A stretch of DNA of 59,528 nt from a virus. Below the pieces are notes generated by a model. The model was given only the letters and a program-made list of their open reading frames with translations. It was not told the origin of the DNA and searched no databases. The DNA is taken from positions 1-59,528 of the IMG/VR virus record IMGVR_UViG_3300025151_000039, one strand, 5' to 3'. Below are positions 1 through 59,528 of this stretch, piece by piece. Each line of letters begins with the position of its first letter. The stretch's first letter is position 1. The translations under genes were made by a program, and so were the position numbers.

Positions 1-718
1 GAGTAGACTGTTGTACATTTTGATTTACCTGCTGTCTATTTTTCAATAAATGTAAGTCATCATATGTTAATTGAGTCGTCTTAGCATGATTTTCTAAATC
101 TTGCATTTGTTCTTCAGAGTAGTTCATTTTCTCCATAAAAGCTTGTCGAGCCTGAAGCCTGACTTGCTCTCTTTTAAAATGCTCTGCTTTTTGCCGTTCT
201 TGCTGTAAAGTATTATTAACAATATTTTGAGCTTTTCTCTCTACCATTTTGTTAAATAATTTACCACTATCTGATTCTGGATCTTTAGTCGCCTCATCCA
301 TATCAAATTCAAAATCTTCATCTAATTGAAGCTCTTTTTGCATGTTCTGAGGTACTTGACCACCATTTTTCAAATAACCTTGCAGTAATTCTACAGCACC
401 TGAATCTTCTTTCAAAAAGTTTATAACGGATTCAAAAGGTTGAAGCTCATCTAGCTTGGCTTTGTTTTTCCTACCTTCTTTACTTGAGTCATCATATCGC
501 TTCTTCCAATTTACATTGTTAGCAGCTTGTTCATTCCCTTGTTCGCCAGCTACTTCGGGGATCGCTTCTTGCGATGTTACCTGTTCTGGTTCAGGAGTTG
601 GGAGCTCCATTTTTTTTGTGCCCAATTGATCATCTAAAGTGTCAAAAAAGGCATTAGAATCAGTTAGGTCGGGGCCTTCAAAAGGGTTGCCGTCCACAAC
701 TTGTTCTTCATTATTCAT
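1..718 (-). CDS. Scaffolding protein, N-terminal part (gene spans the window ends)
   Basis: This frame starts at an ATG at 718 behind a GAGGA ribosome site and runs off the window start. It continues in frame from 59528 down to a TAG at 59368, giving about 289 residues in all (292 if the nine end bases are not overlapped). The protein is acidic at its start, very rich in Q, E and K, and helical, with no catalytic motif. It sits exactly between portal and capsid, the usual place of the internal scaffold that guides capsid assembly and then leaves. An NPF motif occurs near the N-terminus (GNPFEGPD) and twice in the last ten residues (NPFADDDNPF). Role inferred from position and composition. Confidence 0.7.
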   Translation of the reverse strand, partial: MNNEEQVVDGNPFEGPDLTDSNAFFDTLDDQLGTKKMELPTPEPEQVTSQEAIPEVAGEQGNEQAANNVNWKKRYDDSSKEGRKNKAKLDELQPFESVINFLKEDSGAVELLQGYLKNGGQVPQNMQKELQLDEDFEFDMDEATKDPESDSGKLFNKMVERKAQNIVNNTLQQERQKAEHFKREQVRLQARQAFMEKMNYSEEQMQDLENHAKTTQLTYDDLHLLKNRQQVNQNVQQST

Positions 719-755
719 ATATCCTCATATATTTAATGGCTGTAACTTAAAATAC

Positions 756-3041
756 TTATTCTTTAGTTTGCAAATCTTTTTTAGAATTATTTATTTCCAT
801 TTGAAGTTCTTTCTTTTTAGTGTCTACTTCATTATTCATAACGTTCCGAAGAAGTTTTTGCTTACCTTCTGTCTCAATATATTGTTTATTTAACCCGGAC
901 TTTACTTCTTCTTTCTTTTTATTTATTTCAACTTCTGCTTGCATGACTTTACCTTTAATACCAGCTTGAACAAGCTGTCTTTCAAGGGTTTCAATCGTGC
1001 CGTCCTTATCTTTGACCGCTTCAGAAAGTTGTTGAACTTGCCCCGATAACTGTGCATATAGTGACTTCCTTTGTACAATTTGCTCTTTATTTCTAATATC
1101 AGTTTCAGCTAAAACTGCAACATCATCAATCACTCCTTGCTGCAATAATTCTTTTAATTCAGCCAAGTAAGCCCATCTGTTAACTGGGAGAGTAGATCCT
1201 GATATAATCCTTACGTCAAATTTAGCTGCAGCATAATCTTTCCATTTTCCAATTGCTTCTCCCATATCATTGTAAATAGGAATATTAATTTCAGCTGTTT
1301 TCTCTTCCTGAATAGCATTTGGCTGGACAATTCTAAATACTTTATTAGCTGTATATACAACTTGAGAATATTGCTTAACCACTTCTCCTAGCTGTCTCAG
1401 TGCTGGCTCTATGCAGTTTTTCATCCAGTATTTAATTCTTCTAGTACCATACTCATCCATTGCAAGCATTCCTCTAAAGGTTTCATGTTGCTGCCCAGTA
1501 TCTCCTTGCATTGAAGAATAAATTCCTGCTAGATATTCCATATCTCCTTTACCCTGTTGTACTATTCCGAAAAATGCATTAGGTAATGGCATTGGCTGTA
1601 CTGGTGAAGGAGGTTGATGTCCTGGTCTGTATTTCAACATAGCTCCTGGAGATGATGAGTATTTTTCCCACTCATCTTCCTCTATAGCTCCTTCTTCGTA
1701 CATCCATCTCAAACTAGACCCTAAAGAAGCGTTATGTACTAATAATTGGTGAGCTTTATTTAATTCCTTTTGCTTTCCTATTAAAGGAGCAACTGCTGAC
1801 ATTGGGTAAGGTGTTCCAGTCCATTTGTAATGAAATGGAATTATAGGATAGTCAACTATTTTCTCATCTAATATTTTTTCATACAACAGAATATCTGAAA
1901 CAACACAGGTCTGCTTTATTCTAGTTGTATGATAAGGGATAGCGCTTATGACATTTTTTTGAAAAACTTCATCTTTTATTAAAATATCAAATTCTTTTTT
2001 AGAAATAGTAATGTTTTCAGTTTTAGAAGCTTGCTCTTGCAATTTAGCCATCATCTCTTGCTCAGCAATTTGAATCTGAGTTTGAGCTTCGTCTTGAGCT
2101 TTTCTTATTTCGAGCTCTGCTCTTTCTGGAAGCATTCCCCCGGATTGCACTGCTTGTTGTAAAGAAACCTGTGTTTCTTTTAATTTAACCTCCATCTCAG
2201 CCTGAAGAACAGATATTTGTTTTGAAAGTTGTTGTTTTATTTGAGTTAACTGTTCAGGGGATGGAGGAACTCTATGAAATACTGATACAAAAGGAACTTT
2301 AATTTTTTCAAACAATTCGTAAAGTTCAACCATTGCTTCTGTCTTCATTCCATCTTCCATATCGACAGGATCATCTGTATCATATATAGTAAAATCTTTT
2401 TGATCTGAATCTTTTGGTTTTACAGAGTAATCAAACTCTGAATAATTCATACTAGTGGCTTTGTTTATTTTAGCTTCCATTCCTGGGAATAACTGCTTTA
2501 CATGGGATTTAGGCAGCACTTTTCTAATCATAATATATGAAGCATCTTTAAAAAGTATATCTCTAGATTTAGGGTCTACGAATAGATCGAAAGGATGAGG
2601 TTGAATTATTTTAACCTCCCCTAAACCTCTATCTGCATCTGGATCCACTGTAACCTGTAAATAACCTACAGATTTATTAACAGCATCATTTATACAGTTC
2701 GATAGAAGAGTTTCTCCATGAGAATTGTGCCAAATATAATCAGCTATATCTGAAAACACTGCGGCTACATCTGAATCAGAACCATCTGCGCCTATTGCTT
2801 GCCATCTAGGGTTATTTGCAGTTGCATAGAAGTTTAACATTTCTATAATAGGTATAATTCTATTAATTGTAAATGTAGGCATACCTGCTTCTTGCAAAGC
2901 TGTTTTTTCTGCATTAGTAATTTGATTATCATTGGCAAAATCTTCACCCTTTTGATTTATAGCTTGCCACTGTACTCTCGTGCCATTATTTGCAGTATTG
3001 AATACTTCTCTAATTCTATCTGCTGCTTTTTTTCTCGCCAT
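756..3041 (-). CDS. Portal protein
   Basis: A 761-residue protein directly after the large terminase. I place the start at the ATG at 3041, whose A overlaps the TAA stop of the terminase (TAATG); a TTG five codons upstream is possible but less likely. The stretch HPFDLFVDPKSRD and the surrounding region resemble P22-type portals. A charged, Q-rich insert near residues 260-350 looks like a coiled coil, and the last about 100 residues form another long Q/E/K coiled coil, like the helical barrel that projects into the capsid. The portal would form the dodecameric gate at one capsid vertex, bind the terminase and later the neck proteins. Gene order (small terminase, large terminase, portal, scaffold, capsid) supports the call strongly. 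Confidence 0.82.
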   Translation of the reverse strand: MARKKAADRIREVFNTANNGTRVQWQAINQKGEDFANDNQITNAEKTALQEAGMPTFTINRIIPIIEMLNFYATANNPRWQAIGADGSDSDVAAVFSDIADYIWHNSHGETLLSNCINDAVNKSVGYLQVTVDPDADRGLGEVKIIQPHPFDLFVDPKSRDILFKDASYIMIRKVLPKSHVKQLFPGMEAKINKATSMNYSEFDYSVKPKDSDQKDFTIYDTDDPVDMEDGMKTEAMVELYELFEKIKVPFVSVFHRVPPSPEQLTQIKQQLSKQISVLQAEMEVKLKETQVSLQQAVQSGGMLPERAELEIRKAQDEAQTQIQIAEQEMMAKLQEQASKTENITISKKEFDILIKDEVFQKNVISAIPYHTTRIKQTCVVSDILLYEKILDEKIVDYPIIPFHYKWTGTPYPMSAVAPLIGKQKELNKAHQLLVHNASLGSSLRWMYEEGAIEEDEWEKYSSSPGAMLKYRPGHQPPSPVQPMPLPNAFFGIVQQGKGDMEYLAGIYSSMQGDTGQQHETFRGMLAMDEYGTRRIKYWMKNCIEPALRQLGEVVKQYSQVVYTANKVFRIVQPNAIQEEKTAEINIPIYNDMGEAIGKWKDYAAAKFDVRIISGSTLPVNRWAYLAELKELLQQGVIDDVAVLAETDIRNKEQIVQRKSLYAQLSGQVQQLSEAVKDKDGTIETLERQLVQAGIKGKVMQAEVEINKKKEEVKSGLNKQYIETEGKQKLLRNVMNNEVDTKKKELQMEINNSKKDLQTKE

Positions 3042-4624
3042 TATGCTATTACCCAATCCTTTGCTTTACGCTTCTTTTTAGTAAATCCCTCTTTATTCTC
3101 TTCAAGCCCTTTTGGTGGATATGCAAATTTGCACGCATACGCAAGTCCATCAATTGCATCATCATGAGCCATTCTAGGTCCAAATGTTATAATCTCTCTT
3201 TGAAGTGAATAGTGAGTTTTTTTAATATGGATTTGACCCACAGAGAACCTTTGAGCAAGTATCTCTTGAATCCTATCCCTTTTTGACATTCTTGTTCCCG
3301 GTTTCTCTTCTCTCCACCTAAGGCTAAAATCGTTCCGTCTAAGGCTCTCTGCTCTGATTGCTTGGAAGAGAGGTTTTGACATTGTCGTGTCTTCAACCGT
3401 AAATACCCGTGGGTGATAAATCTTGTTGGTTTCATACATGTAATCCACAATTCCCTTCTTGTCAGAGCCAGGTATCCCCAGTACAGGCAAAGAACGCTTA
3501 CGTATATAGTCAAGCACATAAATGTTATTGTCCATATCCACTGCGACAGTAATAATAACGCTGAAATCACTATCTCTCCTTACCGAATCGGTTGCTGGAT
3601 CAACGCCAGAAAAAGTAAGCACTGGCTTAGCAGTACCATTAACAACAACATAGCTAATTCCCGACTCGTTATCATGTCGAAAATCACCTTCCCAGTATTT
3701 GATATGCTCTCTTGTAAAGATTGCGTCATCTTCACTTTGTACCTCCATAAGGTATTCTTGATAGAATTTTTGAGGTTGACCACTATCTGCATAGAACTTT
3801 TTCTTCCTTTCAATTTCTTCTTTAGGGAACCAACTAGGCCAAAGAATATTGCCTTTTTTATCAATAGCTTTTCTAAAAAATACATCCCAGCTAAAATCTT
3901 CATTCTTACTTAAGGCTTGTTCATGACCAACTATAAGATTATTAACAAAAGAGTCAAAATGTACAGGAGTACCATTGACCCTAAGACGGCCATCAGCAGG
4001 CTCCAAAGCAGGAAACACAACAGCAGTGACCAGAGTACTATTCTTATCGCGGGCCTCAGCGGTAATGGTATTATTTTCGTCTTCAAAATCATCCAAGACC
4101 ACAAGGTCGTACCTCTTGTGCAGCTTTGCTCCTCCTCGGATACCTGAGATATTTGATCTTGAGATGAGTTTCGACCCATCAGATGTCTCTATGTCCTGCT
4201 CTGTCCACTTCTTGCCCTTTATATCACCGAAGTAATACTTTATTTTTTCGTTATATTCTAGATGATGTTTAACATAGTCCATATTACCCGTTGCAAGTTT
4301 CTGTGTAGCTGATACCCAGCCATAAAAATAAGGACCTCCCTTCTCTGTAAAGCCCCACTCTTTAGCTTTTGCAGAAAATGCCAAGTCACGTACTATATCT
4401 GCTTTTGTAAATACAGTTTTACCGTGACCACGAGACATAATAATTGCTAACTGTCTTATGGATTTATCGTCTATTTTATCTGCTAATTCATAATGGAATA
4501 CAGGCGTTTCGGATCGCATAAAGTCTTCTGGCAAAAACAGCTTACCAAAAGATATTACATCATTAAATGCTTGTTTAAGGAGTAATTCTTCCTTAGAAAC
4601 GTTGTGAAAGTTTACATTTGCCAT
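3041..4624 (-). CDS. terL: Terminase large subunit (packaging ATPase and nuclease)
   Basis: A 527-residue motor protein. The Walker A motif is SRGHGKT at residues 64-70, in the phage variant form. Walker B is the run LVVLDDFEDE near 174-183, with the acidic pair at 178-179. The RNase H-like nuclease begins at FSGVDPATD near 338-346 (D342), and DDAIDGLAYA near the C-terminus supplies further metal-binding acids. Length and domain order match ordinary phage large terminases. It pumps DNA into the prohead through the portal, which follows with a one-base overlap. A hairpin followed by a T-rich run sits just upstream and may set its level relative to the small subunit. Confidence 0.93.
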   Translation of the reverse strand: MANVNFHNVSKEELLLKQAFNDVISFGKLFLPEDFMRSETPVFHYELADKIDDKSIRQLAIIMSRGHGKTVFTKADIVRDLAFSAKAKEWGFTEKGGPYFYGWVSATQKLATGNMDYVKHHLEYNEKIKYYFGDIKGKKWTEQDIETSDGSKLISRSNISGIRGGAKLHKRYDLVVLDDFEDENNTITAEARDKNSTLVTAVVFPALEPADGRLRVNGTPVHFDSFVNNLIVGHEQALSKNEDFSWDVFFRKAIDKKGNILWPSWFPKEEIERKKKFYADSGQPQKFYQEYLMEVQSEDDAIFTREHIKYWEGDFRHDNESGISYVVVNGTAKPVLTFSGVDPATDSVRRDSDFSVIITVAVDMDNNIYVLDYIRKRSLPVLGIPGSDKKGIVDYMYETNKIYHPRVFTVEDTTMSKPLFQAIRAESLRRNDFSLRWREEKPGTRMSKRDRIQEILAQRFSVGQIHIKKTHYSLQREIITFGPRMAHDDAIDGLAYACKFAYPPKGLEENKEGFTKKKRKAKDWVIA

Positions 4625-4633
4625 ATATTTTAG

Positions 4634-4667
4634 CTAAAAACAGAAGCTTAACTTACAATTTTAAGCT
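4634..4667 (-). terminator. Possible weak terminator upstream of terL
   Basis: Read on the minus strand, AGCTTAA and TTAAGCT (7 bp) flank a short AT loop and are followed by TCTGTTTTT. It lies in the 65-base gap between the 137-residue gene and the large terminase. The stem is AT-rich, so termination would be partial at best. Confidence 0.35.
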
Positions 4668-4689
4668 ATTTTATGGCAATAAAAGAATT

Positions 4690-5103
4690 TTATCTTTTTA
4701 TATAGAGATCTTCCGGGCTAATCTTTGGAAGAGTTTTTTGATGATAAAGCATTGCTTCTTTATTTTGCTTTAAATAGTTTGGATTATTAGGAAAATGTGT
4801 TGCTCTATAATTTTCAACAGTTTTTTCCATATTTACAGCAGAATCATCATTTCTTTTCATATTATATAATTTTAAGAATAAATCGTGAGCAATCTTAGTA
4901 TGCTTACCATACTGCCCATCAGCGCTTATAACGTTAATATGAGCACCACCATGTTTATTTTGCTCAGTAGCAAACTCTCCTAATAACTCTTGCAGTTTTA
5001 AAACACTTTCAGGGTCGTCAGTATTTAAAGTCCTTGACGCTGATGCTACATCACTCATCAATCTAATTTTGTCTCTAGTCATCATCCATCTACCTTCACT
5101 CAT
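4690..5103 (-). CDS. Hypothetical protein with a possible peptidoglycan-binding-like fold
   Basis: A 137-residue protein placed between small and large terminase, overlapping the small terminase gene by four bases (ATGA), so the two are probably translated together. Residues about 34-80 follow the spacing of a peptidoglycan-binding type 1 repeat: VLKLQELLGEF, then ADGQYGKHTKIAHDLFLKLY. That would be strange between terminase genes, so the match may be chance or a reuse of the fold. There is no signal peptide and no cysteine. Function unknown; position suggests packaging. Confidence 0.6.
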   Translation of the reverse strand: MSEGRWMMTRDKIRLMSDVASASRTLNTDDPESVLKLQELLGEFATEQNKHGGAHINVISADGQYGKHTKIAHDLFLKLYNMKRNDDSAVNMEKTVENYRATHFPNNPNYLKQNKEAMLYHQKTLPKISPEDLYIKR

Positions 5104-5831
5104 TCTTCTAACTCCATAATTTTTTGTACAGCGTCTATACTTTCAGGTTTAAAGCCTTGGAAACCCACCATGGCTACACCAGATTGTTTAGTGCCTTTGT
5201 CTTCAATTTCTAATATATCTACTAGTTTTAAGAAGGCTTTTAAGCGCTCGCCGTCTTGACGTGCTGTTAAAGCTATGTCTCGTATACCTCTTAATACAAA
5301 GTCTTCATTGATACCAAGTTCTTTAAGTACTGGTTTTATCTCTTCTTTCACAGATTTCTTAATCCTTTCTGTCTTAAGTAAAAGCATTGCTTTCTTCTCT
5401 GCATATTTAGGATTATCAGTCTTATATGCATTCATGTAAGCCTTCACTGGATCTACTCCTTGAGCTATATATAAAGAAAATAACTCTTCTCTGCCATTAG
5501 TCTTTTCTCTATCAAATAACTGTTTTGAAGAAGTCTTAGCACCTCCAAAGCTATAAATATTGTGTCGCTTCTCTGTATCCATCTTGTTGGAATCTACCAC
5601 CATAAATGTTCCTGTACAGGTACCTACATATTCTCTTGCATGCCTCTTATGTTTCCTATGCGGTTTCATTTTGTTGCGACGTAAAATCTGTATATAACAG
5701 CCATCATCTGCTATGACCCAGTCTCCTATCTGACCTTCTCTCCAGTTAGCTTTGTAAATAAAGTTATCCGGTAGTTCGTCAGAGCTATCATATACTATGT
5801 GTTCTGTACCCTTGATACTGTATGTTCTCAT
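5100..5831 (-). CDS. Terminase small subunit-like protein
   Basis: A 243-residue protein, the first gene of the late arm. The C-terminal half, from about residue 105, reads like a small terminase: a helical segment with YIAQGVDPVKAYMNAYK (helix-turn-helix type), repeated lysine-rich helices, then IALTARQDGERLKAFLKLVDIL, which matches the helical part of the family that mediates oligomerisation. The N-terminal 100 residues are basic, with HRKHKRHAR, and have no family I recognise. It would bind the packaging site on the DNA and hand it to the large subunit, encoded one gene later. The start is the ATG at 5831; the 425-base leader upstream holds regulatory structure. Confidence 0.7.
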   Translation of the reverse strand: MRTYSIKGTEHIVYDSSDELPDNFIYKANWREGQIGDWVIADDGCYIQILRRNKMKPHRKHKRHAREYVGTCTGTFMVVDSNKMDTEKRHNIYSFGGAKTSSKQLFDREKTNGREELFSLYIAQGVDPVKAYMNAYKTDNPKYAEKKAMLLLKTERIKKSVKEEIKPVLKELGINEDFVLRGIRDIALTARQDGERLKAFLKLVDILEIEDKGTKQSGVAMVGFQGFKPESIDAVQKIMELEE

Positions 5832-5946
5832 TAATTATGCCTTCCGATTAAACGTAAAAAGCCCATTAGGGTGTCTTCGACGAATTTCACTCTTTTTTGC
5901 TGGAAAGCTTTAGATAATATTAAAAGCGATTCTCTATTTTTTATAG

Positions 5947-6174
5947 GCTTACGATCCTAGACTTTACTACGATTCAGAGAAGTTTGGTCAGGTAGATTAC
6001 CCCTCTCTGACGCCCTGCGAGCCCTTGGTATTGGCTGGTCAACTATTAACTGACAAGGCTGTTGTGGAGATTTCCAACGCGGATAACTTACATAAATATA
6101 TATTCCAAAAGCAAGGTTTCAAAAATTGCCGGATTTTAATACGTGGTCTTATTTCATTTGTATACCCCCTATAA
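5947..6174 (+). pseudogene. Start-less 75-codon open frame, possible gene remnant
   Basis: After a TAG at 5944-5946 the plus strand stays open for 75 codons to the TAA at 6172-6174. It has protein-like composition (for example GQVDYPSLTPCEPLVL and KAVVEISNADNLHKYIF) and higher GC than neighbouring genes. It has no ATG and no ribosome site; the first possible starts are TTG codons about a third of the way in. It could be a decayed gene fragment, a captured piece of host DNA, or chance openness in a structured leader. It ends inside the palindrome at 6165-6179. Confidence 0.3.
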
Positions 6175-6179
6175 GGGGG
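6165..6179. promoter_or_regulatory. Tight GC palindrome with a 3-base loop
   Basis: CCCCCT and AGGGGG are perfect complements around the three bases ATA. It is the most GC-dense point in an AT-rich leader and lies about 80 bases before the first early gene. A short stem with a three-base loop is the shape of the hairpin promoters used by the N4 virion RNA polymerase, but the sequence is not that of N4. It could instead be an operator. Confidence 0.4.
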
Positions 6180-6256
6180 ATTTCACTAACGTTTTTTCGT
6201 TATTTTTGATTTTGTTTTTTTAGGTTTTTTAGTCTAATTAAATAGGAGATAAATAG

Positions 6257-6565
6257 ATGAGCAAGTTTTACGGTGAGTTGAATGACAATAAAGCTGTGAA
6301 TGTAGATAATATTACGATTAGTCCTGCGCAAGCAAGACATAATATTAATGTAATGCTATTAAGATCACAGAAAGAATTGTCTGTTCAAGATCATATAAGA
6401 TTTACTAATGCTATCAAAGTTGAGCAAGATCCTCAAGATATGAAAGCAATGGAAGCATCATACGCAGCTGATGAGCGTAGAAAAATTGTTAAAGATATGA
6501 TTGCAAAAGGTAAATCTGAAAAAGAGATCAAAAGAGCTCTTAGAATTTATGATAATTGTGTTTAA
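6257..6565 (+). CDS. Hypothetical early protein, 102 residues
   Basis: First gene of the early arm, with a clear AGGAG ribosome site about ten bases before the ATG. It is a small, mostly helical, charged protein; the C-terminal half (DERRKIVKDMIAKGKSEKEIKRALRIYD) looks like two amphipathic helices and could bind nucleic acid. No cysteine except near the end, no membrane segment, no recognised family. Being first behind the putative early promoter, it may be a host-takeover protein, but nothing in the sequence shows this. A strong AGAGAG/CTCTCT hairpin follows 20 bases after the stop. Confidence 0.75.
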   Translation: MSKFYGELNDNKAVNVDNITISPAQARHNINVMLLRSQKELSVQDHIRFTNAIKVEQDPQDMKAMEASYAADERRKIVKDMIAKGKSEKEIKRALRIYDNCV

Positions 6566-6583
6566 AAAGTAAGTCATGACCCT

Positions 6584-6627
6584 GTAGTGATTAAAAGAGA
6601 GAGTAATCGAAGCTCTCTCTTCACTAC
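6584..6627 (+). other. Strong AGAGAGAG/CTCTCTCT hairpin, copy 1
   Basis: GTAGTG pairs with CACTAC and, inside it, AAGAGAGAG (6595-6603) pairs with CTCTCTCTT (6613-6621) around a nine-base loop. There is no T-run after it, so it is not a classical terminator. Two more hairpins with the same purine/pyrimidine arms stand at 7654-7688 and 18599-18652, always between genes and structured RNAs, suggesting an RNA-processing or phage-specific termination signal. Confidence 0.6.
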
Positions 6628-6690
6628 TTGTATAGTAGTTTAGTTGATTCGATACTACTTGCACCATAACATGCTAGCTCGTACTTCTTC

Positions 6691-6738
6691 TCTCTAATGT
6701 ATCTATTATGTATATATGCTCTACATTCTCTAATATAT
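6691..6738 (+). repeat. Two direct copies of TCTCTAATRTAT in an AT-rich promoter-like stretch
   Basis: TCTCTAATGTAT starts at 6691 and TCTCTAATATAT at 6727, 36 bases apart and differing at one base. The block from 6690 to 6760 is almost pure A and T and lies just before the structured RNA region. It may contain the promoter for that RNA, with the repeat as a binding site. This is inference; no start site can be seen. Confidence 0.35.
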
Positions 6739-6759
6739 ATCTAATAAACACTACAATAA

Positions 6760-7335
6760 ACTAGTGTAACTCGTCACGGCGAGTATAAATAGCCACTTAG
6801 GCCGTGAGCGTTGATAATATCAGGTGTGGAGATGCAATTGAACTATTTACTAAGTTAAGAGCGGACATGTCGCCGGGCATGCTTAGCAAAGTAATTAGAT
6901 GTAGATTGTATCAACATTAAATCAAGCTTTCATACCATACTAATATTACCTGTATGGACTCAATTTGAAAGAGGAGGATGTGCTGCCTTGAGAAAGCAGT
7001 GTAGTTAATCATAGCGTAGTGAACTATGTATCATGGTATTCATTAAAAGTATCGTAGCGATAACAAGCTCATACAGAATCGGAATACCACAACTGTTACG
7101 TTGTAAATATGATGTGGACGCGAGCCGAAAGTGCTCCACAGTGAACTCCCTGTTCTAGGGTTCATCGTTAGTGATGATTAAGGCGTGAGAATCGTGCGTC
7201 TAGAACAGTTTTATCAATAACTTGAGTTGTAACCCACAAGGCAGTTAATAGCTGACAGGGCAGTAGCAATAGCTGAGTCGCAATCAGTGAGCGTTTGGAC
7301 TGTCAAAGGGGCTCTACAATTTAAGTTCTAAAAGG
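6760..7335 (+). ncRNA. Large structured non-coding RNA (region A)
   Basis: About 570 bases have no plausible gene but many nested complementary arms. CTTTCA/TGAAAG encloses CCATAC/GTATGG (6928-6971). GGTATTC (7034-7040) pairs with GAATACC (7082-7088) around TATCG/CGATA. TGTGGA pairs with TCCACA near 7113-7140. A TGAA-CCCT/AGGG-TTCA hairpin (7142-7164) has a loop segment CTGTTCTAG that is a perfect 9-base complement of CTAGAACAG at about 7199-7208, as in a pseudoknot. TGACAG pairs with CTGTCA near 7253 and 7300. CACGGC/GCCGTG and ACTCG/CGAGT near 6770-6805 are mutually exclusive. Size, density and position near a phage tRNA recall the GOLLD and ROOL classes; I cannot assign it to either. Exact ends are estimates. 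Confidence 0.6.
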
Positions 7336-7342
7336 AGGTGTA

Positions 7343-7534
7343 ATGTTAAAATTAATAACTTATGTTCCATTAGGTCTAATAAGTTTATTAGCAACTATTC
7401 CATTCTTATCTATAGCTTTCGATTACTTCTTTAAAGAAAGTTATTATTTAAGCTTCATGTTTTGCTTAATAGCATCATGGATAATAATAAACTTTATTCA
7501 CTTAATAATAGAGGAGTTTGAAATATGGAAATAA
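7343..7534 (+). CDS. Small membrane protein, 63 residues
   Basis: Preceded by a perfect AGGAGG site. Almost the whole protein is hydrophobic and can form two membrane helices (about residues 5-27 and 34-55), separated by a short charged turn (DYFFKES), with a short acidic tail. It overlaps the next small membrane gene by ten bases, so the pair is probably made together. It may act at the inner membrane, for example in superinfection exclusion or host-membrane change, but nothing specific is visible. Confidence 0.7.
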   Translation: MLKLITYVPLGLISLLATIPFLSIAFDYFFKESYYLSFMFCLIASWIIINFIHLIIEEFEIWK

Positions 7535-7641
7535 TGTTGCATGTATTATTATTATTTGGCTCAATTGCATTAGCAATAGGGATATTGTGGTTATTTTTAT
7601 TCTTAGTTATTAAATTATTTATGTTTTTAGAGCGATTATAA
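7525..7641 (+). CDS. Small membrane protein, 38 residues
   Basis: Starts at an ATG at 7525 inside the end of the previous gene, nine bases after GAGGAG. One long hydrophobic stretch (MLHVLLLFGSIALAIGILWL and on to about residue 35) followed by a short basic end. Single-pass membrane peptide, function unknown. Its stop is 12 bases before the second AGAG-type hairpin. Confidence 0.6.
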   Translation: MEIMLHVLLLFGSIALAIGILWLFLFLVIKLFMFLERL

Positions 7642-7653
7642 TGGGTGAAGAAA

Positions 7654-7688
7654 AGAGGGGAGTAGTACGAAACTAACGACTCTCCTCT
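7654..7688 (+). other. AGAGGGGAGT/ACTCTCCTCT hairpin, copy 2
   Basis: Ten base pairs with one G-U pair, loop of 15 bases, ending ten bases before the tRNA. It shares the AGAG/CTCT arms of the hairpins at 6584 and 18599. It could guide 5' processing of the tRNA precursor or end the upstream transcript. Confidence 0.55.
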
Positions 7689-7697
7689 CTTATTTAT

Positions 7698-7771
7698 AGC
7701 GGATGGGTGAAACGGAAAATCATACAAGCCTCATAAGCTTGTGATAGCAGGTTCGACTCCTGTGTCCGCTA
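7698..7771 (+). tRNA. tRNA with anticodon CAU (Met, or Ile if modified)
   Basis: A full cloverleaf can be drawn: acceptor AGCGGAU/GUCCGCU with A as discriminator, D-stem GUGA/UCAU, anticodon stem CAAGC/GCUUG around CUCAUAA, short variable loop, T-stem GCAGG/CCUGU with loop UUCGACU. CCA is not encoded. The A1-U72 pair speaks against an initiator tRNA. Anticodon CAU is used by elongator methionine tRNA and, when the C is changed to lysidine, by isoleucine tRNA for AUA codons; the sequence alone does not decide. Confidence 0.92.
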
Positions 7772-7798
7772 CTATTTTTAAAATAAAATGGAGGTATA

Positions 7799-7969
7799 AT
7801 GTCAGAACAACTGACCAATAAGAAGTTAGCTCAAGATAAAGGCTGTACTTCACGACAAATCAGCAAAAGTCGTAAAAGAGGCTGGATATGGGTTGAAGAC
7901 ATCGGTAAAGGTATTGGTGCAGTTAAGAAAGTTAATTATACAGCTCCTACAGCTGTGAGGAAGCCATAA
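7799..7969 (+). CDS. Small basic protein, possible helix-turn-helix
   Basis: A 56-residue protein with a GGAGG site, just after the tRNA; its TAA shares a base with the ATG of the kinase gene. The segment LTNKKLAQDKGCTSRQISKS has the spacing of a helix-turn-helix, followed by a basic, tryptophan-containing stretch. It may bind DNA and act as a small regulator. Family not recognised. Confidence 0.6.
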   Translation: MSEQLTNKKLAQDKGCTSRQISKSRKRGWIWVEDIGKGIGAVKKVNYTAPTAVRKP

Positions 7970-8544
7970 TGACTGTAATAACTGATAAAACAACTATAAA
8001 AGAATCAAATGTTCATAAAGTTGATCCAATGAATGAAATCGTGTTAGTCAGAGGTCTTCCAGGGAGTGGTAAGACTACTGTAGCTAATATGATGTATAAA
8101 CCAAAATATATAAAGTATGCTGTTCCTGGAGTTCATTCTGCAGCAACAGATGATTGGTTTACTGATGATGAAGGCAATTATGATTTTAAACCTGCTGACC
8201 TAGTTGTTAATCATGCAGCTTGTCTAAATTGGTTTGAAAATAGAGTAAATAAAGCTATAGCAGCAAATACTATCATTGTTCATAATACTTTCACCATGTT
8301 TTGGGAGTTACATCCTTACATTTCATATGTGCAAGGGTTAGACACTTACAAAGATAGATTTAGAATTACCGTCATTGACATTTATGATGGTGGACTATCA
8401 GATGATGAGTTAGCAGAGCGTAATACTCATGGTGTAGGTGTAGAAGCTATTGGAAGAATGCGTGATCGTTGGGTCACATGGTCTTGGAAAGACTATGAGC
8501 ATTATGTTGGTGGAATTGAATCCCAGGGAAAGCGCTGGGCATAA
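7969..8544 (+). CDS. P-loop kinase of the polynucleotide-kinase/N4BP2-like type
   Basis: A 191-residue single-domain ATPase. The Walker A motif is GLPGSGKTT at residues 29-37 after a hydrophobic strand (IVLVR). ATDDWF at 60-64 followed by EGNYDF matches the AD-D-aF...G-Y-F pattern of the AAA_33/N4BP2L family, and a conserved-looking LVVNHAACLNWF helix follows. These enzymes phosphorylate nucleic acid ends or small substrates; in phages they often help repair cleaved tRNA or RNA. A tRNA lies directly upstream in the same unit, which fits an RNA-related job, but there is no ligase nearby. Substrate unknown. Confidence 0.75.
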   Translation: MTVITDKTTIKESNVHKVDPMNEIVLVRGLPGSGKTTVANMMYKPKYIKYAVPGVHSAATDDWFTDDEGNYDFKPADLVVNHAACLNWFENRVNKAIAANTIIVHNTFTMFWELHPYISYVQGLDTYKDRFRITVIDIYDGGLSDDELAERNTHGVGVEAIGRMRDRWVTWSWKDYEHYVGGIESQGKRWA

Positions 8545-8637
8545 ATCTTAATAACGATTGAAAGATACCTCGTTGAGATGTGGTCATGGACCTGATTCGA
8601 CAGTACAGGGAATAAATGATTCAATCCTTATTATTCA

Positions 8638-8696
8638 AAGTTATTGAGCTCTTCGAGGGAAGTCGACGTCCTGACAAGAGCTTCATAACTCTTTTA
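8638..8696 (+). terminator. Long hairpin with CTTTT after the kinase gene
   Basis: AGTTAT and AGCTCTT pair with AAGAGCT and ATAACT across one small internal loop (13 pairs), followed by CTTTTAAAAA. It follows further small stem-loops at 8545-8610 (ATCTT/AAGAT, AACGA/TCGTT, CCTG/CAGG). Likely a terminator for the kinase transcript, or the end of a small RNA covering 8545-8696. Confidence 0.5.
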
Positions 8697-8720
8697 AAAA
8701 TTAAATAGGAGGTATAAACG

Positions 8721-8846
8721 TTGGAAAATAACAACGAATCACCAAATTGGTGGCAAGATGAATACGAGCTTCAGCATCAAAAGCATGAGATTTCTTATGG
8801 AAAGTATCAACGAACTTATGAAATTTTAGGCTGGTATAAAATTTAA
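8721..8846 (+). CDS. 41-residue protein with a TTG start
   Basis: TTG at 8721 stands nine bases after a strong AGGAGG. The peptide is polar and aromatic (SPNWWQDEYELQHQKHE). Its TAA at 8844-8846 is also the first part of the closing helix of the structured RNA that follows, so translation and RNA folding may influence each other. No known family. Confidence 0.5.
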   Translation: MENNNESPNWWQDEYELQHQKHEISYGKYQRTYEILGWYKI

Positions 8847-9443
8847 CCCGAGTTGAGTGATAGGGTTAAAATTGCTATTAAGTTAGCATTTCTTAGGTTG
8901 GCTAGAACCAGTAGCGGTATCCTTGGACTGGGAGACAACGAGCCAGGTTTAGAGAGTCAACCTATAGATTTAAAATAATTAGTAGAAGTAAGCATTATCC
9001 GGCCAGGTAATGATTATTTTGTAGCATAATCCTGAGAACGATCTGTGGTGAGCAGCGCAGACTCAGGGCACACTTTATAGGTCTACAGGCCTATCTAATA
9101 TTGCTAAATGGTAGTATTAGCCTCGTAAGGGGATTGCGTAATACATGTACGGTAGCAGCAACTTAATATAGAAAAGTTGATCGTGGGAACTCAAAGCTGG
9201 GAGGACAAGGGAGTCCTAAGGTAGCTTAAACTCAATAAACAAAGTGACTTAATAGCGAGCAATTGCTAGTGGTCCTTTGCAGTAATGTATCTGAAGAGAT
9301 ATGAGCTGAGGTCAGTAATGATGAGAGGAGTTCGACGTGTGAAAGCACAACACCAAATATCCCGCTACTTGTTAGGTAACGATTTGAGAGAGTCAAAAGC
9401 TCCTCTATGCCCTATTTGTAAAGAATAGGTGAACTATCGGGTT
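8844..9443 (+). ncRNA. Large structured non-coding RNA (region B, main domain)
   Basis: Six hundred bases without a gene, closed by AACCCGA (8844-8850) pairing with TCGGGTT (9437-9443). Inside are many helices: TAGGTTG/CAACCTA (8894-8964), CATTA/TAATG, GATTAT/ATAATC (9012-9031), CCTGAG/CTCAGG enclosing TCTGTG/CGCAGA, and AUAGG/CCUAU. TAATATTGC/GTAGTATTA is a nine-pair hairpin at 9095-9118. Others are CCTC-GTAA-GGGG with a GNRA loop, AAGCT/AGCTT enclosing AGGAC/GTCCT, TATCT/AGATA, AGAGGAG with CTCCTCT some 75 bases apart, and CCTATT/AATAGG. Such density over this length is expected for an ornate phage RNA like GOLLD or ROOL, not for random DNA. Class not assigned; ends inferred from the closing helix. 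Confidence 0.6.
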
Positions 9444-9716
9444 TAAATCTAACTATGTGCTATTTATTTTATTATTAACCGCCAGAGAGCAATGCAATCG
9501 TGTGCGGAAACTTGCTGGCATGCCAAGACAGAAGACTAGGAGCTCAGTCAGTATGTAAGTATGCCAATAATTAACGCCATTCCAATGGTGTTCAGACCAG
9601 GGGAAAGTGAGGTGTTCTAAATGTTACGCTTACCTAGGATGATAATAATTTCTGAGGTATAATCTACCAAAACAGAAGCCTTTCACCCCCTGCTCTGTGG
9701 TTAAAACAGGAGAACT
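9444..9716 (+). ncRNA. Structured RNA (region B, 3' domain)
   Basis: Continues the gene-free stretch up to the next ribosome site. GCC-AGCAA pairs with TTGCT-GGC (about 9481-9519), CGCCAT/ATGGTG closes a 4-base loop near 9576-9590, and CAGGGGAAAG (about 9598) pairs over 80 bases with CTTTC...CCCCTG near 9680-9692. It may be a second RNA or the 3' domain of the RNA before it. It runs into the leader of the zinc-finger genes, so it could also control their translation. Confidence 0.45.
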
Positions 9717-9878
9717 ATGAGAACTGATTTTTATAATATAAGATCAAAATTACCATCTGAGTTTCATGTTAGATGTGAGACTGTAAAGTGTCCTAATTAT
9801 TACAATACTAAGTATAAAAATGCTAATGGCTATTGTAAACCTTGTAATGATAAAAGAAAAGAGAAAGGAAAGGCATAA
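9717..9878 (+). CDS. Small zinc-finger protein, 53 residues
   Basis: ATG at 9717 after an AGGAG site. Four cysteines with zinc-ribbon spacing: RCETVKC (C20, C25) and YCKPC (C40, C43), followed by a lysine-rich tail. Its TAA overlaps the ATG of the next zinc-finger gene (TAATG), so both are made together. A nucleic-acid-binding role is likely. Confidence 0.6.
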   Translation: MRTDFYNIRSKLPSEFHVRCETVKCPNYYNTKYKNANGYCKPCNDKRKEKGKA

Positions 9879-10297
9879 TGGCTCAAGTTGGACCAGGTTT
9901 ATGTATTAAATGCAAGGTAAAACCTAGACCAAAAAGATCTGATAGGAAGAATGCTTGGAGATCTATATGCTGGGGTTGTGCAGAGAAAACAAGGCCTAAT
10001 AGAAAAAAAGTAACAACAAAACAAAGATTTCCTAAAATTCATAAAAGACCATTTAGTCTTATTTGTGATATTTGCAATATTAAACCAAAAATTAAAAGAA
10101 CTGATAGAGAAAATTCCTACAGAATTTATTGCAGTAGTTGTGCTGCAAAAGTGTATTACACAAACTTAGATAAAAATTCTGATGTTTATATATCTAGACT
10201 TATAAAATCAAATGGATATACAGGTGAAATAACTAAAGAATTAATAGAAACAAAGAGACTTTCTTTAATGCTTTTTAGAGCTTTAAAAAAAGTTTAA
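9878..10297 (+). CDS. Tandem zinc-finger protein, 139 residues
   Basis: Two copies of one module: LCIKCKVKPRPKRSDRKNAW...ICWGC (residues about 8-38) and LICDICNIKPKIKRTDRENSY...YCSSC (about 61-88). Each has CxxC, a basic loop with a RxDRxN core, then CxxC, so two treble-clef or ribbon zinc sites arose by duplication. No histidines for an HNH nuclease are present. The protein is very basic and probably binds RNA or DNA. It follows the structured RNA directly and may act on it, but this is only suggested by position. Confidence 0.7.
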   Translation: MAQVGPGLCIKCKVKPRPKRSDRKNAWRSICWGCAEKTRPNRKKVTTKQRFPKIHKRPFSLICDICNIKPKIKRTDRENSYRIYCSSCAAKVYYTNLDKNSDVYISRLIKSNGYTGEITKELIETKRLSLMLFRALKKV

Positions 10298-10330
10298 TGT
10301 TAAACAACAACAACCAATAAAGGAGGCCAA

Positions 10331-10645
10331 ATGGCTGGAAGTAAAGTAATAACAACACCAAAGAACAATCGTTCTTTAATTCCTAAAACAACAGCAATTG
10401 CTTTAGATCAAATAGAGCAATTATCTCAAGGAAAAGGGGACGTAAGGACAGCTAATGCTGTAATGAGTGGTGTGAGAACTATCCATAACGCTATCAAATT
10501 ACAAATGACATTCTGTGAAAAAGCAGGTATTGCTATGACAGGTGTTGAATTTCAAGGTCCAGGTGGATCCGATAGGAAACCTCAAGTTTTAGGAGCTGCT
10601 AAAGCAACTAAAGTAAAGAAAAAGGTTTCTAAGAAAAAGAAATAA
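10331..10645 (+). CDS. Hypothetical basic protein, 104 residues
   Basis: Good AGGAGG site. The middle is a helix-rich domain (IEQLSQGKGDVRTANAVMSG, then IHNAIKLQMTFCEKAG), and the last 17 residues are almost all lysine and valine, ending KKKVSKKKK, an obvious nucleic-acid-binding tail. Last gene before a pair of hairpins. I do not recognise the family. Confidence 0.7.
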   Translation: MAGSKVITTPKNNRSLIPKTTAIALDQIEQLSQGKGDVRTANAVMSGVRTIHNAIKLQMTFCEKAGIAMTGVEFQGPGGSDRKPQVLGAAKATKVKKKVSKKKK

Positions 10646-10815
10646 GGGGACTACGACTACCACACTTATGCATGGAGTCTATACCTCCTCCATGAACCAA
10701 CAGTAGTTCCCTCCTAATTACTTAGGAAGCGGAAAACGGATAGAATATAAGGCAGGCCCGGCAATTTAACACTGGGTTTTCATTTTCCTCCAGACTTTAG
10801 GGTCTGCCTTATTTA
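10646..10815 (+). ncRNA. Two structured elements in the gap before the JAMM/E1 cassette
   Basis: GGGACTAC (10647-10654) pairs with GTAGTTCCC (10703-10711, one bulge) and encloses CATGGAG/CTCCATG. Then AAGGCAGGCCC (10749-10759) pairs with GGGTCTGCCTT (10800-10810), eleven pairs with one G-U. The second ends 29 bases before the next start and lacks a T-run, so it may be a phage-specific terminator, an attenuator or a small RNA. Confidence 0.5.
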
Positions 10816-10838
10816 ACGATAATTAAACAGGAGACTAA

Positions 10839-12779
10839 ATGGATAATAGTATACCATTCTTTCAATCTCAGGATAATCGTGGAGTTACTCAAAAAGCAGA
10901 AGCTTTATTACCAGATAATTTAGCTAGTTTTAGAGAAGTGACACTTTCTGATATTGAAAAGCAAGAGTTTAAATGTAAAGCTATTGCAACAATATTAAAT
11001 TACTTTCTAGGTTGGTATTTAAATGAAACTGATCTTCAAAGTAAACTGGGTCAATGTGAGACTCAAAGGGAAATTGAGGAAATATCTTCTATAAGACCTA
11101 TAAAATATACTGATACATTCAGAATGGCTCCTGGTGAAGCAAAGAGAGTGGCTGAAAGATTACAGTATATTCCATTAGTGTGGAGAGAAGATAGACTTGC
11201 TTATTATTATAATTACAGAGGTAGTAGAAATGTTTTACCTACTTCTAAATTGATCAAAAAGATCGACAGAAACCCTGCTGTCATAATTAATAAGTATAAA
11301 GTCAGGGGTAGTAGGAGCAATTATTACAATTCTACAAGAATGTTAGAAATTGCTAGTAATTTTTGGGATCCTGATTTTAATAATCAATGGGAACGATTGT
11401 TAGATCATCATCATAGAAATAACTATCCTGCAAGAGGTGTAGATAGAGATTATGAAGATTTAAGGTTAGAATATTTAATTAGATTTATTAGTCCAGGTAC
11501 TGTAGACTGGAATAATTATGATGGAGAGACTATCCAAAGTTCATACTATCAAAAAACTTCATTTGCTGCAGATTTATTCAACTATCTTAAAGATTCTTTA
11601 ACTATAAGAAGAAACACTCCTGAAATAGACTATTCTGACGAAGAAGACTATACAGAATTGAGAGAATTTCTTATAGAAAGATCTGAAGCTATGAATAAAG
11701 CCAATACTTTACTTAATGGAAAAGTTGAAATTACTGATGCTAGATTAATTAAAACAGCTCGTATGCTTAATATAGTATATAGAACTAAGTTAATTGAACC
11801 AAGTGTTATAATTAGACATCCTAGTGGTAATACTGATTACCCCGATTATGAACGTAAAGTAAAAGATGCTCATGGTGTAATTCATGATTTTATAGTTGGA
11901 ACTAGAGTGGGCATAGCTAAAACTTCAAATGGTTGGAGAGTTAGTAATATAAACATAGCTGGATACTCAACATCTACTCATCACAGGCCTGTATTATATA
12001 ATACTCACAATGTATTATCTAGGACTTCTAACAGCTTAAGACAAGTATTTGATGGAACTTCAGATTGTGTAGACTCTTTTGCAAATAATAATTGCTTTAG
12101 TGATCATGAGCCTACAATTAGAAGAAATACCAAAAAGCATGACTATCTTAGTCAAGGTTTGAATTTGCTAAGTTGGTATCAGATATATGTACCAGGAAGA
12201 ACTAATCCTTATGCTCAAACTAGAGATATATTCTTTGGTATTGGCAGAGATATTCCAGAATGGTATAAATCTCTTCATGACAGTGATACTAATTCTTGTA
12301 GATCTTTAATTAGAAGAAATTATGCTCATACTGTGGAGGGAAATCCAGCCCCTATATCTGAAATTGATGGTGAGATTTTAAAGAATATCAGCATTAATCA
12401 TTGCAACAATTGCTTTCATAGAAGCAGTGGAGCTGGTTGTGATGTGTTTGGCAGCATAGTTAGTAATAACTGGGGTGGAATCAATGAATATCAAAGAGTT
12501 ATTAGATCTTTAGATTCTGCAGAAGTTTGTGAACCAACTCCGGCAGCTATAGAAACTGTAGTTGAAGAAGTTTTAGGTTGTGAACACGGCAACTCTGGTC
12601 CTTCTAATTGTTTAGATTGCGATGAAGCTATAACAAATGGACTTACAGCTGCAGCGGAACCTGTATGTGAATCTATCACATTGGAAGAATCTATAGCTCA
12701 AAGAGTTGAGGAAGAAGAGGAAGCAGAACAGAGACGAATGATGGAACTAATGCAAGCCTGGAGTCAGGCAGAAAGGTAA
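10839..12779 (+). CDS. Unknown cysteine-rich protein, first gene of the JAMM/E1/Ubl cassette
   Basis: A 646-residue protein I cannot assign. It starts behind AGGAG and ends three bases before the JAMM gene. Residues 1-300 are helical and rich in Y, R and N (for example YIPLVWREDRLAYYYNYRG at 110-128). Residues about 320-420 look like a mixed fold with HH at 381-382 and cysteines at 410 and 419. The C-terminal part holds cysteine groups: HCNNC (522-525) with C534, and CEHGNSGPSNCLDC (581-594), which would suit one or two zinc sites. It ends in a strongly acidic coiled coil. From its place in the cassette it could be the target-recognition or ligase-like part, but no E2 or RING signature is clear. 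Confidence 0.6.
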   Translation: MDNSIPFFQSQDNRGVTQKAEALLPDNLASFREVTLSDIEKQEFKCKAIATILNYFLGWYLNETDLQSKLGQCETQREIEEISSIRPIKYTDTFRMAPGEAKRVAERLQYIPLVWREDRLAYYYNYRGSRNVLPTSKLIKKIDRNPAVIINKYKVRGSRSNYYNSTRMLEIASNFWDPDFNNQWERLLDHHHRNNYPARGVDRDYEDLRLEYLIRFISPGTVDWNNYDGETIQSSYYQKTSFAADLFNYLKDSLTIRRNTPEIDYSDEEDYTELREFLIERSEAMNKANTLLNGKVEITDARLIKTARMLNIVYRTKLIEPSVIIRHPSGNTDYPDYERKVKDAHGVIHDFIVGTRVGIAKTSNGWRVSNINIAGYSTSTHHRPVLYNTHNVLSRTSNSLRQVFDGTSDCVDSFANNNCFSDHEPTIRRNTKKHDYLSQGLNLLSWYQIYVPGRTNPYAQTRDIFFGIGRDIPEWYKSLHDSDTNSCRSLIRRNYAHTVEGNPAPISEIDGEILKNISINHCNNCFHRSSGAGCDVFGSIVSNNWGGINEYQRVIRSLDSAEVCEPTPAAIETVVEEVLGCEHGNSGPSNCLDCDEAITNGLTAAAEPVCESITLEESIAQRVEEEEEAEQRRMMELMQAWSQAER

Positions 12780-12782
12780 CTT

Positions 12783-13718
12783 ATGGAAAATAATTTCATA
12801 ATATCTCAAAATGATTGGGATACAATTATCGCTTATGCTCAAATGAGCTATGATAAGTGGAAAACTGAGATCGGCGGTATGTGTGTTGCCATTCTCGACA
12901 AAGAAACCAAAACAATGGTTATAAAAGACCCTGTAATAGGCAAGCAGGAAGTGTCTGGTACGCTTTGCACCTTGGATAAAGGATGGCTTGCTGATTATTA
13001 CATGGAAATGGCCATGAAGCATGGTACTGATGTTAGGTTTGTTTGGTGGCATAGTCATCATATGATGGGTGTGCAATGGTCAGGTACTGACACCTCTACA
13101 ATGAAAGAAGGTTCTAGCGGAGATTACTCTATGAGCTTAGTAGTCAATCTAAAGGGTGAACATACTTTCAGAGTTAGTTGGTGGAAACCAATGGCAGGTC
13201 ATATTGATACTAAAGTTAAAATAGCCGGTCCTGAATTTAGTGTAACTAAAGAGATGGAAGACAACTTTAACAATTTAGTGACAAAGGAAACTCGTGCTAT
13301 AGTTAAGACAACTACTTATGGTAACCGGTATAATGGTTATCATGATTGGAGAACTAAGTACAAACAACCTGGAAATTATGGACCTGGTTATGTAGATGCT
13401 GAACTCATGGATAAAACAGAATCTCTTCAAGAGAAATACTGTAACACCATGGAGTCCTTAATGGAAGAAGTATTTACTGATCAATTAAAATGGCCTCAGT
13501 TTATGAAGAGATGGGATAAAATTATAGAAGATGCTGGCGCACATGATATAATTATAGAACCATTTGAAAAGGATGATTATTCAGATATTTTATTAAAGGG
13601 ATTAATTCCAGATGCAACAGACTACTTTGAAAGCCCAGAACCCGGACTCTCTCTTCACAGAGACAGAGGAATCGGTGGATATGGGAATCCGTTACAGAAA
13701 AATCTGTGGGACGTTTGA
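12783..13718 (+). CDS. JAMM/MPN-domain metallopeptidase
   Basis: A 311-residue protein with a complete JAMM zinc site: E29 in EIGG, then HSH (H90, H92) followed by seven residues and S100-x-x-D103, in FVWWHSHHMMGVQWSGTD. The family removes ubiquitin or ubiquitin-like proteins, or trims their C-termini, by cutting isopeptide or peptide bonds; some bacterial members process sulfur-carrier proteins. Residues about 150-311 form an extra domain of unknown kind. The gene overlaps the E1-like gene by 38 bases, and a ubiquitin-like gene follows that, so a peptidase acting on that small protein is the natural reading. It is far from the tail genes, unlike the lambda K-type tail JAMM proteins. Confidence 0.9.
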   Translation: MENNFIISQNDWDTIIAYAQMSYDKWKTEIGGMCVAILDKETKTMVIKDPVIGKQEVSGTLCTLDKGWLADYYMEMAMKHGTDVRFVWWHSHHMMGVQWSGTDTSTMKEGSSGDYSMSLVVNLKGEHTFRVSWWKPMAGHIDTKVKIAGPEFSVTKEMEDNFNNLVTKETRAIVKTTTYGNRYNGYHDWRTKYKQPGNYGPGYVDAELMDKTESLQEKYCNTMESLMEEVFTDQLKWPQFMKRWDKIIEDAGAHDIIIEPFEKDDYSDILLKGLIPDATDYFESPEPGLSLHRDRGIGGYGNPLQKNLWDV

Positions 13719-14343
13719 TAAACATTTCTTTAGCATATTTGGTTGCGGCGCTATAGGTAGTGCTGCAGCCTTATGCTTGGTTAAACATAATGCTAAGAAT
13801 ATAGCTATTTATGATAATGATACAGTTAGTCCTGAAAATATAGGTATTAGTATGTATGAAGATCGAAATATAGGTGAAACTAAAGTCGATGCTTTGAAAT
13901 TAATACTTGAATCAGGTGGAACTAATAGAGATTTGCAGGTAGAAACTCATAAAGAGTGGCTAGACTATAACTCTTCGTTTAAAAGTCATAAAGGTAGCTT
14001 AAATATTGGCATTTTATGTTTTGATAACATGTTTTCTCGAAAAGAGATAGCAGGTTTGTGTTTTAGAGATAATTTTGATTATATAATAGATGCACGTATG
14101 GGTCGTGAACAGATTCAGTTGTATACTGTTAAAGATATTCAAACTTATGAGAGTTATTGGTATCCAGACTCTCAGGCAAGCGAAGATACTTGCGAAGAAA
14201 AAGGGACGCCAGATGTATCAATGATTTCAGGGTCATTAATAACATCTCAAATTAGAAAGATTATTAACAAGTCTTTCTACCCTGAAGAAATTTGTTTCCA
14301 CATTCCTAGTATGGCACTAGAATGTACAACCATGGTAAAATAA
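13681..14343 (+). CDS. E1/ThiF/MoeB-like adenylating enzyme
   Basis: I take the ATG at 13681, behind AGAGGA, giving 220 residues; an upstream ATG would add 23 residues and lengthen the overlap. The nucleotide-binding loop is FGCGAIGS (residues 20-27). IYDNDTVSPENIG (43-55) matches the D-x-D...N motif of E1 enzymes, K68 lies where the family has its conserved lysine, and FDNMFSRKEI (114-123) matches the D-N...R motif. C171, in SEDTCEEKG, is the best candidate for the thioester cysteine. No CxxC zinc pairs are present. It would adenylate the C-terminal glycine of the ubiquitin-like protein encoded 13 bases downstream. It is short for an E1, without a separate cysteine or ubiquitin-fold domain. 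Confidence 0.85.
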   Translation: MGIRYRKICGTFDKHFFSIFGCGAIGSAAALCLVKHNAKNIAIYDNDTVSPENIGISMYEDRNIGETKVDALKLILESGGTNRDLQVETHKEWLDYNSSFKSHKGSLNIGILCFDNMFSRKEIAGLCFRDNFDYIIDARMGREQIQLYTVKDIQTYESYWYPDSQASEDTCEEKGTPDVSMISGSLITSQIRKIINKSFYPEEICFHIPSMALECTTMVK

Positions 14344-14356
14344 CAAGGAGGGCTAT

Positions 14357-14563
14357 ATGCCTAGTATTCACTTAATGCATAACAGTGATTCATTTAACGC
14401 TACAGATGTTGATGCAACAAATGTAGGTGATCTTAAATCAGAGTTGGGAGTTCCAGCTACATCTCGTGTTAATGTTAACACTTCTGTAGCTCAGGATACA
14501 ACTTCTTTGAATGATGGTGACATTGTTGCTGTTGTTGCGAAAGATAAAAAAGGTGGAAAGTAA
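14357..14563 (+). CDS. Ubiquitin-like beta-grasp protein ending in GGK
   Basis: A 68-residue protein behind AAGGAGGG. Its pattern fits the ThiS/MoaD/ubiquitin fold: strand (SIHLMHN), a helix with VGDLKSELGVP (23-33), strand RVNVNTSVA (37-45), then TTSLNDGDIVAVVAKD (48-63), where the DGD-V-V pattern is typical. The last residues are KKGGK, so a di-glycine sits one residue from the end. A peptidase such as the neighbouring JAMM protein could remove the last lysine and expose GG for the E1-like enzyme. It may be a protein modifier or a sulfur carrier. It is the last gene of the unit, with a strong terminator 16 bases after it. Confidence 0.85.
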   Translation: MPSIHLMHNSDSFNATDVDATNVGDLKSELGVPATSRVNVNTSVAQDTTSLNDGDIVAVVAKDKKGGK

Positions 14564-14577
14564 GTATTAACTTACTG

Positions 14578-14630
14578 TCTCGGGAGGTTTTGGTTTACCT
14601 AGCCACATTTCTCCTCCCGAGGCCTTTTTT
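14578..14630 (+). terminator. Rho-independent terminator after the Ubl cassette
   Basis: CTCGGGAGG (14579-14587) pairs perfectly with CCTCCCGAG (14613-14621), followed by GCC and six T. It closes the four-gene JAMM/E1/Ubl unit. The ribosome site of the next gene begins right after the T-run. Confidence 0.85.
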
Positions 14631-14640
14631 AGGAGTATTT

Positions 14641-14835
14641 ATGCATCATGATAAAAAAATATATGATAGATTCAAAAAAGAATCCGGTGGCAAATGGTGG
14701 CTTGAGAGATATTTTAAAATGTCGTTCGCTCAATTAAGACTTGCTAAGTCTGCAGCTAATAAAAAGTTGAAAAAAGTTGATGTTAAAGAAAAAAACATGA
14801 AAGGCGTATGGGATTTTATAAACAAGCTGAAATAG
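14641..14835 (+). CDS. Small basic protein, 64 residues
   Basis: Start taken at 14641 behind AGGAG; longer starts would run through the terminator. The protein is lysine-rich and helical (FKKESGGKWWLERYFKMSF, then KKLKKVDVKEKN). Probably nucleic-acid binding; family not recognised. It overlaps the next gene by 28 bases. Confidence 0.6.
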   Translation: MHHDKKIYDRFKKESGGKWWLERYFKMSFAQLRLAKSAANKKLKKVDVKEKNMKGVWDFINKLK

Positions 14836-15119
14836 AAAATCAAGAACTAAATCTTGACACATGGGAAGATATTGAATTTAGAAGAAATATGGAGGAAGAG
14901 CAATTGCTTCAAGTCGAACGTGACGAAAAGATGTTAACGTACCCTATAATTGGAAAAGCTTATGATGTTACTACAAATCAAGGTAATATTCATAAGAATA
15001 TTGTATTTCTTGGCTATTCAAATGGAGTAGCTAAACCGAAATATTTATTTAAGAAAGAAAATGGCAATACTGTTTCTGTAAACCCTTCTTATGAGGTGGA
15101 AATGGAACAAATTAATTGA
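14808..15119 (+). CDS. Hypothetical protein, 103 residues
   Basis: Begins inside the end of the preceding gene behind AAAGG. The first 45 residues are acidic and helical; the rest (YPIIGKAYDVTTNQGNIHKN, then IVFLGYSNG) reads like a small beta-barrel. No known family. The overlap suggests coupled translation with the basic 64-residue protein, and the opposite charge of the two could mean they bind each other. Confidence 0.6.
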   Translation: MGFYKQAEIENQELNLDTWEDIEFRRNMEEEQLLQVERDEKMLTYPIIGKAYDVTTNQGNIHKNIVFLGYSNGVAKPKYLFKKENGNTVSVNPSYEVEMEQIN

Positions 15120-15189
15120 TAAATTCTTAGGATATTTGTAAATTATGAGCCTTTTTCGGGTATAAATCACACTATTATGGAGGACGTAA

Positions 15190-15882
15190 ATGTCTGGTTT
15201 AATTGAGGTGCGAGAAGCGCCAAGATCAGAAAATCCTGGATTGCTGTTGCTTTATGGAGCAAAAAAAGCCGGGAAAACAACAAAGCTAGGTGAATTAGAT
15301 AACTGTTTAATAATTGACACTGAAAATGGTGCCAATTTCATATCTGGACACATAGCTTCAATAAATTCTTTAGCTGAAACTAGAGAGCTTTGCAATCATT
15401 TGTTTGAACAAAAACAAAAAGGCAAAACATATGACTATATTGCAATAGATACTTTGAATAAAGTTGTTGAATGGATCGAAGAATCTATAGTAATAGAGCA
15501 TAATAATTCAAATAGCGCTAAAATAGAGTATTTTGGTGACCTTGCGTTTGGTAAAGGGCATGGAATGGTTAGAAATAAAGTTGACAAGCTTATCGAAACA
15601 TTCAGAGCACTATCAAATGTAGTGATATTAGTAGGTCATAATAAACTTGCAAGCGCTTTATCGGAAAACTCAACCTTAGTAGATCCTGCATCATTGGACT
15701 TAACTGGAAAGCTTAAGAATATGATAATGGCGAAGTGCGATAGTATTGGTTTTGTTTTTCGTAATGACGATAATGAGCTTCAAATCTCATTTCAGGCTAA
15801 CAATGCTTTAGAGGCGGGCTCACGTAGTCCGCATTTAAAAGGTCAAGTGATACCATTTGACTGGTCTAATATATTTATTTAA
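15190..15882 (+). CDS. Sak4-like RecA-fold ATPase (recombination mediator)
   Basis: A 230-residue P-loop protein: Walker A GAKKAGKTT at residues 23-31, a catalytic-type acid in IIDTENG (41-47), Walker B in YDYIAIDTLN (about 81-90), and VVILVGHNK (about 138-147) as the following strand and sensor. This pattern and size fit the AAA_24/Sak4 group, RecA-derived ATPases that help phage SSB with strand annealing. An SSB-like gene follows 17 bases later, a usual pairing for Sak4. It would work in recombination-dependent replication or repair. Good GGAGG site before the ATG. Confidence 0.78.
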   Translation: MSGLIEVREAPRSENPGLLLLYGAKKAGKTTKLGELDNCLIIDTENGANFISGHIASINSLAETRELCNHLFEQKQKGKTYDYIAIDTLNKVVEWIEESIVIEHNNSNSAKIEYFGDLAFGKGHGMVRNKVDKLIETFRALSNVVILVGHNKLASALSENSTLVDPASLDLTGKLKNMIMAKCDSIGFVFRNDDNELQISFQANNALEAGSRSPHLKGQVIPFDWSNIFI

Positions 15883-15899
15883 GTTAACTAGGAGCAATT

Positions 15900-16484
15900 A
15901 TGTTAGATATACCAACATTCTCTTCAACTAAAAGTGCTGGAGCAGGTCCATTATATGTGAACTCTGCAACAGTTACTGATATTAAAGCAGAGAAAGGTAA
16001 ATTCTCAGAAATAAGTCTAATCGTTAAGGCAGTAATGCATAATGAGCAGCGCTGGGAAAGAACTTTCTACTTTAATGGTGGATGGGAAAGAGATGCTTCA
16101 GGTAAAATTATAGGATGGGGACAAGTGTCAAGAGAAATCTTACCTTTCTTCAAAGCTGTAGGAGTACCTGAAGAAGTGTTACAAAAGTTAGACGAAACTG
16201 GAATTTCTGGAGCATTTGCTGACGCACTGCAAAAAGATTTCTCGTTTATAAGTTATTTAAATGAGGATAATAAATCCAGAACTTCAAAAATCGTTGGTCC
16301 AATGGATGATGATGAAAATCTTATGGAGAAATTCAAAGAAAATCATATGTATTGGACTCAGAAAGCTAGAAAGAAAATGTGGTGGCCGAAAGACTTTAAA
16401 GGGTTTAACGCCGAGGACAAAACTCAGTTTGAAATGAACAATAGCGTTCAACAAGCAGAGACTACCGCTTCAATGCCTTTCTAG
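15900..16484 (+). CDS. Single-stranded DNA-binding protein candidate
   Basis: A 194-residue protein after the Sak4-like ATPase. The N-terminal half suggests an OB fold: LYVNSATVTDIKAEKGKFSE, ISLIVKAVMHNE, then ERTFYFNGGWERD. The C-terminal end is flexible and ends ASMPF, so the hydrophobic tip of SSB proteins is kept although the acidic run before it is weak. It would coat single strands during replication and recruit partners through the tail. No identity to a named family can be shown by eye. A terminator follows at 16502. Confidence 0.6.
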   Translation: MLDIPTFSSTKSAGAGPLYVNSATVTDIKAEKGKFSEISLIVKAVMHNEQRWERTFYFNGGWERDASGKIIGWGQVSREILPFFKAVGVPEEVLQKLDETGISGAFADALQKDFSFISYLNEDNKSRTSKIVGPMDDDENLMEKFKENHMYWTQKARKKMWWPKDFKGFNAEDKTQFEMNNSVQQAETTASMPF

Positions 16485-16501
16485 AGAACCTGTGTTAGTT
16501 C

Positions 16502-16531
16502 GAGGGGTCGTATCTTATATGGCCCCTTTTC
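16502..16531 (+). terminator. Rho-independent terminator after the SSB-like gene
   Basis: AGGGGTC pairs with GGCCCCT (one G-U) around an 11-base region with further pairing, followed by TTTT. Ends just before the AGGAGG site of the primase-helicase gene. Confidence 0.75.
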
Positions 16532-16551
16532 GTTTACATTAAGGAGGTAAA

Positions 16552-18366
16552 TTGGAAAAAATATTCAAAGAATTTGTTACAGGGCCTGTAAGGCATACTG
16601 CTGACATAAAAGAATTAACAGAAATTGCTAATTATGCTAATACAGCTAATGGCGAATCAATGTACATGAGTGTTTATGATTTCACTGAAGATTATGTTGA
16701 GTATGTTAAAGAGAAAAAATCAGTATCCGGCTATAATGGTTCCGTTTCCATTTCTAAATTATTCTTTGATATAGACATGGGAAAAGGTACAGAAAATATG
16801 TGCCTAACAAAAGCAAGGAATCTAGTAGATGAACTTGTTAATGGATGGGACTTAGATCCTCAATATATCCAACCTTGGTTTAGTGGTAAAGGATTTCATA
16901 TTATAACTCCAGACTTCTTTGGATTCGGAGTTGGAAGTGATGTTCCTGATAAAGTAAAGAACACTCTAACACATTATTTTAAAGATATTGACCCAGTAGT
17001 CTATGATACTATTCGACTCCTTAGAATGGGGAATAGCAAGCATGAGAAAACTGGATTATATAAAGTACCTTTAACAATTAATGAGTTAATGTCTTTTTCT
17101 TATAGTGATATTCAAGATATTGCAAAACAGAAAAGAGATAATCCTAGGTTTTTAGTTGATTGGAGTGGATTTGTTGCAGAAAATGAAGACAAAATCATTG
17201 AAAAGCAAACATTTGAAACTCCTAAACACACTGCAAGTTTTGAAAGAACTGCTACAGACTCAACGTGTTATATGACTTGTTGTCAAAAGATGTATAACCA
17301 GGGGCCTGTTAAAGGTGAAAGGCACACGACTCTTCTCAGATTAGGATCTTGGTTAAAGCGAACCGGTATGACTGAAAGCGTAGCCGTCAAAATATTACTA
17401 GAATGGGGCTCTGCAGAAATAGCTGATCCTAGTACTAGTTTTAATGAGACTGAAATTACCAAAATTATCCGCAATGTTTACGACAAAGGTTATACTTATT
17501 GGTGTAGCGATGAATTGATGTCTAAATACTGCGAAGAGAAGTGTGTTTATTTTCAAAACAGAGAAAATCATGTAGCCTTTAAGAACAATGAACAAGTTTC
17601 TAACGAGTTTATTGATTGGTTTACAGGTTTTAATTATGATGATTCTGTAGATATAGGGACGTTTTGTGGCTCTCATGTACCATGGTGGGCTAATCCTAAA
17701 GAACTTATTGTTGTCTCAGGTGATTCTGGAGCAGGTAAGTCAGCTTTTATGCAAAACTTAATGCTTAAAAGTGGATTAAGAACCGCTTATTATCAGATGG
17801 AGATGGGTGAAGAATTGGATCGCTTAAGATTTAATAAAATGTATTTCCAGATGGACGATGAACAGTTGAAGGATCACTTTAAAGGGATGAGCAGGCAAGA
17901 ACTGATGGATAGCCAGAAAGTTTTCGACGAGATATACTTCAAAAGCGCAGCTCCAAGTATTGATTTTATCAAGAAAGAAGTTGCTATGTTTGAGCCTAAG
18001 ATTATCGTCATTGATACTATGGATATGATTAATAGTAGAGCTCGTAGTAGACTTGACCAACAAAGAGATATTGTTATTAAGTTGAAACGTTTAGCTATCG
18101 AGACTGATAGTATTGTATTTGCAATAGCTCATAAGACTAAATCATCTTCTGATGTTCATTCAGAATTTTATAATAATTCAAATAATGCAATTGCTGGTGA
18201 TGGAGCAATCTTTCAAAAAGCTGATAAAATATTATTCGTAACTACACCTAGAGGACAAGGGTCTCGAGAGAGATCTATTGTGTCATCTAAAAATAGAAAC
18301 GAAGGTCTTCTTAATGAGAAGATGTTATTTATTGGTGAAAAGATGCTTTATAAACCAGCTCAATAG
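16552..18366 (+). CDS. AEP-type primase fused to a RecA/DnaB-type helicase
   Basis: A 604-residue replication protein with a TTG start behind a perfect AGGAGG. Residues 1-180 carry the three motifs of archaeo-eukaryotic primases: LFFDIDMGKG with D73 and D75, FSGKGFH (110-116), and YDTIRLLRMGNSKHEKTG (151-168). A middle region about 235-335 has the PriCT-like helical part and cysteines at 318, 327 and 331 that may bind zinc. From about 380 a RecA-type motor follows: Walker A SGDSGAGKS (389-397), IIVIDTMDMI as Walker B, and IVFAIAHKT. One chain could thus prime and unwind. Since no DNA polymerase gene is visible, the AEP domain may also polymerise, as the NrS-1 phage PrimPol does; this is inference. 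Confidence 0.88.
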   Translation: MEKIFKEFVTGPVRHTADIKELTEIANYANTANGESMYMSVYDFTEDYVEYVKEKKSVSGYNGSVSISKLFFDIDMGKGTENMCLTKARNLVDELVNGWDLDPQYIQPWFSGKGFHIITPDFFGFGVGSDVPDKVKNTLTHYFKDIDPVVYDTIRLLRMGNSKHEKTGLYKVPLTINELMSFSYSDIQDIAKQKRDNPRFLVDWSGFVAENEDKIIEKQTFETPKHTASFERTATDSTCYMTCCQKMYNQGPVKGERHTTLLRLGSWLKRTGMTESVAVKILLEWGSAEIADPSTSFNETEITKIIRNVYDKGYTYWCSDELMSKYCEEKCVYFQNRENHVAFKNNEQVSNEFIDWFTGFNYDDSVDIGTFCGSHVPWWANPKELIVVSGDSGAGKSAFMQNLMLKSGLRTAYYQMEMGEELDRLRFNKMYFQMDDEQLKDHFKGMSRQELMDSQKVFDEIYFKSAAPSIDFIKKEVAMFEPKIIVIDTMDMINSRARSRLDQQRDIVIKLKRLAIETDSIVFAIAHKTKSSSDVHSEFYNNSNNAIAGDGAIFQKADKILFVTTPRGQGSRERSIVSSKNRNEGLLNEKMLFIGEKMLYKPAQ

Positions 18367-18655
18367 ATACTGCCAAATAGAGCGTTATAGAAACTAACTT
18401 GGACTCGCACGTAGGGCACGTAGGCTCTGTTTTATTGGGTGTTGATTTTCACTACAAACAGTAAGTCTCCTACAGTCCGTGGTTGAGAAACCATCATAAC
18501 TAGTTCTATAAATTATACATTGATTGGACTAGGGGATTACGAGCTTCTAAAATGTATCAGTATCTAAGATTTATGATACCTCCTTGGTAGCGTAATAAAT
18601 AAGAGAGAGATGCGCAAGGTATAAGAAAAATGCTAGCAACTCTCTCTCTTATAAT
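18367..18655 (+). ncRNA. Structured intergenic RNA (region C)
   Basis: Some 290 bases without a gene. TTATAGAA-CTA (18385-18396, one bulged A) pairs with TAGTTCTATAA (18501-18511) over about 100 bases. Inside is TGGTT-GAGA-AACCA, a stem with a GNRA loop. GTATCA pairs with TGATAC near 18555-18580, and the region ends in the 12-bp AGAG hairpin. It may be a separate RNA or the 3' leader/trailer of the helicase transcript. Confidence 0.45.
18599..18652 (+). other. ATAAGAGAGAGA/TCTCTCTCTTAT hairpin, copy 3
   Basis: Twelve perfect pairs (18599-18610 with 18641-18652) around a 30-base loop. Same arms as the hairpins at 6584 and 7654. No T-run follows; a gene starts 20 bases later. Confidence 0.6.
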
Positions 18656-18671
18656 CATTAGAAAGGAATAT

Positions 18672-18833
18672 ATGGCACACACAATCAAAGAAGATATGCA
18701 TAGAGCAAAACGAGAATACCTTGTTTCTTTAAAGCAAAGGATGTTAAAATTAATTGATGATGAAATCGAGAAATGCGACATTCTTATAGATAAAGAACAA
18801 AGGAAAATACACTATGATAACGATAGGAATTGA
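18672..18833 (+). CDS. Small helical protein, 53 residues
   Basis: ATG at 18672 behind AAAGGA; the upstream ATG lies in the hairpin loop. A charged, fully helical peptide with a coiled-coil look (LKQRMLKLIDDEIEKCDILI). It overlaps the resolvase gene by 20 bases. Function unknown. Confidence 0.6.
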   Translation: MAHTIKEDMHRAKREYLVSLKQRMLKLIDDEIEKCDILIDKEQRKIHYDNDRN

Positions 18834-19275
18834 CCCTGGTAAAGGAGGGGGAATAGCTTTTATACGTGACGGGGGACTTGCTCACGCATTTAAATGCCCT
18901 TCTACTCCAGAGGAAGCTGTTAGAATTATAAAGCAAGAAACTAAGGGTTTTAGAAAAAAACGCGCTATTATAGAGAAAGTACACAGTATGCCAAGAGACG
19001 GCGTTGTTAGTGCTTTTAGTTTTGGGCGTAATTATGGAGAGTGGTTAGGTATATTAGCAGCGCTAAGGATACCTGTTTCTCATGTAAGGCCTCAAGAATG
19101 GCAAAAATTCTACGGAAAACTTCCTAAAGAAAAAAAATCTCGCAAGCATAAATTAAAAAATTTGGCTTTTGAACTGTATCCAGGGGCCAAGAACACACTG
19201 GCAACAGCCGACGCTATTTTAATTGGGCATTATTTCTTAAATTTAAGCATAGTAAAAGTCGGAGTTTTTAAATGA
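18814..19275 (+). CDS. RuvC-like Holliday junction resolvase
   Basis: A 153-residue RNase H-fold nuclease. GIDPG at residues 5-9 supplies D7, AIIEKVHSMP at 51-60 supplies E54, and TADAILIGHYF at 131-141 supplies D133 plus H139. Length equals that of bacterial RuvC. It would cut four-way junctions and branched DNA made by recombination-driven replication before packaging. It sits with the Cas4-like nuclease and close to the helicase; the next gene starts in its stop codon (ATGA). Confidence 0.88.
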   Translation: MITIGIDPGKGGGIAFIRDGGLAHAFKCPSTPEEAVRIIKQETKGFRKKRAIIEKVHSMPRDGVVSAFSFGRNYGEWLGILAALRIPVSHVRPQEWQKFYGKLPKEKKSRKHKLKNLAFELYPGAKNTLATADAILIGHYFLNLSIVKVGVFK

Positions 19276-19448
19276 TTGCCCAATCAGATAAAATTAAACA
19301 TACAATAGAACAGTGGTGTGACAAAGGGTGTATTGACCCTCATACAGAGTTAATATGCAGAACTGGACATGCTATTGTTAAAGAACAAGAGAGAACAAAT
19401 TTATTACTTTTGGAGTTACTAAATAGAACAGTCAAAAACGACAAATGA
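19272..19448 (+). CDS. Hypothetical protein, 58 residues
   Basis: ATG overlaps the stop of the resolvase gene. Contains WCDKGCIDPHTELICR near the start, a possible small metal-binding knot, then a leucine-rich helix. The frame of the next gene is already open in its 3' end. Family unknown. Confidence 0.55.
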   Translation: MIAQSDKIKHTIEQWCDKGCIDPHTELICRTGHAIVKEQERTNLLLLELLNRTVKNDK

Positions 19449-19653
19449 ATGCTGGACCTGTGTTTATCAGGCTTTAAAAGGTAATACTTTTCTTGGAAAC
19501 TGCCTATTCTTTAGAGTTTTAGGTCAAGATCCAAAGCCTATTCCAGAAGATATAGTAGATAAAGGCTGCGCTAACTGGAAGAAAAAAAGTAAAGAAAATC
19601 ATCCTCTACTTATAGAGGTTATAAAAACATTTAAAGGGAAAGTTCTTTTATGA
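19423..19653 (+). CDS. Small cysteine-rich protein with no standard start codon
   Basis: An open frame of 76 codons that ends in an ATGA overlap with the nuclease gene, as real genes here do, yet has no ATG, GTG or TTG. The best start is ATA at 19423, seven bases after GGAG; the other possibility is a +1 frameshift from the 58-residue gene, whose end it overlaps. It contains ECWTC, a single C twelve residues on, and GCANW, so a zinc site is plausible. The lysine-rich stretch WKKKSKEN follows. Confidence 0.4.
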   Translation: MEQSKTTNECWTCVYQALKGNTFLGNCLFFRVLGQDPKPIPEDIVDKGCANWKKKSKENHPLLIEVIKTFKGKVLL

Positions 19654-20366
19654 TAGATTTTGAAAAAATCTTAGGTGATTGGATGGAATTATGCAATGAA
19701 TCGAATCGCTTAGAAAGATATGAGGGTATGGAGAAATGGTTTGGAGGCTCTTCTAGCGGAAGCTGCAGGAGAAAACTCTACTATAAAGCCAACTCTTATG
19801 ATAAAACAAATGAAACAAGTCAATCTTCTTTAAGAAAAATGCGCTTAGGGACTATATTTCATGAAGATATGGAACAAGCACTTGATTTATTTAATAACAA
19901 TAGTCAGTCAGAAGGATGGCAAGATGGCAAATTCCACATAGAAAAAGAGCTTAGAGTTGAAAAGCTTAATCTTAGAGGTTTTGCTGATGCTATATTTGAA
20001 GCTCCAACAGGAGAAATCTTTCTGTATGACTTTAAAACTGCAGGTAGTTTTCCTTGGAAGCTTAAGTTTGGAAAGACAGGAAACCCTAATGACGAAAGAT
20101 ATGCTCTACAGCTAGGCTCTTATGGTGAAGCTGTTAAACAGAACTTTGGAAGGCTAGATGGAATGTATCTTGTTTATTATAACAAAGATAACTCTGACAT
20201 GCGGACCGTAGAAGTACCACTTCATTATACTGATAAAGCGGTAGAATGGTGGACTGAGACAGGTTTAGTGCACGCAGGTGGACTACCTCCTCTTAAACCA
20301 GGAGAAAATCCTTCTGCAGCATGGGAATGTAATTACTGTGAATGGAAAGACTTATGTCTTAATTAA
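19650..20366 (+). CDS. Cas4/RecB-like PD-(D/E)XK nuclease with Fe-S cysteines
   Basis: A 238-residue exonuclease-type protein. GTIFH (67-71) and GFADAIFE (110-117, D113) precede the signature LYDFKT (D127, K129), and QLGSYGEA (154-161) is the motif IV helix, all as in RecB/Cas4 nucleases. One cysteine near the N-terminus (C39) and three near the end (C227, C230, C236, in CNYCEWKDLC) match the four ligands of the iron-sulfur cluster of Cas4 and AddB. It likely resects DNA ends for the annealing proteins encoded upstream. No CRISPR repeats are present, so it is a replication or recombination enzyme here. Confidence 0.87.
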   Translation: MIDFEKILGDWMELCNESNRLERYEGMEKWFGGSSSGSCRRKLYYKANSYDKTNETSQSSLRKMRLGTIFHEDMEQALDLFNNNSQSEGWQDGKFHIEKELRVEKLNLRGFADAIFEAPTGEIFLYDFKTAGSFPWKLKFGKTGNPNDERYALQLGSYGEAVKQNFGRLDGMYLVYYNKDNSDMRTVEVPLHYTDKAVEWWTETGLVHAGGLPPLKPGENPSAAWECNYCEWKDLCLN

Positions 20367-20389
20367 GCTAACTAATACAAAGGAGGACA

Positions 20390-20683
20390 ATGTATTACAA
20401 CACAACTAATCAGAGTGGAAGAGCTCTGCAAGAAAGCCGCACGAAGGCTGAAAGTCAAGAAGATAAAATCTTAAAAATATTCAACTTAGTCCCCGAGAGA
20501 CCTATGGGGCCAAACATGGTTATGAAAATGTACAATAATCATTTCACAGCAACACCTATTACTTCAATCAGAAGAGCTATAACTAATCTAACTATTAAAG
20601 GTAAGTTGGCTAAGCATGATGAGATGGAAATGGGGGGTTATGGAAAAATGGAGCATACCTGGAAATTACCAGAAGATGCATAA
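20390..20683 (+). CDS. Winged-helix DNA-binding protein, 97 residues
   Basis: Strong AAGGAGG site. After a polar N-terminal 25 residues, a winged helix can be followed: DKILKIFNLVPERPMGPNMV as first helices, PITSIRRAITNLTIKGKL as recognition helix and turn, then the wing ending EHTWKL. The pattern is that of small phage replication or transcription factors. It may regulate early genes; its target is unknown. Confidence 0.7.
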   Translation: MYYNTTNQSGRALQESRTKAESQEDKILKIFNLVPERPMGPNMVMKMYNNHFTATPITSIRRAITNLTIKGKLAKHDEMEMGGYGKMEHTWKLPEDA

Positions 20684-21008
20684 GCCTACATTTGATTACT
20701 TGATGAAAGAAGAGATATTGCCTGCAGTAACCAATACTCGTGAAGAGGGGCAGAAAGAATATGCTCATGATGTAAAAAACATATTTGCTAATTTTGAGCG
20801 TGTTTCAGGCACTTTATCTATTAAACGGGAGAAAGTATTAATGACTTATTTTCTCAAGCATATAGACGGCATTATGGCCCATATTGATGGACATGAGAGT
20901 CAAAGAGAATCAGTTTATGGAAGACTAACTGATGCGATAGTATATTTAACTTTATTATGGGGAATGTTTCGAGATGAAGAAGTCAAGAATAAAAAACTGG
21001 AAAGTTAG
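20676..21008 (+). CDS. Hypothetical protein, 110 residues (DUF6378-like pattern)
   Basis: I start it at 20676, overlapping the previous gene by eight bases; longer versions read the other frame of the winged-helix gene. Fully helical. The C-terminal part ESVYGRLTDAIVYLTLLWGM resembles the conserved end of small phage proteins with a GR--D---Y--LL signature (DUF6378, loosely like MazG helices). A nucleotide-handling role is possible but not shown. Confidence 0.6.
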   Translation: MHKPTFDYLMKEEILPAVTNTREEGQKEYAHDVKNIFANFERVSGTLSIKREKVLMTYFLKHIDGIMAHIDGHESQRESVYGRLTDAIVYLTLLWGMFRDEEVKNKKLES

Positions 21009-21186
21009 TGTAGTCACTAGAGCTTTTAAAGAAATAGAGGCTGAATCTTTAGTAGAAGCTGGTGATAAAGTAGCTAAATGGGCTGATGAAAATCCATATG
21101 AATTATGGAATTGGTTTAGCCAAAAAGGCCACACTATTTCAGGTGAAAGTATTGAAGAAATTAGCAATGAAAAAACCGAATCTTAA
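20974..21186 (+). CDS. Hypothetical protein, 70 residues
   Basis: Starts 35 bases inside the end of the previous gene and ends 20 bases inside the next, typical of this packed stretch. Acidic, with VSVVTRAFKEIEAESLVEAG and DENPYELWNWFSQKGH. No recognised family. Confidence 0.55.
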   Translation: MKKSRIKNWKVSVVTRAFKEIEAESLVEAGDKVAKWADENPYELWNWFSQKGHTISGESIEEISNEKTES

Positions 21187-21391
21187 AGAATACCGTAGAC
21201 TAGCCAGAGAGTACGCAGAGAAAAGGGGTCGCTCGATCCCTTTTAGCGTGCTCGGAACTAAATTTACATTAAGTGATTTAGTTAGAGCTTTTAGAAGAAA
21301 CCCTCATTGGATAGAGTTTAAAGATAAAGAATGGAGGATTCTTGATAAATATTTCCCAGAATTTAAAAAACAAAATGATAAAAAGTTGTAA
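21167..21391 (+). CDS. Hypothetical basic protein, 74 residues
   Basis: ATG at 21167 preferred over 21086, which would overlap the previous gene by about 100 bases. Basic and helical (MKKPNLKEYRRLAREYAEKR), ending WRILDKYFPEFKKQNDKKL. Possibly nucleic-acid binding. Overlaps the next micro-gene by 17 bases. Confidence 0.5.
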   Translation: MKKPNLKEYRRLAREYAEKRGRSIPFSVLGTKFTLSDLVRAFRRNPHWIEFKDKEWRILDKYFPEFKKQNDKKL

Positions 21392-21458
21392 TCAATGTGG
21401 ATCATCATTACACATACAGCAATGTACTTGCCCTGCATGTGGATATGAAGATGACTGA
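21375..21458 (+). CDS. Zinc-ribbon micro-protein, 27 residues
   Basis: The whole peptide is one zinc ribbon: SCNQCG (C5, C8) and CTCPACG (C17, C19, C22). Such short ribbons are often lost in annotation. It begins within the preceding gene. It could be an independent peptide or a scrap of a larger domain. Confidence 0.45.
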   Translation: MIKSCNQCGSSLHIQQCTCPACGYEDD

Positions 21459-21486
21459 GGTGTGACTATTTATCAGGATGATAAAG

Positions 21487-21660
21487 ATGCCAAGAAGCCA
21501 AGAAGAGATATTAAAAGAAATGGATGATACTAGTATGACCTTAGATAAATTGAGGTCATCAGGTGCTCCTCCAGAATCTTTAGAATTTTACGAAGGTTGG
21601 CTGCAGGCATTAGCTTGGGTTTTAACAAATAATAATATAGATGAAGAAGGAGAGACTTAG
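21487..21660 (+). CDS. Hypothetical protein, 57 residues
   Basis: ATG at 21487 has AGGA eight bases upstream; an ATG three codons earlier has no close site. Helical and acidic (PRSQEEILKEMDDTSMTLDK, then EFYEGWLQALAWVL). Family unknown. Its stop shares a base with the GTG of the last gene of the arm. Confidence 0.6.
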   Translation: MPRSQEEILKEMDDTSMTLDKLRSSGAPPESLEFYEGWLQALAWVLTNNNIDEEGET

Positions 21661-21821
21661 TGAAGTTTAACACTCAAAATAGACGAGAGCAGAAAGACTA
21701 TATATTAAAAGATATGGATAATTATAAACGAAAACTTAAGTATGCAAATACAAAAAACGAAGTGTATGTATTAATAAAAGATCTGTACTCTTCCCTCAGG
21801 AGACTTTTAACGTTAGTTTAA
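21660..21821 (+). CDS. Last early gene, 53 residues, GTG start
   Basis: GTG at 21660 shares its G with the TAG of the previous gene. Basic helical peptide (NTQNRREQKDYILKDMDNYK, ending LRRLLTLV). Its end overlaps the end of the late gene on the other strand by nine bases, so the two arms truly collide with no space for a terminator between them. Confidence 0.55.
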   Translation: MKFNTQNRREQKDYILKDMDNYKRKLKYANTKNEVYVLIKDLYSSLRRLLTLV

Positions 21822-24608
21822 AAGAGCTTCTAACGCTTGATTAATTTGACTTTTCCTGCGATCTTGATCTTTAGGTTGCAGGTCAAAAGTCTTCACTACT
21901 TTATCTCTAAATTGCTTCCCAGCCTCTGCAATGTATTTATTCCTAGTGTGTAATCCTAGCTCAGACATAATAGCTTTCTCTCTATTTCCTCTAAAAAATG
22001 ATGGCAGTGTATAGTTTAAACGAGTGGCCATCGAACCATTTAAAAGCCTGGTCATCTTATATCTTTTAGAAAGATCATCTAAATCCTTAACATCTTCATC
22101 CATAAACTTTTTAATAGGAAATAGAGAACCCTCTTCTAGTTCGTAAAAATTAAAAAGCCTCCCAATATCAACACCTGCATTAAAAGATGGGCCTAGATTG
22201 CTTAACAAGCCAGATCTATATAAAGAATCTCGAATTGTACGCTGACCTTCTTCTGTGTTAGGGTCTGCAGTTAAAGCTCTATAATGATCTGTTATCATTT
22301 TTAAAGATTCAATTGCTATAAAATTACTAAATCCATATCCGGTAGCTGCAGAAGCAAGGCCGGCCATTGTATAGCCAAAACCTATTCTGTATAATTTTTT
22401 AGCATCTTCACCAGTCCATCGACCAGCTCTCATATCTCTTAAGCCGTGCTTAGCTAAATTGTATTGCATATCAGTCATAAATGCAAGATAATGCTTATAC
22501 TGACCTATGACGGATCCTACATTCGTGGTTAAGGCATGTGGTTTACTTATATTAGAGTAATCACCATGTATATTAATAGTCATATTATAAGCTTCTCTAC
22601 CAGCTTTATTATTTATTCGAGCATTAAGATCAGCTTCAGATGCTTTTGGTGAATTAAACTCTCTACGCTTCCATTCTAAAGGGCGATCCATTAAATTTTT
22701 ATGTATCCTGCCAAATACAGCTTTAAAGGTACCTGTTCTATTATAATTCTCTACAATAGTATGAAACGCACCTGATTTAGCAGATATTTTCTCAATAGTT
22801 TGAAGTGTTTTTTCAAATAAACCTTCATTAACTATGTCTATTTCAACGCGCTCATTACCGGCGTCATCTTTTACTACCTTTCTTCTTAACCCAGGGACAA
22901 CAGCCTCTTCTAGGTCTCCTCTAAATGAGTTGGTATTAGATACTTCCGATTTCATGATCTGATAAATTTTTGCCAAGCTTGTATTATCACTAGCCCATTT
23001 TAACCCATGAGCTCTTAACTGGTCTTGATATATAGCTTCCATATTGTTGGAAGACAAATACTCTTTAGCCTCAGATCTAGCTCCTGCCCCTAAGTGAACG
23101 TATTCCCAGAACCGTTGAGCAGCGTTTTGAATTGGAGACTTAACTGATAAACCTATATTTCTAAAGAAAGCTGTTGCTGTTAAGAATCTCTTAGCATTAT
23201 TCCCGAAAGAGCCTTGCTCACCTGTTCCAATAAAAGCTTTTTCTTGTATCCTTTGAATAGATCTAAAAGCCTCGTCAACGTAAGTATCAACCCATTCTTT
23301 ATCAGAAGTAGCTAGCATTTTACCATTCTTTTGAACTCTGGTTAAATAATCAACTGTTTCATATATAGCATCATTCATGTTAGTTTTGTAGTTGTAAAAA
23401 GAAACATCATTCATATATTTTTCAATGATATAAAACGGATCTTTACTATGATACTTATCAGTCAAAGTACCTCTTCTCTTCATGCTGTCTATTTTGTTTT
23501 GAAAATTCATCAAAGTAGATTCAACTGCCTCCTGGGCAGTCATAGTGCTGTTATTATTTTCTAAATTTCTTCTAACCTCTCTAGCTAATGGTATAAAGTC
23601 TAAAACATAATGAGGCATATACTCAGAAGATATTTGATGCTTTTGTTTTTTATCAAGGCCATATTTATTAATATCATTCATATCTAAGTCATAAACTTTT
23701 GCAATACCTTGTACATTAGACTTAATTTCCATCTCCATTATTTGAGATTTTAACTCTTCAATCAATCTAGATGATTGCTTTTGATTGCCTATTCTACTTT
23801 CAATCTTCTTAATGTATGCAATCTCTGTTTCCATGCCTCTAGTAAGCGTTCTAAGGAGGTTTTTTCTCATAGAGACCCAACCATCCCTTATGTTTTTAAA
23901 ATGCTTTTTATGGGTCATACTCCAATCGGTAGCAATTCCTGTTTTAGGATGTGAGTATTGAAGAGATTCAATAGGAGCTCCCTCCATTACATTTGCAATA
24001 GTATTATAGAATTGACCAGCCATAGCTCTTCCGCCTGGAGAATCCATTGACTTTAAATAAAAGTCTAAATCTGCCTTAGCTTTTAATTTAGCTTCTTTAG
24101 AAGGAGCTTTAAGGTAAGATGCTTCTAACTTAGATAATTCTGACAATTCAATCTTTAAATCTTTAGCAATAGCAGAGACACCTTTCAGTATCTGCTCCTT
24201 ACCTCGACTATTTTCCACTCTATTTTCGTTTTTATAAGACATAATAGACGCGATTCGTCCATAAAGCTCTTTACCTTGTGGCAGTTTTCTTAAGACAGCC
24301 TGCAAAACTTTAAAATCATTAAACCCTGGATTGAAACCCTTAGACATTTCACTAGATCTAGCTCTTAGATCCATCATAGCAACTTTCCAATCTTGCTTGT
24401 TCATAGGCTCAATAGTAATATCCTTGCCAGTAGCCTCTCTAAGCCAGGAATTTGCTATATCTAAATCATTGTTAATAACTAGCTTTTTAAAAATTGGATC
24501 TTGAGAGAACTTTTTTAAATAAGCCATGTAGTTTTTACCTTCACCCTTGAAATCTCTATCGTCAAACTTAGGGTCAAAGGATTTAGGATTTTTGCATAAA
24601 AAATTCAT
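21813..24608 (-). CDS. Large internal virion (ejection) protein, 931 residues
   Basis: Last gene of the late arm. Almost wholly helical, with coiled-coil stretches and a hydrophobic region near residues 735-780 (GFGYTMAGLASAATGYGF) that could enter a membrane. No enzyme motif is visible. It follows the giant 3120-residue protein by 15 bases, like the large ejected proteins at the end of the late regions of podoviruses and crAss-like phages. It probably forms part of the channel or cargo ejected with the DNA. Confidence 0.6.
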   Translation of the reverse strand: MNFLCKNPKSFDPKFDDRDFKGEGKNYMAYLKKFSQDPIFKKLVINNDLDIANSWLREATGKDITIEPMNKQDWKVAMMDLRARSSEMSKGFNPGFNDFKVLQAVLRKLPQGKELYGRIASIMSYKNENRVENSRGKEQILKGVSAIAKDLKIELSELSKLEASYLKAPSKEAKLKAKADLDFYLKSMDSPGGRAMAGQFYNTIANVMEGAPIESLQYSHPKTGIATDWSMTHKKHFKNIRDGWVSMRKNLLRTLTRGMETEIAYIKKIESRIGNQKQSSRLIEELKSQIMEMEIKSNVQGIAKVYDLDMNDINKYGLDKKQKHQISSEYMPHYVLDFIPLAREVRRNLENNNSTMTAQEAVESTLMNFQNKIDSMKRRGTLTDKYHSKDPFYIIEKYMNDVSFYNYKTNMNDAIYETVDYLTRVQKNGKMLATSDKEWVDTYVDEAFRSIQRIQEKAFIGTGEQGSFGNNAKRFLTATAFFRNIGLSVKSPIQNAAQRFWEYVHLGAGARSEAKEYLSSNNMEAIYQDQLRAHGLKWASDNTSLAKIYQIMKSEVSNTNSFRGDLEEAVVPGLRRKVVKDDAGNERVEIDIVNEGLFEKTLQTIEKISAKSGAFHTIVENYNRTGTFKAVFGRIHKNLMDRPLEWKRREFNSPKASEADLNARINNKAGREAYNMTINIHGDYSNISKPHALTTNVGSVIGQYKHYLAFMTDMQYNLAKHGLRDMRAGRWTGEDAKKLYRIGFGYTMAGLASAATGYGFSNFIAIESLKMITDHYRALTADPNTEEGQRTIRDSLYRSGLLSNLGPSFNAGVDIGRLFNFYELEEGSLFPIKKFMDEDVKDLDDLSKRYKMTRLLNGSMATRLNYTLPSFFRGNREKAIMSELGLHTRNKYIAEAGKQFRDKVVKTFDLQPKDQDRRKSQINQALEALLN

Positions 24609-24623
24609 ATTATATATTCCTGT

Positions 24624-27600
24624 TTATTTTGTACAAGATTTAGATATTTTTCTATAAAACTCAGCGCCATCTCTAAGGATTTCTTTCCTTTTCTTAAAGC
24701 CTAATTTACGACTTCTACCCATAAACTCATTCTCAACAATTTGATCATTTTTAAGCTTTTTAGACCTGTTGTTAACTATAATATCACTAACACCCTCTGG
24801 ACCTCTTTGCGAAGCTCTAATGTCTTCAGCATATCTATAGGCATCCGTAGGAGATAGGTATCTTTCACCATTAATAAATTCGTTAATAGCTCTTATCTGA
24901 TGATCAGCTCCAAGGCCAGTCTTAACATCTCTATTTAATGATGCATTTTTAAGTCTATTCATTAGTCGATTTTTAGGATTATAAGAGAAGTCCATATTCA
25001 TTAAAGGAAGTCTATCATAACTATTATTCATATATGCACGACTCTGCATAGAAATAACCTTTCTTAATACATCTCCAAACATCATTGCCGTATCATGGTG
25101 TAGCTTAGTAAAATTGGTTTTATTACTAGCTTCATTCAAGTAGGTCATAACCGCTTTAGAGATCCCTGGGACTTCATAATAAGCGGCATCATAAGCATCG
25201 TAACCATCATGTATCTTATATTGAGCAACAACCTTTCTATTTATCTCAGGAGAAAGCATTCGATATACAAGCGCTTCTACTGCTAAAGGATCTGTAGGGC
25301 TAATACTTAGACCGTGTTTAGTTTGATTTCCACCTGTTAAATATTGATGAACTAAATTCCTTCTAGCAACACTTAACGCCATAGGATCTCCTTTGTGCAC
25401 ATCTGTTAAAGCGCTAAATTCATCTCTAAAAGAATCATAAAGAGGTTTAATTACAGACTCCATCTTGTTTCTATCAAAAACAACGTCTCCGCTTGTTGGC
25501 ATTGTATTAAAGGCTTGGTATTTTGATTTTAATATCCTGTTTTGCTCGGGATGAGTAATTTCAAATCTTCTTCCATTCATTATAGCGATGTCACTTTTTG
25601 CAATAGGAAGCCTATTAGTAGAGCCTTTTCTAATAACCTGCTTGATATTCTTACCCTTACTATCCCATACTACGTAAGTGTTCTTACCAGCATTATACTC
25701 ATTAGCTCCAAAACCCTTATTAAATGTAACTTTATTAATATCTTGCATTTTATCTATTTCAGACCCAAGTACCATCTGTAAGTCAGAGGCAGCTTCATTT
25801 AGTTCATTTAGGGATTTTCTAACACTTTGAAGTTCTGCCTCTCTATCGTACTTAGAATTTGATAAATAGCTTTCTTGCGATTTTAAATATCTTATTTTAT
25901 CATTAAGTTTTGATAGTTCAACAAAAGAGCCTTCTTGTTTGACATATTTATATAAATCTGAAGCTAATGTAGATGAATAATCAGTTTCATTTAATAGCTT
26001 ATTTTCAGCTTGAAGTAGTATTTTAGATATTCCAAACGTATCATTTGCATTTTTTCTGCTATAATTAGAGTTATATATCCTAGCTAATTGATCAGTAGCT
26101 ATGTCAAAAGGATTTCTTGATATTTTAAAATAATCCTGAACCTGCTTAATGCCTGAAGTAAGATCTACAGAAAGATCTGTATCGTCTGTCTTCCCAAGCT
26201 TTGTATTCCAGTTATTCTTAGGATCAAAAGAGTTCTCTAAGTCTAATCTTCCAAAGTAAATATCTTTTAACTTTAAAGCTTTAGATGATACACCATCAGA
26301 AACTTCACCTCTATTATATCTTAAATATTTTGATAACGGAGATATTACTTTAAAATTAATAAAATCTCTAACACTATCTCTATCTCTAATAGAAAGAACT
26401 TTTTGCTCGTTTTTGGTATCAACCATTTCAAATATGCCATTAAAATCTCTACCTGCTTCACTAGACCAAGATCGTCCTTTTCTAGTACCAAAGAATATGT
26501 CACTTATAAACATCTCTATCTGGTCTGCAGATGGCGGTTTTTCATAACTATCAATAAACTCTTTTGTAGCGCCAGATATTTCGCCAACAGCATCTAAATA
26601 AGCATCAACATCTTTCATTCTTAATGTATACTCTTGAGTACCCATCTTAACTCTTCCTAGCTCACCATTCATCCCAATTGCATTTTGGAGATATGTAAAT
26701 ATATTATGAAGCTTAACAAATCTTCCTCTAGTAACCAGCGACTGCTGTTGAACACTTCCCCAGTTCCTTATATCAGCACTGTTCTGAATGTTTGTATCAA
26801 ACCTTTCTAGTAATAAATTTAGATTAGATTGACGAGCTCCATAACCACTTCTAGCCGCTGCCTCAAAAAGCAGGCGAGAAGGCATTGCTCCGTAAGCGCT
26901 TGATTTGTCAAAGTCAAAATCTGCATCTTGTGGAGATATTGCATCTATTATATTCTGACGCCCAATATTACCTACATCAGTATGCTCCTCGACATAATTA
27001 ACCGCTTGATCTTTTAATTCTCTTATAAGTTTTTTGTGAGCATCGCTACCCTCTATATATATGACCTTATCATCACCTCTCCTTTTACCATCTTTGTTGA
27101 TAAACATATCTCGCAATATATAAGAGCCATCTTTTCTGCGTTTAATCTTTTTAGCGAATCTTAATTTACCACCTCTAGCTATTGCCCCTTGCTGCATTGA
27201 CTCTAGCTGTCTTTGAGCTTCTATTGGAATATAACGGTTATTCAGGCCTGGAGACACAATCCAAATATCCAGAGGCTCGCCATCTGCTGATTTTATAGTA
27301 GGATGCTCTCTCATATCTACATGAACATCATATATTTTTTTACCAGAGCTATCACGATACACAGAACCTTTTGTTCTTCCTTTTGGATCAAGAGGGAGTA
27401 CATCTCCTTGAACACCTGCTCCTTTTGTTTTAGAAGGAGGTACTACTTTGTTAATAACAATATCATTTATCTCATTACGAGGCTGTCTATTATTAGCCAT
27501 TCCTATGTTAATCTTGTTTGTAAAACCAAGGTTGTCAATTAAGTTTTGAACTTGATAGTTGGTCAAAGCAACTTCTTCTCCATGCTCTGAAGCTTTGCGA

Positions 27601-30600
27601 ATATCATCTATTTCTTTGGAAATTAAATCGTCTAAAGCTTTATACTCGTCAAGAATATCTTTTCTTACTTTTGCATTATAATCTTTACTGTCTTTGTTCC
27701 CTAATTTTTCCAGATCTTTAGGCTTAGGGTCTCCTTTTTTAGAAGAAGCTAGAGGGTCTCTTAGCGAGCCATTCTCCATTAACTCATATCCGTCTACCAT
27801 TATAGTAAACTTTTTACCCTCTCTACCTTGTCCTAACTCAGGAATAACAATCATATCAGATGAGATTTCAGTATCTTCAAACATCCCTTTAAATTTCTTT
27901 CCAGAAAATATAAAGAATCCACCTGACCCAGGATCAGAACCGTCGTGAATACCAAACCTTGAAAAGTCCATAGACATATGTCTAGAAGAAGGAGAATATG
28001 TACCAAAAAATCTTTGTGAATATTTTTCACTAGTCATTCCATTGATACTTTTATTAGACTCAACCAATCTAATAGGAAGTGATTGCTCTGAAATTTTCCC
28101 ATGTAAATCAGGAGCCATTGGTGCATAATCTGATGAAAATGCTTCACCTGATGCAATCTTGCTTTGACTAAAGAAGTGAGTAAACAGCTTATCTGCAGAC
28201 ATATCACCCATCCAAGAATCCAATATTAAGCCACTAGTTTCCATCACAGCTTCAAGTGGAGAAGAGTTTAAATAATTATCACCTTCTATTCGTTTTAAAT
28301 CTAAAAGTTTTTGAGTTATTCCTGTAAGATTTTCAGGATTAGTATTCATCTGTCTAAGTACAGTTCCGAAAGTATGTAAGGTTTTATCAAGACCTATATG
28401 ATCTCTAACGCCTAAATCGTGAGGAAGATGAACGCCAATATTAGCTCCAAAATTAGCATTATGCTCTCTACTTAAATTGCCTATTGTAGTAGCGTTATAA
28501 GGAACCTCTATTATCATATCTGAGTTAGTAGAGCTATTAATATAATCCCCTATATTTTCTACCATAGTGTTTTTTACATTACCCGGAGTATCAATCATTT
28601 TGGCAAATCCACCGTCTGTTTCACCTGCTTTTCTATGTCTATTGACTTTTGCCCCGGTATTAAATGCTAGAGCATCTGCACCCGCTTCTTTTAACATTAA
28701 GTCTATAATTGGATCGTAGAAAAAAGCTGTTTTATTATAGAACATACTAACAGCACCATCTTGCATTACTTCAGAATATCCAACTTTTGGTTTTATCGCG
28801 CCAATCTTAACACTGCTTATGTTGCCATCACCGTCTAAGTTAAACCACTCTCTTCGTGCACCTATAGTAGATAGGAATAATAAATAATCTTCCTTTGTTA
28901 AATAAGTGGGAGCATCTGTAGCACTTTTAGCAACTTTAGCGTGTCTGTCTTTAACTTGCTTTATTTGCTCTGCTGTTAGATTGTGATCCGCAGCTCTGTC
29001 ATTTAAGAATTTATCTAAAATTCTATTACTATCAAATACAGATCCATCAGACTCATCATTAATAACTAAATACTTTTGCTTTTTCTTTACACCTGCAGCA
29101 TCACCGATTCTATCAAGCTGTGTTGTAATTTCTTTTATCCAAGGATCTGTATTAGTATCAACTTTATTATATACATGCCGTAAAAGACCGTAATAATTAT
29201 CCTCTAATACCTTTCCATTCAAAGAGCCTATTAATTTTCTTCTTTTAACTAGGTTGGCATCTGCTTTTTGAGCTTCTGCTTTTGTATATAAAGGCATTGT
29301 AACTGACTGATATATCATTTGTATTGCATCAGCTAGGTCTGTATTAGACATGTCTTTACTTGTAAACCTAGGGTCAATGTCTTGGCCTAATAAATCCTTT
29401 AATTCTTTTATCTTACCACCTTCAGACAGAGACTCTCTGACGTAATTAACAGCTTTTTCAGTTGGAACTAATAAAGTTACAGACTCATTTAAATAAACTC
29501 TAGTCATCGCTTCTTTTTCTACAACATTCTCAGCTATAGATTTTAGCTCAGCATCAGAAGTACCTTCCAGCATAGCTTGAACCCTGGTTCTTCTAGAGTC
29601 TTTTTGAAGCTCTCCAGACTGCAGCCTAGCATCCATATCTATAGATTCTTGATTACTAGGTAGTATGTCATCTTTCCAAGTTTGAGTGCCATCTTTCAAG
29701 GTTACAGGAGATTTGATTACTTTATCCATTAAATACCAGTCAGATGACCCTATGAGATCAAACATCTTCATAATACCGTGGCCAGCATCAATAACCCTAT
29801 CCTTACTAAACTCTAGATGAGTGCCATGATATGCAAGTTTTTTAACTTCTCTTTTTGTAGATGCATGCATTATCTGTAATACATCTGTTACCAAGTCAGA
29901 AGTAAGAGGTTTTGCATCAGGCATAACTGCGGGACCCATTTCAGGAGAGTATCCTGTAGTAGCTCGCTCTATTAAAATGTCTGCAGTATCGTAGAGAATG
30001 CCTAAAGCACCGGCCTCATCTCCTTGCTTCATATAGCTTTCATAAATATCAGAAGTATTTTTTATAATCGTCTGAACATCTGAAGTAGGCAGGTTGTAGT
30101 TATTAGCAAATTTATCTATCGTTGTTGTAACATCCATTTCATGATGCTTATCTTTCAACTCAGGACGAACTTTGTCTAGCTCTTTCTTAATATTTTCTCT
30201 TAGAAGATGGTAGTTTGTTTCGTTTCCTGCTAAATTATTTTGAATATCTGTTAAGAAATGAGTAGTCAATGCATTATTTTTCCAAGCCTTAGCAAGGGCT
30301 GCATCAAAAGTATCAACACCTTCTTTCGTAGCTTTTTGTATAAACTTATTTATCTGATCAACAAAATCGCTTTTAGTTATTGATGTTAGTTGAGCAATTC
30401 TTTCATAATCTCTCAATATAAATAAATCAGATATATGATTCTTAATATCATCAAGCTCTTTTAATAAAGCTCCAATTTTTTTAACCCCTTCATCCTTTAA
30501 GTTTTGATTTACAAACTCATTGTCTGCTATTAAAGATTTGTTTTCTTTTAAAGAATTTGCAATTTTTCCTCCAAGAGCAGATACATCTTTTATACCTCCC

Positions 30601-33600
30601 AAGGCATATCTTGCTTGAGATCTTCTTAAGAATGCAACCATTTCAGTTCCAACTGCGTCTTTTCCAACTGCATTTTTAATTGTTTTTAAAGTGTTTTCTC
30701 CACCAGAAAACTTAAGCATATTAGATGTCCCTGCAGCGTCTACAGCACTTTCTAGTGTTCTGTAAAACTGCATAAGCTCATTAACAACATCGACATCTTG
30801 GCCATCATTAATCAAGAATCTTTCCAACTCTTTAGATGAAGGCATTTCATATCTTCCATTTCTTTTTGTAGCAAAATAATCTCTAATTGGAGAAGCTGAG
30901 CTACCACTTGAACTGAAATCAGTTATAAGAGAAGATATACCTTGAGAAATTGAGAATCTTGCATCACTATCTAACAATCTTAGGTTATTAATAAACTCAC
31001 TTTGCATATAGTTTTTAACATCACTAAAGCCTTTATCACTAAAAGTGTCAATACCAAGGGTGCCTTCAGCGACTTTTTTAAGCTCATTTATCTTTTCTAA
31101 TGATATTTCTGACACACCTTTATCAGCATTACCTCCTGAAGCAGCATGCAGCTCTTTTACTCTAGTTAAAAAAGTATTAGCTTCTGCTATAGCTTCTGCA
31201 CTAGCATTGGAGTCGCCTATAAGTATTGATGTATTAGAGCCTACTCTGATTTCTTGAAGCTTGTCTCTTAAACGCTGGGAAGCTTCTTTATCTAAAAATG
31301 TCATTTTGTTAAGAGAAATATCTGAAAATATAGAAGCTGCGTTTATTGACTGCTCTAAAGTTCTTCCTTGAACATAAGCAGCCCTCATAGTTCTATCTGA
31401 AAGTATATACTTATCAATATAGTTATGCTCTTGGTTGCCCCATATTTCATACTGCATTGTTTCATTAGCGTTTGTAAACGCTTTTTCAATCATCGCAACT
31501 CGTTCAGGAGTTAGATCTGCAAGCTCTCTTTTGCCTCCAAGCTTAATAGTTCCATCAGCAACACCGTCTCTAACTAAAGTATTTAATACATCGGCAATGA
31601 TAACACCATCTTTAGATTGAAATTTAGCGCCATTGATATTTGTAAAATCCGGTATCGTCATCCTGCCATTTGAATCAAATTCAATAGTTTGACCTGTTAG
31701 CTGTTGATAAACATCTCGAACAAAATTCCCTGTAGCTGCACTATAAGTATCACTTGTCTTTACAATCGCCTCAGCTTCGATCTCTCTTAGAGTCATGTCT
31801 ATATCTTTAGAATCTCTGACAGCAGGTATGCTATTTAGTTCTTTAATTACCTGGCCAGCACCATCTTTAGACATTAGTTTTTGCAAATAATCTTTAGACA
31901 CAACGTGATTGTCGTAATGATTAAATACCTTTAAAGCTTTATTATACTTTCTTTGAGCATCTGCTTGCTGATCTGCAGGTAAAGACCTAACCCAGTCCAT
32001 GCCGGCAAGTTCAAAAGATTGAGAGTCTGGGCCTACATCACCTATCTCTTCCATGTGAGTATACTCTTTGCCTAAAACCTCATCTATGCCTTCATAGCTA
32101 GATGTTTTTAATAACTTAGTCTTTATAATATTTTGACCATTTGACTGCTCTCTAAAGAAGCCAGTTTTTTGTAATGGCTCTAACATTGAAAGTGATTTTT
32201 GCATTTGATCAACAGCTTCTCTGCTAGCTAAAACTCTTTGTTCGTAATCCTTTCCACCTCCTGGTCCTAGAAATCTTTTAGGCCCTTTAGTGCTATGCTC
32301 GAACATCCAAAATCCACCTTCTGTATTATGAGTACTTCTTCCACCTTTAGATAGGACCATGCCCATCATCATGTTGGTTAGTATTTCAGGAGTATCTGAG
32401 CCTAATGCATTCCATACTTTCCAGTCACCACCTGTTGCTTTATAGTAATCAGCAAAAGCAGGTATATTCATGGCGACACCACCTGCAAGCATTCTAGGTG
32501 TACTTCCCCAGACATCTCTCATGAGCTCACTACCAATATTATTTCTTAATCTTTTTCCAAACTCTTTCCTAGTATCAAACATCATTTTACGGAGCTCTTT
32601 TGTTTTAACACCTTTATCAGCAGCATAATCAAGAAGACTTTTCTTTCCTAGCGCTTTCTCAAACAATAAAGATACTTCTCCTTTAGATGCTCCAGGGACT
32701 TTAGATACTTGATCTATAAAGTGTAAAGCATTGCCCATTTCTCCTCTAGTCATATTCTTGATAGGTGTATAAGACTTTCTTACAGCGGACCAATTATTTT
32801 TAATGTCATCCCATAATCCTACTCTACCACCTTTAATTAATCTAGCCGGGCCAGTAATACCAAACATTAAAGCATGGTGTTGTATATTTCGGATTCTCTC
32901 ACCTAGATCACCTTTTAAGGCTATTCTATGCTCTTCGTTTTGAGGAAGATTTAGAAGAGAGTCATCTATTGTGCCTTTCTCTCCATATACACGCTTCATA
33001 GCTTCTTCTGTGCCCATTTTAATTAATTGACCAGCGCTATGATATGTAATACCAAGTGTCGCCTCGGCTAAAGCCGCATCAACAACTGCTTTAAATGTTT
33101 TATTTTTCATACCTAAAGGAAGCGCATCTGCTAATCTTTCAGTGCCCATTCCTATTAATTTATGATAATCTCTAGAATTGTACTTTAAAGCTTTTTGAAC
33201 AATGCCTGATGCTAGTTCTTGAGCGGCTTCTGTAGATATTTTTTCACCACCTTCTTTTAAAATAGCAGCGCTTATATCATCTGTAGCTTTAGTTATAGCT
33301 TGCATGTTATTTTTAAATACACCTCTATTGCCAACTTCAGATAGCATTTCCTGGCCAATTTTAATATATGGTTGTAATCCAGCCTCAAAAGCCTCTTTAG
33401 ACCCAGCTTCTACTCCTTCACCAACTATTTGAAATGCTTTAGGGATATTATTAGTTACTGTTGCTGTGGCATATTTATCTGCAAGCTCAGAGCCCATTCT
33501 CTTTTGCAGGCCTTTAGATATAGGACTAGCTACTTTAGACAATGTGTTTGACCCAGCTCCTAAAAGCTTACCAGCCCAGCCGAATGAAAAAGCCATTCCC

Positions 33601-33986
33601 AGTCCTTGACCAAGTATATAACCCACTCTTCCTGAAGCAGACTGCTCTTCCCATGGGCGATAAGTACCAAAAGCTATTTTTTCTCTAGCTGCTTGCCCTT
33701 TTTCAGTCAAAGCGGCAACATCTAGCGCTCCCCACGAGGCTCCAGAAGCAGTTCCCCATACTACATTACCGAGGAAGTCTTGAACCATACCTGTGTCAGA
33801 TTCAGTAACTTGCCCAGGATTTGATAGAGCTTGATATTCTTTCATAAATAAAGAATGTGCGTCTGAATTTTGACTTATAGGCTCATCCGCGTTAATATTA
33901 AAAGAATCAGGATTTTGAACACCAAATTTATTAACCTTATTTAGCTCTCTTAAAAGCTCCATTTCTTCCATTAATGTTCTAGCCAT
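24624..33986 (-). CDS. Giant virion protein, candidate packaged DPBB RNA polymerase (3120 residues)
   Basis: The gene takes up 16 percent of the genome. Near residue 2354 it has DADFDFDKSSAY; D2356, D2358 and D2360 have the spacing of the metal-binding triad of double-psi beta-barrel RNA polymerases (NADFDGD in bacterial beta prime) and resemble the DxDxD motif reported for the single-chain virion RNA polymerase of crAss-like phages. About 575 residues earlier, GADALAFNTGAKVN with K1780 resembles the lysine-bearing strand of the first barrel. The N-terminal 500 residues (GYILGQGLGMAFSFGWAGKL) look like an ejection or membrane-contact region. It lies between a transglycosylase and another ejection protein, so it is likely packed and injected. 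No other RNA polymerase is visible in the phage. Enzyme call is inference from motifs; virion location is firmer. Confidence 0.65.
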   Translation of the reverse strand: MARTLMEEMELLRELNKVNKFGVQNPDSFNINADEPISQNSDAHSLFMKEYQALSNPGQVTESDTGMVQDFLGNVVWGTASGASWGALDVAALTEKGQAAREKIAFGTYRPWEEQSASGRVGYILGQGLGMAFSFGWAGKLLGAGSNTLSKVASPISKGLQKRMGSELADKYATATVTNNIPKAFQIVGEGVEAGSKEAFEAGLQPYIKIGQEMLSEVGNRGVFKNNMQAITKATDDISAAILKEGGEKISTEAAQELASGIVQKALKYNSRDYHKLIGMGTERLADALPLGMKNKTFKAVVDAALAEATLGITYHSAGQLIKMGTEEAMKRVYGEKGTIDDSLLNLPQNEEHRIALKGDLGERIRNIQHHALMFGITGPARLIKGGRVGLWDDIKNNWSAVRKSYTPIKNMTRGEMGNALHFIDQVSKVPGASKGEVSLLFEKALGKKSLLDYAADKGVKTKELRKMMFDTRKEFGKRLRNNIGSELMRDVWGSTPRMLAGGVAMNIPAFADYYKATGGDWKVWNALGSDTPEILTNMMMGMVLSKGGRSTHNTEGGFWMFEHSTKGPKRFLGPGGGKDYEQRVLASREAVDQMQKSLSMLEPLQKTGFFREQSNGQNIIKTKLLKTSSYEGIDEVLGKEYTHMEEIGDVGPDSQSFELAGMDWVRSLPADQQADAQRKYNKALKVFNHYDNHVVSKDYLQKLMSKDGAGQVIKELNSIPAVRDSKDIDMTLREIEAEAIVKTSDTYSAATGNFVRDVYQQLTGQTIEFDSNGRMTIPDFTNINGAKFQSKDGVIIADVLNTLVRDGVADGTIKLGGKRELADLTPERVAMIEKAFTNANETMQYEIWGNQEHNYIDKYILSDRTMRAAYVQGRTLEQSINAASIFSDISLNKMTFLDKEASQRLRDKLQEIRVGSNTSILIGDSNASAEAIAEANTFLTRVKELHAASGGNADKGVSEISLEKINELKKVAEGTLGIDTFSDKGFSDVKNYMQSEFINNLRLLDSDARFSISQGISSLITDFSSSGSSASPIRDYFATKRNGRYEMPSSKELERFLINDGQDVDVVNELMQFYRTLESAVDAAGTSNMLKFSGGENTLKTIKNAVGKDAVGTEMVAFLRRSQARYALGGIKDVSALGGKIANSLKENKSLIADNEFVNQNLKDEGVKKIGALLKELDDIKNHISDLFILRDYERIAQLTSITKSDFVDQINKFIQKATKEGVDTFDAALAKAWKNNALTTHFLTDIQNNLAGNETNYHLLRENIKKELDKVRPELKDKHHEMDVTTTIDKFANNYNLPTSDVQTIIKNTSDIYESYMKQGDEAGALGILYDTADILIERATTGYSPEMGPAVMPDAKPLTSDLVTDVLQIMHASTKREVKKLAYHGTHLEFSKDRVIDAGHGIMKMFDLIGSSDWYLMDKVIKSPVTLKDGTQTWKDDILPSNQESIDMDARLQSGELQKDSRRTRVQAMLEGTSDAELKSIAENVVEKEAMTRVYLNESVTLLVPTEKAVNYVRESLSEGGKIKELKDLLGQDIDPRFTSKDMSNTDLADAIQMIYQSVTMPLYTKAEAQKADANLVKRRKLIGSLNGKVLEDNYYGLLRHVYNKVDTNTDPWIKEITTQLDRIGDAAGVKKKQKYLVINDESDGSVFDSNRILDKFLNDRAADHNLTAEQIKQVKDRHAKVAKSATDAPTYLTKEDYLLFLSTIGARREWFNLDGDGNISSVKIGAIKPKVGYSEVMQDGAVSMFYNKTAFFYDPIIDLMLKEAGADALAFNTGAKVNRHRKAGETDGGFAKMIDTPGNVKNTMVENIGDYINSSTNSDMIIEVPYNATTIGNLSREHNANFGANIGVHLPHDLGVRDHIGLDKTLHTFGTVLRQMNTNPENLTGITQKLLDLKRIEGDNYLNSSPLEAVMETSGLILDSWMGDMSADKLFTHFFSQSKIASGEAFSSDYAPMAPDLHGKISEQSLPIRLVESNKSINGMTSEKYSQRFFGTYSPSSRHMSMDFSRFGIHDGSDPGSGGFFIFSGKKFKGMFEDTEISSDMIVIPELGQGREGKKFTIMVDGYELMENGSLRDPLASSKKGDPKPKDLEKLGNKDSKDYNAKVRKDILDEYKALDDLISKEIDDIRKASEHGEEVALTNYQVQNLIDNLGFTNKINIGMANNRQPRNEINDIVINKVVPPSKTKGAGVQGDVLPLDPKGRTKGSVYRDSSGKKIYDVHVDMREHPTIKSADGEPLDIWIVSPGLNNRYIPIEAQRQLESMQQGAIARGGKLRFAKKIKRRKDGSYILRDMFINKDGKRRGDDKVIYIEGSDAHKKLIRELKDQAVNYVEEHTDVGNIGRQNIIDAISPQDADFDFDKSSAYGAMPSRLLFEAAARSGYGARQSNLNLLLERFDTNIQNSADIRNWGSVQQQSLVTRGRFVKLHNIFTYLQNAIGMNGELGRVKMGTQEYTLRMKDVDAYLDAVGEISGATKEFIDSYEKPPSADQIEMFISDIFFGTRKGRSWSSEAGRDFNGIFEMVDTKNEQKVLSIRDRDSVRDFINFKVISPLSKYLRYNRGEVSDGVSSKALKLKDIYFGRLDLENSFDPKNNWNTKLGKTDDTDLSVDLTSGIKQVQDYFKISRNPFDIATDQLARIYNSNYSRKNANDTFGISKILLQAENKLLNETDYSSTLASDLYKYVKQEGSFVELSKLNDKIRYLKSQESYLSNSKYDREAELQSVRKSLNELNEAASDLQMVLGSEIDKMQDINKVTFNKGFGANEYNAGKNTYVVWDSKGKNIKQVIRKGSTNRLPIAKSDIAIMNGRRFEITHPEQNRILKSKYQAFNTMPTSGDVVFDRNKMESVIKPLYDSFRDEFSALTDVHKGDPMALSVARRNLVHQYLTGGNQTKHGLSISPTDPLAVEALVYRMLSPEINRKVVAQYKIHDGYDAYDAAYYEVPGISKAVMTYLNEASNKTNFTKLHHDTAMMFGDVLRKVISMQSRAYMNNSYDRLPLMNMDFSYNPKNRLMNRLKNASLNRDVKTGLGADHQIRAINEFINGERYLSPTDAYRYAEDIRASQRGPEGVSDIIVNNRSKKLKNDQIVENEFMGRSRKLGFKKRKEILRDGAEFYRKISKSCTK

Positions 33987-34780
33987 TATTTATCTCCATA
34001 AACATAACCATTAGGGTCCGCAGGTTTTTCTTGGAACTTACCATCAACATACATATCTTTATTAGTAAGCTTCTCCCATGTTTTCTTTTTTATATTTAAG
34101 TCTTTAATTTCATCTTCAATTTTCCACAAATCAGTTCTATCACTTTTTCCGTGCATATGAGTAGGCATTCCATATTCTTTTAAAGTTGTCTCTGAACCAC
34201 CATACACCTCTCTGTGAAGCTTTTTATTTTCAGCCCTAAGCGCATCCATACTTTTTGTTAGATCATTAATTAAATCGCCTTTAGGAAATACATTAAATGC
34301 GGTCCTAAAAAATCCTCCAACACCCGTATATGATTCTTCTAATGTATCGAAATCGCTCTGCATACCTTCAAGCTTTATTCTATTAGCTGCTATAATAGAC
34401 TCTTTATCTGAAATCTTTTTTATTTGCGCTTCGTGAATAGATTGAAGATTTTCTAAAGCGCTCTCTGCTCCTGTTATTTTGCTATTTAGATTACTTTGAA
34501 AGTTATAATCATTTAAAACCCTATCACTTGGTCTGTATTGGCCTACATTAGCAGGAGTAATTTGGTAATTTTCGCTTTTTGTTTCATTTCCAGGAGCTGT
34601 GTCTTTTACAGTTTTATATAAAGCAAATGTAAGACTATCATCTGCTGTCCATCCGCCTTCAGGCTTACCCACATCAAATGAGCCATAAAATTGATCTATA
34701 GTAGGATTATTAGGGGCATAGCCCTTAGACACCATCTCATTGTACAGGCTTGTAATTTCTTTTGATCTTTGATCGCTCAT
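33986..34780 (-). CDS. Hypothetical internal virion protein, 264 residues
   Basis: ATG at 34780 (GGAAAAAG upstream); a TTG five codons earlier lies inside the end of the previous gene. Its stop overlaps the ATG of the giant gene (TAATG). Helical, with a coiled-coil region about residues 85-130 and a short hydrophobic part near GVGGFFRTAFNVFP. Between the transglycosylase and the giant protein, it is probably another ejected component. Family unknown. Confidence 0.6.
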   Translation of the reverse strand: MSDQRSKEITSLYNEMVSKGYAPNNPTIDQFYGSFDVGKPEGGWTADDSLTFALYKTVKDTAPGNETKSENYQITPANVGQYRPSDRVLNDYNFQSNLNSKITGAESALENLQSIHEAQIKKISDKESIIAANRIKLEGMQSDFDTLEESYTGVGGFFRTAFNVFPKGDLINDLTKSMDALRAENKKLHREVYGGSETTLKEYGMPTHMHGKSDRTDLWKIEDEIKDLNIKKKTWEKLTNKDMYVDGKFQEKPADPNGYVYGDK

Positions 34781-34781
34781 A

Positions 34782-37298
34782 TTATCTTTTTCCAATTAAT
34801 TTTTTCATTTGAGTTTTCATATCATCTTGCTCAGATCTTCCGGCTAAAGCATCTAATTCAGAAACTATTGCATCTATTCCAGACTCTTTGTAGTAATTAT
34901 TTCTTGCATCATTGGTTTTTCTACCTAAAGCTTCTATAGATTGTATTGATTCGCTAGAAAGTGAATACTCTCTTAATTGAGCTATTAAATTCATTCTATT
35001 AGAGAATATGCCTTGCGCAAGTTCTTTCACAACATCTTCATCTTCAACGTTTAAACCTGCAGATGCAGCGTTAGCAATTACATTGTTGAAAAATTGTTCA
35101 CTCGTTATAAAGGCCTCTACTTCCTTTGGATTATTTAAATTTACAGAATTAGCCATGCTTGCAACTTTAGCTATAATGCTTTTAGTAGAAGTTCTCTCTG
35201 CGTCTTTCAAGCTTGTTTCAGCCATTATATCCGCGTAAGCAGCCGGGCCACCTATCATATATGCAATATCTGATGTTAGTGCTGCCATTTTAAATTGCGT
35301 TTCCTCTGCATCAGTAATATTTTTACCTGCCAATTGAGTTCCAAGATTTAATGCATCCATTCTAATATTTTCAGCAATAGGATTCCTGTTAAGTTCTATA
35401 TTTTCTTGCTTGACTGCCAGATTATATTTATCCAAAGTTTTAGTTATTCTAGCATCTTTTCCAGTTGTAAGAGTCTCTAGCAATACAGGATTTTTAGATA
35501 GCTTTTCAAAATCAACAGGCGTCTCTTTAGTTGTTGGAATTTTCTCATAATCAGCTAGTATTTTAGCTCTATACTCAGTATTTTCAACTCCAGCTGGAAG
35601 AGACCCTATTTCACTGAGTGATGTATCGACTGTTCCTGGCCCCGCATTATATACAGAAAGAGCAATCTCTTCATCTGAGATACCTTTAAGCTCTTTTGGA
35701 TATTTATTCCTAAGATTAACCGCATAATTATCTTTAGACCTTTGTAAATAGAAAGTGCCTACTTCTATATTCTTTTCAGCATCTTTCATATCTTCCATTG
35801 TATATTCTTTGCCATCTTTATTATATTTATTAAAATCTGCAAGAGCCCCTTGAGGCATAATCTGCATTAATCCTGTAGCACCTATAGAATTTACAGTATC
35901 GGCGATGGCTGGTTCATTCTCTTTATGCATTACTAATTTTACAAGATTAGGGTCTAACTTATTATCGTCAGAGTATTTTTTAATAAGACCATCAAATTTG
36001 TTATTAAGAATTTGCTTACCTTCACTATCTGTACCAGAGTAAAGACCTTCTTTTTTAGCAAACTCTAAGTTCTCAAAAGACATTTGTAAATCTTCAGCAT
36101 CATAACCATAGGCGTCAGTACCACCTTCGTATCCAATATTATATAAATCAGTAGTTATTTTACCTAAATCTTCTGTCCCAGATTCTTTTATATTTTCTAA
36201 TGCATCTAGATGAGCTGTTAAATCTGCTAAGCCTGATTTGTAATTACTAATAGCTTCTGTAGCTGTCTCTAAAGGTGTGTCTTTAACCTCAAAAAAGTTT
36301 CTATCTTCTTCATATTTATCAAATTTAAAGACTCCCCCTTTAAGTTCTTTTTCCAAAGCCCTAACTTCTTGTAGTTTTTCAGAATATTTACTAGAGACTT
36401 CTCTTTCTAGGGCAGTTGACACTTTTAATTGCTCTGCATCTTGAGCAACAAAAGTTTTATTTAACTCTGCAATTGCTGTAGGGCTCGCAAATTGATTTTT
36501 CATATTTTCAAGAACCAACATAGTATCTTCGTCATATTCTTTACCCTTGACAAATCCTTTAAAGACAGCATCTATGTCTGTTTTATCAACTCTTTTAGGA
36601 TTATTTCCTTTAGCCTTACCTCCAGCATTAGGATCTACTTGTGTAAAAACACCGCTTAAATCATCTGAGAATGCATCTATTGCCTCAAGCTTGATAAGCA
36701 ACTCCTCTAGACCGTCTCTTTCTCCTTTTCTAAGAGTAAGTTTTTCGCTCCAAGCAAGCAAATCGTTCTTGCCTTTTTCGGCTATTTTTTTACCATCACT
36801 AGATGCTTCTACATCATTATTATTATAGCTATTAATAATACTTCTATAGCCAAGCCCAGTTTCAGCATATTTGTCAATTTTGCCTTGAATCTTATCTATA
36901 TCATCACTGACTTCACCATATCTAATTCTTAAATCGGTTTCACTCTTGTTATCTTCAATTCTTTTATCTGTTTTTGTTTGTCTTGCAAGTTGATTTAAAT
37001 ATTTTTGCTCATTATCATTATATACCTGCTCTCTCCACTCTTTATCCTCTATATCCTTTTTCTCTCGATACTTTCTTGTCTCTTCCCTTTCGGCTCTAGT
37101 TGCTTCTCTTTCAGCTTCTAAATTTTCACGAGTAATTTGCCTTTCTATTCTAGCAGTATCAGCTTGCTCTTCTCTAAACTCAATATCTTTTAAGGTTTTA
37201 TATGCCGCTGCAAATTCTTTTCTTTTTTCTGCACGAGCATTCTTTTTACCTTGCATTTCTGCAGCTAATTTGCTAAGCTGGTCTAATTTAAAAGCCAT
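34782..37298 (-). CDS. Internal virion protein with lytic transglycosylase domain
   Basis: An 838-residue virion protein. Residues 1-130 are a highly charged coiled coil (EREATRAEREETRKYREKKD). A soluble lytic transglycosylase domain lies around 440-590: VKLVMHKENEP with the likely catalytic glutamate E460, then GATGLMQIMPQGA and LSVYNAGPGTVD, the three usual motifs. The rest is helical. Ejected with the DNA, it would open peptidoglycan locally during entry. Its place before the giant protein matches gp16-like proteins in podoviruses. The HKENEP context differs a little from the usual ESG motif. Confidence 0.85.
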   Translation of the reverse strand: MAFKLDQLSKLAAEMQGKKNARAEKRKEFAAAYKTLKDIEFREEQADTARIERQITRENLEAEREATRAEREETRKYREKKDIEDKEWREQVYNDNEQKYLNQLARQTKTDKRIEDNKSETDLRIRYGEVSDDIDKIQGKIDKYAETGLGYRSIINSYNNNDVEASSDGKKIAEKGKNDLLAWSEKLTLRKGERDGLEELLIKLEAIDAFSDDLSGVFTQVDPNAGGKAKGNNPKRVDKTDIDAVFKGFVKGKEYDEDTMLVLENMKNQFASPTAIAELNKTFVAQDAEQLKVSTALEREVSSKYSEKLQEVRALEKELKGGVFKFDKYEEDRNFFEVKDTPLETATEAISNYKSGLADLTAHLDALENIKESGTEDLGKITTDLYNIGYEGGTDAYGYDAEDLQMSFENLEFAKKEGLYSGTDSEGKQILNNKFDGLIKKYSDDNKLDPNLVKLVMHKENEPAIADTVNSIGATGLMQIMPQGALADFNKYNKDGKEYTMEDMKDAEKNIEVGTFYLQRSKDNYAVNLRNKYPKELKGISDEEIALSVYNAGPGTVDTSLSEIGSLPAGVENTEYRAKILADYEKIPTTKETPVDFEKLSKNPVLLETLTTGKDARITKTLDKYNLAVKQENIELNRNPIAENIRMDALNLGTQLAGKNITDAEETQFKMAALTSDIAYMIGGPAAYADIMAETSLKDAERTSTKSIIAKVASMANSVNLNNPKEVEAFITSEQFFNNVIANAASAGLNVEDEDVVKELAQGIFSNRMNLIAQLREYSLSSESIQSIEALGRKTNDARNNYYKESGIDAIVSELDALAGRSEQDDMKTQMKKLIGKR

Positions 37299-37308
37299 GT
37301 TAACCTCC

Positions 37309-38106
37309 TTAAACGCCTAATGCTTCTGGAATATATTCGTACCATTCTTTATCGTACATATCTGCAGTTACTTGAGCTTGAACACCTTGAGCATATAAGT
37401 TGTCATACATAGTAGTAGCTTGATCCCGCTTGCCTAAGTAAGAAGCTTTCATTTTTTCAGCTTGCATCTCTAATCCTGGTATAGCAGTTCCGACTTTATC
37501 ATCTATAGTATTATATAACTTACTTGCTATAGTTGCGCTCATTATACCTTCTTTTTCATACTGATCAACAAGACTGCTTGTTTGAGTTTCAAAAGTATCT
37601 CTCATCGTTCCTAGAGCAAAATTATACTTCCTACCTCCTTGCTCCCAAGCATTAGCATCAGACTGGTATCCTTTAGCAAAATTTTTCCAAGTTTTAGATA
37701 AATCCATAGCTTCTTCGCCTATCTTGGAATAAGCGTCTCGCGTTCTTTGATCAGTATTATAAGACCCTACAGCACTGGCCACATTTCCTGCCACCTGAAG
37801 AGCAGCGAAAGCTGGATTACTTGAGTATCCTAGCATTGCGAGCTGATCTCCAAAACCTCCCCCAGCTGATTCAGCGGAAGAGAAAGATGAAGGTTGAAAG
37901 TTGTAATTTGATGGCGCATACTGAGACTGTACCATAGGAGGTTGATTGTTGACTTGTAATCCAATACCACTGTCCATACTACTCATATTACTCATATTAG
38001 GATTGATTTCTCCAAATTGATATGCATTTGGTGAATATTGTGATTGATTGAAAACTACATTGCTTGCTTGATTAAATCCGATTCCGATTCCGCTTCCGTT
38101 TGCCAT
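37309..38106 (-). CDS. Internal or tail virion protein, 265 residues
   Basis: N-terminal 100 residues are low complexity, rich in N, S, Q and Y, with a repeated QSQY(S/A)P motif (near 17 and 61) suggesting duplication. The rest is helical with a small hydrophobic part (AALQVAGNVASAVGSY). It precedes the transglycosylase gene and has an AAGGAAAAG site. In comparable phages a small glycine/asparagine-rich protein stands here as an internal core protein. Function inferred from place only. Confidence 0.55.
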   Translation of the reverse strand: MANGSGIGIGFNQASNVVFNQSQYSPNAYQFGEINPNMSNMSSMDSGIGLQVNNQPPMVQSQYAPSNYNFQPSSFSSAESAGGGFGDQLAMLGYSSNPAFAALQVAGNVASAVGSYNTDQRTRDAYSKIGEEAMDLSKTWKNFAKGYQSDANAWEQGGRKYNFALGTMRDTFETQTSSLVDQYEKEGIMSATIASKLYNTIDDKVGTAIPGLEMQAEKMKASYLGKRDQATTMYDNLYAQGVQAQVTADMYDKEWYEYIPEALGV

Positions 38107-38167
38107 ATTCTTTTCCTTTTTAGAATAAATTTATGTTGTATAATTTAAGAAAATATTGTATAAACAT

Positions 38168-38428
38168 CTAACCTATCTTTGTTCTTACGATATTATTATT
38201 GCCGTCTAAAAGATCTGCCCATCCGTTTTTAGTTCTTATTTGAAGCTTATCTCCTTCTGAAGCAGAAATAACTCGAATATCCCCCTCTTTTCCTCCTGTA
38301 TTAGAGACAGCTTCAGTGTTAGGCTGATTCACAGCATCTATTAATTCATTTAAATGATTATAAATATCATTAATTGCTCTTTGTAAGTCAGGGTCTGATA
38401 CAGTAGCTCCTCTTTTTTTACTTATCAT
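38168..38428 (-). CDS. Small tail-associated protein, 86 residues
   Basis: Overlaps the 1281-residue gene by four bases. First half is a helix (LQRAINDIYNHLNELIDAVN), second half a small beta unit (IRVISASEGDKLQIRTKNGW) often seen in phage fibre or tail-associated proteins. It may be a trimeric coiled-coil connector. The 60-base AT-rich gap after it contains two TATACAA copies and may hold a promoter for the ejection genes. Confidence 0.55.
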   Translation of the reverse strand: MISKKRGATVSDPDLQRAINDIYNHLNELIDAVNQPNTEAVSNTGGKEGDIRVISASEGDKLQIRTKNGWADLLDGNNNIVRTKIG

Positions 38429-41400
38429 TTTATAGACTTTCTTCTATAAACAATACTTAAAGATTCAACCTCTGTATCTACATCACCTATTATTTTTAGC
38501 TGAATATTTTTTTGCTTTTTATTAGAAGCTTCTAATTTATGAGAAAATAAACCTGAAGAAGCGTCATTATTAGATAAAGATATAGCAGGATTGCTATTAT
38601 CAGATAAAGCAGCTGTAACTACTGGCTCTGTTCCAGAATAAGTCATCTTGACTTTATAAAAATATTTTTCAAGAGTCGCTGCCCCTAAGGTTATTTTTTT
38701 ACTAACCCATTCCCAGGCATTATTAGTTGATGAGCTTAACCATTTTTTTGATTTATTACCTGAAGATGGATCATAGTACATAAAATTAATATCATTCTCT
38801 TCATCTATATACGTATCATTATACAAATTAACCGCATTAACCGTATTTTCATATATAGGATACTGTAAAAAATCCCATCTTTTCTTCAATATATGATACG
38901 TTAAAGCCATTCCTTTATAGTCAGTACCTGTTAAAGTTTTACCCAAAACACTTATAGAATTTCTTTTTGGGGAGTATATCATTTTATAGTTATGCTTTCC
39001 ATTTGAAGAGTTTTCAATACTATCTTGATAGGTTTGAATCATTGCTTGCCAATATATAGACCAGGTTTTATTAAATACTCCTCCAGCTTTTATAATCGGA
39101 GAACCTATAGGCGATATAGCGCTTCCATTGAAATGATATATATTACTTTTATCACACCAGTATAAACCATAATCAGTGCTAACAACACAATTGTTATTCA
39201 AGCAGCCTATTCCTTCATAGGTATCTTCTAAATAAAACCCATTAGAATCAATTCTATACATTTCATTAATAGCAAAAGCATAAATCTTTCCTTTAAAATA
39301 AGATAAAGCTGTTATTTCTTTTGGAAGAGATAATACATTTTCAATCCAATTAAACGTATCAAACTTTCCATGCTTAGACTTAAATATATATTTAGAAAAA
39401 TCATCAGAAGCTATAGGGTCATAACAGTCAGCTATAACTAAGTGGTTTTGAGCTATAGTAGATATTCCATAGTTGACAATTGTTTTATCTAAGGATTCTG
39501 GAATACCAGTAATAGCTTCATATGAAGCCCCAGCTCGACCGTAATCAACTACACTTGATCTATATATATCATCTGACCCAAGAACAAATTTTTTCTTAAA
39601 ATCGAGCCTCTTCACAAGTCTATAAGGCAAATCTACAGAATCTGCTCTATATACATTAATAGAGGTTAGTCTTTTCATTGTATCTGCAATACTTTTTTTA
39701 AGAGTAAGATTAATCTTCATAGATTTTGCATAAGTAACAGCTCCCCAGGACATTGTAGAGCTATCCCAATGAGAGCTAGATATAGGAGATTCTTGATAAC
39801 CATCAAACTCATAAGAAACTTTCCAGAATTTAGTTTCAGAATCAGAGACATTAGTTGAAGATTTAAAAAAATAATCATTAGATTGCCCTGTATCGAATAT
39901 TTGCAAATCTAGCCCAGAGTCGCCTAGCCTTAAATTCGTCAAAGTTGTTCCTAAGGAAAGTAATGGAAATCCACCTAAAGCAATGCTAATACTAGCATTT
40001 ATATGAGCAGTTCTTAAATCCCCTGTAGTATCCGCTAAGAGCATAGATTGAGAATTTGAAAAAAATACTCTTGAATCTAATTCAGCAATAATTGGAGATT
40101 CTACAGTAGGAGAGTCAGTCGTTAAATCTGAAGATCCAGATCCAATATCTATCTCTGCCTGCCCTCCAGTTAATAAGTTTGCAAAACCGTGGCCATTAGA
40201 CCCAATATACTCATTCCAATATTCTAAGTTTCTTATTTGTATGGAGCTTTTATCTGTCTCATTTCCATAAAGTATTACAGCTGTAGGGTTAGAGTCTGAA
40301 CCTCCGCTAGCTCTTTGAAACTGTCCTGGCAATAATGCTATTCTAGTAAATGGAGTACCTCCATCTATTGCCCTGAATGCAGTATAAGGTCTTTCATTTG
40401 CAGGATTTACAGCTGCGCCATGAGGCAATAATTCTATTTGCTCTATAAATTTAACATTTCCAAAAAAAGGATTTCCAGTTGATCCAGAGTAAGACCCTAA
40501 AGAAGTCCTAAGAGATTCTGTAGAATTAACAGCATTACTACTGTCCATGTCGTCATTTTCAGTATAATCAACTGTATATAATTGCAATCCAGACATATTT
40601 TGAGTTGTTGCGGCAAATTGAGGTACACCTGATGAAAAATTAACAGTCCCTCCTGTTAGCATTTTAGCATCATCATTAAATCTTATTAAGCATGTTACAA
40701 AATGAGATGCAGATCCTGAAGACGAGTATTTATTGCTGGCAGAAAGAGTATATGGATAAACTCTCCATCTCACATTGTAAGGACCTTCAATTATAGTATC
40801 TGTATCTATATTTCTATTATGATATAGCCATCCAGATCCGCAGTCAGAATTATCTATTGTTATACTTGGATCGCTTCCAGAATAAGAAGAATCATAATAA
40901 GATTGATCATTTGCGTCTCCTCTATCACCATCAGATTCTGACCATTTATACGAATGCTGTCCAGTACTAGTATTTCTATACCCTTTAAGCGCAACAGATA
41001 AGCTTGCAGCTGAAACTATGCTTAAAGATGAAGGATTAGTACTTGAATCAATATGGTCAGTTTCTAAAGTAATATATCTAGCGGGAAAACTGTGATTTCT
41101 AAAATCATTCATAGCTGTATTTCTTGGCTCACCATCACTAAGTACCGTTTTAGTTGCAAATAAAAATGAATGTAAAGGGTCCGCATAATCAGAATTTTCA
41201 CCTGTTTTAAAAGTTCTATACATTGGTCTCATACCAGACTCATCCCATCCAGACCAATCAGTATGAGCAACTTGTAGCCATATAACTCCATCATGATTTT
41301 GACCTGTTTCTACCATACCAGCTACGCTTAAATATTGCTTTATATTTACAGATCCATCTGCGCTTAACGCAAAATCCCCTCTGCCTGTTGTTGATGTATA

Positions 41401-42270
41401 CGCAGGAGCCTCTAGTGAAGAATGATAGCTTAATGCATATTCAGTAGTAGAGCTACTTACGGTAGAAAGATTTGCCCAAGTAGTAGCACTTTCAAATGTA
41501 GAATCACTACCAAGACTAACTCTGTATAATGTTCCTAAAGATGTTGCTATATCGGTAGAGGCTTTTAAAACCCATAAAAACAACTCATCATCACTGGCAG
41601 ATACAGATACACATTCTGCTATATCTTGTATATCAAACCCTAAATTACCAGACTTTTCTTGAGTATGATTTGTTTTATGTATTCTATACAAACAAGGATC
41701 TCCAGCTTTAAAAGCATAGCAGTAAGGATGAACTGATGTACCATTTGACTTGTTTCTAAATCCTATAACTTTAGTATAATTATTTGCAAATGTTTCAGAT
41801 CCAGGTCCTCTAACTTCGGCATCTTCAACAACAAGATTAGATTCATCAGTACCCACATATCCTACCCATTTAGGAGAGGTATTTCCTGATCCTATATGCA
41901 GCTCTTTATTGTTTTGAGTGATAGTTTTAGGTACATAGTTTTGACCTAAAGTTCCTTTTTCCTTAAAAACTGTACCTGAAGTACCAGATAAACCGGTGCT
42001 ATAAACCTTTCCATCACTAGCAAAAGCAACATTTTCACTCCTTATAGTTGAAGTCTTTTTTATTTCAGCTGGAGTTACAGATGCATCACTGCTATCAAGA
42101 AATGAAATATTGTTATCAGAATCACCAGGGGTTCCTATTAAAGCTCCATCTCTAGATGTGCAATCTATATTCTTGCTATAAACTGCTGAATCTTCGGATA
42201 TATCACCTGATTCAGGTGTGGAAACAACTCCTTTATGAAATTTGTTTATCTGAAAAAGTTCTTTTGGCAT
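38425..42270 (-). CDS. Large tail structural protein, 1281 residues
   Basis: Begins MPKELFQINKFHKGVVSTPE, followed by a region (SAVYSKNIDCTSRDGALIGT) like that of large podoviral tail proteins that start with a short N-terminal arm and continue into many beta repeats. It is rich in S, T, N and Y, has little helix, no cysteine-rich parts and no enzyme motif. Likely part of the tail hub or nozzle, or a beta-propeller-like ring through which DNA leaves. It separates the lysis/tRNA block from the ejection proteins. Confidence 0.65.
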   Translation of the reverse strand: MPKELFQINKFHKGVVSTPESGDISEDSAVYSKNIDCTSRDGALIGTPGDSDNNISFLDSSDASVTPAEIKKTSTIRSENVAFASDGKVYSTGLSGTSGTVFKEKGTLGQNYVPKTITQNNKELHIGSGNTSPKWVGYVGTDESNLVVEDAEVRGPGSETFANNYTKVIGFRNKSNGTSVHPYCYAFKAGDPCLYRIHKTNHTQEKSGNLGFDIQDIAECVSVSASDDELFLWVLKASTDIATSLGTLYRVSLGSDSTFESATTWANLSTVSSSTTEYALSYHSSLEAPAYTSTTGRGDFALSADGSVNIKQYLSVAGMVETGQNHDGVIWLQVAHTDWSGWDESGMRPMYRTFKTGENSDYADPLHSFLFATKTVLSDGEPRNTAMNDFRNHSFPARYITLETDHIDSSTNPSSLSIVSAASLSVALKGYRNTSTGQHSYKWSESDGDRGDANDQSYYDSSYSGSDPSITIDNSDCGSGWLYHNRNIDTDTIIEGPYNVRWRVYPYTLSASNKYSSSGSASHFVTCLIRFNDDAKMLTGGTVNFSSGVPQFAATTQNMSGLQLYTVDYTENDDMDSSNAVNSTESLRTSLGSYSGSTGNPFFGNVKFIEQIELLPHGAAVNPANERPYTAFRAIDGGTPFTRIALLPGQFQRASGGSDSNPTAVILYGNETDKSSIQIRNLEYWNEYIGSNGHGFANLLTGGQAEIDIGSGSSDLTTDSPTVESPIIAELDSRVFFSNSQSMLLADTTGDLRTAHINASISIALGGFPLLSLGTTLTNLRLGDSGLDLQIFDTGQSNDYFFKSSTNVSDSETKFWKVSYEFDGYQESPISSSHWDSSTMSWGAVTYAKSMKINLTLKKSIADTMKRLTSINVYRADSVDLPYRLVKRLDFKKKFVLGSDDIYRSSVVDYGRAGASYEAITGIPESLDKTIVNYGISTIAQNHLVIADCYDPIASDDFSKYIFKSKHGKFDTFNWIENVLSLPKEITALSYFKGKIYAFAINEMYRIDSNGFYLEDTYEGIGCLNNNCVVSTDYGLYWCDKSNIYHFNGSAISPIGSPIIKAGGVFNKTWSIYWQAMIQTYQDSIENSSNGKHNYKMIYSPKRNSISVLGKTLTGTDYKGMALTYHILKKRWDFLQYPIYENTVNAVNLYNDTYIDEENDINFMYYDPSSGNKSKKWLSSSTNNAWEWVSKKITLGAATLEKYFYKVKMTYSGTEPVVTAALSDNSNPAISLSNNDASSGLFSHKLEASNKKQKNIQLKIIGDVDTEVESLSIVYRRKSIK

Positions 42271-42271
42271 T

Positions 42272-42469
42272 TTAAGCCTCTATTACAGCCTCTGAGATAG
42301 CTTCTTGCATAGCTTCATATAAACCCTCAATTAATTCTTTTTCGGTGTCTTCGCCGATCATAGGGATGTTAATTTTTTCATTTAACTTAGCGACAATTTT
42401 ATCTTTCGTTTCGTCGTTTAAAACCATTTCAACAGCAATCTTTTTTATCGCAGCAACTAACTTTTGCAT
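42272..42469 (-). CDS. Small acidic helical protein, 65 residues
   Basis: Starts 41 bases inside the end of the previous gene. Two helices, the first amphipathic and basic (QKLVAAIKKIAVEMVL), the second acidic and ending in AISEAVIEA. Family unknown. Confidence 0.55.
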   Translation of the reverse strand: MQKLVAAIKKIAVEMVLNDETKDKIVAKLNEKINIPMIGEDTEKELIEGLYEAMQEAISEAVIEA

Positions 42470-42641
42470 CGCACTTTTCCTTTATCTTTGTTATTTGTTT
42501 CTCAATGTCTTTAAATCTATTTTCTTGTTCTTGAAAGACATCAGTAATTTCATCTATAATAGGAAATCTTTTTCCTAGTTTATCATCAATAGCGCTTAAT
42601 GCTATTTGAGTGATTTTCTTTCTCAAACCATCGCCTATCAT
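42429..42641 (-). CDS. Small coiled-coil protein with cysteine tail, 70 residues
   Basis: ATG directly follows the TAA of the micro-gene upstream. A coiled coil (FQEQENRFKDIEKQITKIKE) is followed by a tail with five cysteines (KVSCCDKKDCC plus C58), which could bind metal or form disulfides. Its second half is read in another frame by the next gene. Confidence 0.55.
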   Translation of the reverse strand: MIGDGLRKKITQIALSAIDDKLGKRFPIIDEITDVFQEQENRFKDIEKQITKIKEKCDAKVSCCDKKDCC

Positions 42642-42716
42642 TTACATCTCCGATATTAAATAAGCCCACAGGCCTATAAAAAAAATTAAAAATACTATAA
42701 ATATAATCCAATCCAT
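42642..42716 (-). CDS. Membrane micro-protein, 24 residues
   Basis: Begins two bases after the tRNA and ends right against the next ATG (TAAATG). Nearly all residues form one membrane helix (WIIFIVFLIFFIGLWAYLI). No good ribosome site is visible, as the 3' end of the tRNA occupies that place, so translation would depend on tRNA processing or coupling. Confidence 0.4.
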   Translation of the reverse strand: MDWIIFIVFLIFFIGLWAYLISEM

Positions 42717-42717
42717 G

Positions 42718-42801
42718 CAGTAAGGGTAGGACTCGAACCTACACAAGCTCTCGCTTATATCCTAAACAGGGATACGTGTCTGCCAATTCCACCACCTTAC
42801 T
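42718..42801 (-). tRNA. Unusual tRNA: anticodon GUU with a long variable arm
   Basis: Folds fully: acceptor AGUAAGG/CCUUACU with discriminator G, D-arm GTG/CAC with a leucine-type loop (AATTGGCAGA), anticodon stem UAUCC/GGAUA around CUGUUUA, variable arm AAGC-GAGA-GCUU, T-stem GUAGG/CCUAC with UUCGAGU. The anticodon GUU reads asparagine codons, and G73 fits asparagine tRNA, yet asparagine tRNAs lack a long variable arm. U at position 37, normally a purine, is also odd. Its first two bases are the last two of the UAG stop of the holin-like gene. CCA is not encoded. A class II synthetase core is encoded 300 bases upstream in the same unit. Confidence 0.85.
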
Positions 42802-43048
42802 ATTCCTTCGCTTTGCTATCATGCTTGAACCAGAAATCTATCACCTTTCCAAATGAAGCCAAGAATGTACCAATAATAATATTAAGCAAATCTCTAAAGC
42901 TCCCTTCTAATCTCAATGTTGGATGAAATAAAAGCCATATTATCCAAATAAAACATCCAAAGATGAGAATAGAAATAGCAAATTGCATCCAATCTGGAAG
43001 ACCATCTCCTCCATGTAAGATGTCCAGTCTTGATTCTTCATCTGTCAT
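42800..43048 (-). CDS. Holin-like membrane protein, 82 residues
   Basis: Short polar N-terminus, then two hydrophobic helices (about residues 20-42, WMQFAISILIFGCFIWIIWL, and 53-72, LLNIIIGTFLASFGKVIDFW) and a charged C-terminus KHDSKAKE. This is the look of small phage holins or of phage proteins of the same topology. Its stop codon overlaps the 5' end of the tRNA. A second holin candidate stands next to the lysozyme gene at 46213, so only one of them may be the true holin. Confidence 0.6.
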   Translation of the reverse strand: MTDEESRLDILHGGDGLPDWMQFAISILIFGCFIWIIWLLFHPTLRLEGSFRDLLNIIIGTFLASFGKVIDFWFKHDSKAKE

Positions 43049-43109
43049 AGTGATTGTAAAAAATCCAATTTAATAGCTAAAAGTCCTTGCTGAAAATACA
43101 AAGTAATCA

Positions 43110-43931
43110 CTAAATAATTCCTTCAAGTTTTAACGCTCTAGCCATTCTATTAACTCCGATTCCTCCACCAAATCTTGGAAAGAAATCATAGCTTAAAAAT
43201 TTATCAAGTTCTTGCATTACTCTATTTTTACCAAATCTTCTGAAAAGTAACTCTGAATACTCTCCATCAGTTTGATTTAAAAAGTTATATCTCATTACAT
43301 CTTTATCACAACTTCTTTCAGCAGAACCAATAGTCTCTTGTCCATGAAGAATAACATCTACTTTATGAAATATGCCTTTAACTGGATTTTCTTCCATATT
43401 CCAAAAAGGATGTGTTCTCTTTGGAAAGTTTTTAAGAAACAACTTGCTGCTAATTTCTTTATTCATTCTTTCTTCATGCTCTGCTTCAAGTATATCAGTT
43501 TCATATCTATCACACAAGCCATCATAAGTGCAGTGAACTGAGTCTTTTTCAAAGCCTAAAAATTCTAACAATTCTTCTTCAAGCTTTATCATGTCTTTCA
43601 TGTTCCCTTTAGTTTCAAATTCAAACATTGGGAATATCTTTTGATGCCTTCCATCTATAGGGTTAGGCTCGTTTCTATAACTTGTTGATACGCAGAAAAA
43701 ACCATCAACATCAGGATTAGTTAAAAGTTCATGCTCTAGCCACATTTGTCCAGTTTGAGGTAAAGGATAGTCAATACCGTCAAAATTGAACTGTGCTATT
43801 GTCTTGGGATCTTCACAAGCAGCTAGTATGCTTAATCTGCTTTGTGTAGGAACTTCTATAAAACCTTTTGCGTCTTTAAAAAATCTCCTCAATTTCTCTA
43901 CAGTTTTATTGTAATCAAATGTTTCGTACAT
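43110..43931 (-). CDS. Class II aminoacyl-tRNA synthetase catalytic core (Asp/Asn/Lys type) without anticodon domain
   Basis: A 273-residue class IIb core. Motif 1 resembles KGFIEVPT (22-29). Motif 2 is clear: STSYRNEPNPIDGRH (82-96) with R86, E88 and R95-H96, then FPMFEFE (100-106). Motif 3 is RFGGGIGVNRMARAL (253-267) with R262. HKVDVILHGQETIGSAERS (189-207) matches the loop between. The N-terminal OB-fold that reads the anticodon in AspRS, AsnRS and LysRS is absent: the gene begins at motif 1. It could charge a tRNA, make asparagine like archaeal AsnRS-derived synthetases, or attach an amino acid to a protein like EpmA. The odd GUU tRNA downstream is the obvious partner to test. It starts in a TAATG overlap. 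Confidence 0.8.
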   Translation of the reverse strand: MYETFDYNKTVEKLRRFFKDAKGFIEVPTQSRLSILAACEDPKTIAQFNFDGIDYPLPQTGQMWLEHELLTNPDVDGFFCVSTSYRNEPNPIDGRHQKIFPMFEFETKGNMKDMIKLEEELLEFLGFEKDSVHCTYDGLCDRYETDILEAEHEERMNKEISSKLFLKNFPKRTHPFWNMEENPVKGIFHKVDVILHGQETIGSAERSCDKDVMRYNFLNQTDGEYSELLFRRFGKNRVMQELDKFLSYDFFPRFGGGIGVNRMARALKLEGII

Positions 43932-44068
43932 TAATCTTCGTCTTCCTTTTTCTTTTTTTTCTTTTTAGGTTCCGATTCAATAACAGCACCTTCTTCTTCA
44001 GACCAATTTGGATTTATAGACAAAGTCCCGTCTTCTTCTTGTATATATTTAGGATGATGATATGACAT
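43931..44068 (-). CDS. Lysine-tailed micro-protein, 45 residues
   Basis: TAATG overlaps at both ends tie it to its neighbours. Begins SYHHPKYIQEEDGTLSINP and ends in seven lysines and EDED. The KY-Q-EDG core is shared with the next micro-protein (KYVQQEDGSV), so the two are tandem duplicates. Function unknown; it directly precedes the synthetase gene. Confidence 0.55.
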   Translation of the reverse strand: MSYHHPKYIQEEDGTLSINPNWSEEEGAVIESEPKKKKKKKEDED

Positions 44069-44172
44069 TACTTGCCTTTCTTTTTAGGTGCAGCTTTTTT
44101 CTTAGGTTTAGCTTTTGTAGGAGTAACTTTCTTTACAGAACCATCCTCTTGTTGTACATATTTATATCTCAT
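44068..44172 (-). CDS. Lysine-tailed micro-protein, 34 residues
   Basis: Linked by TAATG overlaps to genes on both sides. MRYKYVQQEDGSVKKV is followed by a K/P/A tail ending APKKKGK. A short beta unit with a basic tail, related to the 45-residue neighbour. May bind nucleic acid or the capsid interior; not known. Confidence 0.55.
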   Translation of the reverse strand: MRYKYVQQEDGSVKKVTPTKAKPKKKAAPKKKGK

Positions 44173-44687
44173 TATATTCCTATCTTTTCTAATTCATCAT
44201 TAACTACTTCCATGAAAGACTCTGTATCCCTATCTTTCATCTTTTGCACTGTATCTTTATAAGCCATGATAAATGTCTGTGAAGATATACACATTCCAAT
44301 TATCTGTGCCTTATACTCCTGAAGGAGAGTTATAATCCCTTCAAAATTTATATTTAACCCGAAAGTCTCATTAATAAGCTGCAGAGACTCCAAAGTAGAT
44401 GGATTAAAAACAAAACTATCAATGGCGAAGAGAAGCCCAAAAATAGATCCACCATTAATTGCAAACCCACTGGCTTGGATTCCCTTTGCTTTTCGTAACT
44501 TAGCACCCAATCTTTCTTGTCTAAGTAGCTGTTCTTTATCGAGCCTAACAGGCTCTTTAACTTCTTCTTCAACTTCCTCTACCTTGTCTTCAGGCCTTCG
44601 AGAGAACATTTCAGGCTCTTTTTCTTTTGCCTTAAAATTCCTCTTTCTATCAAAACTTATGCCTCCGTCTTTATTAAGACCGGACAA
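44172..44687 (-). CDS. Hypothetical protein with a hydrophobic core segment, 171 residues, TTG start
   Basis: The start is TTG at 44687, one base after the stop of the previous gene. Residues 1-70 are very charged (EVEEEVKEPVRLDKEQLLRQ). Residues about 73-90 are hydrophobic (FAINGGSIFGLLFAIDSF), perhaps one membrane span, and a helical C-terminus follows. It lies in the lysis neighbourhood and may be a spanin- or holin-accessory-like membrane protein; no lipobox is seen. Confidence 0.5.
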   Translation of the reverse strand: MSGLNKDGGISFDRKRNFKAKEKEPEMFSRRPEDKVEEVEEEVKEPVRLDKEQLLRQERLGAKLRKAKGIQASGFAINGGSIFGLLFAIDSFVFNPSTLESLQLINETFGLNINFEGIITLLQEYKAQIIGMCISSQTFIMAYKDTVQKMKDRDTESFMEVVNDELEKIGI

Positions 44688-44990
44688 TTATTCTTTCCTT
44701 AAATACTTCAAAAGCGTATCTAAACTACTTTCTAAAGCATTGATGTCCTCTCCAATCTCTCTCTGATTTGAAATAAGTTTTTCAACTATTCCATAAACTT
44801 TGTTATTGCTTTCAGTTATATTTTGTTGCATCTCAGCTATCTCTCTGAGCATTTCAACAAACTGTCTATCTAGTTTGTGTATATATTGAGTTGCTAGCCA
44901 TCGAGCTACTATACCAATTCCTGCAAGAAATGTTATAACCAAAAATGTTGGCAATCCTTCTTCGGATAAAATGTATAGAAAGTCTTCCAT
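44688..44990 (-). CDS. Membrane-anchored coiled-coil protein, 100 residues
   Basis: ATG at 44990 with GGAG seven bases before. One N-terminal membrane helix (LPTFLVITFLAGIGIVARWL) followed by a coiled coil to the end (IAEMQQNITESNNKVYGIVE). The type II topology with a long helical outer part is that of inner-membrane spanins or of class III holins. Between the phosphoesterase and another membrane gene, it is a lysis candidate. Confidence 0.55.
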   Translation of the reverse strand: MEDFLYILSEEGLPTFLVITFLAGIGIVARWLATQYIHKLDRQFVEMLREIAEMQQNITESNNKVYGIVEKLISNQREIGEDINALESSLDTLLKYLRKE

Positions 44991-45005
44991 AAGCAACTCC
45001 AATCA

Positions 45006-46199
45006 TTATATTACTACTTGAATAATTGTCTTGTTTTTATGATTCTTAGAAGCAGATTTAGCATTATAAGCTGCTAAAGAATCATCTATTTCGTACCCTG
45101 TTTTAGGTACATTTTGTAAATCTATCTTAATACCATCTCTATTACCATCTTTATAAAAGATATAGCAATTCTGAGAAGCTCTACTAATTAAATTTAAACC
45201 TTTATCACTATAATCGTTAGCTCCCGCCAAGCTTGCAGAACGAGCATAATTATCCCCAACGGATGCGGAATGAACATGACCCATGATGACATAGTCAACT
45301 TTTATTCCTTTCATTGCAAATCTACCAATAACTTGATTAATAGATTTATCTAACGCTGCATGTCTTATAGAGCAATTACCATGCATTAGTAATAAGTTTT
45401 GCCCGGCAACTTCGACAACTAACTCAGTAGGATCTCCTTCGACAAACTTAATGTCTGAATCCTTAAAAATATACTTTAATATATTGAATATAGTAAAGTC
45501 GTAGTTATCTGTAGCTACAATCGGGGACCAACCGGGCTCTTTATTTACTCTTCCTTCGTTGCCAGTAACGCAAGCAACATTAATATTAAAATCTTTATGC
45601 AATTCTCTTATTAATTGCTGTAATAAATCAACAGCTAAGAAAGTTGCTTGAGAGCGATTTGTAGCCTCGTTTAATAACTCATCTAATCTTCTATCGGAGT
45701 TCATAAGATCTCCCGTTAGAGCTATCAATACGTTCGTTATTTTATGAGCTTTGAAGTAAAGTTTACACTTAGATACTAAATGCTTTAATCTTCTAGCTGC
45801 TACTTTAAAATCGTACTTATTGTCTTGTAGTGAGATTAATTCATTAAAGTGGACATCACTTAGCTGAATTACCCCAGCCGCAGATGTGTTTAATTTAGAA
45901 GAACTTACTCTCTTATGTAACTTGTTTTTTTTAAATATTTTAACAAGTTGCTCAGAATAAGCCTCAATAGCATTTTCAATTCGAGCAAATTCTCGAAAAG
46001 ATTTATTAGCTATCCTGTTTTTGTCCTGTAGAGCTTGTTTCTGCTTTGCTAGCCTTACATTCTCTACTATAACTTCGTCAAAAGGTTTTTGTGCCCCAGT
46101 CCCGCACTCTGTACACCTAAACCTTTGCATCGTAATACCGGTAGATTTATTAAATCTTGTTCCGTCACGATGCATATTGTTTCCGCATTTACATAGCAT
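45006..46199 (-). CDS. Metallophosphoesterase with N-terminal zinc finger
   Basis: A 397-residue calcineurin-fold enzyme. Motifs in order: LSDVHF with D115 and H117, LTGDLMN with G163-D164, VTGNEGR with N214, LLMHGNC with H273, and MGHVHS with H308 and H310. The usual GNHE is GNEG here, so the histidine that assists catalysis is replaced, which may reduce or alter activity. The N-terminal CKCG...CTECG (C3, C5, C29, C32) is a zinc ribbon. Such proteins in phages are related to DNA exonuclease or phosphodiesterase subunits; the substrate is unknown. Its place inside the late lysis block is unusual for a DNA enzyme. Confidence 0.8.
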   Translation of the reverse strand: MLCKCGNNMHRDGTRFNKSTGITMQRFRCTECGTGAQKPFDEVIVENVRLAKQKQALQDKNRIANKSFREFARIENAIEAYSEQLVKIFKKNKLHKRVSSSKLNTSAAGVIQLSDVHFNELISLQDNKYDFKVAARRLKHLVSKCKLYFKAHKITNVLIALTGDLMNSDRRLDELLNEATNRSQATFLAVDLLQQLIRELHKDFNINVACVTGNEGRVNKEPGWSPIVATDNYDFTIFNILKYIFKDSDIKFVEGDPTELVVEVAGQNLLLMHGNCSIRHAALDKSINQVIGRFAMKGIKVDYVIMGHVHSASVGDNYARSASLAGANDYSDKGLNLISRASQNCYIFYKDGNRDGIKIDLQNVPKTGYEIDDSLAAYNAKSASKNHKNKTIIQVVI

Positions 46200-46212
46200 A
46201 TAGGTACCTTAT

Positions 46213-46386
46213 TCATTTACTTATAATCTCTCTATAGGTCTTTACAATTAATCCAATTAAAATAACAAAGGAAATGAGTACTCTTAATACCCATGGAATA
46301 AACTCTATATAAGTTATTCCTATACCTCCAGCTCCTATAGCGACTTTGTGTATCGTAGAATCAATCACCGCTTTTATCGTATCCAT
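46213..46386 (-). CDS. Holin candidate next to the lysozyme, 57 residues
   Basis: A gene between the lysozyme and the phosphoesterase. Weakly polar N-terminus, then a long hydrophobic region (VAIGAGGIGITYIEFIPWVL and VLISFVILIGLIV, about residues 15-49) that can make two membrane helices, and a basic tail (KTYREIISK). Size and place fit a class II holin that lets the lysozyme reach the wall. The other holin-like gene is at 42800. Confidence 0.55.
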   Translation of the reverse strand: MDTIKAVIDSTIHKVAIGAGGIGITYIEFIPWVLRVLISFVILIGLIVKTYREIISK

Positions 46387-46401
46387 ATTTCTACTCCGTT
46401 T

Positions 46402-46842
46402 TTACTTATTAGCTTCTAAAAAGTGCTCAATCGTACCACGACCAAGCTCTGTATTATAAAACTTTTTCCAATACTTTGCTTGTGATTCTTTATCATCAGC
46501 TTTTGGTAAAGGATCTTTAAACCTTCTATATTGCAATCTTGCAAATGCTACTTGTAAGGCTATAGATGACATTATTGAATGTTTTAAGTCTCCATCATCT
46601 AGCCCAAGTGCATATAAATCTGTTTTTATTTGAGGGCGATAAAACACATAGTTATCCCAAACATCTTGGGCTGTAGCAGGCTCTACTTGAAAAAATCCTA
46701 CTGCAGGTCCACCCATTTGCTCTAATACTCGGTATCCTGACTCGGCTTTTCCTGTAGCAAATATCATTGCTCTTGCCTCTTCAGAGTCCATTCCCATTCT
46801 TCCTAAAACATATTTAATGATTTTTTTAATTGATTTTTCCAT
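46402..46842 (-). CDS. Lysozyme / transglycosylase-like endolysin, 146 residues
   Basis: Small single-domain enzyme: GKAESGYR (residues 31-38, likely catalytic E34) followed by GGPAVGFFQVEPATAQD, the E-S-G ... G-FFQ-P-T pattern of transglycosylase-type lysozymes. No signal peptide, so release would need a holin; a candidate lies directly downstream. It would degrade the cell wall at the end of infection, whereas the 838-residue protein acts at entry. Confidence 0.72.
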   Translation of the reverse strand: MEKSIKKIIKYVLGRMGMDSEEARAMIFATGKAESGYRVLEQMGGPAVGFFQVEPATAQDVWDNYVFYRPQIKTDLYALGLDDGDLKHSIMSSIALQVAFARLQYRRFKDPLPKADDKESQAKYWKKFYNTELGRGTIEHFLEANK

Positions 46843-46878
46843 TTTACCCTTTATTTTAAACTAGTTGTATATAGTGTA

Positions 46879-47109
46879 TTACTTTTTATGATAAGGATTA
46901 TCAGTTGGTTTTACATTAAAATTAGTAATGCAAAGATCGTAAATAACATTAACTTTTTCAGATAACTCGTTGATTTTGTCAAAAACTTCTTGAACTGCTT
47001 TAGATTCGTCTTCCAATATAACATGCTCAATACCTTCTGATAATTCTTGAGCTTTGTTTTTATCTGACTCTGGATCCCATGATAATTTTATTGTATCTAT
47101 TGATGCCAT
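46879..47109 (-). CDS. Hypothetical protein, 76 residues
   Basis: Acidic, helical, with NKAQELSEGIEHVILEDESK and EVFDKINELSEKVNVIYDLC. Follows the 917-residue fibre gene by 11 bases, where fibre chaperones or small tail proteins often lie. No family recognised. Confidence 0.55.
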   Translation of the reverse strand: MASIDTIKLSWDPESDKNKAQELSEGIEHVILEDESKAVQEVFDKINELSEKVNVIYDLCITNFNVKPTDNPYHKK

Positions 47110-47120
47110 AATACTCCTTT

Positions 47121-49874
47121 TTAATCGAACTCTATTTCAATGCTTTGACTTATATACCAATAAGTATAATCCGTGCTCCCTCCTGTTGGAGTAGCAGCTG
47201 TTACCAACAAGTCTCCTTGCGCTAAATTGACTCCACTTTCAAAACTTGTCGTTGATTGAGGAGCATGCATAGAAGATGTGTCTGTGGCTGCAATAAACTC
47301 TAATCCTCCTATATAATCACAAGTAAAATTACCTGCATGATTTGTCTGCGTAGCAGGAGTTACCTTCCATAATCCAATCAAGCAGTCTGCTGTAGAAGTA
47401 TTTTGATAAGCAGTAGCAGTGAATCTTTTAACCGTGCACGCTCTTGGAGCTACAAAATCCGAATAAGATAAAGAAGCCCATGCAGAACATCCTGTATCTG
47501 TGTAATTTGAGCCACTCTTTGTAGTAGTTAATCCCCAGTATTCTGAACTTTTATAATAATTTGAATTATAACCAGCAACCCATTTATTAGCCTTTAAAGA
47601 CCATCTCCACATATTTGATATAACAAATCTATCTGCACCACCTGCATTAGCATCTACATAAGCCTTTATGGATTGTTGAGTTGCTAAAGCTACATCTGAA
47701 TCGTGAGCCATATCATCTTCATCAAATATACCTACCATTTCAGTACCACCTGCTATTGATAGCTTATCAGTATCTAAAGAATCAACATTTGTAATATCAT
47801 TATCACCAAAATCAACATTACCTGTCATAGTACCACCACTTAAATTTAATTTAGTAGCCAATGCATCGTGTACTGCATTGTTTTCAACAGGATTAGTAGA
47901 GCCATCTGTTATAGAAGAGTCAACTGTAACACTTCCAGCATTATCATCTACATACTTCTTGGTAGCTATTTCATAGTCTGAACCAGGAGTATAGTTACCA
48001 CCATTGTCTTTAACATAAATATTTCCACTTGCAGCATCTAGAGTTATGTCTCCATCTGCATCTATAGTTACATGAGCCGCTGTTGCATCATCATCTACAG
48101 TTGAAATAATTGTTTCACCATGTGTTTTTGTTGTGATATTAAATAAATCACCTTCATCTGCATGAGATTCCATTTGAAACGAAGTGTTAATGGAAGCATT
48201 TTGATCTCCTGGAGTCAGCTTTATATGTCCTCTGTCTGCAGAAGTATACCCTATTGTATTCCTAGTAATCTTGAATAATTCTGCCCCTACATTTACAGTA
48301 GATCCCAAGCCAGTGCCCACATAAACGTCAACATTATTGTAAACATTGTCATTGCCTTGAGCTCTAAGAAATTCATGAGGAGATACATTTAAATCAGCGT
48401 AATCATTTCCCATCGCATAAAAAGACATACGCCCTTCTTCGCTATTCTCCGTAACATCGCCAGCAGAACATGCAATTTTTCCAAATGTTACCATTTCACC
48501 ATTATCATCCTTGGACTTAAACAGTATGTCTCCAATCATATCTCCATCTGACATATTACCGTTAGGGTTAGTGCTATGTTCCACTTGGAGTACTATGGAA
48601 GGCCCTGTTGATGTATGTGTTTTTTGTAACAAGAGAGACTGATCTGATACAATTCCGCCAGTTGTATCGAAAATAGCTTTACCGCTTGATGTTATCTTTA
48701 AATCTGTACCGTCACCCGTGATATACTCATCAACGTGTCCAAATATAATTTTATCATTATTCGGCATAGTAATATCACCCGTCATAGTACCACCTGCAAG
48801 AGGTAATTGAGCATCATTAGTTACATTGCTAAGGCCAACATCTGCCTTGGCTAAAGATAAATCTGATTTTAATTCAGCAAATGTTCTTCCTTTGACATGT
48901 GAAGTACCCATCACCATAACATCATCAGTAGCTAAAGCTTCTTCACTTTTTAAAGAATTTCCACTACTTTTACCAAACGTTAATGCATCTTGCTTAGCAT
49001 TCCATGTCGCAGCGCTTGATATTTTGCCATCAGCTATAGCATCACCGTTCCAGGTTCCTGTACCAATATCTCCAACAGTGTCTATATTAGCACTGCCTCC
49101 GAATGTATCAATATAGCTAAAAACTCCGTGGCTTTTAACTAAATTATTACTATTCTCGGTAGGATATTGATCTATAGGCACTTCCTCGGCATCCCCGGAT
49201 TGCCCAGGCCCACTAGTTATATTGCCTATAACTTTATAAGCGTTAATCTCTGGTAATTTACTTAAGGCTATAGAGTGATCTGCTACAGTTGCGGTATTAT
49301 CTATAGTATCTACTTCAAAATAGGTAGGAGCTCCATGTTGGAATTTTATCTGAGTAGTACTATGACCTGTAGTTGTTGAAGAGTATGTAAACCATCTTTT
49401 ATTTGTAGAAGAGTCGACAGCTGTAACGACTGTAGAATCAGAATAGGCGACATTATAACCGGCTATACTTGAGTTAGTTATAACAAAATGATCACCTACA
49501 CTTAATTTATGATATTCTAAAGGGGGCATAGTAACCGTAACATGAGAGCCATTCCCAGCCACGGTTACATTAATTTGCGGATCAACTTTGGCGATTGATA
49601 AAACTTTACCAATATCAGAATCCCCGATAGTAGACATATCTTTACTAGAAAGAATAGTGCTCCTAAGATGATCTGATCCACTGTCTGGGTTTCCAGTAGT
49701 ACTAGTATTGACCCAAACCCAATCGCCTTGGTGATTTAAACAATGAGTGCCTGTAGCACCATGCCCGATAGTATGCCCAGGGATTGTGAATTGTTTTCCA
49801 GCTGCCTGACTTGAGCTTTGTCCGCTGAAGACTTCGATCTCATCGGCAACTATTAACCTTTTCCATGTAGACAT
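47121..49874 (-). CDS. Tail fibre protein, 917 residues
   Basis: Begins MSTWKRLIVADEIEVFSGQS; the first residues are shared in pattern with the 254-residue protein at 52587 (MSTWKKVV), perhaps a common docking sequence. The body is rich in G, T, D, S with fibre-type repeats: PLAGGTMTGDITMPNNDKI and LNLSGGTMTGNVDFGDNDI, the collar motifs of many phage fibres. The C-terminal 170 residues (SNMWRWSLKANKWVAGYNSN onward) are aromatic-rich and probably form the receptor-binding head. This is the main host-recognition candidate. Confidence 0.75.
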   Translation of the reverse strand: MSTWKRLIVADEIEVFSGQSSSQAAGKQFTIPGHTIGHGATGTHCLNHQGDWVWVNTSTTGNPDSGSDHLRSTILSSKDMSTIGDSDIGKVLSIAKVDPQINVTVAGNGSHVTVTMPPLEYHKLSVGDHFVITNSSIAGYNVAYSDSTVVTAVDSSTNKRWFTYSSTTTGHSTTQIKFQHGAPTYFEVDTIDNTATVADHSIALSKLPEINAYKVIGNITSGPGQSGDAEEVPIDQYPTENSNNLVKSHGVFSYIDTFGGSANIDTVGDIGTGTWNGDAIADGKISSAATWNAKQDALTFGKSSGNSLKSEEALATDDVMVMGTSHVKGRTFAELKSDLSLAKADVGLSNVTNDAQLPLAGGTMTGDITMPNNDKIIFGHVDEYITGDGTDLKITSSGKAIFDTTGGIVSDQSLLLQKTHTSTGPSIVLQVEHSTNPNGNMSDGDMIGDILFKSKDDNGEMVTFGKIACSAGDVTENSEEGRMSFYAMGNDYADLNVSPHEFLRAQGNDNVYNNVDVYVGTGLGSTVNVGAELFKITRNTIGYTSADRGHIKLTPGDQNASINTSFQMESHADEGDLFNITTKTHGETIISTVDDDATAAHVTIDADGDITLDAASGNIYVKDNGGNYTPGSDYEIATKKYVDDNAGSVTVDSSITDGSTNPVENNAVHDALATKLNLSGGTMTGNVDFGDNDITNVDSLDTDKLSIAGGTEMVGIFDEDDMAHDSDVALATQQSIKAYVDANAGGADRFVISNMWRWSLKANKWVAGYNSNYYKSSEYWGLTTTKSGSNYTDTGCSAWASLSYSDFVAPRACTVKRFTATAYQNTSTADCLIGLWKVTPATQTNHAGNFTCDYIGGLEFIAATDTSSMHAPQSTTSFESGVNLAQGDLLVTAATPTGGSTDYTYWYISQSIEIEFD

Positions 49875-49885
49875 ATTTCAGCTTC

Positions 49886-50056
49886 CTAAGAAGCTTCAGG
49901 TTGCTGTGGCTGCTCAGATTCTATTTTTTCATAAAGCTTCTGTAGCTTCGCCATAACTTTTGACACCATAATAGCATCTTTAGCCTTTATACTACAGTTT
50001 TGACAAGCTTGCAATATAAACACTAATTCATTAGGTTCGTCTAACTTTAAGTTCAC
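49886..50056 (-). CDS. Small protein, 56 residues, GTG start
   Basis: GTG at 50056 with GAGGAG upstream; the start overlaps the stop of the previous micro-gene. One long helix (KAKDAIMVSKVMAKLQKLYE) with CQNC (C18, C21) before it and a Q/P/E tail. It may be a small tail-assembly protein. Family unknown. Confidence 0.5.
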   Translation of the reverse strand: MNLKLDEPNELVFILQACQNCSIKAKDAIMVSKVMAKLQKLYEKIESEQPQQPEAS

Positions 50057-50229
50057 TTAAACATCTCCTCTTTTGTTATTCTCTGTATCTCTTGTAACTT
50101 CTTAGTCGTTTTGACTAACTCTTCTAAATCAGAGCCATGTAGATTTAATGAGTTATAAATTACTTTCAATAAGCAGTCTATATTATTTAAACCAAGCTCT
50201 GGTTTCTTCTCTTTATTCTTTGAAATCAA
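50053..50229 (-). CDS. Small basic helical protein, 58 residues, TTG start
   Basis: TTG at 50229 has AGAGG six bases upstream. Helical and charged (LHGSDLEELVKTTKKLQEIQ). Overlaps the next gene by four bases. With its partner it fills the gap between two large virion genes, like paired assembly chaperones, but there is no direct evidence. Confidence 0.5.
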   Translation of the reverse strand: MISKNKEKKPELGLNNIDCLLKVIYNSLNLHGSDLEELVKTTKKLQEIQRITKEEMFK

Positions 50230-50245
50230 AAAAAGCCTCTTCTCT

Positions 50246-52573
50246 TTAAGTTGGTATTGCGCCGGTAGGATCTATAAGCTCTGCGAAAGGAGTTTCTTCA
50301 GGTAATGTTCTTAACCATACTTTAGTTCTACCATCTTGAGTCCTAGATGTCATTTGCCCTAAAGCTACAGGATAAGCAGAACTAGGTCCAGTATTAAAAG
50401 AATCCAGTGTTGTGTTCCAATCTTTATGAAGAGTAGCCCAAGAAAGTCCCCCACCAACATCAGTAGGAATGCCTACAGGTGCTTCATTATCATCTGTTAA
50501 GCCATTCCCAGAAACTGTTTGAGAATTTCTAAATACTATCGTAGCTGAATGATCTATAGTCCAATCATTGTCGTGCATATTTAAAATCATAAGTCTTTGA
50601 TTTACAGATGTGTTAGTATACATATCGTATTGCATATAAGCTACATAAGGATTTAAATCTTGCTCTGTTGTAAACGAAGTATCATAATTCTCAAGCATTG
50701 CTGATACTACAAAATTACGCATAATATTAGCTAAGGCACTTTTAGCTGCTGATTTAGCATTATCACTTGGAGTGGCAGAATTACCAATCTGTTGAGCCAG
50801 TCTAAACCATACTTCATCCATATCAAATCCAATAATTGGACCCTCTGTCCATCTTGAATCAGCACTTGTAATATACCTGAACATATATGGATAAATAACA
50901 TCCATATCCACCGAAGTATTATCTGGTAAAGTCATCATTGCCCCGTGCGCACTATCATAAGTAATAACCCCTTCAATCCTATTACTATTCACATCAGTGA
51001 AGCACCATCTATCAACTTGAGGATTAGCAACATCAGTTATAGAGCTAAGCGCACTATTATCGAACCGGAAGAAATGATTAGATAAAAAATCACCATTTGT
51101 TAAATTTTGATTACCAAACTTACCAAGTACAGGGTTTTGCCATCCTTCAGTATTTACAGGCATATAGATCGTATTGCCTGTTGAAGTTACACTGCTACCT
51201 GATGAGCTAAAAGTTGCAGTGTCTTGTATATATGTTTCAATTAGATTGCCAAAGGATACATTAAGATTGTCATTGTCAATCCATTGGCTATTTGCAGCAT
51301 CAGTATTTGCAGAAAGAAGCTTACATTTACCGAAGAAATGAAGCATATTAAAGCTACCTACATTATCAATATCCCAAGTAGCAACTCCTCCATCATTTTT
51401 TATCTTTAAGCCTGACCACCAGCCTTGGTTGTGTAATGTAAAATCCTCAGTAGGAGTAAAATTATAGCCATCTTCGGTAATTGTTACAGCCGGATTTAAC
51501 CCAAGAGTATTTGCCGCAGTATCCCAAAGACCTGCAACATTTCCAGCATCATTCTGCATTTCTAGAGTAGATGTATTATCTGGGTGGAATATTACATTGG
51601 CAGCTGAAAATTCAGGAGTCTCGCCTGGATCTACAAAAGTATGATCAAAATCTACAGTAAGTCCAGTTTCCCAATTTGCATGCAACAAGTTGCTTGTGTC
51701 TACTGTTGGACCGAAAAAATCTTGTCTAACCCATTTAAAACCCGTATAAAGAGCATTAGCAGTTCTAGGGTCAGCTTCAATTATAGTCGAAGTATAATCC
51801 TGGCCAGTAGGCGAAGACCAATCACCTACAATACCACTAGCTCCTTCTGGGTTTGTCATAACATCGAAATCATCTGCAACAAGCAACCAGTTTGGGTATA
51901 AATTAGAATTTGGCTGACCATTACCATGCTGATATAGATCAGCTACACTTCTTTCACCAGCTATATTTGCACCGCCGCTACTTAAGCCAAAGGTTGCAGG
52001 TATAAAATGATTTGCAGAAACCTCTGTCTGCGTCTCTACGCCATTATTTCCTTTGAAAAATTTAGCACCAGCAACAATAGGGCCTAATCTAGCCGCCATT
52101 GCATTAGCATGAGCAGCTATACCACCATCATGATAGAACCTGAATCCTCCTCCACCAGCATCTGAAAGCTGTGATGGATAAGATTGTAAACTCCAACCAG
52201 TATCTACAGTTCTTGCAGCGTTCATTATAACTCTTGGTTCAAAAGTGCCAGGGTCTAGTATGTTTTCTGCAGTAGGAACGTCTTGTAAAATATGACTAGT
52301 ATTAGGGCCATAAGTCTTAGAAGGCTCCTCTATTACAATAGATTTCCATGTAGGATTTAAATTTTCGGTCGTAGAATTAACCCATTTAGGATTTGTTTTT
52401 GCAAGATGCTCCCAAACACTAGAATCCCAATCTCGTATTGTAAATTCATCAAATCTATTTTTTAGCTCAGCATGACCTAAATCATTAATTAGTTTAGCTT
52501 CTGCCGGTAAAGATGGAAGCAAACCCGATTCTGAGTGCTCTGTAACACCTTTTGTATATATTGAACCTGACAT
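50246..52573 (-). CDS. Virion (tail or fibre) protein, 775 residues
   Basis: Beta-rich, with many W, N, D, G and T and no cysteine-rich or enzyme motif. The N-terminus (SGSIYTKGVTEHSESGLLPS) is flexible; the central part has several NDG turns, as in fibre or appendage proteins. It lies in the tail block between two MSTWK-type proteins. Its role could be a tail appendage or a second adhesin; I cannot decide. Confidence 0.55.
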   Translation of the reverse strand: MSGSIYTKGVTEHSESGLLPSLPAEAKLINDLGHAELKNRFDEFTIRDWDSSVWEHLAKTNPKWVNSTTENLNPTWKSIVIEEPSKTYGPNTSHILQDVPTAENILDPGTFEPRVIMNAARTVDTGWSLQSYPSQLSDAGGGGFRFYHDGGIAAHANAMAARLGPIVAGAKFFKGNNGVETQTEVSANHFIPATFGLSSGGANIAGERSVADLYQHGNGQPNSNLYPNWLLVADDFDVMTNPEGASGIVGDWSSPTGQDYTSTIIEADPRTANALYTGFKWVRQDFFGPTVDTSNLLHANWETGLTVDFDHTFVDPGETPEFSAANVIFHPDNTSTLEMQNDAGNVAGLWDTAANTLGLNPAVTITEDGYNFTPTEDFTLHNQGWWSGLKIKNDGGVATWDIDNVGSFNMLHFFGKCKLLSANTDAANSQWIDNDNLNVSFGNLIETYIQDTATFSSSGSSVTSTGNTIYMPVNTEGWQNPVLGKFGNQNLTNGDFLSNHFFRFDNSALSSITDVANPQVDRWCFTDVNSNRIEGVITYDSAHGAMMTLPDNTSVDMDVIYPYMFRYITSADSRWTEGPIIGFDMDEVWFRLAQQIGNSATPSDNAKSAAKSALANIMRNFVVSAMLENYDTSFTTEQDLNPYVAYMQYDMYTNTSVNQRLMILNMHDNDWTIDHSATIVFRNSQTVSGNGLTDDNEAPVGIPTDVGGGLSWATLHKDWNTTLDSFNTGPSSAYPVALGQMTSRTQDGRTKVWLRTLPEETPFAELIDPTGAIPT

Positions 52574-52586
52574 ATTTTCTCCTTAA

Positions 52587-53351
52587 TTAAGATACAGATG
52601 TGCAGATATATAAATTGCCATCTGATGCTGCAAATCCCATTTGACCTTCTACAACCCAGTCAGTTGAAACAGTTCCATTTGTAAAATTATCAGTAGTTCC
52701 AAACTTCATAGTATGGATCCTTTGATACCCAAGGCTATCAACAGTTCCTCCATCATCATTATAAGTAACCCATTGTCCTTTAAAATTAGCAAGAGCTGTT
52801 GTTGCAGAGGATGGATGTATATATTTTATATGAGACTTAGTACTCGCTCCAGTATGAATCTCTAAACCAGCCTGATCACTACCAGCAGTACTAGCAAATC
52901 CACTTCCATCCGAATTAAGAACAATAGTATTACCTGTAGTATACTGATATTCACTACCATAAATAATAGCCTCATCAACACTCAATGTACCAGCTATAGC
53001 TACATTATTAAAAGATACATTAGAATCTGTAGTAACATAGTTGCTTAAATCTACAGCTTCACCAGTAGGTTGATCTATAAATTCAAATGTTTGTGTGCTA
53101 ACATTAAATGTTAAAACTTGCTCATCTGCAGTAGGTGCAGCTTTTTCAAAAGTATTTGAAGTATTATTGTACCATAACAGTCCATGAGCAGGTTGGTCAT
53201 TATTCGTTGTATGTAGATCATTTCTACCAGTACCACCTTGTGATATAGGTATAGTAGCAGTTATACTTCCAGCATATCCTGTAGTATGTTGTGATATTGA
53301 GCCGTTATTTTCGGCATTTGTTTCAGTTACGACCTTTTTCCATGTTGACAT
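52587..53351 (-). CDS. Tail fibre-like protein, 254 residues
   Basis: Starts MSTWKKVVTETNAENNGSIS, close to the start of the 917-residue fibre. ITATIPISQGGTGRNDLHTT carries the SQGGTG motif found in many tail fibre necks, and LSNYVTTDSNVSFNNVAIAG is a fibre-type repeat. The C-terminus is a compact beta domain (EGQMGFAASDGNLYICTSVS). Probably a short fibre or an adaptor that attaches another appendage. Confidence 0.65.
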   Translation of the reverse strand: MSTWKKVVTETNAENNGSISQHTTGYAGSITATIPISQGGTGRNDLHTTNNDQPAHGLLWYNNTSNTFEKAAPTADEQVLTFNVSTQTFEFIDQPTGEAVDLSNYVTTDSNVSFNNVAIAGTLSVDEAIIYGSEYQYTTGNTIVLNSDGSGFASTAGSDQAGLEIHTGASTKSHIKYIHPSSATTALANFKGQWVTYNDDGGTVDSLGYQRIHTMKFGTTDNFTNGTVSTDWVVEGQMGFAASDGNLYICTSVS

Positions 53352-53372
53352 TCTTAGTTCTCCTTAATATTA

Positions 53373-54002
53373 TTAGGTTACATTTACCAATTCTTGAACA
53401 GCAGTATCTATCGCGCTCACTATAGCGTTTTTTTCAGTAGTTTTTGTTGTTCTTGTGTTTGTACTTCTTGATACATCACCTATTTGTAATGCATTTGCAA
53501 TTAGTACTTCGTAAAGGTTATTTACCTTTACCGCCATAGCAGGAGGCATTTTATATAAATACTCTCCCCATACAATATGAGGAACTGGCATGTATCCTCC
53601 GTAAAACTTTAATTTACCAGCAGCAGCTACTGTTAGTAGAGATGATGGTGTATATTTTAAACCATTTGTCGCTTTATTTGCAACCCATGTGCTTTTCGCG
53701 CCTTGAGACCAATTTCCAGCGGTCTTTTTTTGATTAAATCCTAAAGTGCCTGGAGACACTGTATAATTATAAGGAGCAGAACCAGTACCTGTGTAAGTTA
53801 TAGTATAACTTGAGCCGTCAGATGCTTTGGCTGAATCGTTCATCAAGTTTTTAAAAGCAACATCTAATATACTTTTAAAATCTTTACTGCTACCAATAGC
53901 TTTACCATTAACTGGAAGTAAATCAGAAGCTCTAGTGGCAATGCTAGCGCCACTCATAATAGCATCATATTTTGTATGTGCAACTTTTAATAAATTTTTC
54001 AT
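53373..54002 (-). CDS. Hypothetical virion protein, 209 residues
   Basis: Helical ends and a G/T/S-rich centre (SSYTITYTGTGSAPYNYTVS). MPVPHIVWGEYLYKMPPAM is a distinctive hydrophobic stretch. No family recognised; placed with neck and fibre genes, so probably structural. Confidence 0.5.
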   Translation of the reverse strand: MKNLLKVAHTKYDAIMSGASIATRASDLLPVNGKAIGSSKDFKSILDVAFKNLMNDSAKASDGSSYTITYTGTGSAPYNYTVSPGTLGFNQKKTAGNWSQGAKSTWVANKATNGLKYTPSSLLTVAAAGKLKFYGGYMPVPHIVWGEYLYKMPPAMAVKVNNLYEVLIANALQIGDVSRSTNTRTTKTTEKNAIVSAIDTAVQELVNVT

Positions 54003-54004
54003 TT

Positions 54005-54508
54005 CTAACCTTTTATTTTTAATTCCCCGTTAACAAAAGCAATAGAGCCATCATCTAAGCCTTCTGGTTCTTCATTTGTTTCTAAAATATTTAGCGCGCC
54101 TGTATTATATATCTTAACTTTATTATCAAAATTAAATAAAACAGCATCAGATGGAGGTTCTATATTAGCATCAAATTGAAATGAATTAAAATACAGAGTT
54201 GTCCCATCAGTGCTAATTCCATGCTGATACTCGTCTCCAAAAAATAAAGCACCACCTGTTGGGATTGATTGATTAAACTCTGGTAAATCAAATTCATTTG
54301 TAGTAGTTGTTTGAGTTTGAGGCAATGTATTCTCAACACCCCAAGATATTTCATCTGGTATTTTATTTGTCCAAGATGTATTAACAGTAACATCTGACTC
54401 TATAACACTTGAGCCTGGTATACCAGGAGCAGTAGAAGTAGCGTTAGAACCTTCGGAAGATCCCCAATTTGTTGTTACGCCGTTTTTATGTCCCCAATTA
54501 GTACTCAC
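54005..54508 (-). CDS. Hypothetical virion protein, 167 residues, GTG start
   Basis: GTG at 54508 overlaps the TGA of the previous gene (GTGA). N-terminal 60 residues are S/T/N-rich and probably extended, with two NWG motifs (NWGHKNGVTTNWG). The C-terminal half is a small beta domain (TLYFNSFQFDANIEPPSDAV, ending IAFVNGELKIKG). Like a short fibre or appendage subunit. Family unknown. Confidence 0.5.
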   Translation of the reverse strand: MSTNWGHKNGVTTNWGSSEGSNATSTAPGIPGSSVIESDVTVNTSWTNKIPDEISWGVENTLPQTQTTTTNEFDLPEFNQSIPTGGALFFGDEYQHGISTDGTTLYFNSFQFDANIEPPSDAVLFNFDNKVKIYNTGALNILETNEEPEGLDDGSIAFVNGELKIKG

Positions 54509-54897
54509 GATCTCATTACCCAGTTACTTTTAACTATTCTTGCTCCACCTGCTCTAGTTGCTCCAAACCTAGAAACCTGATCTCTAAATTTCATCATAAA
54601 ATATTCTCTCATTTTTGGATCATCAGCTAGCTCTGACTTAACATAATCAACCAAAGCATTTTCTAAAGATTCAGGTATAGGTAAGGTTTTTGACTCATCT
54701 GTTATAGTAGAGAAGTCAGGAACCCTAGTTACCTCTAGCTGCAGACCATCGTAAACTACAGGGTCTGTACCAGTTATTGCAACCTTTATTTCTTTAGTAG
54801 GTTTTACTAAATAACCATCATCATTCATTTCGTATAGATAGATATATTTGCCTTCTACATACCAATAATATTTTCTTTCATTAATAGTATAGGCCAT
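54505..54897 (-). CDS. Neck/connector protein candidate, 130 residues
   Basis: Overlaps genes on both sides by one to four bases. Beta-rich first half (YYWYVEGKYIYLYEMNDDGY) and a helical second half (LENALVDYVKSELADDPKMR, then EYFMMKFRDQVSRFG). This build and place, after the capsid genes and before the fibre genes, fit head-to-tail connector or stopper proteins. No motif proves it. Confidence 0.5.
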   Translation of the reverse strand: MAYTINERKYYWYVEGKYIYLYEMNDDGYLVKPTKEIKVAITGTDPVVYDGLQLEVTRVPDFSTITDESKTLPIPESLENALVDYVKSELADDPKMREYFMMKFRDQVSRFGATRAGGARIVKSNWVMRS

Positions 54898-55163
54898 TAT
54901 TTTTCCTCTATATGATTAGTTTCATATATTCTAGAGATTGGATAGTATTTATCATCATCTAAGTTTAAAACTTTTAATTCGTTAATTCTAATAAAAGAAG
55001 GATCTATAGCATACTGATGAACACCTACTTCAATACCTGTAGTCATTTTATCAACATTATCTTTAGTTGTTTGTTGTATTTCAGCAATACCGTCTTTAGC
55101 TAAAGCCTTTACTAAATTAAATCTTGTTTCTCCAACTCTTTCCATTAATTCTTGCATTGTCAT
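54897..55163 (-). CDS. Small virion protein, 88 residues
   Basis: One helix with LMERVGETRFNLVKALAKDG, then TKDNVDKMTTGIEVGVHQYA and a beta end. Overlaps the next gene by one base. Probably part of the neck with the 130-residue protein. Family unknown. Confidence 0.5.
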   Translation of the reverse strand: MTMQELMERVGETRFNLVKALAKDGIAEIQQTTKDNVDKMTTGIEVGVHQYAIDPSFIRINELKVLNLDDDKYYPISRIYETNHIEEK

Positions 55164-55168
55164 AATTC

Positions 55169-56722
55169 TTAATTCCTTGTCTGAGCTTGTTGTGGTACGC
55201 CTAGTATTTCTGCAAACTCATTTTTAAGAGTAATATAAAGCTGTGTATTTATCTCAACTTCTTTAGAGACTTTATTTAATAAAGCTGAATACTTTGCACT
55301 AGTAGTTTGAGTTTCAGTGGAAAGCTCACTTAATTTAGTAGAAATATAATTTAACCTAGCTGTATTCATTTCACTATCTTCTTCTGTGCTAATCCAGGTA
55401 TTGGCATCTGTAAAATCAGAAGCTAAATCTGCAGATAGACTGCTAAATGCATCACTAGGAAGACTTGCTATTGCTGTTTTTATATTGTGCAAACAAACCC
55501 TACTAGCAGCATGAACCACTACAGCTCTGTCATACTTTTTAGGGAAATTTCCTACAAACTCTCTTTCTGAATTTGTAGCAGCTAACCTAAACTTTCCTCT
55601 CCCATAATCAAAATATTGCTTTGTCCATGTATGACTAGGGTCTATTTCATCATCGCCCGGCTCTTCTTGCTCAGTCCCGCTAAAAGACGGTATTGAGACT
55701 ATATGGGCAAGAGCTTTTGTAATTCTTACTCTATATCCTTGGCCTGAATAATTTCTATTCCAAAAATAAATATTACCTTTTTCTGAATAAGGAGTTGAGG
55801 TATCTTTAAACCACGACCACCATCTATAGTTTATACCTCCAGCAGTATCTTCTTTTAAAAAATTAGTTCTAACAGCATCAACGGCTGATACAAAAGCATC
55901 GTAATTAGCAAAACTACCATCTGCTATTATATCTGCTTGCATAAAAAATTCATTAAAATAAACAGGGATAGTAACAGTATTATCACCAACAGCTATTATA
56001 TTCCAAGGACCGCCTAAAAGAGCTGATGGATTGCCGTAAAAAGTTTTTGTTAATTTTCTATTTTCATTTCTTGCATCATTCTGGACTATAGTAATCTGAT
56101 CTCCAGTAGAAAAATTATGAGCTACTTTTGCAGAATTAGCAATACCTGCTTGAATAACATCTGGAATATTATCATAAGTTCCATCTCCAACGGTCCAGGC
56201 ACCAGTATCATTAGTATTGTCATTGTGAAGCTTTGTAGCTAAATAAGTATCTGGTAAAGCCCCAAAGGTTAAATCTGTATAATGGTTTCCCGATGCATCG
56301 GTAGTAATTGATTGGCTGAAAAATATATGAGTATCGTCATTTTCCACAGCAGCAGTAGTAGTACTAACTCTAGGAAGAACTCTTATCTTTCCACCTTCTT
56401 TGTAAAAAGCAGGATATTCAACGGTTGCATATTCTAAACTATTGGAATCAGCAGCCCTATTTTTTAAAGATGGAGCTATTTCTCTGCAAGTTTTGTAAGA
56501 CCCAGAATTATCTGCTCTTTCAACATATCTTACAATACCTGTTCCATCATCTACTCCAGAATCATCTAAGAATACAGCAGTAGTTGTAAATAAATCTAAA
56601 TCTACAGGATTGGTTTTTTGAAGAGTTTGTATTACAGCTAAACCAGCATCTTCTATCCACTGTAAAAGACTAAGTCCACCTGGTACAGACGTTATAGATG
56701 CTATTTCTGTTTCGTAGTTCAT
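55169..56722 (-). CDS. Head-tail connector-like structural protein, 517 residues
   Basis: Begins with a helical part (GLSLLQWIEDAGLAVIQTLQ), followed by a long beta-rich insert, and ends with helices (KKYDRAVVVHAASRVCLHNI, then LYITLKNEFAEILGVPQQ). The combination of outer helices and a large beta insert between them is seen in large adaptor proteins of podoviruses. It stands between the small decoration genes and the neck genes. Role inferred from order. Confidence 0.55.
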   Translation of the reverse strand: MNYETEIASITSVPGGLSLLQWIEDAGLAVIQTLQKTNPVDLDLFTTTAVFLDDSGVDDGTGIVRYVERADNSGSYKTCREIAPSLKNRAADSNSLEYATVEYPAFYKEGGKIRVLPRVSTTTAAVENDDTHIFFSQSITTDASGNHYTDLTFGALPDTYLATKLHNDNTNDTGAWTVGDGTYDNIPDVIQAGIANSAKVAHNFSTGDQITIVQNDARNENRKLTKTFYGNPSALLGGPWNIIAVGDNTVTIPVYFNEFFMQADIIADGSFANYDAFVSAVDAVRTNFLKEDTAGGINYRWWSWFKDTSTPYSEKGNIYFWNRNYSGQGYRVRITKALAHIVSIPSFSGTEQEEPGDDEIDPSHTWTKQYFDYGRGKFRLAATNSEREFVGNFPKKYDRAVVVHAASRVCLHNIKTAIASLPSDAFSSLSADLASDFTDANTWISTEEDSEMNTARLNYISTKLSELSTETQTTSAKYSALLNKVSKEVEINTQLYITLKNEFAEILGVPQQAQTRN

Positions 56723-57064
56723 TTATGAATAAACTATTGTTACCGAGCAAGTTGCGCTACCAGTCAAAGTAACATCTGCATAAATAGCTGATGTGAACTC
56801 TACTCCAGCTGATGGAGAAAACATCCATGATTGAGCTGCAGCAGTAGCTACGAAAGAAAGAAGTGCAGTACCTGAGTTATCTGCGCTATTTTTAATTTCT
56901 ATTTTATCCCCGGCAGTAGCCCCGTTAACTGAGACCATTACAGAATGAACAGTTCCAGCAGTAGCTTTCACCTGACCATCTGCTGTAAGAACTTTCGCAG
57001 AAACACCGCCTACAATTTGGTTTAAAGCTTCTTGAGATGTGTATTTAGTTATATTTGATGCCAT
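56723..57064 (-). CDS. Capsid decoration or stabilising protein candidate, 113 residues
   Basis: All-beta composition rich in A, G, S, T and V (GTVHSVMVSVNGATAGDKIE, ending VTLTGSATCSVTIVYS), as in Ig-like or jelly-roll decoration proteins. Ribosome site GGAG behind a long hairpin at 57085-57144. Third of three small genes after the capsid protein. A fibre-attached beta domain is the alternative. Confidence 0.5.
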   Translation of the reverse strand: MASNITKYTSQEALNQIVGGVSAKVLTADGQVKATAGTVHSVMVSVNGATAGDKIEIKNSADNSGTALLSFVATAAAQSWMFSPSAGVEFTSAIYADVTLTGSATCSVTIVYS

Positions 57065-57084
57065 TTAATTCTCCGCTAATATAA

Positions 57085-57144
57085 GGCTCGCCCCGAGAGG
57101 AGGACGCTGTGAACTCAAGAAATGCACAAGAGAAAGAGCGAGCC
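57085..57144 (-). other. Hairpin GGCTCGC/GCGAGCC in the capsid operon
   Basis: On the minus strand GGCTCGC (57144-57138) pairs with GCGAGCC (57091-57085), with TGTG/CACA inside, 20 bases before the start of the 113-residue gene. No T-run, so a processing site or translational control is more likely than termination. Confidence 0.5.
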
Positions 57145-57151
57145 CTAATAA

Positions 57152-57223
57152 TTAATTAATTGTAACCTTATAGGGATAGAAATCCCAATAGTCCTCAGGT
57201 AATGTGATTGTCGCTATTATCAT
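57152..57223 (-). CDS. Micro-protein, 23 residues
   Basis: ATG at 57223 overlaps the TGA of the 104-residue gene (ATGA). The peptide is MIIATITLPEDYWDFYPYKV plus TIN. The overlap suggests translation by re-initiation. The gap to the next gene holds only the hairpin, so this may be a leader-like peptide or a real small virion peptide. Confidence 0.4.
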   Translation of the reverse strand: MIIATITLPEDYWDFYPYKVTIN

Positions 57224-57534
57224 GCTTCGTAATATGTTTTATTCGGAACAACCAATGCATGTGCTGTAAATGCACCAAGGTCAACTGCGCCTCCAGTACT
57301 ATTACTTAAAGTAAGAGTAACTGTATCTGCCGCCGTAACTGAAGCACTTACTGATAGATCTTCTGGATCTATACTGATGCTCCCTAAGACAAAGTCTCCT
57401 AAAGCCGCACCTGCTACAGTTATAGAAACATCTATAACATCATCATTAGCAAGTGATGCAGGATCAGATACAGCTACAGATCCTTGCAACAATTTTCCTT
57501 CCGGGTGTTTGGCAAACCAATAATTTTTAGCCAT
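57220..57534 (-). CDS. Small beta-rich virion protein, 104 residues
   Basis: First gene after the capsid protein and its terminator. Begins AKNYWFAKHPEGKLLQGSVA, then beta strands rich in V, A, D, S and T (VIDVSITVAGAALGDFVLGS). Possibly a decoration protein or head fibre base. Family not recognised. Confidence 0.55.
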   Translation of the reverse strand: MAKNYWFAKHPEGKLLQGSVAVSDPASLANDDVIDVSITVAGAALGDFVLGSISIDPEDLSVSASVTAADTVTLTLSNSTGGAVDLGAFTAHALVVPNKTYYEA

Positions 57535-57553
57535 AATTTATCCTTTCTAAGTT

Positions 57554-57580
57554 AAAAGAGCCCTCCGAAGAGGGCTCAAA
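57554..57580 (-). terminator. Terminator with a UUCG tetraloop after the capsid gene
   Basis: On the minus strand GAGCCCTC-TTCG-GAGGGCTC is a perfect 8-bp stem with the very stable UUCG loop, followed by TTTT. It lies 13 bases after the capsid stop and within the late operon, so it should lower transcription of the downstream late genes relative to capsid. Confidence 0.85.
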
Positions 57581-57592
57581 TTAATTGTTATG

Positions 57593-59308
57593 TTATAACC
57601 AAACTGCGTGAGTTTCAGGAGCAGAGAACTCAAATCCAAGATCAGCTTGAATTAAATCTACTCTATAATCTTCACCGGAGTTTTTAACAGTTTTAACACC
57701 AGGATAAACAGTCACATCACGATTAACACCGTTACCAATTAATGGTCTAATTGCACATGCGCTCATATTAGCACAGATCATTTTCACATTTGTTTGATCT
57801 AAGTGAATGTCTCTAACAAGTTTAATAGTTGTGCCATCAACATCGAATGAACGATATTTAACACCAGCCATTTTTCCTGTTCCTGAAAACTGAATATTAT
57901 AATTAGGGCTAATTTCAGCATTATTCTTCATGAATCCACCTAATTTAGCATGCCAGTTCCAAACCTCAGTATTACAATAGTATACTGAAGATTGTTTGCC
58001 ACCTACCATAAATCTAGGATCATGTAAAGCTGATAATTGCTCTAAGTAATCATCTACAGTGTGAGCAGAGCTCCATGAGAATGAGTTACCATTATTAAGA
58101 ATAAAGTTTACAATACCTTCAGTATATGTAATACCGTCATCATCAGTTTCTTGTTGCCCAAAATAACCTGCTTGACCAATTTCCCATGTCATTTCAGTCA
58201 TTTTATCTTTCCACTCATTAGCCCATGGATTTTCACCAAATTTAAGTTTAGTTGCCATCGCACGACCAGACATCATTGCTGTCTTTTTAAAGATTTGAGT
58301 TTGACCATAATCGGTTGAAAATGGTTGTTGCTTCCAAGTAGACCCATAACCACTTAATTCATGATAAGCAGTACCTGAGATATACATTCTCATTGGCTCT
58401 AATTTAGCAGCTAATGAAGTTGTAGAAGTTGCACCTGGATTTACATCAGGAATAACAGGAGAAGCGTGAGCTCCACCCATAGAGCAAGGAACTAAATCAG
58501 TAGTAGCTTTAACTAGTTTACATCTTAAAACAACACCCTCTGCAACGTCAGCTCCACTATGAACTGCTTTCCATTTAGCAACTGATGTAATTCGAGCTAA
58601 TGCATAATCTGTAGGTTTATTTGCATCTCCAACAGCATTTTTAACAGGTATTCTAACTACTTGGTTAGGTAAAAACCATGTAGGGGTAGTCATAGGACCA
58701 GCACAAGCTGCATTTCCAGAAGTGTTACCAATTTTATTTGTAATATTTCCATGAACTTTATAATCACCACCTACTAAAATACTAAAACCTGCATTTACAG
58801 CACTTGGTAAAGCATCATCGTCATGCGCAGCTGCAGCTAAATTTGTATCATCTTGAACAGCGGCTAAAGCAGCTGAGTTCCATGTAGCTCCACCTGCAGC
58901 AATATCAAGTTTTTCAGCTACAGCAGCATGTGAGTCTGTATTATTAACACCTAAAACATAACCATATCTTTTGAATGTTGCTAAATCTCTTTTAATAGCA
59001 TATTCAAATTTAAAGTCATCAGTTGGCTTCTTTTTGAATTTTGTTAATAAGTGAATAAAAGGATCTCTCTGAAAAGAAAGATTTGTGTAAGTATTACCAA
59101 AGTTATAGGCACGTCCAAGATCCCCTAAATCTGGAGAACTGTTTGTCCCTGTTCTTTGGTTCGTATTTGTAACATTAAAATTATCCCCTGCCCATGGGTT
59201 ATTTTGAACAGGATTCTCAATTGTATGTGGATTACCTGGAGATATTTGCGAACCTTCAACTTGGTTTCCACCACCAGGAGTTATCCCTGAATAGTCATTA
59301 TTAGCCAT
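57593..59308 (-). CDS. Major capsid protein
   Basis: A 571-residue protein right after the scaffold. The N-terminal 70 residues are flexible (N, P, G, T), then FQRDPFIHLLTKFKKKPTDD begins the folded part; long A/V/T/G stretches and a C-terminal beta end (LIQADLGFEFSAPETHAVWL) agree with an HK97-type coat of the larger kind. I see no protease motif, so a separate scaffold is used. Gene order and size support the call. A hairpin covers its ribosome site and a strong terminator follows, so its level seems specially set. Confidence 0.82.
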   Translation of the reverse strand: MANNDYSGITPGGGNQVEGSQISPGNPHTIENPVQNNPWAGDNFNVTNTNQRTGTNSSPDLGDLGRAYNFGNTYTNLSFQRDPFIHLLTKFKKKPTDDFKFEYAIKRDLATFKRYGYVLGVNNTDSHAAVAEKLDIAAGGATWNSAALAAVQDDTNLAAAAHDDDALPSAVNAGFSILVGGDYKVHGNITNKIGNTSGNAACAGPMTTPTWFLPNQVVRIPVKNAVGDANKPTDYALARITSVAKWKAVHSGADVAEGVVLRCKLVKATTDLVPCSMGGAHASPVIPDVNPGATSTTSLAAKLEPMRMYISGTAYHELSGYGSTWKQQPFSTDYGQTQIFKKTAMMSGRAMATKLKFGENPWANEWKDKMTEMTWEIGQAGYFGQQETDDDGITYTEGIVNFILNNGNSFSWSSAHTVDDYLEQLSALHDPRFMVGGKQSSVYYCNTEVWNWHAKLGGFMKNNAEISPNYNIQFSGTGKMAGVKYRSFDVDGTTIKLVRDIHLDQTNVKMICANMSACAIRPLIGNGVNRDVTVYPGVKTVKNSGEDYRVDLIQADLGFEFSAPETHAVWL

Positions 59309-59311
59309 TTA

Positions 59312-59343
59312 TAGCCTCACTTTCATTTAGTGTTCTGAGGCTA
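59312..59343 (-). promoter_or_regulatory. Hairpin hiding the capsid gene's ribosome site
   Basis: TAGCCTCA (59312-59319) and TGAGGCTA (59336-59343) are perfect 8-base complements with CACT/AGTG inside. On the mRNA the GAGG ribosome site of the capsid gene, six bases before its ATG, is in the 3' arm, so it is paired when the hairpin forms. Translation may depend on ribosomes coming from the scaffold gene or on a bound protein. Confidence 0.6.
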
Positions 59344-59367
59344 GGATAAGAAAATTTTTACTTTAGC

Positions 59368-59528
59368 CTAGAACGGGTTATCGTCGTCTGCGAACGGATT
59401 ACCAAACATTGTCTGGAAATTCTGTTCTTCGCTAGTCATACCTTGACCAGCATTATTAGCGCCACCTATACTGGTGGGAATGTTTCTAACGGCTTGCATT
59501 TGATTCATCATTTCTTGTTGAGTAGACT
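59368..59528 (-). CDS. Scaffolding protein, C-terminal part (continues from 718-1)
   Basis: The end of the scaffold gene whose start is at 718. It enters from the window end, reads QQEMMNQMQAVRNIPTSIGG and on to a TAG at 59368, ending NPFADDDNPF. The frame is kept across the junction whether or not the nine shared end bases are counted once. The C-terminus of scaffolds usually binds the coat protein; here it is acidic with two NPF motifs. Confidence 0.7.
   Translation of the reverse strand, partial: STQQEMMNQMQAVRNIPTSIGGANNAGQGMTSEEQNFQTMFGNPFADDDNPF
59520..59528. repeat. Nine bases identical to the window start (circle join)
   Basis: gagtagact at 59520-59528 equals positions 1-9. With the in-frame scaffold gene across the join, this marks a closed assembly rather than a true end of the phage DNA. 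It implies a circularly permuted or terminally redundant genome; nine bases are too few to be a packaging repeat on their own. Confidence 0.75.

What the first reader, a model, noticed from the sequence alone, without database searches (positions are those of the whole stretch)
10839..14630. Self-contained JAMM / E1 / ubiquitin-like cassette with an unknown 646-residue partner
Four genes form one unit bounded by hairpins: an unknown cysteine-rich protein, a JAMM peptidase with all zinc ligands (E29, H90, H92, S100, D103), an E1-like enzyme with its nucleotide loop and a candidate cysteine C171, and a beta-grasp protein ending GGK. The single residue after GG suggests a precursor that the JAMM enzyme matures before activation. 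It lies among early genes, away from the tail, so it is not a lambda-type tail-assembly pair. It may tag host or phage proteins or carry sulfur. Prokaryotic E1/Ubl/JAMM sets are known, including in antiviral operons; a phage copy could imitate or counter such systems.
Basis: partly seen in the sequence, partly recalled or inferred. Interest (0 to 1): 0.93.

Follow-up and report, generated by a model that had tools for sequence, protein, structure and literature searches.

The report
Phage-encoded ubiquitin-like conjugation cassette
A large group of uncultured marine phages carries, next to its DNA-replication genes, a compact four-gene kit that looks like a complete ubiquitin-type protein-tagging pathway (tag, activating enzyme, conjugating enzyme and tag remover), a kind of pathway that in bacteria has been described mainly on the host's side as anti-phage defence.

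Summary
In detail: 10839-14563 encodes a 646-aa protein, a JAMM peptidase, a short E1 and a ThiS-like Ubl ending GGK, flanked by hairpins. It is not a one-off: over 300 IMG/VR stretches encode related E1s, and 71 of 112 loci examined hold all four genes. Zinc ligands, E1 nucleotide residues, E1 C171 and the Ubl GG are invariant. The main advance is the 'unknown' 646-aa partner: most likely an E2-like enzyme. C419 is conserved in 72/73 relatives inside an 'HPYI...VCLG' motif; profile comparison links it to cellular 'HPH...PC.G' proteins of the same gene set (E 4e-8), and those to Pfam-verified UBC E2s (E 3e-7), with clean controls. Foldseek did not confirm the fold. Replication/recombination genes follow the cassette in 72/72 loci; sampled by the helicase instead, 35/43 phages have it and 8 lack all of it. 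crAss-like phages carry a syntenic set. The Ubl tail after GG is absent in 18/58, so JAMM maturation cannot be the only role; deconjugation is likelier. The target is unknown. Verdict: a phage-borne, new variant of a known kind (prokaryotic E1/E2/Ubl/JAMM conjugation).

The parts
10839..12779 (+). 646-aa E2-like protein (the 'unknown partner'); N-terminal helical part, E2-like core about residues 267-495, Cys-rich C-terminal region
   Evidence: (AF2 model pLDDT 76)
12093..12095 (+). codon of C419, candidate E2 catalytic cysteine, in the loop before a helix at 421-432
   Evidence: conserved 72/73 in the family; invariant in A5; aligned by hhalign to the cellular HPH..PC.G cysteine
12400..12630 (+). 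Cys-rich C-terminal part (C525 62/67, C534 59/69 conserved), possible zinc-binding module; several cellular E2-like relatives also have Cys-rich C-termini
   Evidence: zinc binding is inference
12783..13718 (+). JAMM/MPN+ metallopeptidase, 311 aa; E29, H90, H92, S100, D103
13681..14343 (+). minimal E1-like adenylating enzyme, 220 aa; GCGAIG loop, D45/D47, N53, K68, D115, R120, catalytic-cysteine candidate C171
14191..14193 (+). codon of E1 C171, invariant (83/83); similar 'CT.[KR].T' context in cellular relatives
14357..14563 (+). ThiS/ubiquitin-like beta-grasp protein, 68 aa, C-terminal K-K-G-G-K
14552..14557 (+). codons of the Gly-Gly (G66, G67), conserved 58/58, followed by a single Lys codon
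10640..10725 (+). hairpin upstream of the cassette
   Evidence: z -3.83, 0 of 200 shuffles as stable
10745..10822 (+). second upstream hairpin just before the E2-like gene
   Evidence: z -3.69
14565..14635 (+). hairpin plus T-run after the Ubl gene, terminator-like
   Evidence: z -4.00; T-run read from the sequence
15190..15882 (+). neighbouring replication module: Sak4-like ATPase (AAA_24)
15900..16484 (+). neighbouring module: conserved 194-aa protein, SSB-like by its MPF tail and context (inference)
16552..18366 (+). neighbouring module: primase-helicase (DnaB_C domain)

Best explanation
The cassette is a complete phage-encoded ubiquitin-like conjugation pathway. The E1-like protein adenylates the Gly-Gly end of the small Ubl and takes it onto C171 as a thioester; the Ubl passes to C419 of the large E2-like protein, which attaches it to a lysine on a target, perhaps helped by its own Cys-rich C-terminal region; the JAMM peptidase removes the Ubl from targets and, where the Ubl gene encodes residues after GG, trims the precursor. 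The most likely setting is viral DNA replication/recombination: targets would be phage or host replication proteins. Shown here: gene content, conservation of all active-site residues, homology of the families, linkage to the replication module, nearly all-or-none presence. Inferred: every catalytic step, the E2 chemistry, and the targets.
For: (1) Ubl: ThiS-like, GG invariant 58/58. (2) E1: ThiF 8e-17; nucleotide residues and C171 invariant 83/83; best PDB matches by profile include UBA5 and bacterial ThiF-type proteins; a very weak second segment puts C171 over the UBA5 cysteine that is known from the literature to be catalytic (own knowledge). (3) JAMM: all ligands invariant; profile match to an archaeal RPN11-like deubiquitinase. 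(4) E2-like: C419 72/73 in an HP[YF]I...CLG motif followed by W...TNP.N; AF2 secondary structure helix, beta-meander, Cys loop, helices; hhalign phage core vs cellular E2-like core E 3.7e-8, cellular core vs Pfam PF00179 E2s E 2.7e-7 (unselected full alignment 1.6e-6), unrelated and reversed controls >=0.07. (5) Unit: 71/112 loci hold all four genes; sampled independently by the helicase, 32/43 have all four, 3 have three, 8 none. (6) Replication genes directly downstream in 72/72 loci, and primase/UDG/resolvase/exonuclease around the syntenic crAss-like set.
Against: Foldseek found no E2 in the PDB for the window model or for a cellular relative (the latter model is poor, pLDDT 56). No Pfam, NCBIfam or PADLOC E2 model matches. 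Direct phage-to-UBC comparison is weak (E 2e-4, 45%), so E2 homology is transitive. In the window itself the HP motif is degenerate ('STSTHHRP') and lies about 40 residues before C419 because of an insertion. The UBC and cellular core sets were picked with a motif pattern, which favours the motif. Eight of 43 related phages do without the cassette, and the helicase tree needs at least 3 gains or losses, so it is not essential everywhere. No target is known.
Confidence: 0.74

Rival explanations
1. Sulfur-relay system: the Ubl is a ThiS/MoaD-type sulfur carrier, the E1 makes a thiocarboxylate, the JAMM trims the precursor, and the large protein uses the sulfur, for example in nucleotide or tRNA modification.
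For: Ubl matches ThiS and E1 matches ThiF/MoeB models best; small sets of ThiS/MoaD-like, JAB and E1 genes linked to sulfur metabolism are known in bacteria (PMC1779556).
Against: No rhodanese domain or sulfur-metabolism gene in the cassette; an E2-like protein with a near-invariant cysteine co-occurs; the E1 cysteine context is shared with cellular relatives that also have the E2-like gene.
Confidence: 0.12
2. The conjugation system works against the host: it tags bacterial defence, transcription or metabolic proteins, or blocks a host Ubl-based defence such as Bil, Bub or CBASS Cap2/Cap3. (A rival on the target, not on the chemistry.)
For: Host Ubl systems do act in anti-phage defence (PMC10097602, found; Bil reviewed in PMC11354881); a phage counterpart is plausible; some related phages lack the cassette, as expected for an arms-race gene.
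Against: Strict embedding in the replication module in 72/72 loci and a single marine-phage E1 clade fit a housekeeping phage function better; no PADLOC match for the E2-like or Ubl protein; hosts are unknown.
Confidence: 0.25
3. The 646-aa protein is an inactive E2/RWD-like or unrelated scaffold; the E1 passes the Ubl directly to targets (E2-independent), as in SAMP or Urm1 systems.
For: Foldseek finds no E2; the protein is long, divergent and has large insertions.
Against: C419 is the single invariant column of the family alignment, unlike inactive RWD domains that lack the cysteine; profile links to proteins with an active-type E2 motif.
Confidence: 0.15

Closest known systems
Cellular four-gene Ubl/E2-like/JAMM/E1 sets in MAGs and genomes (L112-L173: Planctomycetes, Myxococcales, KSB1, Nitrospinae, a haloarchaeon and others)
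   Same: Homologous E1 and JAMM; mostly the same gene order; E2-like cysteine aligned; most Ubls end GG or GA plus 0-4 residues
   Different: On cellular contigs, sparse (13 of 392 and 13 of 284 genomes); E1s form a separate clade (98/86) from the marine phages (98/98); short HPH-to-Cys spacing; no Pfam name for their E2-like protein
crAss-like phage genes gp79-gp76 (crAss001, DAC15, cr128_1; also Dulem virus 41)
   Same: Order Ubl-like, gp78, JAMM, ThiF in a replication/recombination module; E1 and JAMM match the same profiles (3e-43 or better)
   Different: gp78 to E2-like link is weak (E 0.004-0.05; 'MHSHV...C.G'); Ubl has a long C-terminal domain and no GG (conserved SG instead); annotated only as ThiF/thiamine biosynthesis and metalloprotease
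Iyer, Burroughs and Aravind 2006 operon type 6d (PMC1779556): Ub-like, JAB, E1-like, E2-like and a helical protein
   Same: Separate genes for Ubl, JAB, E1 and E2-like proteins
   Different: 6d E2-like proteins lack the upstream histidine, and the set carries an extra helical gene and a JAB N-terminal domain; ours keeps an HP motif in most members and no Prok-E2 model matches
Bil (BilABCD)
   Same: Four genes: Ubl, E2, JAMM, E1; JAMM processes a precursor
   Different: BilA has two Ubl domains, BilD an inactive plus an active adenylation domain and a Cys domain, BilB a CEHH motif (PMC11354881); here a single-domain Ubl and a 220-aa E1
UBA5 (UFM1 pathway E1)
   Same: Minimal E1 with the active cysteine inside the adenylation domain (own knowledge); among the best PDB profile matches
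   Different: Eukaryotic; partner E2 (UFC1) did not turn up as similar; cysteine overlap is a very weak segment

Membership tests
JAMM/MPN+ metallopeptidase | Glu plus HxH-x(7)-S-x(2)-D zinc site | tested here: met
   E29, H90, H92, S100, D103 present and invariant
JAMM/MPN+ metallopeptidase | Significant similarity to known JAMM enzymes | tested here: met
   Profile vs PDB: RPN11-like 6fjv 1e-5; Pfam Prok-JAB below cut-off
E1/ThiF superfamily | GxGxxG Rossmann loop and ATP-site residues, ThiF domain above cut-off | tested here: met
   61.6 bits vs 28.1 cut-off; residues invariant
Thioester-forming E1 | Catalytic cysteine | tested here: inconclusive
   C171 invariant 83/83, but the overlap with UBA5's cysteine is a -3.3-bit segment
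Beta-grasp ubiquitin-like / ThiS family | ThiS/Ub-like sequence and C-terminal Gly-Gly | tested here: met
   ThiS 2e-4, 0.2 bits under cut-off; GG 58/58; fold itself not predicted here
E2 (UBC) conjugating enzyme | Conserved catalytic cysteine downstream of an HP motif | tested here: met
   C419 72/73; HPYI...VCLG consensus in the family, but a degenerate HP in the window itself
E2 (UBC) conjugating enzyme | Homology to verified E2s | tested here: inconclusive
   Transitive: 3.7e-8 then 2.7e-7; direct 2e-4
E2 (UBC) conjugating enzyme | UBC fold by structure comparison | tested here: not met
   No E2 among the Foldseek PDB matches listed for either model; the second model is low confidence. Hence 'E2-like', not filed as an E2
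Bil | Tandem Ubl BilA and two-domain E1 BilD | tested here: not met
   Single 68-aa Ubl and 220-aa E1; only a generic BilD match 1.5e-5
PRTRC | PRTRC family models over cut-off | tested here: not met
   PRTRC_ThiF 26 bits vs 145 cut-off for the E1; no PRTRC model for the other three window proteins
Lambda-type tail assembly K/I pair | JAB and Ubl genes among tail genes | tested here: not met
   Replication genes adjacent in 72/72 loci
CBASS Cap2/Cap3 | E2-E1 fusion beside a cGAS-like nucleotidyltransferase | tested here: not met
   E1 and E2-like are separate genes; no nucleotidyltransferase among the neighbours scanned

The most novel reading that the evidence does not exclude
A major uncultured marine phage lineage encodes its own complete E1-E2-Ubl-JAMM cascade, built around an E2 family not recognised by current models, and uses reversible Ubl conjugation to control viral DNA replication or recombination proteins, in parallel with ubiquitin/SUMO control of replication in eukaryotes; crAss-like phages carry a distant version of the same system.
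Probability: 0.35. Interest if true: 0.92.

Novelty: new variant of a known kind. Interest (0 to 1): 0.78.

Why it matters
Prokaryotic E1/E2/Ubl/JAMM pathways have been studied as host systems, several of them anti-phage. A complete set held by many phages, placed next to the replication genes and present nearly all-or-none, would show that viruses of bacteria run ubiquitin-like signalling themselves. It makes a direct test possible: four small genes can be expressed together and conjugates looked for. It also adds an apparently unnamed E2-like family shared by phages, bacteria and an archaeon.

Tried and rejected
Lambda K/I tail pair: rejected by gene context. PRTRC: suspected from crAss gene order, but no PRTRC model reaches its cut-off. 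Isolate phages: no JAMM relative in 50,697 phage records; E1 hits were mostly crAss-like phages, plus one huge phage, LR756511, with a JAB-like ORF nearby but no E2-like or Ubl gene noticed. Direct profile search of the PDB with the E2-like families gave only noise. Two AlphaFold jobs and two Foldseek PDB searches did not confirm the E2 fold; the BFVD search found only unnamed viral proteins with good E-values. Prok-E2_B and Prok-E2_D rang in none of the genomes or controls searched, so they could not serve as yardsticks; UQ_con did. crAss gp78 as E2-like stays unproven. Literature searches of the open library found no report of a phage-encoded E1/E2/Ubl/JAMM set; most subscription papers are not held, so this is not proof of absence.

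Full report
Observation. The window is an uncultured virus record of 59,528 bases. The E1 is best started at 13681, overlapping the end of the JAMM gene. Pfam recognises the E1 (ThiF 8e-17) and, just under its cut-off, the Ubl (ThiS 2e-4); the JAMM match is weak (0.03) and the 646-aa protein has none.

Relatives. The JAMM protein has no relative in 50,697 phage records, but IMG/VR holds many: 4 loci with a single-sequence query, 22 with an alignment, and 313 stretches with the E1 alignment. I read 112 sequences (111 loci, some overlapping, plus the window): 71 hold all four genes, and many of the rest are cut by contig ends. Two layouts exist: Ubl-E2like-JAMM-E1 in most, and E2like-JAMM-E1-Ubl in the window and its nearest kin (L001, L032-L035). 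E1s of the marine phages form one clade (98/98), the window sitting with L032 and L033.

Conservation. JAMM E29 77/77, H90 and H92 79/79, S100 and D103 80/80. E1 glycine loop, the D45/D47 pair, N53, K68, D115, R120 and C171: all 83/83 apart from the variable letters of the loop. Ubl GG 58/58. E2-like C419 72/73. The Ubl tail after GG is 0 residues in 18, 1 to 11 in 37, and 31, 119 and 126 in three. JAMM genes accompany both kinds, so trimming cannot be the only job; deconjugation, alone or with trimming, fits better. This is an inference.

The unknown partner. Across the family the 646-aa protein shows 'HPYI ... VCLG ... W...Y....TNP.N'. A scan of cellular genomes with the JAMM profile found nine MAG loci. 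All nine have, upstream of the JAMM gene, a protein with HP[HY][IV], a short spacer and C[LWF]G. More were found in the phyla of two of them: 13 of 392 and 13 of 284 genomes, the starting genomes included. hhalign of the phage and cellular families gives E 2-3e-7 and pairs C419 with the cellular cysteine. To test E2 kinship I used planctomycete proteins found by Pfam UQ_con: cellular core vs these E 2.7e-7, phage core vs cellular core 3.7e-8, phage vs UQ_con directly 2e-4 to 6e-4; reversed or unrelated alignments gave 0.07 or worse. Both core sets were chosen with a motif pattern, which favours the motif; the unselected cellular alignment still gives 1.6e-6. AlphaFold models show helix, beta-meander, cysteine loop, helices, but Foldseek matched no E2. 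I therefore call it E2-like, not a proven E2.

Unit and setting. In 72 of 72 loci with enough sequence, one or more of the Sak4-like/ERF, SSB-like and primase-helicase families follow the E1 within 5 kb. Sampling by the primase-helicase instead, 35 of 43 phages carry the cassette (32 with all four genes, 3 without a detected Ubl) and 8 carry none of it. The helicase tree needs at least three gains or losses. So it behaves as one functional block, old in this lineage but dispensable in some members. crAss-like phages hold a syntenic Ubl-like, gp78, JAMM, ThiF block among primase, UDG, resolvase and exonuclease genes, with E1 and JAMM clearly related and gp78 only weakly.

Mechanism. Best reading: activation of the Ubl by the E1, thioester on C171, transfer to C419, attachment to targets, removal by JAMM. 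The replication setting suggests targets there; anti-host use and sulfur relay remain open rivals.

Known and new. E1/E2/Ubl/JAB operons were predicted in bacteria in 2006, and phage tail JAB/Ubl pairs were described in the same paper (PMC1779556). Bil and Cap2/Cap3 are host systems (PMC11354881; PMC10097602). This set differs in being phage-borne, in its short E1, in an E2-like protein that no Pfam, NCBIfam or PADLOC model recognises, and in its replication context. I found no earlier report in the papers held.

Noticed in passing
window 43110-43931 (-): Phage gene for a class II tRNA-synthetase catalytic core (PF00152, 2e-16, 273 aa); 273 aa leaves little room for a separate tRNA-binding domain. 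Role unclear.
   Followed up: partly
window 24624-33986 (-): Single 3120-aa protein gene on the strand of the portal and terminase genes; possible giant virion or ejection protein.
   Followed up: no
window 45006-46199 (-): Calcineurin-like phosphoesterase with an N-terminal Cys-rich, zinc-finger-like stretch.
   Followed up: partly
window 9878-10297 (+): 139-aa Cys-rich protein with a weak match to the restriction-alleviation protein Lar family (0.003, below cut-off).
   Followed up: no
L100:2698-3321, L104:2450-3064: Ubl genes that run on for 119-126 residues after GG, like ubiquitin fusion precursors.
   Followed up: partly
L147-L173 (genomes G405, G421, G445, G455, G552 and others): Several very similar copies of the cellular Ubl/E2-like/JAMM/E1 set per genome (up to 6 matches), suggesting a mobile or amplified element.
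   Followed up: no
L007:2235-2912, L008:2465-3205, L009:2620-3225: crAss-like Ubl proteins share a conserved KKIKSG-A[ML] stretch after the beta-grasp part, a possible processing point, and a C-terminal EI..MF.FV motif.
   Followed up: partly
L206, L208, L209, L210, L214, L217, L228, L231: Related phages with the same primase-helicase but no trace of the cassette; a useful natural comparison set.
   Followed up: partly
L010:4693-6618 (LR756511, 595-kb phage): ThiF-like gene (5965-6618) with a JAB-like ORF upstream (4693-5169); possible separate E1/JAB pair.
   Followed up: no
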